DNA of 34,585 bases from a virus: positions 1-34,585 of IMG/VR virus record IMGVR_UViG_3300015371_000108; one strand, written 5' to 3'. Below are positions 1 to 34,585 of this stretch, in pieces. The translations under genes were made by a program, and so were the position numbers. A model generated the notes under the pieces. The model was not told where the DNA came from. It did not search any database and saw nothing but the letters and a program-made list of their open reading frames with translations. The first letter of the stretch is position 1; each line of letters opens with the position of its first letter.

Positions 1-1907
1 ATGTTGTCCTTGAAGATCGTCCCCACCGACTGCGGATCACCGGTCTTGTTGCCGAGCCTGACGGGCTTGTCGAACGTGTTGTGCCGGATCGTTGACGTGT
101 CGTCAGAAAGGATCTGACCGGCGAACACGTCGGACCCGCGCGTCACGTTGTCCTCGATGATCTCGTGGTCGAGCTGGTCGTAGATCCCGAGCGGGATCGT
201 GCAGCCGGTGAAGAAGTTCCCTCGGATCACCGTGTTCTGCGACCCGTACAACTGGATGGCGTCGGCGTGCACACCGGAGGCCCCGTCGATCTGCTTGATG
301 TCCCGGAACTCGTTGTTCAGGACCCGGAGGCCGTTGGAGCCGTTCGCGATCCCGTCGCTGTTGCCGCCCGGTCCGAACAGGCTGTTCTGGATCGTGACGC
401 CGATCGGGACGCTGGTGCGCTCCGGGAGGAACACGCGGCCCTCACCGCAACTGGAGCACTTGTCCCACGGCGTGAACGTCACATGGTCGAACAGCACGTT
501 CGCGTTCTGAAGCTCCCCGGCGCGGATGACCGTCTGGTTGTCCACGACCGAGTTGTAGATCGTGATGTTCTTAGTCCGCGAGTCACTGAGCATGATGTCA
601 GGGATCGCGAGACCCTCGATGCGCAGGTTCGACGCAGGGTTGAAGTTCAGCGCCATCGTCGCCGATGCGCCATCGGCTTCCTTGATCGTCACCAGCCCGG
701 TCTTCAACGAGCCGGTGAACGTGCCGTAGTTCCCTGATGTCAGGCAGATGACAGCGCCGGGTCCGGCGGACGAGTACGCGGCCGGGAAGCTACTCGGGGT
801 GACCGTCGCCGTGCAATCTGTCGGCGGGGGTGTCGGTGTCGGTGTCGGCGTCGGGGTAGCGGTCGGGGTAGGCGTGGGGGTTGAAGTAGGGGTAGGCGTC
901 GGCGACGGCGTAGGCGTGGCCGTGGGAGACGGAGTAGGCGTCGGAGTCGGAGAGGCGGCGACCAAAACGTCGTGCTCGACGGTAGCCGTCCGATTCTGTG
1001 CGTCAGTGACAGTCAGACGCACGTACTTGGTCCCTGTCTGACCGAACGTATACTCCAAGGTCTGGCCGCTGCCGAGCGGCCACTGAGTGCCACCAGGACC
1101 GTCAGACCCGTCGTCCTCCCACACGTAGCTGCAAGGCGTAGCAGCGCACGTGGATCCAGTCCCATCGAACGTGACCGGCGAACCAACCGTCGGCGACGAC
1201 GGCGAATACGTGAACACGGCCGTCGGGCCAGGAACCGGAGTAGGTGTCGGGGTAGTGGTGGCAGTAGGCGTAGGCGTAGGCGTAGGCGTCGGAGTAGGAA
1301 CAGCAGCGCTGTCGGCGTAGGCAGAAAGCGTCTGCTGACCCCAGTTGGTGCCGCTGCTCCACGATGTCGGCAAGGACGCGAGGTTGCTCTGAGAAGACCA
1401 GTAGGCAGAACCGCTGCCGGTGATGATTCGGTACTTCAGAGAGCCAGAGGTCCCAGTTGGAGCCAGGACAGCAAACCAGTAATTCACGTTGGCCGTGACG
1501 TTCGTCGCGGCGGGCATGAGGCACGTGTTCCAAGCGTTCGCCTGAGGCGTGGTGATCGAGCACGATCCGAGCTTCGTTCCGGCGCGGTTGTTGCTCGTGT
1601 TCGAGTAGATTCCAACATCCACACGCGATGCAGTGCTGCTGGAATCCAGGAAGATGTTCAACCGATTGACCGAAGTAGTCGCTGTTGCCTTGTTGCGATA
1701 TGCCTCGCCACGTCCTGCATTGTTGCCATCGACCGTCGATCCCACAGTGGTGGTCCCGACAGGAGGAACCGCGACAAGCTGGGCGCTTGCGGTTCGCTGA
1801 GTGTCCTTATTCCAGAGGGCCATGCTGACCCAGCCCTTGGAGAACGCCGGTGAAGCAATGACTGCCAGCGAAGCAATCGCTACCACCACCGCGAGAATCT
1901 TCTTCAT
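1..1907 (-). CDS. Secreted PKD / right-handed beta-helix protein, C-terminus cut by left window edge
   Basis: This frame is open from ATG at 1907 to the left edge (635 codons seen, no stop), so the gene continues outside the window. A GAGGGG-type ribosome site precedes the ATG. Residues 1-24 form a Sec signal peptide (MKK, hydrophobic core, ASPAFS). Residues 25-200 look like a beta-sandwich module. A Pro-Thr linker lies at about 200-223. A PKD-like domain follows at about 224-315 (VTFDGTGS, YVWEDDGSDG and YVRLTVTDA are typical). A second, longer Pro-Thr linker runs to about 362. From about 370 onward there are beta-helix rungs such as NTVIRGNFF and STIRHNTFD, as in pectate-lyase-like or NosD-like folds. 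The architecture resembles secreted polysaccharide-binding or polysaccharide-cleaving proteins and phage tailspikes. The signal peptide argues for export from the host rather than assembly into a virion. No catalytic residues could be assigned because the end is missing. Confidence 0.85.
   Translation of the reverse strand, partial: MKKILAVVVAIASLAVIASPAFSKGWVSMALWNKDTQRTASAQLVAVPPVGTTTVGSTVDGNNAGRGEAYRNKATATTSVNRLNIFLDSSSTASRVDVGIYSNTSNNRAGTKLGSCSITTPQANAWNTCLMPAATNVTANVNYWFAVLAPTGTSGSLKYRIITGSGSAYWSSQSNLASLPTSWSSGTNWGQQTLSAYADSAAVPTPTPTPTPTPTATTTPTPTPVPGPTAVFTYSPSSPTVGSPVTFDGTGSTCAATPCSYVWEDDGSDGPGGTQWPLGSGQTLEYTFGQTGTKYVRLTVTDAQNRTATVEHDVLVAASPTPTPTPSPTATPTPSPTPTPTSTPTPTPTATPTPTPTPTPPPTDCTATVTPSSFPAAYSSAGPGAVICLTSGNYGTFTGSLKTGLVTIKEADGASATMALNFNPASNLRIEGLAIPDIMLSDSRTKNITIYNSVVDNQTVIRAGELQNANVLFDHVTFTPWDKCSSCGEGRVFLPERTSVPIGVTIQNSLFGPGGNSDGIANGSNGLRVLNNEFRDIKQIDGASGVHADAIQLYGSQNTVIRGNFFTGCTIPLGIYDQLDHEIIEDNVTRGSDVFAGQILSDDTSTIRHNTFDKPVRLGNKTGDPQSVGTIFKDN
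818..955. repeat. Degenerate 6-bp tandem repeat encoding a Pro-Thr linker
   Basis: The plus strand shows repeated GGTGTC/GGCGTA-type hexamers. Read on the minus strand they give alternating Pro and Thr (with some Ala and Ser) between the PKD and beta-helix parts of the secreted protein. Such hexamer arrays can change length by slippage. Confidence 0.85.
1230..1301. repeat. Second hexamer repeat encoding the first Pro-Thr linker
   Basis: A shorter run of the same GTAGGC-type hexamers lies between the N-terminal beta-sandwich region and the PKD domain of the secreted protein. On the minus strand it reads as alternating Pro-Thr. Confidence 0.8.
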
Positions 1908-1945
1908 CCCTACCCCTCGTGTAGCTCGACGGTCTCGACTGGATC

Positions 1946-2299
1946 TTACCCAGTTTTCCGCGTGTTGTCTGAGGCCATTGTCTGTTCGAGCGCTTCGCGC
2001 GCGTGGGATTCGTAGCCACGCTTCACGCGTCCATAGAACTCCATAGCCTCAAGAGGTCCCGGCCAGTAGAACTCGGCGTCTTCGAGCCACCACGGAGGGT
2101 CCTTCTTGAAGAAGAGATCTGGCACCTGATACGACCAGATCTCTGCCCGAGTCCACTCCTTCATGATCGCCTCGCCGATGGGGACCGAAAAGATCGCCTT
2201 GATCGCAATCTGGTCCCCGAACTCCCCGCCATACATGCTGCCCGCCTTCCCGTCCATGAGCCAAATGATACGAAGCGGGCCCCCGGAACTGACGTTCAA
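1946..2299 (-). CDS. Hypothetical protein, 117 aa
   Basis: Not recognised. The frame begins with TTG at 2299, just after an in-frame TAA, so no start lies further upstream in frame. A perfect AGGAGGT sits about 13 bases upstream, which is a long spacing. Starting at the first internal ATG (MDGKAGSMYG) would leave that ribosome site too far away. The protein is aromatic-rich (WSYQVPDLFF, PPWWLED, FYWPGP) and has a basic, helical C-terminus (GRVKRGYESHAREALEQ). It has no signal peptide or membrane segment. It ends 38 bases before the start of the secreted beta-helix gene, so the two are probably co-transcribed. It could be an accessory or export partner of that protein, but nothing in the sequence shows this. 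Confidence 0.6.
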   Translation of the reverse strand: MNVSSGGPLRIIWLMDGKAGSMYGGEFGDQIAIKAIFSVPIGEAIMKEWTRAEIWSYQVPDLFFKKDPPWWLEDAEFYWPGPLEAMEFYGRVKRGYESHAREALEQTMASDNTRKTG

Positions 2300-2396
2300 G
2301 AGTTAGATCCCTACCTCCTGTAGCCATGGGCTTGGCGGGTAGCCCTCCGGAGGCCCACACCCAGAGTACCCCGCGATGTCAACCTATAACGACAAA

Positions 2397-2418
2397 GGCC
2401 CGCCATGCGTAGCGGGCC
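2397..2418 (-). terminator. Hairpin, weak minus-strand terminator
   Basis: GGCCCGC and GCGGGCC form a 7-bp stem with an 8-base loop. On the minus strand the stem is followed by TTTGTC, a short U-tract. It would stop minus-strand transcripts coming from the right before they reach the 117-aa gene. Confidence 0.5.
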
Positions 2419-2539
2419 AGCGCGACACCGGTGCTACCTGGGCCAAACCCGTCCACGGAAGAACGAACGGATCCTTCTGTGACCACAGGGGCGTCCCCGG
2501 CGTTATTTAGGAGCAGTGCTCCCAACAGGATACAGAACT

Positions 2540-2569
2540 AAAAAGAGGGGCTCCCGAAGAAGCCCCTCT
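2540..2569 (-). terminator. Strong intrinsic terminator, minus strand
   Basis: AGAGGGGCT and AGCCCCTCT form a perfect 9-bp stem around an 8-base loop. Read on the minus strand, the stem runs straight into TTTTT. This is a standard Rho-independent terminator for transcripts entering from the RNase H / LAGLIDADG side. Confidence 0.8.
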
Positions 2570-2758
2570 AGCCCGTCATCCATTCTCCAGTCAAGGAGAG
2601 GTCCGCTATGTCACGGCTCTACTGCGGAGGGCATCAGAATCGATGACGATCCCAAATCCACGCTTCTGAAGGGTCGTCAGATGGCTGCTTCCGGACGCGA
2701 CACCACCTAAGTCCCTTCTCCACGGCAGGAGCCGATTAGCGAAATGTACCAGAACGGC

Positions 2759-2828
2759 AGAAGCCCCGGTGCGGTCGCCTCTAGGAGGCGGCCTCTCCCT
2801 CGCGGCGGCAAAGGAGACCGGGGCTTCT
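2759..2828. other. Structured element: 12-bp stem enclosing two smaller hairpins
   Basis: AGAAGCCCCGGT (2759-2770) is perfectly complementary to ACCGGGGCTTCT (2817-2828). Inside are a CGCCTC/GAGGCG hairpin (2776-2781 with 2785-2790) and a possible TCTCC/GGAGA pairing (2794-2798 with 2813-2817). Together they draw a three-way junction of about 70 bases. It lacks tRNA signature bases, and neither strand shows a clear U-tract, so it does not look like a simple terminator. Confidence 0.55.
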
Positions 2829-2880
2829 GGATGGATCTGTTACGATCCTGCGTGTCTTATGCGCTCCGTAAGCCTACCAC

Positions 2881-2938
2881 GGCTGCGGGTCTAGAGACCT
2901 CCACATAGCGCGTGGAGGCCCAGAGGACCCGCCAAGCC
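2881..2938. other. Long interrupted hairpin
   Basis: GCGGGTC (2885-2891) pairs with GACCCGC (2926-2932). The inner CCTCCAC (2898-2904) pairs with GTGGAGG (2912-2918) around a 7-base loop. GGCT/AGCC pairing can extend the outer helix. No U-tract follows on either strand. Confidence 0.5.
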
Positions 2939-2941
2939 TCC

Positions 2942-3205
2942 TCACGCAGCGAATAGCAGTCGATGCTGAGCAACGTGCGCCGATGAGCACGGGCGGTCAT
3001 CTTCAGACAGATGCCAGAAAGGTCCATCCCCAGATGATCCCGTCCGTGTCCGCTTCGGCGGAGGCAGCGGTGGAGGAGCACTACGGTGCGCGCGGTAAAG
3101 CACGACCTGGGCGCGTTCTACTCCACTGGCCCATGCGGCTGCACACTCAGCCAGACGGAGACCGTGTTCCCTCGCAAGAGGCAAAGCGGTCCCAGACATG
3201 AGCAT
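2942..3205 (-). CDS. Possible small hypothetical protein, 87 aa
   Basis: Weak call. The minus frame starts MLMSGTALPL. An AAGGGG lies upstream of two nearby ATGs (3205 and 3199) and gives better spacing for 3199. The N-terminal half is Ala-rich and helical (LAECAAAWASGVERAQ), followed by a Pro-rich stretch and a basic segment. It resembles no family known to me. Codon third positions are less GC-biased than in the clear genes nearby. The frame overlaps a second open minus frame ending at 2857 and the structured DNA of this interval, so it may not be translated. Confidence 0.25.
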   Translation of the reverse strand: MLMSGTALPLAREHGLRLAECAAAWASGVERAQVVLYRAHRSAPPPLPPPKRTRTGSSGDGPFWHLSEDDRPCSSAHVAQHRLLFAA

Positions 3206-3231
3206 TGCCCCTTCGTGAGAGGGGGCAGTGC
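3202..3231. other. 10-bp hairpin just after the RNase H-like gene
   Basis: GCATTGCCCC pairs with GGGGCAGTGC (one G-T pair) around a 10-base loop, immediately downstream of the minus-strand stop codon at 3234. There is no U-tract, so it may slow or protect the transcript end rather than terminate by itself. Confidence 0.45.
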
Positions 3232-3233
3232 GC

Positions 3234-3704
3234 CTAGCCTCCGGAGGGTCGCTTATACCGTAGAAATGGGTTTTCCTTCTTGATCCTTGGATCAATCTTT
3301 CCCCCGAATGAACGCTTTTCTGAATCCACTGCGCGACAGAGTTCGTCTGCTCGCAGAGTTTCCTCTCGTGGTACCCAACGAATCTCTACTGCGGGAAGAA
3401 GAGAAGCGAGTCTCATCGTTTCCTCCACAATAGGGATCAAGTGTTCCTTAGTGACCTTGTAGTCGCCTAGAAGATGAAAGACAGGTGTCTGAGAGTCATT
3501 GAGAATTGTCAATTCATCAACTTTATTCTCGATTCCCATTTCTAGAGCAAGTTGAATAGCTAGATGTTCAGCAACGATGTTCGTCGCAGCTTCGATCTTC
3601 TCTGCCTTCTCAATCTCTCTTCCATCTTCGAGGAGGAGAACCGATGCTCTAGCACCCGTTCTGGCGTTGCCGCGACCGTCGCAGATCGCTGTGCCCTTCA
3701 CCAC
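3234..3704 (-). CDS. RNase H-like (RVT_3 type) protein, 156 aa
   Basis: Probably a small RNase HI-fold nuclease that would cut RNA in RNA-DNA hybrids, for example during phage DNA replication. The acidic catalytic pattern is present: D9 in CDGRGNAR, E46 in NIVAEHLAIQLAL, D70 in LNDSQTPV and D120 in RADELCRAVD. WVPREETLRAD corresponds to the conserved last block of plant/archaeal-type RNase H-like proteins. The C-terminal 30 residues are a basic tail. The start is GTG at 3704 with AGGGAG five bases upstream, overlapping the end of the preceding 67-aa gene by 7 bases, so the two are likely coupled. The gene is visibly less GC-rich than the structural genes, which hints at separate acquisition. 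Family assignment is fairly firm; cellular role is inferred. Confidence 0.75.
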   Translation of the reverse strand: MVKGTAICDGRGNARTGARASVLLLEDGREIEKAEKIEAATNIVAEHLAIQLALEMGIENKVDELTILNDSQTPVFHLLGDYKVTKEHLIPIVEETMRLASLLPAVEIRWVPREETLRADELCRAVDSEKRSFGGKIDPRIKKENPFLRYKRPSGG

Positions 3705-3901
3705 GCATCTCCCTTCACGCCTTCGACGCGGTTCGGATTGATCGAGCAGTATTGCCCGGTCGGGATCCTGTCGAGTTCCAGGCGCAGGAGCTGGTTGCTA
3801 TCTCGCGCCGCATTGATCTGCTCAGTGACGTTCGACTCGTATCCGACCACGACGTATTGCGTGCCGGACTCCATCGTGATCGTGACTGTTGCTCTACTCA
3901 T
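3698..3901 (-). CDS. Hypothetical protein, 67 aa
   Basis: Not recognised. ATG at 3901 has GGAGGT at good spacing, and the ATG overlaps the preceding stop (ATGA). The sequence alternates like a small beta-barrel (ATVTITMESG, YVVVGYESN), then a short helix, then CSINPNRVEGV, a motif seen near the end of many small phage proteins. It sits between another 67-aa protein and the RNase H-like gene in a tightly coupled minus-strand operon, suggesting a DNA-metabolism or accessory role. Confidence 0.7.
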   Translation of the reverse strand: MSRATVTITMESGTQYVVVGYESNVTEQINAARDSNQLLRLELDRIPTGQYCSINPNRVEGVKGDAW

Positions 3902-4101
3902 CGCTTGACCTCCGTTCGTGTGCTGATGTGCCCGTCGAGATCGCTCGTGATTGTGACCTCAACGTAGACCTCTGCCATCGTCCGGGACTCCGATGACTTG
4001 CGCTCGTGCGCTGAAATCAGCGCTTGGGCGGGAATAGTGACGACCTTGCCACGGCCGCTCAGCGTGTCCTTCTGTTCGATGTCTCCGATGATCATCTTCA
4101 T
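3898..4101 (-). CDS. Hypothetical protein, 67 aa
   Basis: Not recognised. ATG at 4101 follows AAAGGTGAT at normal spacing. The C-terminal half reads as beta strands (VYVEVTITSDLDGHIS), rather like the N-terminal strand of the next 67-aa protein, but there is not enough similarity to claim they are paralogues. It shares a 4-base ATGA overlap with the following gene and lies 34 bases after the LAGLIDADG gene. Confidence 0.7.
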   Translation of the reverse strand: MKMIIGDIEQKDTLSGRGKVVTIPAQALISAHERKSSESRTMAEVYVEVTITSDLDGHISTRTEVKR

Positions 4102-4135
4102 TCGGCATCACCTTTCGGTTGGTGCTACGATCCTA

Positions 4136-4471
4136 CTATGATTTACCGATCCCATCTAGTAGCTCTTGGATTTTCTTCGAGCGCCTCTTACCCATCAGGG
4201 GAAGCACGTCTCGCATTAGCGAATTGGCCGACGATCCTTGGCTCGACCATCGGTACTGATCAGCATGGTTGTCTTTACTTTTCTGGCTTGCGTGAGGGCC
4301 ACTGATGTTGCCGAATCCGACTAAATCGCGAAATCTCTCCAGAACATCTAAGTCTGTAGTGACTACTTGGATGCGAGGATTCGCATATCCGCGTACTCGA
4401 TTGAGCCCAAAACATCCCTCTCCTTCGAGATATCCGGCAACCCAATGCAGTTGTTCAGGTGTCATCGACAT
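4136..4471 (-). CDS. LAGLIDADG homing-endonuclease-like protein, 111 aa
   Basis: A single LAGLIDADG motif is clear at residues 10-21 (WVAGYLEGEGCF), whose acidic residue would bind the catalytic metal. It is followed by PRIQVVTTDLDVLERF, a QYRW strand and a basic helix (GKRRSKKIQELL), all typical of this family. One motif per chain means it would have to act as a homodimer, or could simply be a DNA-binding protein. I start it at ATG 4471 (MSMTPEQ); the longer frame to 4510 runs into the helicase start. It is free-standing, not inside a recognisable intron or intein. The gene is AT-richer than its surroundings, consistent with a mobile origin. Confidence 0.75.
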   Translation of the reverse strand: MSMTPEQLHWVAGYLEGEGCFGLNRVRGYANPRIQVVTTDLDVLERFRDLVGFGNISGPHASQKSKDNHADQYRWSSQGSSANSLMRDVLPLMGKRRSKKIQELLDGIGKS

Positions 4472-4485
4472 GCTACAAATGTAGC
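4472..4485. promoter_or_regulatory. Inverted repeat between divergent starts
   Basis: GCTACA-AA-TGTAGC is a perfect 6-bp inverted repeat lying exactly between the LAGLIDADG start (4471, minus) and the helicase start (4492, plus). Only 20 bases separate the two ATGs and neither has a good ribosome site, so promoters must overlap the opposite gene or the mRNAs are leaderless. The repeat is well placed to be an operator for both. Confidence 0.4.
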
Positions 4486-4491
4486 AGATAC

Positions 4492-5904
4492 ATGCCTCCC
4501 ATCCCGACACTCATCGACGACAAGCTCCACGTCGCTCACCGCGATCTCCCCGATGGCGCGTCTGAGTCCATCGTGGAAGCGCTCACGATCCCCAATCTCG
4601 TGCGCGAGAAGGCGAAGAAGATGGACGAGTGGGGATGGCAGCAGTTGCCCGCGTGGATCCATCTGTGGGGGAACGACGAAGAGGGCCGTCTCACGATGCC
4701 TCGTGGCTTCCTGGACCGCTATGCGACCGGCATGGAGGCCTTCGGTGGCGATGTCCAGCTCGTAGAGGGCCGCCACTGGAAGCAGAGCTTCAGGATCGGG
4801 AACAAGATCGAGCTGCGGCCGTGGCAGGTAGGCCAGGTCCAGACGCTGCTGGAATGGGAGCAGGGGATCCTCAAGGCCCCGGCTGGCTCAGGCAAGACTG
4901 TCTCGATCCTCGCGGCGATACAGAGACTCGCGTGCAAGAGCCTGATCATCGTGAACACGAAGGACATCATCTGGCAGTGGCAGTCGCGGGCCAAGCAGTT
5001 CCTAGGCGAGCACTACCCGGTCGGGCAGATCGGAGACGGCAAGTTCGACGTGAGCCCGTACATGACCATCGCAACTGCGCAGACACTCCACTCGCGCTTC
5101 GATGAGCTGGTCTCCTCGGGCTTCTTCGACGAGTTCTCGTTCGTCTGCCTGGACGAGTGCCATCACGCGACAGCCGAGACCTACAACAAAATCCTCGGCC
5201 GCTTCAGCTCGCGCTACCGCACGGGAGTTTCTGCCACGCCTGACAAGACGGGAGACTTCGAGCTGGCGACCAACGTCCTGGGCCCTGTAATCCACACCGT
5301 ACGTCCCGATCAAGTGGACAGTCTTCAGAAGCCGACGGTGCTCAAGATCCCAACGAGGTTCGGCTTCGGCTTCCGTGGCCACAAGAACCGCTACCAGCGC
5401 TCGAACTACGGCGAGATGATCACGTCGCTCATCAACGACCCCGAGCGGAATCTTCTCATCCGCAACTGGATCTGGGAGTTCCGTGGCCATCACCAGATCC
5501 TCGTCACGAAGCGCTTGGAGCACATCAAGATCCTCGAAGACCTGATCTGGGAGTCCTGGGACGAAGAAGTACTGACACTCACTGGACAGGACTCGAACGA
5601 TCACCGCGACGAGGCCGTCGAGCGCATCGGAAGCAGGCCGGGCATTCTGCTGAGCACGCTCGCTGACGAGGCACTGGACATCCCGCGCCTCGACGTGATG
5701 CACCTCGTGTTCCCTCAGCGCAATCCCGGTCTCGTCACCCAACAGGTGGGTCGCGTTGAGCGCAAGCATCCTGACAAGAAGAATGCGTGGATCCTGGACT
5801 ACACCGACGGCAACGTAGGTGCGCTGGATGCTCAGTGGAAGGTACGGAGGCTGGAGGTCTACATGCCGCGCGGCTACAAGATCGAGATCAGGCGGCAGAA
5901 GTGA
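4492..5904 (+). CDS. SF2 DEAD/DEAH-box DNA helicase, 470 aa
   Basis: An ATP-driven helicase of superfamily 2, closest in layout to phage UvsW-like and XPB-like enzymes that remodel DNA forks and recombination intermediates. After about 105 N-terminal residues come LRPWQ (motif Q-like), Walker A APAGSGKT at 129-136, the Walker B box DECH at 221-224, SATP at 247-250 (motif III), and QQVGR at 417-421 (motif VI with the arginine finger). All core motifs are intact. I place the start at ATG 4492 (MPPIPTL) because the longer frame begins inside the divergent LAGLIDADG gene and reads unlike the family. It leads a plus-strand operon, and the next gene starts with a TGATG overlap. Replication or recombination is the likely role. 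Confidence 0.9.
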   Translation: MPPIPTLIDDKLHVAHRDLPDGASESIVEALTIPNLVREKAKKMDEWGWQQLPAWIHLWGNDEEGRLTMPRGFLDRYATGMEAFGGDVQLVEGRHWKQSFRIGNKIELRPWQVGQVQTLLEWEQGILKAPAGSGKTVSILAAIQRLACKSLIIVNTKDIIWQWQSRAKQFLGEHYPVGQIGDGKFDVSPYMTIATAQTLHSRFDELVSSGFFDEFSFVCLDECHHATAETYNKILGRFSSRYRTGVSATPDKTGDFELATNVLGPVIHTVRPDQVDSLQKPTVLKIPTRFGFGFRGHKNRYQRSNYGEMITSLINDPERNLLIRNWIWEFRGHHQILVTKRLEHIKILEDLIWESWDEEVLTLTGQDSNDHRDEAVERIGSRPGILLSTLADEALDIPRLDVMHLVFPQRNPGLVTQQVGRVERKHPDKKNAWILDYTDGNVGALDAQWKVRRLEVYMPRGYKIEIRRQK

Positions 5905-6158
5905 TGCCTACGAACCCATTCATGCCTAAGCAGATCTTCCCGGTATACGTCGTCGGAACGTACGCGAGATACCGAACTTGGTGCAGAGAAAACGGCATCA
6001 ACCCGCATGAAAAATTCGAGAGGTTCAAGGCCTACCACGTCAATAGCATCGAAAAGGCGCATGGAATCAGGCTCAAATCCGAGAGACAGATCATCAATAT
6101 CGACGGCGAGGGCGGCGAACGTCTCGTAGAAGAACTGAGAAGTCGTGTGATGCCATGA
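5904..6158 (+). CDS. Hypothetical protein, 84 aa
   Basis: Not recognised. ATG at 5904 overlaps the helicase stop by one base (TGATG), so it is translationally coupled; the open frame extends upstream only inside the helicase gene. The protein is basic and probably helical, with a GTYARYRTWCRENG segment and ERFKAYHVNSIEKAHG. The tight link to the helicase suggests a small partner in DNA metabolism. Confidence 0.7.
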   Translation: MPTNPFMPKQIFPVYVVGTYARYRTWCRENGINPHEKFERFKAYHVNSIEKAHGIRLKSERQIINIDGEGGERLVEELRSRVMP

Positions 6159-6613
6159 GCGAGAGCGAATTCGGCTCAGGAGTAATTGTCCCGCTCGTGA
6201 AGTTCAGCGAGCACATCGGCGACCGTTGGGCATGGTACATCGAGCGCCAGATCAAGTGGATGAATGCCGACCCGCACGAGCGCGAGAAGATCATGGATCG
6301 TGCCAAGAACGATCACGTGTGGTTCGAGGTTCTTGCACTCGACGAAGCTGCGGCGAGCAGCGAGCGCGCTCTCGACAAACACATTCAGACCTGGGTCTTC
6401 GCGGCGTCCGACCACTTCCAGGATCTCGACCGCTCCAAGTCTCCTGAGTCTCTGTCGAAGCTCTCCGAGGTGCTCTGGGAGATTCGCTCTGGCAGCGTGG
6501 ACGGCGAGCTTCGAGGAGAAGCAGACTGGCTGCGCATCCTCTCGCTATGGAGCGAAGCCGCGATGGACCTGGACGAGATGCTTGGCGTACGACCTGATTG
6601 GGGGACATGGTGA
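6155..6613 (+). CDS. Hypothetical protein, 152 aa
   Basis: Not recognised. ATG at 6155 overlaps the preceding stop in an ATGA arrangement. The sequence is acidic, rich in Trp and in amphipathic helices (WAWYIERQIKWM, LSKLSEVLWEIRSG, LRILSLWSEAAMDLDEML), with no Cys pairs, signal or membrane segment. It looks like a soluble all-helical protein in the helicase operon. Confidence 0.7.
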   Translation: MSESEFGSGVIVPLVKFSEHIGDRWAWYIERQIKWMNADPHEREKIMDRAKNDHVWFEVLALDEAAASSERALDKHIQTWVFAASDHFQDLDRSKSPESLSKLSEVLWEIRSGSVDGELRGEADWLRILSLWSEAAMDLDEMLGVRPDWGTW

Positions 6614-7242
6614 CTAACTTCGCTAAGGGCGGTGCTGTGGCTAACTTCGCTAAGGGCGCAGCACCGAATCCGAAAGAACAGCAGCTTCCTTCGCTGACGT
6701 TGTTCGTCGGCGTGATCTTCATGAGCGTCGCAGCACTCCTGTATGGCGTCTACTACGTGGTATTCGTGTCGGAGCATCTCCCGTATGCGGTGTTCGCGCT
6801 CATCGCAATCTTGGGAATGCTCGCTTGGTCCAGGGAGCAATACCGGCAACGTCTCCAGCGTCGATACGAGCTGCGAGCAGCGCGCGAGAAGGCTCTGCTA
6901 GACAAGGAGTGGATCCCCAACGAACCCATCGACTGGGTGGCAATCGAGCGGGCCATGGACGAGCTGATGGCCGCTGGCATCGAGCCGACCTACGAACGCG
7001 CCAGAGGGTGGCTATCGCGCCACGAGGAGCAGGCGCGCTACGAGAGCCTCGTCGAGAGAGCCATCAACGTGGCGGAGGGCTACGAATCTCTCTCACGCGA
7101 AGCTAAGCCGTGTGAACACCAGCGCATCGAGTGCTTCGATGTGGACCATTCAAGAGCCACTCGAATGGTCTGCATCGACTGCGGAGCCGACGTTGATAGC
7201 CCGTTCCATCATCCGAAGATGGACGACGACCTACTGAGGTAG
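6607..7242 (+). CDS. Two-pass membrane protein with C-terminal Cys cluster, 211 aa
   Basis: Function unknown. The likely start is ATG 6607, overlapping the previous gene by 7 bases, with GGGG close upstream; a TTG at 6598 is an alternative. The N-terminus carries two copies of NFAKG made by a 17-base direct repeat. Two membrane helices lie at about 29-54 and 58-75. They are followed by a long charged helical region (80-165) and a C-terminal Cys set (C169, C176, C189, C192, with CIDCG), which could bind zinc. The topology would put both the repeats and the Cys domain on the same side of the membrane. It is the last gene of the plus-strand helicase operon, before a terminator-like hairpin. Confidence 0.75.
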   Translation: MVTNFAKGGAVANFAKGAAPNPKEQQLPSLTLFVGVIFMSVAALLYGVYYVVFVSEHLPYAVFALIAILGMLAWSREQYRQRLQRRYELRAAREKALLDKEWIPNEPIDWVAIERAMDELMAAGIEPTYERARGWLSRHEEQARYESLVERAINVAEGYESLSREAKPCEHQRIECFDVDHSRATRMVCIDCGADVDSPFHHPKMDDDLLR

Positions 7243-7270
7243 GAGGGCGGCCAATCCAGCGCCGCCCTCC
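7242..7270. terminator. Bidirectional terminator-like hairpin between convergent genes
   Basis: GGAGGGCGGC (7242-7251) pairs perfectly with GCCGCCCTCC (7261-7270) around a 9-base loop. It lies between the stop of the plus-strand membrane-protein gene and the stop of the minus-strand 52-aa gene. There is no U-tract on either side, so efficiency is uncertain. Confidence 0.65.
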
Positions 7271-7276
7271 GAGTAC

Positions 7277-7435
7277 CTAGACCCCGCGTCTGCCTAGCCC
7301 TAGGCCTCCGAAGGCGACCAGGAGAAGCACGAGGAGGGCTGCCACGACGGCCAGCCAGTACGGTGCGATCAGAGAGACCAGCACGTACACGATGATGGCG
7401 ATGACGATTCCCACCAGTAGGGATACGAGACTCAT
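7277..7435 (-). CDS. Small two-pass membrane protein, 52 aa
   Basis: Almost the whole protein is hydrophobic: helix one (SLLVGIVIAIIVYVLVSLI) and helix two (WLAVVAALLVLLLVAFGGL), separated by AP and ending in a basic GRRGV. This is the shape of small holins and of the small membrane proteins found after tail genes in actinophages. I favour ATG 7435, with GGGGGA about 10 bases upstream; ATG 7453 would add six acidic residues and overlap the preceding gene. It is the last gene of a four-gene membrane-protein group (7277-8435). Confidence 0.65.
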   Translation of the reverse strand: MSLVSLLVGIVIAIIVYVLVSLIAPYWLAVVAALLVLLLVAFGGLGLGRRGV

Positions 7436-7442
7436 GGAGTCA

Positions 7443-7976
7443 TCATCCCCCATTTTCCGGGTCTTGAATCGTGGCAATCTCTGCCTCGCAGTCGCGAAGG
7501 GCAACCTTCTGATCATCCAGCGAAGCAGCGCTGTTCTTTGAATTCGTGAGTCGCTCGCTTGGCGACGGGAACGCAGGTGCGATGTCCTCGATCTGCTGCG
7601 ACAGAGGCCCTGGGACAATCGCTACCCACTCCGATGGCCCCTTTGCGTCTGCTGGCACCGGCCGGTCCCCCGGCAGCAAGGTTCCGCTCAAGATGATCTT
7701 CTGAACGCCAACGACGAGGCTGTTGACCGATCTGGCGATCTCGTTGGACTTCTCGCACGAGTTGTTCAAGTTCTCAACGCGAGTCTTCTGAATGTCATCG
7801 ACTCGCTGCTGGTTGGCCAGGAGCGACCACAAGACCAGCCCAGTGATCACCAGTAGACCAATGTCTCGATAGCCCCGTCCACCCAGTGGGCTCCACCACC
7901 ACTTGATCCGCCCCCAAGTCGTCTTGTCCTGAGCCCGCTCCGATGGGTGATTGTTAGGCGACCTAGCTTCGTTCAT
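7443..7976 (-). CDS. Single-pass membrane protein, 177 aa
   Basis: A soluble basic N-terminus (WGRIKWWW) precedes one membrane helix at about 38-54 (IGLLVITGLVLWSLLA). A long exposed domain follows with a Cys near each end (NNSCEKSNE and LRDCEAE) that could form a disulphide outside the membrane. ATG 7976 is chosen because AGGAG sits seven bases upstream; a GTG at 7997 is open but lacks this. It overlaps the preceding gene by 14 bases. The architecture resembles that of the protein at 32836-33243. A lysis accessory role fits the context but is not shown by any motif. Confidence 0.7.
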   Translation of the reverse strand: MNEARSPNNHPSERAQDKTTWGRIKWWWSPLGGRGYRDIGLLVITGLVLWSLLANQQRVDDIQKTRVENLNNSCEKSNEIARSVNSLVVGVQKIILSGTLLPGDRPVPADAKGPSEWVAIVPGPLSQQIEDIAPAFPSPSERLTNSKNSAASLDDQKVALRDCEAEIATIQDPENGG

Positions 7977-8205
7977 CGACGCTCCTGTCTCGTTCACGGA
8001 TTTTCTCCTGGAGCGCCTTCCGAAGACGCATTCGGACGTACTCTGCGGAGGCCACAGCTATGGCCAACACGACGAGGAAGAAGAATGCCCACCTGGCGTC
8101 GATGTAGCCGTGCTGCGACGAAAGGACGAACGCCCAGACAACAAGAATGATGGCGGGCGAGAAGAGAATCAGGGCTTGGCCCTTTGTGGGGTTCATGTCG
8201 CTCAC
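7963..8205 (-). CDS. Two-pass membrane protein, 80 aa
   Basis: Hydrophobic helices lie at about 11-27 (ALILFSPAIILVVWAFV) and 40-55 (AFFFLVVLAIAVASA). A strongly basic and acidic amphipathic tail follows (RMRLRKALQEKIRERDR). GTG 8205 overlaps the preceding stop in a GTGA arrangement; ATG 8196 is an alternative start three codons in. Two helices plus a charged tail match class II holins in form. Candidate holin or antiholin. Confidence 0.65.
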   Translation of the reverse strand: MSDMNPTKGQALILFSPAIILVVWAFVLSSQHGYIDARWAFFFLVVLAIAVASAEYVRMRLRKALQEKIRERDRSVDERS

Positions 8206-8435
8206 TTCTTATCCCCGAAGAAGCTGCCCACAAACGAGTCGATGCCCTGCGCACCGGCCATCATGAAGGCGGCCACCGCGAAAACTACAGGGTCGTGAGG
8301 AGATCCTTGCAGAAGGGCCTCGTTGCCCGCAATAGCCAAACCACCGAGCTTGATGAGGTTGGTGACGACCGTCGCTGCCCGCACAGCCGAATCCCCCTGG
8401 GTCGTCTTCCGACGATCATCGTTATCCGTAGCCAC
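8202..8435 (-). CDS. Small membrane protein, holin-like, 77 aa
   Basis: The N-terminus is charged (MATDNDDRRK). Then come a Gly/Ala-rich amphipathic stretch (NLIKLGGLAIAGNEALL) and a membrane helix (PVVFAVAAFMMAGAQG), with the end GDKK. Proteins of this pattern are common directly downstream of minor tail genes in actinophages and are often listed as putative holins. The start is GTG 8435, ten bases after the last appendage gene, with only a weak GAG upstream. It is the first of the four membrane-protein genes. Confidence 0.65.
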   Translation of the reverse strand: MATDNDDRRKTTQGDSAVRAATVVTNLIKLGGLAIAGNEALLQGSPHDPVVFAVAAFMMAGAQGIDSFVGSFFGDKK

Positions 8436-8444
8436 AGTCTACTA

Positions 8445-9089
8445 CTACTCGATCTTGAGGGCCAGATCGACGCGCAAGTCGCATTGCGATGCACCGGCCA
8501 AGCTGACAGCATTGTTCCAACAGATCGCATAAGTGTCGGTCGGTAGAAGCGTTGCGTCCGCCATTTCGACAGTCTGAACTGTCGTAGAATTCGCAGCAGG
8601 TGTCGTGTGTGTAGTGGTAAACCCCGAGAAGTTTGTGAGTGGCATCGTGTACGCGCGTCCTACGGATGACGATCCACCACCCAATGACTGTATGGGACGA
8701 ATTCCGAATGTGAAGCTCTGCCCTGGAGCAGTTGACCCGTTGCACATCACGACAGATCGCATGCGCAACTTCAAAGTTCTTTCTCCGCCAGCTCCCTGGC
8801 GAAGGTCTTCGTAGTCATCTGGATCCCAGTAGAAGAAACACTGAGGTGATATATACACACCAGGATCAGTGACCTGTTGTGCAACCGAGACTCTCGCTAC
8901 TCCGCTCTGGTTTTCGTTGGCAGCCAACATGTAGAAATAACCAGTTGTCTTGCCTTCGGCACCAATCATATGCCCAGAATGAAAGACAGTGTATTCCTTA
9001 TACAACTGTTCATAGTCATCCTGAATGTTGTTCATCTCAGAAGCGAGAACAGTGTCAGGAGACTGGCCGAATGTAGTCACTCTGGTCAT
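8445..9089 (-). CDS. Tail appendage protein A, second copy, 214 aa
   Basis: Very similar along its length to the protein at 10311-10955. Shared stretches include VTTFGQSPDT, NNIQDDYE, FGIR, GFTTTHTTP, VEMADA and the C-terminal LKIE. The N-terminal 40 residues form the pattern found in all six cassette proteins (TxFGxS...NxIQDDY), which may be the part that attaches to the tail. The rest is beta-rich and looks like a jelly-roll or similar binding domain. The most variable region is about residues 38-80. The start overlaps the preceding gene in an ATGA. A host-recognition or decoration role at the tail tip is inferred from position and variability. Confidence 0.75.
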   Translation of the reverse strand: MTRVTTFGQSPDTVLASEMNNIQDDYEQLYKEYTVFHSGHMIGAEGKTTGYFYMLAANENQSGVARVSVAQQVTDPGVYISPQCFFYWDPDDYEDLRQGAGGERTLKLRMRSVVMCNGSTAPGQSFTFGIRPIQSLGGGSSSVGRAYTMPLTNFSGFTTTHTTPAANSTTVQTVEMADATLLPTDTYAICWNNAVSLAGASQCDLRVDLALKIE

Positions 9090-9742
9090 GAGAGCTTTCC
9101 TGGGCGCGTAACGAGAGCAATCTTGACGCCTAGATCTGAATTTGCAACAGGCTGACTATCTACTGTCATGCCGATCATGTAGATACCAGTCTGTGGCATT
9201 GGAAACGAATTAGATACCGCCCTGTAGCGGCTGTACGAGACCGGCTTAGCGATCCTGAACGAAGTCCCGACTACTGGGTCCATCGAGAAAGTCGGCGTGA
9301 CCCACCCGAATCCCGACTGGTTCTGCTGATGACCTTGGCCGACTGCTGGGTACAAGGAAATCGTTGCGTTAGCCCCGAAGGAGCTTCCTGCGGGAGACAG
9401 AGAGAAGTGCACGAGCATGTCATATCTCAGCAGCGCCTTCCTGCCATTACTCAGAGGCTCGTTGATGATCTGGATGATGTGCCCGTATTGGCCAGTCGTG
9501 AAGTTCCAGACGCCGCTAGAAGGCGTGCCAAGAGCGAATCCAACTATGCTGGCAGCATGGCCGAACGCGCCTACATTGCCGGGTACCAAGAACGAGTTGC
9601 CGGAAGGCGGTGTCCACGTAGATCCGTGGCCCTCCCAGATTTTCTTCCATCTCCCAAGTGATCCGTCGATCTCAGCGCGAAGCGTGTTGAGGTCGTTCGG
9701 GACCATCGTCCCAGAGTCCGCAAATGTCTTGAATCTGGCCAT
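9086..9742 (-). CDS. Tail appendage protein B, second copy, 218 aa
   Basis: Paralogue of the protein at 10952-11593. Shared motifs include MARFKTFA, KKIW, STW, GANA, LYP-VGQGH-QN near the middle, and a SDLG near the end. The N-terminus (KTFADSGTMVPNDLNTLRAEID) follows the same pattern as appendage proteins A and C, suggesting one ancestral attachment domain. The C-terminal two-thirds is beta-rich. It starts at ATG 9742 with a one-base TGATG overlap with the preceding gene. No enzymatic motif was seen. Likely a tail-tip binding protein. Confidence 0.75.
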   Translation of the reverse strand: MARFKTFADSGTMVPNDLNTLRAEIDGSLGRWKKIWEGHGSTWTPPSGNSFLVPGNVGAFGHAASIVGFALGTPSSGVWNFTTGQYGHIIQIINEPLSNGRKALLRYDMLVHFSLSPAGSSFGANATISLYPAVGQGHQQNQSGFGWVTPTFSMDPVVGTSFRIAKPVSYSRYRAVSNSFPMPQTGIYMIGMTVDSQPVANSDLGVKIALVTRPGKLS

Positions 9743-10308
9743 CAGGTAGCTCTCGTTTGCAGGCTTATGAACAACGCTGATCCGACGTTAGGGACTGTCG
9801 CTCCCTGAGCCCTTAGTTGCGTCTCAATGGTGTACTGGCCAGCAGCAGGAAATGCGAAGGCAGCGCCTTCAAATCTGTATACGTTTCTAGCTATCGTCAA
9901 GCTCGGGAGAGCTACAGTGCCAAGTTTAGTACCAAGGCTAAACGTGCCAGACGTTGCTGTTGTAGCTACTGACCTGAGAGCTACTTCTTGAATTCTGTCG
10001 CCTATTGCTACCAAATCTGTGTAAACAGTTATCACGAATCTGAGCTGTCTTGTACGCAAAGATCCGTTGTAGCTATTCGCATGATCAGCGGGATCTAGAC
10101 GGTTGAACTTCGGAGATGACCCGACGACACTTCCCCAAAATCCCGCTGGCTGATACCTATTGCCAGCTACCGTAGAAGAAATCGGGTTGTCAGAGGCCGT
10201 AGATATAGTGACCCAATTCTCGTAACCCGAGTCGATGTAGTCATCTTGGATCTCATTCAGATTCGACGGAGTTGCTGAACTGCCAGGTATGTACCTTGTC
10301 ACGGACAT
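9742..10308 (-). CDS. Tail appendage protein C, second copy, 188 aa
   Basis: Paralogue of the protein at 11593-12156. Shared stretches include SLRTRQLR, TDLVAIGDR, LGTKLGTV, FPAAG and LQTRA. The N-terminus has the cassette pattern (YIPGSSATPSNLNEIQDDY). A DPAD-(H/Y)-NSYNG segment aligns with WDPADYAN of appendage A, which supports common ancestry of A and C. It starts at ATG 10308, two bases after the stop of the first A copy. Probable tail-tip binding protein. Confidence 0.75.
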   Translation of the reverse strand: MSVTRYIPGSSATPSNLNEIQDDYIDSGYENWVTISTASDNPISSTVAGNRYQPAGFWGSVVGSSPKFNRLDPADHANSYNGSLRTRQLRFVITVYTDLVAIGDRIQEVALRSVATTATSGTFSLGTKLGTVALPSLTIARNVYRFEGAAFAFPAAGQYTIETQLRAQGATVPNVGSALFISLQTRAT

Positions 10309-10310
10309 GG

Positions 10311-10955
10311 CTACTCGATCTTTAGCGAGATATCAGCCACAGCATTGCAGTCTGACGAAGCATTTGGTGCGACGTTGCCGTGGTAGATGATCGCGTACTG
10401 GCCAGGCGTCAGAGTGCTGGCGTCAGCCATCTCCACAGACTGCACGGTTGTCGTGTTGGCTCCAGGCGTTGTATGCGTGGTGGTGAATCCCGCGACACTG
10501 CTAGAGGCCATCGTGTATCGACGCATTGTCGAAACAGATCCTCCAGAGAAGCTGCTGACTGCGCGAATGCCGAAAGAGAACGAAACTCCTGGTGCTGTAG
10601 CCCCCAAGCACATGACCACACTACGCAAGCGGAGCTTCAAGACCCTTGTACCGCCAGCTCCTGTGATGAAGTTCGCGTAATCGGCTGGATCCCACCAAAA
10701 GAAATCATTCACAGAGATTACGAACCCTGCTGGAGTCTGGTTGGTTGCTACAGGCAACTCGGCCTTTTGCGACTCGATGTAGTAAGGGTTCATGATGTAA
10801 GCCGACGTAGCAACACGAGACTGTAGATCTCTCACTCGGCCTTCATGAATTGTCGTGTACTCCTGGAAAAGCTCTTCGTAGTCGTCTTGGATGTTGTTGA
10901 ATTCGGTGGTCAGGATCGTGTCGGGAGACTGGCCAAAAGTCGTTACTTTGGTCAT
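10311..10955 (-). CDS. Tail appendage protein A, first copy, 214 aa
   Basis: Same length as the second copy at 8445-9089 and clearly homologous from end to end (VTTFGQSPDTI, NNIQDDYEEL, WDPADYAN, KLRLRSVVMC, GFTTTHTTP, VEMADA, LKIE). The region around residues 40-85 differs most, as expected for a part under receptor-driven selection. It has a 4-base overlap with the B gene upstream. No catalytic motif was seen. Confidence 0.75.
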   Translation of the reverse strand: MTKVTTFGQSPDTILTTEFNNIQDDYEELFQEYTTIHEGRVRDLQSRVATSAYIMNPYYIESQKAELPVATNQTPAGFVISVNDFFWWDPADYANFITGAGGTRVLKLRLRSVVMCLGATAPGVSFSFGIRAVSSFSGGSVSTMRRYTMASSSVAGFTTTHTTPGANTTTVQSVEMADASTLTPGQYAIIYHGNVAPNASSDCNAVADISLKIE

Positions 10956-11593
10956 GATCTATCTCCTGGCAACGTGCACACAGAAGCCATAATGCCAAGA
11001 TCAGAACCAACAGGCGGAGTTGCGTCTACGGAAGCGCAGAGAAGATAGTTACCGTTCTGTGGCACTGGGAAGCTGCTGGAGAACAGCCTCATCATGGAAC
11101 CGGAGACTGGGTTGCCAATACTGAACCCAGTTCCTGGCATCGGAACAGACCCAGCTACCCACGTAACGAATCCCTGCCCGAGATTTTGCACGTGCCCTTG
11201 TCCTACGACGGGGTAAAGCGCCAAGGCCACATTAGCCCCGTATGGAGTCCCGTTGGGGTCCAAACCGAGATTCACTACCACCTCATACATGATTCTCTGC
11301 TTGCGAAATGCAGTGGACTGGTTGTCGATAGCGATCAAATGACCACGACCACCCGAAGAACCGAAAGACCAAGTGCCATCGGTTTCTCGAAATCCCGGGA
11401 CTTGTGACTGAGAAGATAGAGCGACAATTTTCGTCGGCAGCAACCATGAATTTCCAGGGTTGTACCAAGTAGACATCTGGCCTATCCAGATCTTCTTCCG
11501 TCGCGAGATCGCATCGTCGATCTCGGTCTTCATTATCTCAAGATCTCCAGGAGCTAGCGTTCCGCTATTAGCGAATGTCTTGAAACGAGCCAT
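10952..11593 (-). CDS. Tail appendage protein B, first copy, 213 aa
   Basis: Homologous to the protein at 9086-9742 (MARFKTFA, RKKIW, STW, a GAN-A-LYPVVGQGH segment, FPVPQNG, SDLG). The middle section differs, with a Gly/Ser-rich SFGSSGGRGH loop. The start ATG 11593 overlaps the stop of the upstream C gene by one base (TGATG). Likely structural and exposed at the tail tip. Confidence 0.75.
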   Translation of the reverse strand: MARFKTFANSGTLAPGDLEIMKTEIDDAISRRKKIWIGQMSTWYNPGNSWLLPTKIVALSSQSQVPGFRETDGTWSFGSSGGRGHLIAIDNQSTAFRKQRIMYEVVVNLGLDPNGTPYGANVALALYPVVGQGHVQNLGQGFVTWVAGSVPMPGTGFSIGNPVSGSMMRLFSSSFPVPQNGNYLLCASVDATPPVGSDLGIMASVCTLPGDRS

Positions 11594-12156
11594 CAGATAG
11601 CCCTCGTCTGAAGCAGAACTCCTAAAGACAAACCAACATTTGCGGCTGTTGCAGCCTGACCTCTTAGAGCGTGTTCAACTGTATACAGACCAGCAGCCGG
11701 AAAAGTGAAAGGATCTCCGTCGAATCTATAATAAGTCTGAGATTCATCCAGGCTGGGAATAGTTACGGTTCCCAACTTTGTTCCTAATGTATACGTGTTG
11801 ACTGTGGCCGAACTAGCAACTGTGCGAAGCGATACATCCTGAACTCGATCACCGATTGCTACTAAATCTGTTTGACAAATAACGACTAGGCGAAGCTGTC
11901 TTGTGCGAAGTGACCCGTTATAGCTGTTGGGATAATCGGCAGGATCAAGACGACTTGCCATCCACTGACTATCAAAGTCAAGGAATGATGTCGGCGGCGA
12001 GTACATGTTCTGTGCAGCAACAGACGAGAAAACATCTCCGCCGTTCTGACTGAGCGTCACCCACGATTCATAACCAGCGACGATGTAGTCATTCTGGATG
12101 TCGTTCAGCTCTTGAGGCGTGACCTCGCTACCAGGGACGTAAGTCTTTATTGTCAT
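11593..12156 (-). CDS. Tail appendage protein C, first copy, 187 aa
   Basis: Homologous to the protein at 9742-10308. The open frame extends to 12213, but ATG 12156 gives MTIKTYVPGSE, which aligns with the start of the paralogue and forms an ATGA overlap with the preceding gene, so it is the better start. Conserved segments are NDIQNDY, LDPADYPNSYNG, RTRQLR, TDLVAIGDR, LGTKLGTV and LQTRA. First gene of the C-B-A cassette. Confidence 0.75.
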   Translation of the reverse strand: MTIKTYVPGSEVTPQELNDIQNDYIVAGYESWVTLSQNGGDVFSSVAAQNMYSPPTSFLDFDSQWMASRLDPADYPNSYNGSLRTRQLRLVVICQTDLVAIGDRVQDVSLRTVASSATVNTYTLGTKLGTVTIPSLDESQTYYRFDGDPFTFPAAGLYTVEHALRGQAATAANVGLSLGVLLQTRAI

Positions 12157-12728
12157 CGCGCCCAGGCCTTCGTGACGAGATTGAGCGTGTTCGCTCCTTG
12201 GTAGTACTGCCATGTCCCGCCGCTGAAGCCGACTGTCGAGTAGACCGAATAGGCCACGCCCGCTGTGAGTTTGAACATGGCGAACATGTTGTGAGATTCG
12301 TATTGCTGCACTGCTGAGTGCTGAGTGATCGTGTTTGTGGCAGTTTGAAAACCGTCCGCGTCAGGAGTGTTCATCGTCAAGTTCGGCTGCGAGTAATGGT
12401 AGGCAGCATCAGTCTTGTTCAGGATGCCGATATGAAGGTGAGCTTCCCACCAAACATCTATAGGCGGCGTGTACCACGACTGCAATGGAATCGTATTCGC
12501 GGCATTCACCGTCAACTGAGCGCCATTGCCAAGTGCGCGGTAGGCGTTGTTCTGCCCGACGACCTTCTGGACATCGATAAGCCGTCCTTTCACGGCTACG
12601 TCTGCTTCTACTGCGGCAAGGCGGCTCTCAAGCTCTCCGGCCTGACGGCGCTCCAGAGCAGCCGTACGCTGCTCGATGGAGTCCACGTAGCGCATACCGT
12701 CTGGGCGTCGGATGAGCTGGCTCATCAT
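12153..12728 (-). CDS. Minor tail protein with N-terminal coiled coil, 191 aa
   Basis: Residues about 12-50 form a heptad-like helix (SIEQRTAALERRQAGELESRL), suited to trimerisation. A beta-rich C-terminal domain follows (from QLTVNAANTIPLQS to the end), similar in feel to the appendage proteins but without their N-terminal motif. The start ATG 12728 overlaps the previous stop (ATGA) with GGAGGGG just upstream. A role as a short fibre, or as an adaptor linking the hub to the A/B/C appendages, is plausible from position. Confidence 0.7.
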   Translation of the reverse strand: MMSQLIRRPDGMRYVDSIEQRTAALERRQAGELESRLAAVEADVAVKGRLIDVQKVVGQNNAYRALGNGAQLTVNAANTIPLQSWYTPPIDVWWEAHLHIGILNKTDAAYHYSQPNLTMNTPDADGFQTATNTITQHSAVQQYESHNMFAMFKLTAGVAYSVYSTVGFSGGTWQYYQGANTLNLVTKAWAR

Positions 12729-13798
12729 GCCCCTCCAGCGGTCGTCTGAAAGTCGCTCACTTGAGCCCCGCCGGTCTCTGGGAAGGAAACCGTGAAGCTG
12801 AAGATCCGCAAGGGCTGCCTATCGAGCTGGAGCCGTCCCTTCCTGGCTGTCAGCCGAACGAAGTCGCCGATGTTGTAGTCGCGGAAGACTCGTGGTGCAT
12901 TAGGGTTCTCTGGAGACTCGGGCTGCGGCTGGAAGCTGATGATCGGCAGAGGACGGGAGTGGACGAAGATCTCTCCCGCCGCCCAGGCCGTGAGCGTCTC
13001 GGAATTGACGACATCAGAAAGCGACTGTGCTTCCTCGAATAGTCCGTAGTCAGAGAGCGACTCAGCGTCCGCTTCGCTGGCCCGCGCCGCCGACGAGTAC
13101 GCAGTTATGTAGTTGGTGATCGAGCCAGAGTCGGTCTGCCGCGAGACACTGGACACGTTGCCGGGAAGCTGGAAGAGGATGCCGCTGTCCACGCCGATGC
13201 GAGCGTAGATGTTCAGCTCGCGAGTGACAGGATCCACGAGCATGTCGAATCCAGATTCGATCTCGGTCAGCTCATTGAGCGAAGTCAGGATGCCAGACCA
13301 TGGCTGGTAGGTCCGATAGCGGAACTGCGTGCTGTCGTAAATACCAGGGAAGACGTAAGAAGGAGCACCAGCGGCATACGCGTCGTTGTTAGTCCGCGTG
13401 AGCAGATCCAAAGCGATCTCACCGGCATCAACCCCGTCGTACTGGATTGGATTGCCCGCGTTCCACTCCGGTCGAACCACGCGCTTGTCGAGTGTCTGGA
13501 GCCATCCAACACAGCCGATCTGCATCGTGGCGCTCTGATTGTTGATCTGCTCCTGGACATTCCAGACTGGGCCAGACCAAATCGTCTCCCCATCCACACT
13601 GACGATCACGCAAGTGCGAACTTCCTCGACGATCTCGGCCATTCCGTCGTCCAGCGGCAGCGTGCAGGAGAAGGCACCAGCCCTATTGAGCGAAAGCTGG
13701 AGCGACCTATTCCTAGCCTGCGTGAGTTCCCCTAGTCCCGAAAGATCGTAGGAATCTGCCAGCTCGAACTTGTAGTTGCTAAGACCACTATCCGTCAT
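12725..13798 (-). CDS. Tail hub protein, siphovirus Gp37-like, 357 aa
   Basis: Resembles the ReqiPepy6 Gp37-like family of actinophage minor tail proteins, which correspond to the baseplate hub (gp27-like) at the tail tip. Typical features are the N-terminal SLQLSLNRAGAFSCTLPLDD, VDGETIWSGPVWNV, GWLQTLDKRVVRP, the middle WSGILTSLNELTEIESGFDM, and the C-terminal YNIGDFVRLTARKG. The length is normal for the family. It starts at ATG 13798 overlapping the previous stop (ATGA). It should form the ring that receives the Dit-like protein above and the appendages below. Confidence 0.8.
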   Translation of the reverse strand: MTDSGLSNYKFELADSYDLSGLGELTQARNRSLQLSLNRAGAFSCTLPLDDGMAEIVEEVRTCVIVSVDGETIWSGPVWNVQEQINNQSATMQIGCVGWLQTLDKRVVRPEWNAGNPIQYDGVDAGEIALDLLTRTNNDAYAAGAPSYVFPGIYDSTQFRYRTYQPWSGILTSLNELTEIESGFDMLVDPVTRELNIYARIGVDSGILFQLPGNVSSVSRQTDSGSITNYITAYSSAARASEADAESLSDYGLFEEAQSLSDVVNSETLTAWAAGEIFVHSRPLPIISFQPQPESPENPNAPRVFRDYNIGDFVRLTARKGRLQLDRQPLRIFSFTVSFPETGGAQVSDFQTTAGGA

Positions 13799-15285
13799 CG
13801 CCCGGCGTGCCTCCAGCTCACCGTGGCGTTGCCTCCGATGGCGTCAGCACCGGTCGCGATCACGTTGTCGCCCTTCTCCAGAAGCAGCCAGTCGTTCTCA
13901 GGGCCTGTGAGGTCGTAGCGGTTGTTGCCAAGACCGTCCACCACCGTACGCAAACGAGAATCGATGGTCAGAGACTCGCCGGTCAGCAGGCTGCCGGAGA
14001 TAACGACTCTCCTGCCATTGGTCAAATTGATCACGGCAGGGTTCGTGAGTGGACCAGTCAGGAGGACGTTGGCGTGAGTGCGGCTGTATCCCAAGTTCTT
14101 CGCGGTACCCAAGGTGACGCCGAACACGAGCCCACCGGATCCTGGGAACGGAATGCCTGTACCGCCTCCTGGGAAAGTCAGCGCAGCGGTTGCTACGGCA
14201 CCTGAGATAGATGTAGGCATCCGCGAAAGCAGCACCGCGCTCGACGACCGCAACGAGATCATGAAGGCCTTGCGGTAGTAGAGGCCATCGAAGCTCTCAT
14301 CGCCTTCAACCTTCGCGAACTTCTGACAATCAGGAACCATGAAGTCGCCAACGTTCATTCCCCTGAAGTCCACGTACTCGTAGCGCCAGTCAGTGCCGCC
14401 TGGATTGATCCGTAGTCCCATGTTGCCGGTGATGCCGGTGCCCAGTGCGGTTATGTCCGTGCTCGTCAGCGTGTGCGTTACGGTTTGAAGAGCTGTGCCT
14501 CCGAGAGCAGGGTCTGTGTTCCACAGCTCGGCCGTGACGACGTTGCCTTCGACCTTCGCTCGGATCCAGTAGGTGGTAGCGGTGCTGAGCGCCTGAGAGA
14601 CCGTGGTCTTGGCTGCCAGGGTGCCGCCGATGACCGTGAAGATGCCGAACTGCGTACTCGTGTTTCGCGCGCCTATGGCGAGGTAGTCCGTATCGGTCTT
14701 GCGCCGAAGTCGGATCATCGACTCGTGCGTGGTCACAGAAGCGCCGGTCGTGAACTTGACCTCTGCCCAACCGTCAACGTATGTGCGGTAGGGCATGTAG
14801 AGCGTCTTCAAGCCGGTCGAAGAAGGAACGATCTGCCCGTTCGACACAGCGAGACCAGAACCCAAATCAACCACGTAGTCCTGCATGACGGCTGCGGAAG
14901 AGCCGCCCTCGAAGTCGTCGCGCCAATCCATCCATCTCAGCAGAAGATCGTCTTCGGTGAGATCGTCAACCGCTGCCTTGAGCTGCGCCCACATGTGGCG
15001 CATGTAGTTCAAGTTGCCTGCCTGAACGTAGCCAGTGAGACCGATGGTGCGACCTCCGTAGCGACTGCCGAAGGGAGTCTCTCCGTCGGCGTCCGGATTG
15101 GGCTCGCGGCTGTCGCGAACATCGGAATCATCGAGACCAGTAACTCTGGTCAGCCGGTAGTGGTCGGGCCAACGACGGTCGTTGAGTGTCAGTCCCTTGT
15201 ACTCGAAAACGCACTCCAGGCCACGCGGGGCGATGAGAGCCGTGTCGGCAATCGTCTTGAAATCCGTCGCCCTCATCGTTGGCAT
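13795..15285 (-). CDS. Distal tail (Dit-like) protein with beta-sandwich insertion, 496 aa
   Basis: Position directly after the tape measure and before the hub is that of the distal tail protein. The N-terminal part (GLTLNDRRWPDHYRLTRVTG, GGRTIGLTGYVQAGN, MWAQLKAAV) fits the Sipho_tail family. Residues about 135-320 form an inserted beta-sandwich resembling concanavalin/LamG domains (WAEVKFTTGA, DYLAIGARN, YWIRAKVEGNVVTAELW, GNMGLRI). The C-terminal part is another beta domain (GRRVVISGSLLTGESLTIDS, WRHAGR). The insertion may bind cell-surface carbohydrate. Start is ATG 15285, immediately after the tape measure stop. Confidence 0.75.
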   Translation of the reverse strand: MPTMRATDFKTIADTALIAPRGLECVFEYKGLTLNDRRWPDHYRLTRVTGLDDSDVRDSREPNPDADGETPFGSRYGGRTIGLTGYVQAGNLNYMRHMWAQLKAAVDDLTEDDLLLRWMDWRDDFEGGSSAAVMQDYVVDLGSGLAVSNGQIVPSSTGLKTLYMPYRTYVDGWAEVKFTTGASVTTHESMIRLRRKTDTDYLAIGARNTSTQFGIFTVIGGTLAAKTTVSQALSTATTYWIRAKVEGNVVTAELWNTDPALGGTALQTVTHTLTSTDITALGTGITGNMGLRINPGGTDWRYEYVDFRGMNVGDFMVPDCQKFAKVEGDESFDGLYYRKAFMISLRSSSAVLLSRMPTSISGAVATAALTFPGGGTGIPFPGSGGLVFGVTLGTAKNLGYSRTHANVLLTGPLTNPAVINLTNGRRVVISGSLLTGESLTIDSRLRTVVDGLGNNRYDLTGPENDWLLLEKGDNVIATGADAIGGNATVSWRHAGR

Positions 15286-18200
15286 CTAGGTGGCCCTCCG
15301 CTGGCTGCGCTTGAACTCGACGACCTCGAACGCGTGTCCGATGTCTACGTCCTTCTCCACATTATGAAGGTGCACGTGCGTGTGCTCCTCGGAACCCGGC
15401 GCTAGCTGGCCGCGACGCGGGTTCGTGATGATCTCGCCAGCGTGCAGGTAGGCAGGGCCGTCGTAGGGCATTACGCCACCAGCCTGGAAGTGGGGAAGGT
15501 ACTGGTAGAGCGGCAGACCGTTCCCGTTGAAGAGCGCCATCCGTAGGTTCTGCCAGAGCGATGACGAAAAGGACTGCCCGACAGGGTTGTTGATCTTGTT
15601 GAGCTGATCGGTGTTATCGAGGATCGCCAGCGTGTTGTCCAGCATCGACTGGATGAGCGCTTGGAAGGCGGTGCGCTCAGTCTCGCCCATGGTCGCTTCG
15701 AGCGCCGCGATTGCCGGGCCAAGCTCAGCGAGCTTGGTAGCGAAGCTGGTCGGGCTCTGCTGGAAGGCATTAGCGAGCTGCGTGAGGATCGATCCGCCAG
15801 CGCCGCTGAACTCGCCAGCTCCAGAGCGCACGTTGTTGGCGATCTCCGTGGCGGCGATCTTGAGCTGCTCAGCGGACTGCTGGAGGAACCTCTGAATCTG
15901 CCCGAATTGAGTGGACCCTGTGAGCTGCCCGAGGCGCTCGATGATGGTCTGGGCAGAACCGATGAGGCCGGTGGAACGCTCTGCCCGGCCGGTGATGATC
16001 TCGGTCGCTGTCTGGCGGTAGGTGAAGACCAGCTCGCGGTTGGACTGCTCCAACTCCTGGATCGACGTGTTCAGCTCGTCGATGCGCTCCTGTGTCTCCT
16101 TCGCGAGACCGACGTTTCCCTGAGCCCTAGCAACAGCCAAAACGCGAGACAGCTCGGTGATCTCGCCACGAGCGTAGGAGACGCGCTGCGCGCCGATGAC
16201 CTGCTGCTGAGATATGGCACCGAGTCTGTTGCCAGCTCGATCTGCGACTGAGGCAAGACGTTCCCTGATGTCCAACTGGCGGCTTGCGTTGGCGTAACGA
16301 CCCTCGATGTTGTCGAAGACCGCCTTCAGGTTCGCGGCTGTCTGCTCGAAGATCGAAGCTGTCACGTCGCGGAGCTGATCAGCCAGCGCGTCTGCGATGC
16401 CCTGCCAACGGGAGTCACGTCGGGCAAGGGCGGAGGCCTGAGCGAAACGGCGCGACAGGACAGCCTGCTGAGCCTTCAGGTTGGCCAGTTGCAGCTCGCC
16501 GATCCTACGAGCAGCGTCCTCATTGCCGAGCGCCGCGAAGATGCGGTCGTACATGTCGAGACCAGACGCCTGCTGAGTGGAGGCACGCAGCGCCTTCTCC
16601 GTGTTGGCCTCAAAGCGATCCTGGAGTGCCTTGTAGAGATTCTCCTGGTTCTCAGCGAATCTTGCATCCAGCGACGACAGCTCGTTCTGGAAGCGGGTGC
16701 GAGCTGCGATGAGAGTGCGGTACCGGTCCTCCTCGGCCTTGCTGACGCCGCCCTTCTTGATCCTGTTGATCTGGGCCTGGACTGCGTTGAGCCCCTGACG
16801 AGCCTCAGCGCGCGCTGTACGGATCGCGGTGCCCAGATCCTCGTACATGTCCACCGTGCGGTTGGCAACCTGCACAGCGTCCGAGAGAGGGCCACCACGA
16901 CGACGCGTGAGTCGAGAGCCAACTCGGCGGAAGCCCTGCTGAGCGAGCGCCAGAGAAGTCTCCATGCGCGTCCCGAGGCGGTCGAGAGCTTCGCCCATCT
17001 GATCGAGGTATCCACCATCGTCAGTGATGTTGCGGATGTTCTTGACGAACTTGTCGATCCGCGCCCCGAGCTTGCCCTTCTTGCCGATCTGGTTGATGGC
17101 CTTGAAGACCTCATCCATCTCTCGCTCAAGACCGCTGACGCTAGTCGGGTCGATGACCGGAGCTGTGTAGCCGCGACCTGCACCCAGACCGCCCTTGACC
17201 GCGTTAGCCAGCAGACGAGCGCGCTGACGGTAGCCTTCAGCGTCCATGTGGATGCCATCGGGTCCGACGGCGATGCCACGCGTGTTGACGAGCCGCACAT
17301 TGTCGTGCTCCGCAGCGAACTCACGCAGGACTCTGTTCTTCGCCGCAGCGCCAGGACCGCGAACCGTGGAGAGGACAAGCTCCTGATCGTCACGCAGAAG
17401 CCTGTAGGCGCGCTTGAGGTTCTTCTCCAGCACGCTGGCATGAGCATCATTCGTGCCAACATCGAAGATGACCTCGCGGTACGCCTTCTTGAGCTTCTGC
17501 TTGAGGATGTCGATGGCCTGATCGGAGTTTCTGCCCTCGCGAGCGTTCGAGACGAGACCATCAACCATCCGCTTCAGGGCACGCTGGATCCCGACGCCGA
17601 GAGAGTCACCGATGTGAAGCACCTCGCCACCGTCAGCGAACGACTCCTTGGCAGTTCCGCTGAATCCCAGCAGACGCTTGATCGCTGAGGTGGAGACGCC
17701 CATCGCTGCTGCGAGCTTGAGCTGCTGGCTCTTGTTGAGGATCCATTCGCCAGCGTGGGCGATGATGCTCATCGGCTCGCCCTGGCCACGACCCGGAAGC
17801 TCGCCGCCTCGTGCGTAGCCAGCCTCTCCGCCGACGAATCCTCCGGCGGCCCGACGCCTACCGAAGCGCTCCAGAGCCGTCTGGGCGGGACTGTAGCGGT
17901 CTCCCACCTCGTTCGCACCCATCCGCTCGTATCGGAAGGCGATGGCGTCCACGGCCTCCTTGAGCGTGTCAGCGCCACGAATGGCAGCAGCGGCTGCGCT
18001 CTCGGGACCGTTCAGCTCATAGAGGATGTAATCGAGCTGCGTCTTGAGGCTTGTCCAGTTCTGGTTGCGGTCTGCCGCGAAGTTCTTCAGGCCTACCAGA
18101 CGACCGCCGAGCCACTGGGCGAGACCGGTCGCGCCGCTGGCCCCGTTGACGATGGTCGTAGAGAGACCCGACTCCTGCGAGAGATTGCCGACCCACGCTG

Positions 18201-21200
18201 CCGCCTGAGCATCAGTGAAACCAGCGGACCGGAAGAAGTTGAAGACCTGCTGAGCCCGTGGACCGTCACCCAGTTCTGCGACGCCGTGAAGACCGAGCGC
18301 ATCGGTGCCACCACCGAACTTGATGGCCAGCTTGTCGATGAGCTTGTTGGCCGCGTTGCGCGCCTTGTTGACCATCTTCGAGGCCAATTCCTTCAGCGGA
18401 CCGACGCCCTTGAATTGGGCCCGGTCCACATGGTCTACATCGAAGCTGTCGCTGTCAGTGACGCCAGCCAGCAGCTTGGCAACAGACAAGCCTCGCAGCG
18501 AGCGCGAGATCAGCTTGGCCATGAGCGGGCCGTTGAACGCGAAGGCGTCCTTCATGGCGAGATGGACGTGATCCTGATGCCCACCGATTGGATAGCCGTT
18601 GAACTGATCCCTGTCGCGCCAGATGAGCTGCTTGACGACCTGCGGAATCCTGGTCTTGACGAAGGCGTTCAGTGCATCCTCGCCAGCGGTCAGGACACCG
18701 TTGCCCATGTCAAGAGCGCGGTGGTAGAAGTGATCGGAGACGTTGCCAGAGCTGGTCATCCGGTTGTGGCCGTCGTAGCCCGTGAAGTACGTCATGCCGA
18801 ACTTCTTCTTGGCCATGTTCCAGACGGGTGTGAAGCCCTCGCCTGAATGGCCGGGGCCGGTAAAACCACCGGTCGCGAAGCCTGGCGAATGCGTGCCTGC
18901 ATGGAGAGCACTGGTGCTCTTGAAGAGACCGTCGAGTGTCGTGCCGTACTGATTCCACAGCGCCGAGTTGACGACCTTCTGGTGGGCCCAGTTCAGGACC
19001 GCCTCGCCACGCCCCAGCCACGTCGGGATCGCATCCTCACCACGCTCTCCGGAGCGGCCGACCATGCCGCCTCCGGCGTGACCACGGGGACGGCGGAGAG
19101 AGACGGCGACCGGCTTGGCATCGAAGGCGTTGAGTGACTCGTTGGTCGCGTTAGTGACATAGCGCAGACCCTGGTAGACGGCTTGCTGAACGTCATCGAA
19201 GGAGCGGTCAAAGAACCTAGCGATGCGATTCGTGCTCTGATCAGCCTCGTCCTCCATGTTGTTCAGACGCGAGCTGAAGACGTTCTGGATCTGCGTCATC
19301 AACCGCGACACGTTGATGCGGAGGACGTTGACCCTATTCTCGATCATCGTGGAGCCTCTGCGGGCAGACGCAGCAACGTCCTCCCACATGCCGCCCCAAG
19401 CCTTCTTGAAGGACTCCAGATTGCCGACGAAGTTGACACCGATGGCCGCCGGTGCTGCGACTGCGCCACCCTCGGCGTAGCGACCTGCCTGACCGCTCTG
19501 GCCACCGCCTCCGAGCAGACGGCGGATGGCGAAGATCACGCCATGGCCACCAGCGTTCTGGACCTCCTGCTTGGTCAGGACGTGCTCGCCTGGCGTCAGC
19601 AGGGCGGGAACAGAATCCGTATCGCCCACTCCGGGGATCGGACCACCGCTGGCCTTCAGCAGCGAGAGCGGGTTGATGTTGCGTCCGCCGACCTCGATGC
19701 GACCGCTCAGCGCCCCGGCGATGGCGTCCTTCACAGCATCAGCGCCTGAGACGATCCCTCGGGCGATTCCCTTGATGATCCGCAGGCCGAAATCTTCCAG
19801 ATCGCCACCGATGTCGTGGATGAAGTCTCCGACGGCGTTGATGGCGCTCCGGAAACCGCGAATGAGCAGACGCGGCAGAGACTTGAGGCCATCCAAGATG
19901 CCTTCAATGATGCTCTTGGCGAGTGCTACGGCTGGCTTGCCGATGTAGTCGATCACCGCGTTCATGCCCCGGCGGAAGAGCCGGATGAAAAAGCCGCCGA
20001 TGCCGGAGAGAACTCCCCAAAGCGCGTCGAAGATGCCCTGAGCGATCTTCCGGACTCCCCTGAGTGCCAGTCGCCCGGCCTCGTCGAAGTCACCTCTGAA
20101 GACGGCCATGATCGCGCTCAAGATGTCGAGCACGCCGCCGAAGACCCGGATGACGCCTCTGATCGTGTTGCCGACCATGATCCCGAAGGAGTGGATGGCC
20201 TCGATCAATACGTCGCCGATAATGCTGGCGATGGTGGTGAGGATGTCCAGGAAGACGCCGAGCAGACCGGCGTTGCCGCCCCGGAACTGTGCCATGAAGT
20301 CTTCGATGCTCTCCTTCAGATCATCGAATCCCGGCTTGACGATCTTGAAGATGTCGCGAAACGTCCTGATGACCTGCCGCCAGATATCGTCGAGCTTCCC
20401 AGCGCGCTGGAGGAGAATCACCAGCACTGCGGCCAGAGCAATCCAGGGCCCGGCGATGACGAGTCGTGCTCGTGAGAAGAGGCCAGCAGTTCGAGTGGCC
20501 TGTGAGCCGAGTCGTTCGGTGAGGGTGGTCGTCTCTGCCAGACGCCCGATCAGGAAGCCGATGGGCCGAGTGATGCCGCCGAAGATCGCGAACGCACGGC
20601 CGAGCACAGACATCCCGAACGCAGTCGCCAGCAGCGCCGAAGCGATTCGCGCGATACCCGGATGCGCCTTGATGATGTCGCCCAGCGCAGCGGTTGCGCT
20701 GCCCAGCGCCCGAGCGAAGTTTCCGATGGCCGGGATGAGCACCTGAGCCAGGAACGCCGCGAAGCCTTCGACAGATCGCAGCCCCTGAGTGCCGAAGGTC
20801 TTGTTGATCTCGTTCGCGATGGACTCGAACACTGGAGCCATCGCCTCGATCATCTTGCGAGACAGATCGAAGAAGCGCTGGAAGAACTCGTTGAGCTTCG
20901 TCCCAGGAGTCTCGATGGCGTCTGCCCAGCCACGGATGGCGTCGGCCATGTCGCGCACGAGCTTGAGACCGTTCTGAGCGCCACCGCCCGGACCTGCCAG
21001 CGCAGCGAAGAGGCGGATGACCTGCCAGATCAGATCGCCCCAGGCCTTCAGGTGGACGACGCCCTCCTTGAAGAAGTCCTGAAGGGCACCGGACTTTCTG
21101 CCCTGCTCGAAGAAGTCGGAGACGCGATCCGAGATGTCGCGTACCCAGAGGATGATCTGTCGGAAGGCCGGGCCCGCTGCCTCAGCGAGATCAGCGAAGG

Positions 21201-23481
21201 CCTTGCCCATGTTGATCGCGATGTCAGTCAGCGGAGCGAGGTTGCGGCGAGCTTGCTCGACGATCCTCAGTAGCTGCCCAATGGCTGCGTCGCTTGTGAA
21301 GGCATCGACAATGCGGTTGAACTGTGCCGCCATCGTCGTGGCAAGCCCGCGCGCTGCGTTGCGGATCCGTGGATCCTGAAGCAGCTCTATGACGCGGTTG
21401 ATCGTCCGCGTGAAGGCGTTTATGAGCGGCTCGGTGGCGAACTGGGCGAAGTCGCGCCATACGGTCTGAAGCCGGAGGATGGCCTGGTAGAGACGACGCT
21501 CAGCCCCCGAGAGCTGAGACATGAGGTAGTTGAGCTTGCCAGCGGCGGCTGTTACGCCTTCCTGAGCCTGTGTGGCTGAACGATTCGCGCCATCAAGGCT
21601 CCTCTGGGCCTCTCTGGCGGCCCTCTGAGCGTCTCGGAGCTGCTCATTGGCAGCAGCGACCTCAGGAGAGCCTCCAGGACCGGCAGCGAGCCTTGAAGCG
21701 ACCTCACGACGATTGGCCTGGAGTTCTGCTGTCGCCTCATCACGGCGAACGAAGGCGCGCGGAAGAGCGCTCGTGTCGCCGGTGCGAGTGGCGCGGCGAA
21801 TCGCGCTCTCGGACTCCTCGACACTGAGCGCCAAACCACGCTGGGCGAGAATCAGCTCGTTGAGCTTGTCGATTCCCTCCTGGCGTGCATCGTTGACATT
21901 CTGCTGAGCCTCACTAACTCGGCGTCCAGCATCAGCCAGCCGTTCCTCTGCTCCTCTGACCTGATCGACTGCACTGGCCTGTTGCCGAGCTGCCTGAGCG
22001 CCCTGGTAGCTCTGCTGCTGCTGGAGAAGATTCGCCTGCTGTACTGCATTCATCACCGAAGCGATGCGCTGAGCTGCTGCGGCAAGGAGACCAAGCGGCC
22101 CGAGCGCCTGTGCGATGCCCGCAACGAGCGAACCACCTACCGCAGCACCGGCCATTCCGGCAGAAGACGCCAACGAGAATAGAGCGCCGCCAGCAGCAGA
22201 CGCGAGCAGGAAGAGCTGATTGAAGAAGGTCGCGATACCGAGAGACATCAGCCCTCGGAGGAAGTTGTCGAAGGAGGAGATCGTCTGTGATGATCCGTGG
22301 AAGCCCTCACTGGCCGCCCTCAGCGAGCCACGCAGAAGACCGAGCCTCTGACTGGCGTGGTCGGAGTCCCTGGCCACTGTCCTCATGGCAGCGCTGGCAG
22401 CAGCAACCTTGGCGAAATCGACATCCATATCGACGTTGATCTCGATGTCCTTGCCGAGCAGCTCCTTCATCGCCATGACCTCGGCCGCGTGAGCCGTCAT
22501 GGCACCCGAGTCGAGATCGATGTTGGCCTCGATGTGGTCGAACAGAGCGCGGAGACCGGCGGCGACTTCCTGAGCCTCAGCACGAGCCTGCTTCGCGTCG
22601 AAGTCGAGCTGGGCCTTGATGACCAGATCGCCGCGTTCGGCGGCGCGGCGACGCTCTTCCTCGATGCGCTGAATGCGCTGAATCTGCTCCAGGTACTTCT
22701 TGCCGAGCTGAAGCTCCTGCTCCTCCTTGCGCATGCGATCCTCGACCGCCTTGCGCCTGTCAGCCTCGATCCTCAGAACATCTCGAAGATCAGCCTCGCG
22801 ACGACGCGCTGCCTCGGACTCGGAACGGTTGATGATGTCGAGCGTCTTCTGGGGCTCTCGGCGACGCTCCTCCTCTTCCTTCTGCATCGCGCGACGCTCT
22901 TCCTCGCGGAATCGCTGCCGAGCACGAGCCTGCTGGGTGAACTCCTGCATCTGACGCGCGTGAGCGCGCTGGCGCTCTTGGTCGGCCTTGGCTTCCGCCT
23001 GAGCGTTCCTGTCGGCCTCAGCTCGGACCATCTTGAGCGCTTCGACCTGAGTCCTGGCATCTGCAAGAGCGCGGGCAGAACGACGCTTGGCAGCGGCATC
23101 GCCCTTGCCCATCGATTCGACTAGAGCGTCCTCTGCTGAACGAAGCTGCTGTAGCGCCTGAACCCGCTGAGCGTCACTGGCATTGGCGTCGCCCTGCGCA
23201 CGCGCGTATCGCGAGGCCGCCTGCTCCAGCTTGACCATCGCATTGACCTGATCCTCGTTGGAGGCTTTGATCTCCTTCTGCCTCCGCAGAAGCTCCGCCT
23301 GCGACGAATTGATCCTCCGAGTCATGTTCTCGAAGGACTGCCCGACCCTCTCGTTCTGCTGCTGCTGCTCGTTCTGGAGCCGCTGAAGCTCCTTCTGGTT
23401 CTGGAGCAGCTTCCCGAACGCCTCGGACGTGTTGTCCTTGGCGTTGAGAATTATGTCAATGAGGTACCGGGCGTCTGCCAT
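15286..23481 (-). CDS. Tape measure protein with M15-like, tail-lysozyme and SGNH hydrolase domains, 2731 aa
   Basis: Sets tail length and is expected to travel into the host envelope during DNA entry. Residues 1-330 are a highly charged coiled coil. Hydrophobic stretches lie at about 405-475, 945-1035 and 1080-1130. An M15/VldE-like metallopeptidase domain spans about 1545-1660 (H1584 and D1591 in SDH-x6-D, H1638 and H1640 in DHVHL). A phage tail lysozyme domain spans about 1735-1870 (E1770 in SQESG, then GATGLAQW). An SGNH/GDSL hydrolase domain spans about 1952-2105 (S1960 in IGDSLGVG, N2011 in VGTND, D2075 and H2078 in DGIH). Residues 2110-2650 are coiled coil again. Four short GE motifs (near 1299, 1493, 1912 and 2683) flank the enzyme blocks. 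The start overlaps the chaperone stop (TAATG). Very long for the family, implying a long tail. Confidence 0.93.
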   Translation of the reverse strand: MADARYLIDIILNAKDNTSEAFGKLLQNQKELQRLQNEQQQQNERVGQSFENMTRRINSSQAELLRRQKEIKASNEDQVNAMVKLEQAASRYARAQGDANASDAQRVQALQQLRSAEDALVESMGKGDAAAKRRSARALADARTQVEALKMVRAEADRNAQAEAKADQERQRAHARQMQEFTQQARARQRFREEERRAMQKEEEERRREPQKTLDIINRSESEAARRREADLRDVLRIEADRRKAVEDRMRKEEQELQLGKKYLEQIQRIQRIEEERRRAAERGDLVIKAQLDFDAKQARAEAQEVAAGLRALFDHIEANIDLDSGAMTAHAAEVMAMKELLGKDIEINVDMDVDFAKVAAASAAMRTVARDSDHASQRLGLLRGSLRAASEGFHGSSQTISSFDNFLRGLMSLGIATFFNQLFLLASAAGGALFSLASSAGMAGAAVGGSLVAGIAQALGPLGLLAAAAQRIASVMNAVQQANLLQQQQSYQGAQAARQQASAVDQVRGAEERLADAGRRVSEAQQNVNDARQEGIDKLNELILAQRGLALSVEESESAIRRATRTGDTSALPRAFVRRDEATAELQANRREVASRLAAGPGGSPEVAAANEQLRDAQRAAREAQRSLDGANRSATQAQEGVTAAAGKLNYLMSQLSGAERRLYQAILRLQTVWRDFAQFATEPLINAFTRTINRVIELLQDPRIRNAARGLATTMAAQFNRIVDAFTSDAAIGQLLRIVEQARRNLAPLTDIAINMGKAFADLAEAAGPAFRQIILWVRDISDRVSDFFEQGRKSGALQDFFKEGVVHLKAWGDLIWQVIRLFAALAGPGGGAQNGLKLVRDMADAIRGWADAIETPGTKLNEFFQRFFDLSRKMIEAMAPVFESIANEINKTFGTQGLRSVEGFAAFLAQVLIPAIGNFARALGSATAALGDIIKAHPGIARIASALLATAFGMSVLGRAFAIFGGITRPIGFLIGRLAETTTLTERLGSQATRTAGLFSRARLVIAGPWIALAAVLVILLQRAGKLDDIWRQVIRTFRDIFKIVKPGFDDLKESIEDFMAQFRGGNAGLLGVFLDILTTIASIIGDVLIEAIHSFGIMVGNTIRGVIRVFGGVLDILSAIMAVFRGDFDEAGRLALRGVRKIAQGIFDALWGVLSGIGGFFIRLFRRGMNAVIDYIGKPAVALAKSIIEGILDGLKSLPRLLIRGFRSAINAVGDFIHDIGGDLEDFGLRIIKGIARGIVSGADAVKDAIAGALSGRIEVGGRNINPLSLLKASGGPIPGVGDTDSVPALLTPGEHVLTKQEVQNAGGHGVIFAIRRLLGGGGQSGQAGRYAEGGAVAAPAAIGVNFVGNLESFKKAWGGMWEDVAASARRGSTMIENRVNVLRINVSRLMTQIQNVFSSRLNNMEDEADQSTNRIARFFDRSFDDVQQAVYQGLRYVTNATNESLNAFDAKPVAVSLRRPRGHAGGGMVGRSGERGEDAIPTWLGRGEAVLNWAHQKVVNSALWNQYGTTLDGLFKSTSALHAGTHSPGFATGGFTGPGHSGEGFTPVWNMAKKKFGMTYFTGYDGHNRMTSSGNVSDHFYHRALDMGNGVLTAGEDALNAFVKTRIPQVVKQLIWRDRDQFNGYPIGGHQDHVHLAMKDAFAFNGPLMAKLISRSLRGLSVAKLLAGVTDSDSFDVDHVDRAQFKGVGPLKELASKMVNKARNAANKLIDKLAIKFGGGTDALGLHGVAELGDGPRAQQVFNFFRSAGFTDAQAAAWVGNLSQESGLSTTIVNGASGATGLAQWLGGRLVGLKNFAADRNQNWTSLKTQLDYILYELNGPESAAAAAIRGADTLKEAVDAIAFRYERMGANEVGDRYSPAQTALERFGRRRAAGGFVGGEAGYARGGELPGRGQGEPMSIIAHAGEWILNKSQQLKLAAAMGVSTSAIKRLLGFSGTAKESFADGGEVLHIGDSLGVGIQRALKRMVDGLVSNAREGRNSDQAIDILKQKLKKAYREVIFDVGTNDAHASVLEKNLKRAYRLLRDDQELVLSTVRGPGAAAKNRVLREFAAEHDNVRLVNTRGIAVGPDGIHMDAEGYRQRARLLANAVKGGLGAGRGYTAPVIDPTSVSGLEREMDEVFKAINQIGKKGKLGARIDKFVKNIRNITDDGGYLDQMGEALDRLGTRMETSLALAQQGFRRVGSRLTRRRGGPLSDAVQVANRTVDMYEDLGTAIRTARAEARQGLNAVQAQINRIKKGGVSKAEEDRYRTLIAARTRFQNELSSLDARFAENQENLYKALQDRFEANTEKALRASTQQASGLDMYDRIFAALGNEDAARRIGELQLANLKAQQAVLSRRFAQASALARRDSRWQGIADALADQLRDVTASIFEQTAANLKAVFDNIEGRYANASRQLDIRERLASVADRAGNRLGAISQQQVIGAQRVSYARGEITELSRVLAVARAQGNVGLAKETQERIDELNTSIQELEQSNRELVFTYRQTATEIITGRAERSTGLIGSAQTIIERLGQLTGSTQFGQIQRFLQQSAEQLKIAATEIANNVRSGAGEFSGAGGSILTQLANAFQQSPTSFATKLAELGPAIAALEATMGETERTAFQALIQSMLDNTLAILDNTDQLNKINNPVGQSFSSSLWQNLRMALFNGNGLPLYQYLPHFQAGGVMPYDGPAYLHAGEIITNPRRGQLAPGSEEHTHVHLHNVEKDVDIGHAFEVVEFKRSQRRAT

Positions 23482-24628
23482 TAGGTCTGGTCGATGTACT
23501 TCGAGAAGTCGTTCTCTTGCTGGATCATCTCGTTGACGGTTTCGGTGTCACCGTCAGGCAGAACTTCCGCCAACCGCTCCTTGGCTTTCGCCACTGGAGC
23601 CCAGAAGGGATTCGACTCGTCGATCTCTTCTTCCGGTTCTGCGTTGCCCAGTATCTGGTCAACGGCCTGTTGAAAGTTCTCTTCGATGCTCTCGATTGCT
23701 TCTTGCCGAGTCCCCTTGTCGTCGTTCATTCCGTCGTTTGCCCAGAAGGCGGCGATGATGCTTTCCTTCCGGCGCTCAAGCGTCTCGATGACCTGACGCT
23801 TGATGAATGCGCCGTAGAAGACCTCGAATCGCCGCCATGGCCATTCGAGGATCTCTTCTACGGTTTCGGAGTGGTGTGCGGTGTATTGCTCCAGTGCCTC
23901 GATGGCTGTTACTTGCGGTCCGCTCGGAGCTGGTTGAGCTTCGCCACGCGGTTCTGAAGCGCCTGAAGGCGCTCCCCGAAAAAAGACGCCAGCGCGTCGT
24001 AGTTCTGGTCGAGGAACGTCTCGATGATCTGCATGCCCTGGTCGTCGGAGAGACCGCCCTCGTCGGCGGGCAGATTCATCAGCTCACGGACAGTGCCACG
24101 GTCGTAGTCCGGCACGTTGAGCCAGATCATGTAGGAGTCCACGAGGAACTCCGGAGCGGCTGCGACGAGCTTGGAGATCGCCTGCACGAAGGTGTCAGCG
24201 TCGCGGAAATCCTGCGCGCGAAGCTGCCCTGCTCGGTTCGGAGCCGAGAAGAGGCTGGCGAGGCTCATGCCCTGGGGCCCGGAGAGCGCCTTGTCGAGCA
24301 CGTTGCCCACGAGGGAGAACCACTGCATCTTGCCGATGAAGCTCAGCGGCTTCTGCACGAAGGTGCGCTCCGTGTCGGGCGGCCCGATGGTCCAGACGTG
24401 CGGCTCGGCGTTCGGGACGATGGCGTCCAGAACGTCCTGCTGGTTCTGACGCGCGTTGTCTCCCCCTACGTTGTCGCCTCGGCCGATCTCACCGCCGTCA
24501 GACTCGGTGGCCTCGGCGGGCACAGGCTGCTGATCGAAGACCGCCGTGCTGGCGTCCTCTCCGGGCTTGAAGTCGATCTCGGTCTCTACGGGAGACTGAT
24601 CGAAATCCGTGTGCTGCTCAGTGGGCAT
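23481..24628 (-). CDS. Tail assembly chaperone, long form made by -1 frameshift, 382 aa
   Basis: The equivalent of lambda gpGT. Translation starts at ATG 24628, reads 217 codons to the TTC ending at 23978, slips back one base on TTTTTTC (23978-23984), and continues 165 codons to the TAA at 23481-23483. The -1 frame has no stop anywhere between the slip site and 23483. It reads as a sensible protein: TAIEALEQY, VEEILEWPWRRFEVFYGAF, QVIETLERRKESI, then the frame whose first ATG is at 23729. That ATG at 23729 has no clear ribosome site, so the 82-aa frame on its own is unlikely to be a gene. The long form should bridge the tape measure and tail tube subunits. The frameshift is inferred from sequence only. 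Confidence 0.82.
23909..24628 (-). CDS. Tail assembly chaperone, short form, 239 aa
   Basis: The equivalent of lambda gpG: lies between the tail tube gene region and the tape measure. ATG 24628 is chosen because GAAGGAGG ends five bases upstream; the longer open frame to 24751 is only read-through from the preceding gene. The first 70 residues are acidic and probably disordered. The rest is helical (FIGKMQWFSLVGNVLDKAL, QAISKLVAAAPEFLVDSY, GMQIIETFLDQNYDALASFFGERL), as is usual for these chaperones. It ends at TAA 23909, 23 codons after the slippery site. Most ribosomes should make this form; a minority make the 382-aa form. Confidence 0.8.
   Translation of the reverse strand: MPTEQHTDFDQSPVETEIDFKPGEDASTAVFDQQPVPAEATESDGGEIGRGDNVGGDNARQNQQDVLDAIVPNAEPHVWTIGPPDTERTFVQKPLSFIGKMQWFSLVGNVLDKALSGPQGMSLASLFSAPNRAGQLRAQDFRDADTFVQAISKLVAAAPEFLVDSYMIWLNVPDYDRGTVRELMNLPADEGGLSDDQGMQIIETFLDQNYDALASFFGERLQALQNRVAKLNQLRADRK
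23956..23984 (-). promoter_or_regulatory. Programmed -1 frameshift site with 3' stem-loop
   Basis: The heptamer T TTT TTC (23984-23978 on the minus strand) matches X XXY YYZ in the reading frame of the chaperone gene. Two bases later GGAGCGCC pairs with GGCGCTTC (8 bp, one G-T) around a TTCA loop. Slippery heptamer, correct frame, stimulatory stem and an open -1 frame all agree. Confidence 0.85.
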
Positions 24629-24657
24629 GTGCCCTCCTTCGTGGTCGTGCGGTCCCA

Positions 24658-25134
24658 TTAGATGCCCGCGATCTTGCGGGCGATGATCGTGCGAGCCAGA
24701 TCCTGGGCGTTCTCGAACCACGCTCGCTGTGGCTCCTGCCCTCTCACCCAAGCGGCAAAGACCTGCTGCCCGCGATCTGTGAACGCGAGAACGTTGCCGT
24801 TGGACGGGAAGATTCCGTTGGTCGGGTGCTCCCTGTTGAAGAGGCCTGTGCCTTCGATGACGAACTCGGCATGTGGTGCCTGAGACTCATCGACTCCGAC
24901 GTGCACCTCGTAATAACCGCCGCCACCGGCTGCGCCAGGGCTGTACGAGATTTCCCCGACGTTGATGGCACGGAACAGGGCACCTCCCTCGTACGGGACG
25001 TGAGTGCCCATGTAGGAGCCAGCCTCTTCGGCAGCCTCCTTCATCGCGTCGTGGATGTCCTCCCGGAACTCCTTGATCGCCCGGAAGCGAATCTCGAAGT
25101 CGGTCAGACCTTCGGAGCGGATCTCGTATTCCAT
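24658..25134 (-). CDS. HK97 gp10-like neck / tail-completion protein, 158 aa
   Basis: The pattern fits the HK97-gp10 family: an N-terminal helix (DFEIRFRAIKEFREDIHDAM, EAAEEAGSYMGTHVPYEGGAL), then beta strands with GYYEVHVGVD, HAEFVIEGTGLF near the middle, and a C-terminal AWFENAQDLARTIIARKI. In this family the helix and the EGTG-like loop take part in joining head and tail. ATG 25134 is chosen because GGGGAGG lies about six bases upstream; the open frame continues far upstream but antisense-like and through a terminator. The gene sits after the major tail protein, whereas relatives usually precede it. Confidence 0.7.
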   Translation of the reverse strand: MEYEIRSEGLTDFEIRFRAIKEFREDIHDAMKEAAEEAGSYMGTHVPYEGGALFRAINVGEISYSPGAAGGGGYYEVHVGVDESQAPHAEFVIEGTGLFNREHPTNGIFPSNGNVLAFTDRGQQVFAAWVRGQEPQRAWFENAQDLARTIIARKIAGI

Positions 25135-25146
25135 CAGTGGCCTCCC

Positions 25147-25189
25147 CAAAACACGACGAAGCCCCCGGGAAGATTCCCAGAGGCTTCGT
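25147..25189 (-). terminator. Intrinsic terminator after the major tail protein gene
   Basis: On the minus strand ACGAAGCC (25189-25182) pairs with GGCTTCGT (25163-25156) and is followed by CGTGTTTT. The loop itself contains a small GGGAA/TTCCC hairpin. Attenuation here would keep tail tube mRNA much more abundant than that for the tape measure and tip genes. Confidence 0.7.
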
Positions 25190-25295
25190 GTGAGATGTCG
25201 AGACCAAGGCGACCCATAGTGAGCGCTCTTCTGAGCTTCGCTCCGATGGACGAGCCCGCTTTGCGTTGCCCGGCTGCACGAAGTGTACTGCTTCG

Positions 25296-25961
25296 CTAGC
25301 CGCCCGTGTTGGCCGGAGTGGACTGGTCGCGGATGATGAAGAACCGCTTGTACGGGTCCGTGATCGTCGAGTCGGCCAGCACCCGGAAGCGCACCGGGAT
25401 CGAGACCTGCTCGCCCGTCTTGGCGTGCGTGACCGAGGACTCCTGCGGCATCCGCTGCACCTTGTGGAACAGGTAGGCGCGGATGCGGCCGTTCGGGCGC
25501 TGGAACAGCACCGCGAGTCGCCGCAGCGTGTACGCCGACGGCTGGCCGAAGCCGATCTCGTGCTCCGGGATCGTCGGGCCGGAATCGGTCGTGATGGCCG
25601 AGCCCTCCCATGCGATCTGGAGCTTCTCCGGGGTCATCTCCGCGAGCTGCGTCCCGACCGAGCACTCCCACGAGGTAGGCGCGGACGAGATGTCTCCGAG
25701 GATCTGATCCACGTCGAACGATTCCTCGGCGTTGTTGATCGTGATCTGGATGCCCGTCTTCGTGGCACCGAGATCGGTCCAACCGGAGACCGTCGCCGAA
25801 GCCGACGCGTCGTAGAGCGCGATGCCTGCGGCCGAAGCCAGGGCGATCACGTCTCCGATCTTCGCCGGACGCGGAGCGTAGGTCGGGTTCGCGATCAGGA
25901 TGCGAGCCGCACCACGGATGAAGCTCCGGTTGTCAACTGAGGTCCGATGGAAATCAGTCAT
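25296..25961 (-). CDS. Major tail (tube) protein, 221 aa
   Basis: Position, length and sequence fit a siphovirus tail tube subunit. The N-terminus has SFIRGAARILIA. The core beta domain includes SGWTDLGATKTGIQITINN, FDVDQILGDISSAP and WECSVGTQLAEMTPEKLQIA, patterns common in actinophage tube proteins. The C-terminal half has RIRAYLFHKVQRMPQ and IPVRFRVLAD. The ribosome site (AGGAGGTG, about eight bases before ATG 25961) is among the strongest in the window, as expected for an abundant protein, and an intrinsic terminator lies downstream. Confidence 0.85.
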   Translation of the reverse strand: MTDFHRTSVDNRSFIRGAARILIANPTYAPRPAKIGDVIALASAAGIALYDASASATVSGWTDLGATKTGIQITINNAEESFDVDQILGDISSAPTSWECSVGTQLAEMTPEKLQIAWEGSAITTDSGPTIPEHEIGFGQPSAYTLRRLAVLFQRPNGRIRAYLFHKVQRMPQESSVTHAKTGEQVSIPVRFRVLADSTITDPYKRFFIIRDQSTPANTGG

Positions 25962-25977
25962 CTAGTTTCACCTCCTC

Positions 25978-26301
25978 CTAGCTCTTCTTCGAGCCGCCGC
26001 CCGAGGACGGCTGGTCCACGGAGTCGTCGGCATTCTGGTTGAAGGCTCCCTGGGTGTCAGCGAAGACGGGCGCGCTGCCCGACACGTCGCCACCCGGTGC
26101 CTGCTGGACGGCTTCCGAGACGGACTTCGCCTCTTCGGCCGAAGACGATTCGAGGACGAGTCCCATCCCCTCCAGCGTCTTCTTGTCCTCCGCCGAGAGA
26201 TCGACGGGAACGCCACGCTGAACCACTGAGCCATCCTTGAGGATGACCCGGCTGGTCCCATCGCCAGGGATGAGATTGCTGGTCCACTTCACGTAGCTCA
26301 T
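25978..26301 (-). CDS. Hypothetical head-tail region protein, 107 aa
   Basis: The first 55 residues look folded (VKWTSNLIPGDGTSRVILKDGSVVQRGVPVDLS and a helix EDKKTLEGMGL). The remainder is low-complexity, rich in Ser, Ala, Gly and acidic residues, ending GGGSKKS. The short N-terminal pattern is like small proteins next to tail tube genes in other actinophages, whose role is unknown. ATG 26301 has GGAGG nearby at good spacing. Confidence 0.7.
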   Translation of the reverse strand: MSYVKWTSNLIPGDGTSRVILKDGSVVQRGVPVDLSAEDKKTLEGMGLVLESSSAEEAKSVSEAVQQAPGGDVSGSAPVFADTQGAFNQNADDSVDQPSSGGGSKKS

Positions 26302-26319
26302 GGTCGCTGCCTCCTTCCT

Positions 26320-26979
26320 TTATGCCTGGTCGATGAGGGCCAAATCGGCGGCTGTCATGCCGTCCGGCAGTGAGCGGAAGTTCGAGCCAGGACTGGACGA
26401 CGGCAGAACCGCATCCTTCCGCACCACATATTCGAGACGCGCCCCCTGCCAGTACCAGACCGGTCCGTAGGAGGTGTTCTCCTTGCGCGTGAACACGTCG
26501 CTCAGATTGATGCTTACGTCGCCCTCGATTCCCGTCACAACTCCGGCCAGCGTTGGGTCGGCCTTCATGACGGCGTGGACGGCTTCGCATGTCCGATTGA
26601 CGCGCTTGCTCACGATTCCTTCATCTTCGGTCGCCTTGCACATGACCTCGATGAAGATGAGGTTGTTGAAGATGTCTGTGTGATCGCTGCTGGCCGACTC
26701 CGGGTGCGGAGTGGACCGGACGCCCCAGACCGAGCAGTTCGGGTAGTTCTCGATGGGAGCGCGGATGAGCGAAGGGCGATGACCCTCGTAGAAGTTCTGT
26801 GTGAGGATCGGCTCGACGACGATTGGCGTGTACGTCTGCCCGGTGAGCACGGAGAACGTCTGATCGCTTTCTGCCCAGCGCGTCTCGGCCTCGTCGATGG
26901 CCTGGTTGAGGAAGTTGAACATGCGCATGAAGGCAGCACGCTCGACCATCTCCAGGCCGTATTGAGAGTTGAAGTTCAT
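26320..26979 (-). CDS. Tail terminator-like protein, 219 aa
   Basis: Located just upstream of the tail tube region and after the connector, where the protein capping the tail tube is usually encoded. The sequence has a long N-terminal helix (MVERAAFMRMFNFLNQAIDEAE). It is followed by beta strands and FIEVMCKATEDEGIVSKRVNRTCEAVHAVM, which is typical of tail terminators (a beta strand, then a long helix). ATG 26979 overlaps the preceding stop by four bases. Assignment rests on position and fold pattern, not on a diagnostic motif. Confidence 0.6.
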   Translation of the reverse strand: MNFNSQYGLEMVERAAFMRMFNFLNQAIDEAETRWAESDQTFSVLTGQTYTPIVVEPILTQNFYEGHRPSLIRAPIENYPNCSVWGVRSTPHPESASSDHTDIFNNLIFIEVMCKATEDEGIVSKRVNRTCEAVHAVMKADPTLAGVVTGIEGDVSINLSDVFTRKENTSYGPVWYWQGARLEYVVRKDAVLPSSSPGSNFRSLPDGMTAADLALIDQA

Positions 26980-27476
26980 GATGCGTCGGTGACCCTGTAG
27001 GGACGGGGGAACTCCTGCGGGCTGGGAGTCAGGAACTCGTCGTTGATCGTGTTCAGCGCCGGTCGCGGGCCAGAGATGATCGGCTTGAATGGGATCAACG
27101 GGGCGACGAGCGGCCAGTCCAGGCGTGTCTGCTTGAGCAGATCTTCCCGGAGCTGCTCAAGCGCCTCGGTTGCCTCGGAGTAAGTGAGCTGCTCGTTGGT
27201 GCCCGTGGTGGCCACGACATAGGGCTCAGAGCGCCACGCGTCGATGGCCGGGGTGATCAGCTCCAGCGCGATCAGCTTCGCCAGATAGTCGATGACCACC
27301 AGCGAGTAGGTGCCCTCAGCGCCACTGGGCAGAATCGACCCCATCGTCTTGAGCTTGATGGTGTTGATGACGGACTGCATCGGTGCCTCGCCGAACTTGG
27401 GCGAGTTGATGAGCATGTCGTAGCTCACGGGAAGGATCCCGCGCACACGCTCGGCGATGGCACCGGTGACAGCCAC
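26976..27476 (-). CDS. Head-tail connector (adaptor) protein, 166 aa
   Basis: The N-terminal helix pair (AIAERVRGILPVSYDMLINSP, MQSVINTIKLKTMG), a central YSLVVIDYLAKLIALELITPAIDAW helix and a later ATEALEQLREDLLKQ helix give the all-helical layout of adaptor proteins that bind under the portal. Its position after the capsid genes and before the terminator-like gene agrees. No portal gene is seen in the window, so the binding partner is unseen. Confidence 0.6.
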   Translation of the reverse strand: MAVTGAIAERVRGILPVSYDMLINSPKFGEAPMQSVINTIKLKTMGSILPSGAEGTYSLVVIDYLAKLIALELITPAIDAWRSEPYVVATTGTNEQLTYSEATEALEQLREDLLKQTRLDWPLVAPLIPFKPIISGPRPALNTINDEFLTPSPQEFPRPYRVTDAS

Positions 27477-27485
27477 TTGGTTCCC

Positions 27486-28193
27486 CTACGAGCCGGAGCC
27501 CGAGTCGGAAGACGAGCCCGGCTTGCGCCGAGCGGCCTTCTTGGCGGACTTCTCCGTCTCCTTGTCCACCTCGCCGGGGTCAGCGCCCTCGGCCTTGGCG
27601 AGCGTCGGACCGACGGGGAGGCCCGGAGGCATCTCCACGCCAGCGTCCGAAGCGGAGCGAGCCGACTCGACCTCGGCGTCCGAGACGCGCTTGTCGTCCG
27701 GCGTCTCCGGGACGACCGGGCCCTGCCCGCCGTCCGTCGTGGTGATCGAGGGGACCTCGATGAAGGAGGGCTGCTCCGTGATGAGGGGGTTGCCCTCGTT
27801 CGGACCCTCCTTGGACGCCTCCAGCGACTCGCGATACGCATCGGCACCTGCCGAGCGCAGCTCCAGCACCTGGTCCTTCTCGATGACCCGGTGGCCCGCG
27901 TCGAGCAGCGCGTACCGCTCAACCTCGTGCTCCGGGATGTGGAGCCCCGTCGAGACAACGGCCCGAGCCTCCTCGGCCTCCTGCTTGTCAGCAGGCTCCA
28001 GGAGGTGATCCAGATCGCCGTTCTCCGCACGCTCGCGGTCGGCGGTGGTCAGCTCGTCGGCGAGGACGTACTCGCCAGCACCGAACACCTGACCGGTGCC
28101 TTCCTCGATCTCCACACCGTCGATGTTGACGACCCTGCGGAGCGAGACCTTCAGAACCGTGTCCTGAAGCACCTTGTATGCGTCGTTGGCCAT
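27486..28193 (-). CDS. Hypothetical head protein with disordered C-terminus, 235 aa
   Basis: Not recognised beyond its place in the head operon. Residues 1-60 appear beta-rich (VLKVSLRRVVNIDGVEIEE, VFGAGEYVLADEL), followed by helices up to about 130. The last 100 residues are Pro/Ser/Glu-rich and end in a Lys/Arg patch and a GSSSDSGSGS tail, likely disordered. ATG 28193 is preferred over GTG 28202 because GGGAGG then has normal spacing. Its place directly after the major capsid gene suggests a head-completion or connector-associated role. Confidence 0.7.
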   Translation of the reverse strand: MANDAYKVLQDTVLKVSLRRVVNIDGVEIEEGTGQVFGAGEYVLADELTTADRERAENGDLDHLLEPADKQEAEEARAVVSTGLHIPEHEVERYALLDAGHRVIEKDQVLELRSAGADAYRESLEASKEGPNEGNPLITEQPSFIEVPSITTTDGGQGPVVPETPDDKRVSDAEVESARSASDAGVEMPPGLPVGPTLAKAEGADPGEVDKETEKSAKKAARRKPGSSSDSGSGS

Positions 28194-28209
28194 TTCGTGC
28201 ACCTCCCTT

Positions 28210-29268
28210 CTACGCGGCGACCGTGAGGGTGGCGAAGCACTCCGGATGGATGATCCGGACCATCTTCGCCGCAGCCTCGCGGAGGTAGCGGTTCTTGGTC
28301 ATGTGGTCGAGGATGACCTCGCTCGACGGGCCCATCTGGATCGCGGTGTCGTTGTACGCGACGCCGATCTCCACCTGGCCGTTGAGCGTGTCAGCGATGT
28401 TCTCGCCCTCGATCTGGTAGTCGGTCGTGACGACGACCTTGTTGACCGGCAGGTAGCGCGTGTGCGCCGCCTCGTCACGGGCCGCGCCCGACGCCATGGG
28501 CCGGAAGCCCGCGTCGTGCACGATGAACTGCGTGCCCTCTGCCAGCAGCGACGCCACCTGCTCCAGCGAGGCGCGGAACGCCTGACCGGCAGGGACGTTG
28601 AAGTACGTCTTGATCGACGCGCTGTTGAGCAGGTTCTTCGCCGCCGTCGAGGTGAGGTGGATCCTCGTCCCGAGGTGACCGGAGTCGTCGGCGATCTTCT
28701 GCTGGATGGCCTCCAGGTCCGCCACCGGGTCCGAAGACGCCGTGGTGGTCCAGGGGGTCGCGGGGGTGACCAGATGGCCCGAGAGCCAGCCGTAGTCGAT
28801 GACGAGCTGGCTGTTCGTGCGCGGGTAGGTGACCGTGAGCGTGCCGCTCACGAACGCCTGCCACCGCATCCACTCCGTCAGCCGCTCCAGGCGGCGGCGG
28901 AGAATGCGGCCACGCTCAACCACGTCGAGGCCCTCCGAGTTGCGGATGTTCTCGTCCGAGGACTGGAGACGGATCCACTGCTCCGAGTTGATGCGGTGCA
29001 TCTCCTCAAGCTGGACCATCTCGATGAGCGCCTCTCGACGCTCGGTGACCGGCATCTCGACGAGCGCAGGCATCGCGTTCGGTGCCTTGAACTGGCCCAT
29101 GCCGAACGAGTAGGTCCGTCCGACATCCATCCGCGCCATGCGAGCCGCGAGATTCACCTGAGGGGCGATCTGCTGACCCAAGAACGGGGTCTGCTCCAGA
29201 GCGGTGTCCACTTCCTCGTTGACGAGGGAGGTGAGCACTGCCTGGTCGTAGATATCAAATCCGGGCAT
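28210..29268 (-). CDS. Major capsid protein, lambda gpE family, 352 aa
   Basis: The main shell subunit. Length and pattern fit the gpE family: N-terminal TSLVNEEVDTALEQTPFLGQ, VGRTYSFGMGQFKAPNA, a long helix with RRRLERLTEWMRWQAFVSGTL, the domain with DLEAIQQKIADDSGHLGTRIHLTS, and the C-terminal YLREAAAKMVRIIHPECFATLTV. The neighbouring gpD-like decoration gene upstream supports the lambda-type assignment. ATG 29268 follows AAAGGGGGT. Confidence 0.88.
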   Translation of the reverse strand: MPGFDIYDQAVLTSLVNEEVDTALEQTPFLGQQIAPQVNLAARMARMDVGRTYSFGMGQFKAPNAMPALVEMPVTERREALIEMVQLEEMHRINSEQWIRLQSSDENIRNSEGLDVVERGRILRRRLERLTEWMRWQAFVSGTLTVTYPRTNSQLVIDYGWLSGHLVTPATPWTTTASSDPVADLEAIQQKIADDSGHLGTRIHLTSTAAKNLLNSASIKTYFNVPAGQAFRASLEQVASLLAEGTQFIVHDAGFRPMASGAARDEAAHTRYLPVNKVVVTTDYQIEGENIADTLNGQVEIGVAYNDTAIQMGPSSEVILDHMTKNRYLREAAAKMVRIIHPECFATLTVAA

Positions 29269-29287
29269 TTAGCGGTTCACCCCCTTT

Positions 29288-29689
29288 CTAGAGGAACTCG
29301 CAGGTGGACAGCGCCGCCTTCAGCGGCGTCTGGTAGGTCGCGAAGTCGATGATCTTCGCGCTCTGGAACGAGACGTTGCGGCGCAGGAACGCCACCGGCT
29401 CGTTCGAGACGGACGTGCCGTCAGCGAACTCCACGGTGTCGAACAGCACGCCAGCCACGTTCTGGCCGGAGGCCGATGCATACCGCTCGTAGGTGGAGTC
29501 CCCTCGCTTCGAGAGGATCGTGCCCGCGAGCAGGTAGCGGCGGCCCTGGTACGGACCCGACGCGTCGGCCGTGACGCCTGAGGCGTTGATGACCGCAGAG
29601 TCGATCACGGTCGTCTCCAGCGGATACGCCAGGATCTCCGGCTTGGGGAGCGCCTGACGCTGCCAGGCAGTCTGATGACCGAAGGGCAT
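29288..29689 (-). CDS. Head decoration protein, lambda gpD-like, 133 aa
   Basis: Sits directly before the major capsid gene, as gpD does before gpE in lambda. The sequence has the small beta-rich form of the family (RRYLLAGTILSKRGD, NVAGVLFDTVEFADGTSVSNEPVAFLRRNVSF), including the frequent VAGVL. It would form trimers on the capsid surface that stabilise the shell. Length is close to the usual 110-130 residues. Confidence 0.75.
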   Translation of the reverse strand: MPFGHQTAWQRQALPKPEILAYPLETTVIDSAVINASGVTADASGPYQGRRYLLAGTILSKRGDSTYERYASASGQNVAGVLFDTVEFADGTSVSNEPVAFLRRNVSFQSAKIIDFATYQTPLKAALSTCEFL

Positions 29690-29705
29690 GAGCTACACCT
29701 CCTCT

Positions 29706-30170
29706 CTAGCCGCCGTGAACGCCCGCGAGGGCCTTCTTGGCGTCGTCGAGCCGCTCTTCGAGCGGCTTCTTCTCACCCTCCGGAGTGTCCGGAGGCTTGA
29801 GAGCGTCGGTGGTCAGACTCGCCTGATCGCTCAGGTGAATCTTGTCCTCCGCGCCCTTGATGGCCTCGATGAAGTCGTCCAGGATGGACTTAGCCGTCCG
29901 GGACTGCTTCGTCTTGCCGTCGTCCGCGAGGACGACCACTGCCGGGCCACCGTCGTCGGCCAGAGCGACCTGACGGTAGAGCTTGAGCGCGCCGGGGAAA
30001 TCCTTCAGCCCCAGCTCCTCCAGCTCGGTGATCCGCTTGTCGATCTCGCTCTCACGGCTGGATGCCGCCAGAGTCGAGTTGTCATCGAGGAGCTTCTGGA
30101 TGGCGGCTCGCTGGCTCTCGGGCATGTCCGAGAGGTTGAGCTGCTCCAGCTCCTCGCGCGTCAGGGGCAT
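29706..30170 (-). CDS. Scaffold protein from an internal in-frame start, 154 aa
   Basis: Within the protease gene, ATG 30170 (codon 374, MPLTREELEQL) is preceded by GAAGGAGG (GGAGG at 30176-30180) with a five-base spacer, a stronger ribosome site than the gene's own start. Translation from here would give only the helical scaffold domain, as Nu3 is made from within gene C in lambda. The start lies right after the Pro-rich linker and a basic helix, where the scaffold domain begins. The nested product is an inference. Confidence 0.7.
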   Translation of the reverse strand: MPLTREELEQLNLSDMPESQRAAIQKLLDDNSTLAASSRESEIDKRITELEELGLKDFPGALKLYRQVALADDGGPAVVVLADDGKTKQSRTAKSILDDFIEAIKGAEDKIHLSDQASLTTDALKPPDTPEGEKKPLEERLDDAKKALAGVHGG

Positions 30171-31289
30171 GTGCGCCTCCTTCGTCGGGGTCTGGGAAGC
30201 CGCCACCGCGCCGAGACGCGCCTGACGGATTTGGCGGGCCGCTTCCAGTGACGCTTCTGCCGGATCCTTGGAAGATTCCGGAGCCGGAGGTGCCACTGGG
30301 GCAGGCTCAGGCGGCGGAGTCTCCTCGACCGGCGGAGGCGTTTCTGTCGAGGGGGCCGTGGGCTCTCGCTCCACGAGCGGCGTCGCCTCCCCCTCGTATT
30401 CCAGGAACGCCCAGCCCTCAGGCGAGGAGACGAGCTTGCCCTCCTCGACCTTGAACGGGACGCGCCAGGCCTGCTTGGCTTCGTCGTTCTGGATGACGAT
30501 GCCGTTGGCCTTCACGTCGATGACGTTGAACGTCTCGCGCATCGCCTCAGGCAGAACAGAGATCGCCTGCTTCATCACGTCGCGGATCGAGAGGCCGCCG
30601 AAGGGATCCACGATGCGTGGCTTCGGCGGCTCGGTCGGCTCGACCGGGGTGGGCGCGGTGAAGTGATCGATGTCGCGACGGACGGGCTCGTTGTCCCCGT
30701 CACTGAGAGCCAGGAAAGGACCGAGATCGTCGATGAACGGCCGGTTCGTGATGGCGACGTGCTCCAGGACCGCTCCGTAGGTCTCCCCGCGTGAGGAGAA
30801 GTTCCACGGGATGCCGCATGACACGTCGGCGTAGGTGCCTCGCAGCACCTTCTCCTTCACATCGGGCTCGGTGAAGTCCATGACGGCTACCAGGCGCGAA
30901 TCTCCGTCGCCACGATCAACGATCTTCAGCTCCTGCACGAAACCCGTGTTGAGCCGCAGGTTGTTCTTGTGATCGTCGTCGTCGTCCGTCAGAGGGATCT
31001 GTACCCGCTGCCCTACGCGCTTGAAGTTCTCGTACAGCTCGGAAAGAGAGATGATGCCCTTCTCGCGGTCGCTCTTGCCGTCCCTGATGATCGTCAGCGG
31101 CTTCTTGACCTTGCCGCCTCGCGTCGGGATGACCGGCCAGCTACCCGTGCGTAGAATCTCCTTCTCGATGAGCCCGTTGGACTCCTTCTGCTCAGTGCCA
31201 GCGAGATGGACCTCAGCGTACGCGACGGTCTCGTCGTCGCTGAAAGTCAGGAAGTCGTCTTCACGCCGACGGAAGATCGAGAATCTCAT
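29706..31289 (-). CDS. Capsid maturation protease with fused scaffold, 527 aa
   Basis: The N-terminal 200 residues fit the Mu gpI-like phage protease group. Candidate catalytic residues are H107 (after VQIPLTDDDDD), S157 in YADVSCGI and H177 in LEHVAITNRPF. The middle has a short domain (residues 220-320), then a Pro-rich linker at about 325-360. The last 150 residues are helical and acidic (LTREELEQLNLSDM, ITELEELGLKDFPG, LEERLDDAKKAL), typical of scaffold proteins. ATG 31289 is chosen over an earlier in-frame start because AAGGAG lies upstream and it overlaps the preceding stop (ATGA). The fused protein would enter the procapsid with the scaffold and then digest it. Confidence 0.78.
   Translation of the reverse strand: MRFSIFRRREDDFLTFSDDETVAYAEVHLAGTEQKESNGLIEKEILRTGSWPVIPTRGGKVKKPLTIIRDGKSDREKGIISLSELYENFKRVGQRVQIPLTDDDDDHKNNLRLNTGFVQELKIVDRGDGDSRLVAVMDFTEPDVKEKVLRGTYADVSCGIPWNFSSRGETYGAVLEHVAITNRPFIDDLGPFLALSDGDNEPVRRDIDHFTAPTPVEPTEPPKPRIVDPFGGLSIRDVMKQAISVLPEAMRETFNVIDVKANGIVIQNDEAKQAWRVPFKVEEGKLVSSPEGWAFLEYEGEATPLVEREPTAPSTETPPPVEETPPPEPAPVAPPAPESSKDPAEASLEAARQIRQARLGAVAASQTPTKEAHMPLTREELEQLNLSDMPESQRAAIQKLLDDNSTLAASSRESEIDKRITELEELGLKDFPGALKLYRQVALADDGGPAVVVLADDGKTKQSRTAKSILDDFIEAIKGAEDKIHLSDQASLTTDALKPPDTPEGEKKPLEERLDDAKKALAGVHGG
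30176..30183 (-). promoter_or_regulatory. Internal ribosome-binding site for the nested scaffold
   Basis: GAAGGAGG on the minus strand, five bases before the in-frame ATG at 30170. A consensus site inside a coding region at a domain boundary is unlikely to be accidental. Confidence 0.7.
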
Positions 31290-31570
31290 GGGAACGCTCC
31301 TTCGCGTACGTTGGGCGCTGGCGCGAAGATCCAACGGCACTCCGGGCACTTGTAGACCGGAACCGTGTCCTCCTTGAACTCCTCAACCATGCCCATGGGG
31401 ACGAACCGCAGGATGTCGAGCTGCTCTCGACACCGAGGGCACGTCATGTACCGCCCATCCACGATGAGGGGTTCCCTGTGGGAACGTCGCCTTGCGTCCG
31501 TCACGGTGGCCACTTGCGGGGATGGTAGGGCACTCAACCTCGTTTTACCCTGTGTGTATATACAGACCAC
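31286..31570 (-). CDS. Zinc-ribbon protein, up to 94 aa (start uncertain)
   Basis: Two Cys pairs, CPRC and CPEC, about 30 residues apart, mark a small zinc ribbon (GRYMTCPRCREQLD and YKCPECRWIF). The frame opens at GTG 31570; ATG 31447 would remove the N-terminus but leave both Cys pairs. Neither has a good ribosome site. If 31570 is right, the TATAAA just upstream suggests a leaderless mRNA. It overlaps the protease gene by four bases (ATGA), so it heads the structural operon. Role unknown. Confidence 0.65.
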   Translation of the reverse strand: MVCIYTQGKTRLSALPSPQVATVTDARRRSHREPLIVDGRYMTCPRCREQLDILRFVPMGMVEEFKEDTVPVYKCPECRWIFAPAPNVREGAFP

Positions 31571-31638
31571 ACATATTTATAGCTACAGACCTAGTAAGAT
31601 CGCATCCCGTCGGGTAACCTGCTCGGCAGGTGATCCAC
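31540..31638. promoter_or_regulatory. Divergent control region with palindrome and direct repeats
   Basis: The only clearly AT-rich stretch near the head operon. It holds the palindrome TGTATATACA (31555-31564), the direct repeat TACAGACC at 31561-31568 and 31584-31591, and on the minus strand TATAAA shortly before the 31570 start. On the plus strand TAAGAT (about 31595) could be a -10 box for the HTH gene. It separates the late minus-strand operon from a plus-strand HTH gene, so it is a likely control point. Promoter assignments are by eye. Confidence 0.5.
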
Positions 31639-31899
31639 ATGGCAGATTTTCGCAACAGCCCTCTCACCAGCTACCGAGATGTCGTCGCCACACTGCGCGA
31701 CCGGCAGATCGAGGCGCGCATCACTGAGCTGAAGCGTGAGGACGAGATGACCATGGCTCTGCGCGACTTGCTCGCCGCAGGCGCGGACATCAACACCCTC
31801 TCCGAGGCTTCCGGGATTCCGGTGGATCAGATCCGCAAGCAGACCGAGCGAGAGCTGCACTTCGGTGAGGATCTCGCCTCCCTCTCCGGCACTCGCTGA
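31639..31899 (+). CDS. Small helix-turn-helix protein, 86 aa
   Basis: A helix-turn-helix is visible at about residues 42-70 (LRDLLAAGADINTLSEASGIPVDQIRKQ), similar to small DNA-binding proteins of actinobacteria and their phages. The N-terminal 40 residues are a charged helix (VVATLRDRQIEARITELKRED). ATG 31639 is chosen because AGGTGA lies five bases upstream; a GTG at 31630 is within that site. The gene lies alone on the plus strand next to the divergent control region, so it may regulate the head operon. Its targets are not shown. Confidence 0.7.
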   Translation: MADFRNSPLTSYRDVVATLRDRQIEARITELKREDEMTMALRDLLAAGADINTLSEASGIPVDQIRKQTERELHFGEDLASLSGTR

Positions 31900-31922
31900 C
31901 CGGACTCGATAAGATCTAGGCA

Positions 31923-31951
31923 CAGCAGCCCGGTTTATGGCCGGGTTGCTG
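31923..31951 (+). terminator. Hairpin after the HTH gene
   Basis: CAGCAGCCCGG pairs with CCGGGTTGCTG (one G-T) around a 7-base loop, followed by CATTCTGT. The U-tract is weak, so termination may be partial and allow read-through to the secreted protein gene. Confidence 0.55.
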
Positions 31952-32045
31952 CATTCTGTACCCAACGAGAGGAGGCGATCTACTGGGTATGGCCCGATGA
32001 CCCTGGCTGGCGGAGCAGGCGAGGGAGGTATGCCCAAGGACGCTC

Positions 32046-32603
32046 ATGCGCAAGATGTTCATCGCGATGCTATCGGCCTCGGCCGTCTGCATCTTCCCCG
32101 CCTCCGCCCTGGCTGACAGGGCCGACTGCGGGAAGAAGCTGGAGCGTACGTACTCCAGCAGCTACAAGAAGGTCGCCAAGACGCACGGCAAGCGGGCTCC
32201 CGGCAGAAACATCCGGAAGTACGGCGTGCTCTACAAGGGCAACGTGTTCGACGCGACCTGTGGCGAGATCCGGCGTAGTCGGAGTCAGCTCAAGAAGCTG
32301 CTCACGGCTCCGGCATATGCCCATTCTGAGGCGGTCGCTCCGGCGCAGCCTCCTGCTGGCGTGAAGTCAGACAGGACGGTCGCCAACGGAGGCTCGTCGA
32401 ACCCGATGGTCAATCCTTCCTGCGAGTCAGGAGGGAACCCTCAGGTTGTCAGCCCAAGCGGCCAGTACTGGGGCAAATACCAGTTCGATTACGGCACCTG
32501 GGTCGCTCATGGCGGCTCGCCTGGTGCCTACGGCAGTGCTCCCGAGTGGGAGCAAGATGCAGTTGCGACGCGCGTCACGTACGACGCCTGGCCGAACTGC
32601 TGA
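32046..32603 (+). CDS. Secreted protein with Rpf-like transglycosylase domain, 185 aa
   Basis: Residues 1-23 form a Sec signal peptide (MRKMF, hydrophobic core, ASALA). A basic linker region (30-120) has two Cys (C28, C72) that could pair. The C-terminal domain at about 121-185 matches the fold of resuscitation-promoting factors and related lysozyme-like transglycosylases. It has CESGG with the putative catalytic E127, YWGKYQFDYGTW, EWEQDAVATRV, and the closing WPNC whose Cys could pair with that of CESGG. Such enzymes cleave peptidoglycan glycan strands. Start is ATG 32046 with AAGGA five bases upstream. It could be a signal-bearing endolysin or a virion-independent wall enzyme. Confidence 0.85.
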   Translation: MRKMFIAMLSASAVCIFPASALADRADCGKKLERTYSSSYKKVAKTHGKRAPGRNIRKYGVLYKGNVFDATCGEIRRSRSQLKKLLTAPAYAHSEAVAPAQPPAGVKSDRTVANGGSSNPMVNPSCESGGNPQVVSPSGQYWGKYQFDYGTWVAHGGSPGAYGSAPEWEQDAVATRVTYDAWPNC

Positions 32604-32618
32604 CCGGGTAGTAATTGG

Positions 32619-32652
32619 CAGGGGCGGCGGGCATCACCAGCCGCCGTCCCTG
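32619..32652. terminator. Bidirectional terminator-like hairpin
   Basis: CAGGGGCGGCGG pairs with CCGCCGTCCCTG (one G-T) around a 10-base loop between convergent genes ending at 32603 and 32658. There is no strong U-tract. Confidence 0.6.
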
Positions 32653-32657
32653 TTCAG

Positions 32658-32834
32658 TCAGGCCCCGGTGTCCTTCTCGCGCAACACCGTCCCGGTTCTG
32701 GTCGTGCCGTCCGGTTCGCGCACGACAAGCGTCACCTGCACAGCGGTGAGCGTGCACCCTGGCGAGTACTCCTCGACCAGCGCGATGGTGTCCATGAGTA
32801 CTTCGGCGGCATACCGACCTTCGTTCTCGATCAT
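32658..32834 (-). CDS. Hypothetical protein, 58 aa
   Basis: Not recognised. ATG 32834 (MIENEGRYAAE) has GGAG seven to eight bases upstream and lies one base after the previous stop. It has a helix (YAAEVLMDTIALVEEY) followed by two beta strands (AVQVTLVVREPDG, TRTGTVLRE), giving a small alpha-beta fold. It ends the small-gene operon at the right side of the window. Confidence 0.65.
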   Translation of the reverse strand: MIENEGRYAAEVLMDTIALVEEYSPGCTLTAVQVTLVVREPDGTTRTGTVLREKDTGA

Positions 32835-32835
32835 G

Positions 32836-33243
32836 TCACGGCTCCGGGAAGCGCTTTTCGCAGGGCGTAGAAGCGCGTATGTGGGCTCGCTTCTGTCGAG
32901 CTTCGGCGTTCGCCTTGCGCTGCTCAGCACGCTTGACGACGCCTTCGTAGATCGCGGCGATCTTATGGTTGCCTTCGGCGCGTCGAACTTCAGCAGCAGC
33001 CTTGGCGAAGATGGCTATGTCCTCGTCTCGCGCTGTGGCATCGTGATCTCGTGCAACTGCATCCTTGGCAGCCGGGATCGTGACCGTTTTGCAGAACTGG
33101 ACCTGAGCGTTGCGGACTCTGGTAGGCCTGTCCTTGTCGGACTGCCAGACCGCGAAGAGGAGGATGGCTACGGCGAGTCCGAGCCAGAAGATTCCGCTGT
33201 GGAAGACCTTGCGGATGATCTCACTCGCCGACGACACGCTCAT
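32836..33243 (-). CDS. Single-pass membrane protein, 135 aa
   Basis: A short N-terminal segment precedes one membrane helix (about residues 13-30, GIFWLGLAVAILLFAVW). A long exposed Ala/Lys/Arg/Glu-rich helical region follows, with Cys near both ends (VQFCKTV and STPCEKR). The layout parallels the protein at 7443-7976. ATG 33243 is taken as start; GTG 33237 has a better placed AGGA. The frame extends to 33288 but without a ribosome site. It overlaps the HTH gene upstream by 23 bases. Function unknown. Confidence 0.65.
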   Translation of the reverse strand: MSVSSASEIIRKVFHSGIFWLGLAVAILLFAVWQSDKDRPTRVRNAQVQFCKTVTIPAAKDAVARDHDATARDEDIAIFAKAAAEVRRAEGNHKIAAIYEGVVKRAEQRKANAEARQKRAHIRASTPCEKRFPEP

Positions 33244-33490
33244 CCTGGACGGGCTTGAAGCCGACGCCGTTCTTGCGGATGACGCCACCTTCGAGAGCGA
33301 TGACGCAGAGATGGGTCAGCGTGTGCGCGCCCACGCGCTCGCGGGCGTTGCGCAGAGAGTCCTGGACTCCTCGCGGCGAATAGAACTTGATCTCCGCGAT
33401 GCGCCGGATGTCGTTGCCGGAGGCGTACAGAGCGATGAACTCCAACTGCTGCGGAGTAAGGGTGCTCACGGGGTCGGCGATCATCGACAT
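33221..33490 (-). CDS. LuxR/GerE-type HTH regulator, 89 aa
   Basis: Residues 10-66 follow the LuxR C-terminal DNA-binding pattern: LTPQQLEFIALYASGNDI, IAEIKFYSPRGVQDSLRNAR (recognition helix) and ERVGAHTLTHLCVIAL. There is no receiver or ligand domain, so activity would depend on level alone or on a partner. ATG 33490 overlaps the preceding stop by one base (TGATG). It probably acts on a phage or host promoter; the target is unknown. Confidence 0.75.
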   Translation of the reverse strand: MSMIADPVSTLTPQQLEFIALYASGNDIRRIAEIKFYSPRGVQDSLRNARERVGAHTLTHLCVIALEGGVIRKNGVGFKPVQDERVVGE

Positions 33491-33702
33491 CAGCGTATCG
33501 TCCGCCTCAGCGCTCTGAGCTTCTTGACTCGCTCACGGCCTTCTTGTACCCGCTCGGCTGGTGTCTGGTCCTTCAGCACTATTTCGTATCCACAGGCCTT
33601 GCACGAGATGAACGTCTCGATCCTACCATCCACAGGCCTTTGTCTCGGAACAAATCTCTGAGGCGTATTGCAGTCGGGACAGTTGACTTTCTGGTATTGC
33701 AC
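33490..33702 (-). CDS. Zinc-ribbon protein, 70 aa
   Basis: CPDC near the N-terminus and CKAC about 25 residues later form a treble-clef or ribbon zinc site (VNCPDCNTPQRFV, FISCKACGYEIVL). A basic helical tail follows (ERVQEGRERVKKLRALRRTIR). The start is GTG 33702 with no clear ribosome site, six bases after the previous stop. It is one of several small zinc-ribbon genes here; role unknown, possibly nucleic acid binding. Confidence 0.7.
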   Translation of the reverse strand: MQYQKVNCPDCNTPQRFVPRQRPVDGRIETFISCKACGYEIVLKDQTPAERVQEGRERVKKLRALRRTIR

Positions 33703-33708
33703 AACTAA

Positions 33709-34161
33709 TCAACGATTGGCGATGTCATCTTCGATGTAAAGGATCAGCCCTTCCCACGTGACAGGATCGTTTTCATTCAATTTGTCCAACAACTGCTGAT
33801 TGAGGAAAAGATCGACTAGCTCAACACCGCCGTTTGTCACGACAGCGAAGATCATGTCTGGGCTTGGTTCGCTTGCTCTTTCTTCTCGCGGCCGATGATC
33901 GTTATTGACGCAGGGGAACTCCTGTGTGTCTTGGTCTGCAATACCCCTGAGTGCCACAAGACGATCTTGATCAATCGCTTCGGCAGCAAGATGATTGTTT
34001 TCAGCATCTTTGTTTATCGCCCAGAAGACGACTGCGACGATGCCAGAAGAGAGTCCACGAATCGCTTCACGGTAGAGGCTCGGGAACTGGGCACTGCTGA
34101 CGCTGCTTGGACTATATCCCCTACCAGAATCGCCGAGTAGGTGACGACTCGACCAAAACAT
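33709..34161 (-). CDS. Hypothetical protein, about 150 aa (start uncertain)
   Basis: The C-terminal half reads as a real protein (DMIFAVVTNGGVELVDLFLNQ, LLDKLNENDPVTWEGLILYI). The N-terminal half is Ser-rich and less convincing. The frame opens at 34206; ATG 34161 has GGAG five bases upstream. It overlaps the 78-aa zinc-ribbon frame by about 148 bases, far more than any other pair here. One of the two ends, or the frame, may therefore be wrong, or the two may be joined by a frameshift. A hydrophobic stretch (SGIVAVVFWAI) could be a membrane helix. Confidence 0.5.
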   Translation of the reverse strand: MFWSSRHLLGDSGRGYSPSSVSSAQFPSLYREAIRGLSSGIVAVVFWAINKDAENNHLAAEAIDQDRLVALRGIADQDTQEFPCVNNDHRPREERASEPSPDMIFAVVTNGGVELVDLFLNQQLLDKLNENDPVTWEGLILYIEDDIANR

Positions 34162-34250
34162 CCGGACTCCGCGCATGAACCGGCGAACCACTGTTGCTCC
34201 CCGCATTTCTTGCAGATGTGGACTGAGACCCGTCTAGCCATCCGCGCCAT
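34014..34250 (-). CDS. Zinc-ribbon protein, 78 aa (C-terminal part doubtful)
   Basis: The start (MARMARRVSVHICKKCG) looks real: CKKC and a second Cys pair (SCAESGCFG) make a zinc site within the first 35 residues. ATG 34250 overlaps the previous gene by 17 bases. After residue 40 the frame runs antiparallel in quality to the overlapping 33709 frame, and which is translated there is unclear. Confidence 0.5.
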   Translation of the reverse strand: MARMARRVSVHICKKCGEQQWFAGSCAESGCFGRVVTYSAILVGDIVQAASAVPSSRASTVKRFVDSLLASSQSSSGR

Positions 34251-34452
34251 CTCGATGGCTCTCAGCGGTGACAGCTTTGACTTCGCCGCTCATGAGCTGG
34301 ATCTCAGAACTGCGATCACCGCAGGCTAGACAGATGAGTACATGCAGGCCAGGCACGAAAGCGTCCTTGCGCTTCTTGATTACCTGGCCGCATTGGCACT
34401 GGAAGGCCGCTAGAGAGGGATCTTGCGTTTCGACCTCTAGGAACCCCGCCAT
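34234..34452 (-). CDS. Zinc-ribbon protein, 72 aa
   Basis: CQCG and CLAC about 20 residues apart (FQCQCGQVI, LICLACGD) form a small zinc ribbon. ATG 34452 is chosen because GGAGG is seven bases upstream; the frame extends to 34503 without such a site. It shares its upstream neighbour with a two-base gap. Role unknown. Confidence 0.7.
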   Translation of the reverse strand: MAGFLEVETQDPSLAAFQCQCGQVIKKRKDAFVPGLHVLICLACGDRSSEIQLMSGEVKAVTAESHRDGADG

Positions 34453-34454
34453 AT

Positions 34455-34571
34455 TCAGCCTCCGAGCTTGTGCAGTTCGTGCGGCTCGACCATGTAGCCG
34501 CATGTCTCCTCAGCACAAATGTACCCGGTTGTGACGGAAGTTGAAGCATCTCGCTGAAACTCCGCTCGCAT
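34455..34571 (-). CDS. Small Cys-containing protein, 38 aa or cut by right edge
   Basis: A minus frame ending TGA two bases before the 34452 gene. From ATG 34571 it reads MRAEFQRDAS, then YICAEETCGYMVEPHELHKL. No ribosome site is seen before the ATG and the frame stays open to the window edge, so this may be the end of a longer gene. The CAEETCGY segment resembles half of a zinc ribbon. The stop overlaps the ribosome site of the next gene, suggesting coupling. Confidence 0.5.
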   Translation of the reverse strand: MRAEFQRDASTSVTTGYICAEETCGYMVEPHELHKLGG

Positions 34572-34585
34572 GTCGAAGTCAGTGA

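Follow-up and report, generated by a model that had tools for sequence, protein, structure and literature searches.

The DNA analysed here, referred to as the window, is the 34,585-base virus record IMGVR_UViG_3300015371_000108, which has a G+C content of 60% and comes from an uncharacterised soil phage. No tRNA genes were found in the 34,585 bases, and the window is probably a fragment of a larger phage genome. Its major capsid protein (28210-29268, minus strand) had no match among 50,697 phage records, which points to an undescribed phage lineage. The same protein is 75% identical to the capsid protein of a 124-kb contig (L007), a close relative that has its gene order in common with the window contig.

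A long open reading frame (23481..15286, minus strand), with an ATG start and no internal stops, encodes a tape measure protein (TMP) of 2731 aa. It matches phrog_6090 (E=9e-42) and phrog_4197 (E=3e-40), both of which are tail length tape measure families. This homology, the Dit-like and Tal-like genes directly downstream and the synteny with the L007 contig identify the protein. In its C-terminal third lie an mt3/VldE-type peptidase block, a Phage_lysozyme2 domain and an SGNH-like block, in that order (blocks 1 to 3). An initial annotation had proposed three different enzyme-like domains in a row within one TMP. That order was recovered in the 2731-aa reading frame, and all nine residues singled out as catalytic (H1584, D1591, H1638, H1640, E1770, S1960, N2011, D2075 and H2078) are where they had been placed. 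The gene and its features are as follows.

15286..23481, minus: tape measure protein of 2731 aa, matched by PHROG tape measure families across residues 190-1698
19576..19647, minus: first GG motif, GGPIPG..DSVPALLTPGEHVL, residues 1279-1302
18994..19074, minus: second GG motif, GG...GRGEAVL, residues 1470-1496, just ahead of the mt3 block
18547..18861, minus: block 1, mt3/VldE-type LAS zinc L,D-endopeptidase-like block, residues ~1541-1645; from profiles to VldE and TM4 mt3
17863..18258, minus: block 2, Phage_lysozyme2 (PF18013), residues 1742-1873, with E1770; from Pfam, AlphaFold2 and Foldseek
17653..17817, minus: linker motif GG..P..G.P..I.AHAxEWILN (EW motif), residues 1889-1943; conserved in the TMPs compared
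17191..17634, minus: block 3, SGNH-hydrolase-like block, residues ~1950-2097 (S1960, N2011, D2075, H2078); from PF13472, motif order and OatA kinship
15424..15480, minus: fourth GG motif, GG...AGEIIT, near the C terminus, residues 2668-2686
13795..15285, minus: distal tail (Dit-like) protein, directly downstream of the TMP; PF22768 (E=2.5e-7) and phrog_33
12725..13798, minus: Tal-like minor tail protein; phrog_1885 (E=4e-19) and PF06605 (E=5e-7, just under the cut-off)

An assembly chimera was considered as the source of the three-block fusion and dismissed. Over 10,670 bp spanning all three enzyme blocks, the window and a further contig, L002, agree at 99.991% identity, and an artefact of assembly is therefore unlikely.

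Several other genes of the window are recorded here as separate observations. Upstream of the TMP (23481-24751, minus strand), the overlapping reading frames 23481-23729, whose frame is open further, and 23909-24751 form a candidate frameshifted pair of tail assembly chaperones. A block of three genes is present in tandem duplicate at 8445-12213 on the minus strand, the pairs being 11593-12213/9742-10308 (56% identical), 10952-11593/9086-9742 (44%) and 10311-10955/8445-9089 (52%). The duplicated genes had no family match and are probably tail or fibre proteins. At the end of the window (3-1907, minus strand) a protein of at least 635 aa, which continues past the window end, begins like a signal peptide and contains a PKD domain and possibly a right-handed beta helix. 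Two further minus-strand genes encode an RNase H-like protein (3234-3704; RVT_3, E=7e-9) and a protein with a weak LAGLIDADG endonuclease match (4136-4510).

The lysozyme and peptidase-like domains

Block 2 is clearly a Phage_lysozyme2 domain with a lysozyme-like fold. It matches PF18013 at E=4.6e-31 and 108 bits (cut-off 28.2) over positions 2-140 of the 140 in the profile, and a six-frame search likewise recovers it. The glutamate of its GN..xES motif, E1770, is invariant across six diverse sequences. Structure prediction of this block, which the initial annotation had suggested as a check, gave a confident model (AlphaFold2 with 34 rows; pLDDT mostly 93-98), and the best solved match of that model in Foldseek was phi29 gp13, in its lysozyme-like domain (E=2.6e-4).

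Against Pfam, block 1 gave nothing significant (Extensin-like_C at E=0.35, chance level). Because no match rose above the Pfam M15 cut-off, it was not filed under M15. A six-sequence profile of the block, however, reached PDB entries 9FLH-9FLN, the VldE/Spr1875 crystal structures, at E=2.9e-17, and residues 773-887 of TM4 gp17 at E=4.6e-22 in a set of five proteins. Our reading of the PDB entries as VldE combines the profile match with the LysM name of the entries. The match to gp17 includes W853, the residue altered by Piuri and Hatfull (PMC1796659), which aligns in an IW motif with W1621, and block 1 is therefore taken to be the known motif 3 (mt3). Six further key residues of the block likewise find their counterparts. 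In VldE numbering, the zinc ligands correspond as H1584=H301, D1591=D308 and H1640=H375, and the further essential residues as H1635=H370, D1637=D372 and H1638=H373. An alanine change at each of H370, D372 and H373 inactivates VldE (PMC11667670). On the basis of profile and zinc site, block 1 is thus assigned to the TM4 motif 3/VldE MT3 family (LAS, clan MD) and not to generic M15. In the AlphaFold2 run on residues 1530-2110 (34 rows), in which the lysozyme was the one part modelled well, the model of this block was poor, and MAFFT had misplaced three of the mt3 rows.

Motif-3 proteins degrade peptidoglycan, and the mt3 of TM4 aids infection of stationary-phase cells, yet is non-essential (PMC1796659). 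For VldE, six structures have been reported of the MT3 domain, which was named after the TM4 motif, and L,D-endopeptidase activity on the stem peptide has been demonstrated (PMC11667670). A structure match named only "LysM domain-containing protein" had prompted a reading of block 1 as a Zn-muramidase (GH184). It was rejected because VldE MT3 is given as an L,D-endopeptidase (PMC11667670) and the GH184 paper mentions neither VldE nor M15.

The family of block 1 is widespread among phages. Searched through the copy in IdentityCrisis, it turned up in 727 records, from phages of Mycobacterium, Gordonia, Streptomyces, Corynebacterium and others, and the annotated proteins among the matches listed were mostly TMPs, with some endolysins. 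tblastn found block 1 weakly in the TMPs of Mycobacterium phages, and genome scans with the M15 alignment found no relative. Since the kin of both the TMP core and block 1 are mostly in actinobacterial phages, our best guess is that the host is an actinobacterium, which we hold to be reasonably likely.

An SGNH-like block and the sister tape measures

Block 3 matches PF13472 at E=5.5e-5 and 24.2 bits, with SASA and Lipase_GDSL ranking behind. This score is under the Pfam cut-off of 32.9, and we therefore call the block SGNH-like and do not file it as PF13472. All four SGNH blocks are present and in order: GDS (S1960), REGR, GTND (N2011) and D2075/H2078. The strict order GDS..G[STA]ND..D[GAS]xH arose in none of 20,000 shuffled versions of the protein, and among the 6,361 open reading frames of the loci compared it occurs only in the window TMP, with its copies, and in a relative from Azospira. 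This relative, encoded on an Azospira plasmid and itself SGNH-like, is 30% identical to block 3 over 148 aa. In PDB, phmmer with block 3 retrieved an acetylxylan-esterase-like protein and the catalytic domain of OatA. When one relative was added the matches were again mostly SGNH proteins, every E-value being weak. AlphaFold2, run on the single sequence, gave a poor model with a pLDDT of 46, which did not confirm the SGNH fold. Foldseek of this low-pLDDT model placed OatA at the highest probabilities (prob 0.80-0.87, E=0.26-0.43), a result that is not independent of the sequence match, as Foldseek uses sequence too. Judged by its motifs and matches, block 3 is probably an SGNH domain; the solved SGNH kin nearest to it comprise both acyltransferases and esterases.

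The initial annotation was thus right in kind for all three assignments (M15/VldE-like, tail lysozyme and SGNH), block 1 being specifically of the TM4 motif-3 family. The HMM searches it called for bore it out with PF18013 and VldE, while Pfam M15 went unmatched and PF13472 stayed under its cut-off.

Genome scans with the SGNH block found no relative, viral scans with single blocks returned only the near-identical contig L002, and tblastn gave no phage match and one fair match in plasmids. NCBIfam added nothing. Nine sister TMPs from IMG/VR were recovered by an alignment of the lysozyme, by the 58-aa linker motif behind the enzymes and by the M15 scan. They have ~2300-2700 aa, and their cores are 28-41% identical to that of the window TMP. 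Their modules, assigned by in-house profiles, Pfam and motifs, are as follows.

L039: mt3, then lysozyme2
L119: mt3, then SLT
L118: mt3-like LAS, then SLT
L124: LAS motif, then SLT (LAS from the H..D and HxH motifs only)
L040 and L122: LAS motif, then lysozyme2 (LAS from the H..D and HxH motifs only)
L038: NlpC/P60, then lysozyme2
L007: mt3, then a double-psi-barrel-looking block (by eye)
L125 (L125:4358-12499), residues ~1580-1860: double-psi-barrel-looking block, then LAS, the module order being reversed

These pairs indicate that two wall-enzyme modules are usual in this group: a peptidase and usually a glycan cutter, with the families swapped among relatives. The EW motif closes the two-enzyme cassette in 10 of the 10 TMPs compared, and in the sisters it reads GG..PG..G.PVPI.AHAxEWILN. 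The double-psi-barrel-looking block of L125 is 40% identical to its L007 counterpart, and a PDB search with it found no match. In a further TMP (L123:3209-10627) the EW motif occurs twice, at residues 1450 and 2263, with repeats in between, and no recognised wall enzyme was found within the stretch read.

What sets the window TMP apart lies behind this cassette. The stretch between the EW motif and the conserved segment after it measures ~26-103 aa in the relatives and ~170-190 aa in the window TMP, and block 3 is a clean insertion of about 90-150 aa relative to the sister TMPs. It starts right behind an FADGGEV motif that is also found in L007. The block is absent from the sister TMPs, whose reading frames are complete, although most of their contigs are fragments. 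PF13472, searched over eleven viral records (the contigs of ten relatives and L002), matched in L002 alone. Among the TMPs compared, a third enzyme-like block is found only in the window phage, in two near-identical contigs. What the sequence comparison establishes is the order of the blocks, the family to which blocks 1 and 2 each belong, the SGNH motifs of block 3 and the absence of SGNH from the TMPs of relatives.

Some of these same data could indicate that block 3 is a degenerate domain, or a sugar-binding or linker module gained by recombination, and that only blocks 1 and 2 matter. The weak PF13472 score and the pLDDT of 46 are in line with this, as are the lack of relatives in viral and genome scans beyond the near-identical contig and the absence of the block from the sister TMPs. 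However, an otherwise divergent domain has retained the four SGNH motif positions, including Ser, Asp and His, and we consider a spare module unlikely.

A possible three-enzyme entry protein

The reading we prefer, and regard as fairly probable, is that the TMP carries a wall cassette, made of an mt3/VldE-type endopeptidase and a Phage_lysozyme2 domain, and that just behind it an accessory SGNH-type esterase has been inserted, which would remove lysozyme-blocking acyl groups. We infer the activities of all three blocks, the substrate of the SGNH block and the timing of events. At ejection the TMP would leave the tail tube, and its enzyme domains would fold or become exposed in the host wall. 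There the mt3/VldE-type domain would cut peptide and the Phage_lysozyme2 domain glycan, opening a local hole for the tail tip or the DNA. The SGNH block would strip ester-linked acyl groups, such as 6-O-acetyl on MurNAc, so that the adjoining lysozyme could work on modified walls. The C terminus of a siphophage TMP is located at the tail tip. If this also applies here, the SGNH block would come out first, before the lysozyme and the peptidase. Such an exit fits the idea of an ordered entry machine put forward in the initial annotation, and it is not evidence for ordering; a fixed order of action found no support.

Acetylation at O-6 of MurNAc blocks lysozyme, and the SGNH protein Ape1 is a true O-acetyl-peptidoglycan esterase (PMC6174289). 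More tentatively, the window TMP may contain a built-in de-O-acetylase, a three-step entry enzyme in which the SGNH block unblocks the peptidoglycan for the attached lysozyme and L,D-endopeptidase, which then open modified or resting walls.

A different target for block 3 was also weighed, namely another acylated polymer such as teichoic or teichuronic acid, capsule, or arabinogalactan/mycolate esters. SGNH domains of phage tails usually belong to receptor-binding or depolymerase proteins that act on surface polysaccharide (PMC5601072, PMC9862828), and the mt3 block and the TMP core have their kin chiefly among Mycobacterium, Gordonia, Streptomyces and Corynebacterium phages. A site inside the TMP and beside a lysozyme nevertheless speaks more for a substrate buried in the wall than for one at the surface, and the closest solved kin act on the O-acetyl groups of peptidoglycan or the acetyl groups of xylan, which makes another polymer rather improbable. 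The mycolic-type or arabinogalactan target suggested earlier is unsupported, the nearest solved SGNH kin being the peptidoglycan O-acetyltransferase OatA and acetyl-esterases.

The esterase-assisted cassette also presumes that block 1 is active, which is likely but not assured from its sequence, as the alignment finds no counterpart in place for VldE R294, the presumed transition-state arginine. This arginine is presumed catalytic and does not define the mt3/VldE family by sequence. Where VldE and TM4 have their GYR/GWR motif, L039 has GFDGHSKMTTSNN and the window has GYDGHNRMTSSGN, the latter within a loop ~6 residues longer. The earlier claim that all catalytic motifs are intact is accordingly a little too strong. 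That block 1 is only a structural domain that binds zinc, or an inactive LAS domain, is nonetheless very unlikely, because the six essential residues (zinc ligands and three others) are kept in four of the four mt3 blocks of the family that were aligned, which argues for function, and R1574 in the longer loop, or the lysine of L039, might take the place of the arginine.

If this esterase acts on O-acetyl peptidoglycan, the TMP would give the phage a means against a lysozyme shield that is common in bacteria. More generally, this phage group equips its tape measures with a plug-in pair of enzymes, usually one for peptide and one for glycan, whose families are swapped among relatives, and the window phage may have gained an eraser of wall modifications on top of that pair.

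Several known systems come close to this arrangement. TM4 gp17 resembles block 1 in domain family, kind of position within a TMP and IW motif, whereas in its 1229 aa mt3 is the sole wall motif reported, with neither a lysozyme2 nor an SGNH block. VldE (Spr1875 of Streptococcus pneumoniae; PDB 9FLH and others) shares the domain family and the six essential residues, but it is a cellular protein with LysM, and block 1 lacks both its R294 and its long zinc-zipper loop. Among solved structures, the fold closest to block 2 is that of the lysozyme-like domain in the phi29 tail-knob enzyme gp13, which also couples this domain to a peptidase; gp13 is a separate short-tail protein and not a TMP. SPbeta CwlP is the tape measure of a prophage. 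It is described, where PMC3314691 cites it, as having two peptidoglycan hydrolase domains, a muramidase and a DD-endopeptidase; these are of other families than those of the window TMP, and no esterase is included. Barnyard combines motifs 1 and 2, that is, two wall enzymes in one TMP (PMC1796659), while in 506 enterococcal phages and prophages a transglycosylase was the only TMP wall enzyme found (PMC10194240). The sister TMPs have the cassette with its EW end as in the window TMP, but no SGNH block, and their slots often hold other enzyme families.

For block 3 the comparison leads outside phages. By sequence, and by a weak fold match, the C-terminal SGNH domain of OatA (6VJP/6WN9) is one of the solved domains closest to it, although OatA is an acyltransferase, non-phage and only distantly similar. 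Ape1, also non-phage, is relevant through its described activity, and OatA and Ape1 both act on the O-acetyl groups of peptidoglycan (PMC6174289). Published phage SGNH domains belong to tail fibres, receptor-binding proteins and depolymerases, and a word-based search of a partial literature collection found no report of one in a TMP. The initial annotation had set three wall domains against the well-known one. The third domain does stand out, but the surplus is one domain and not two, because two-enzyme TMPs are known and are usual among the relatives. A pair of wall enzymes within a single TMP, or a protein like one, is thus already familiar, and with its added SGNH-like third the window TMP is an unusual combination of ordinary parts.
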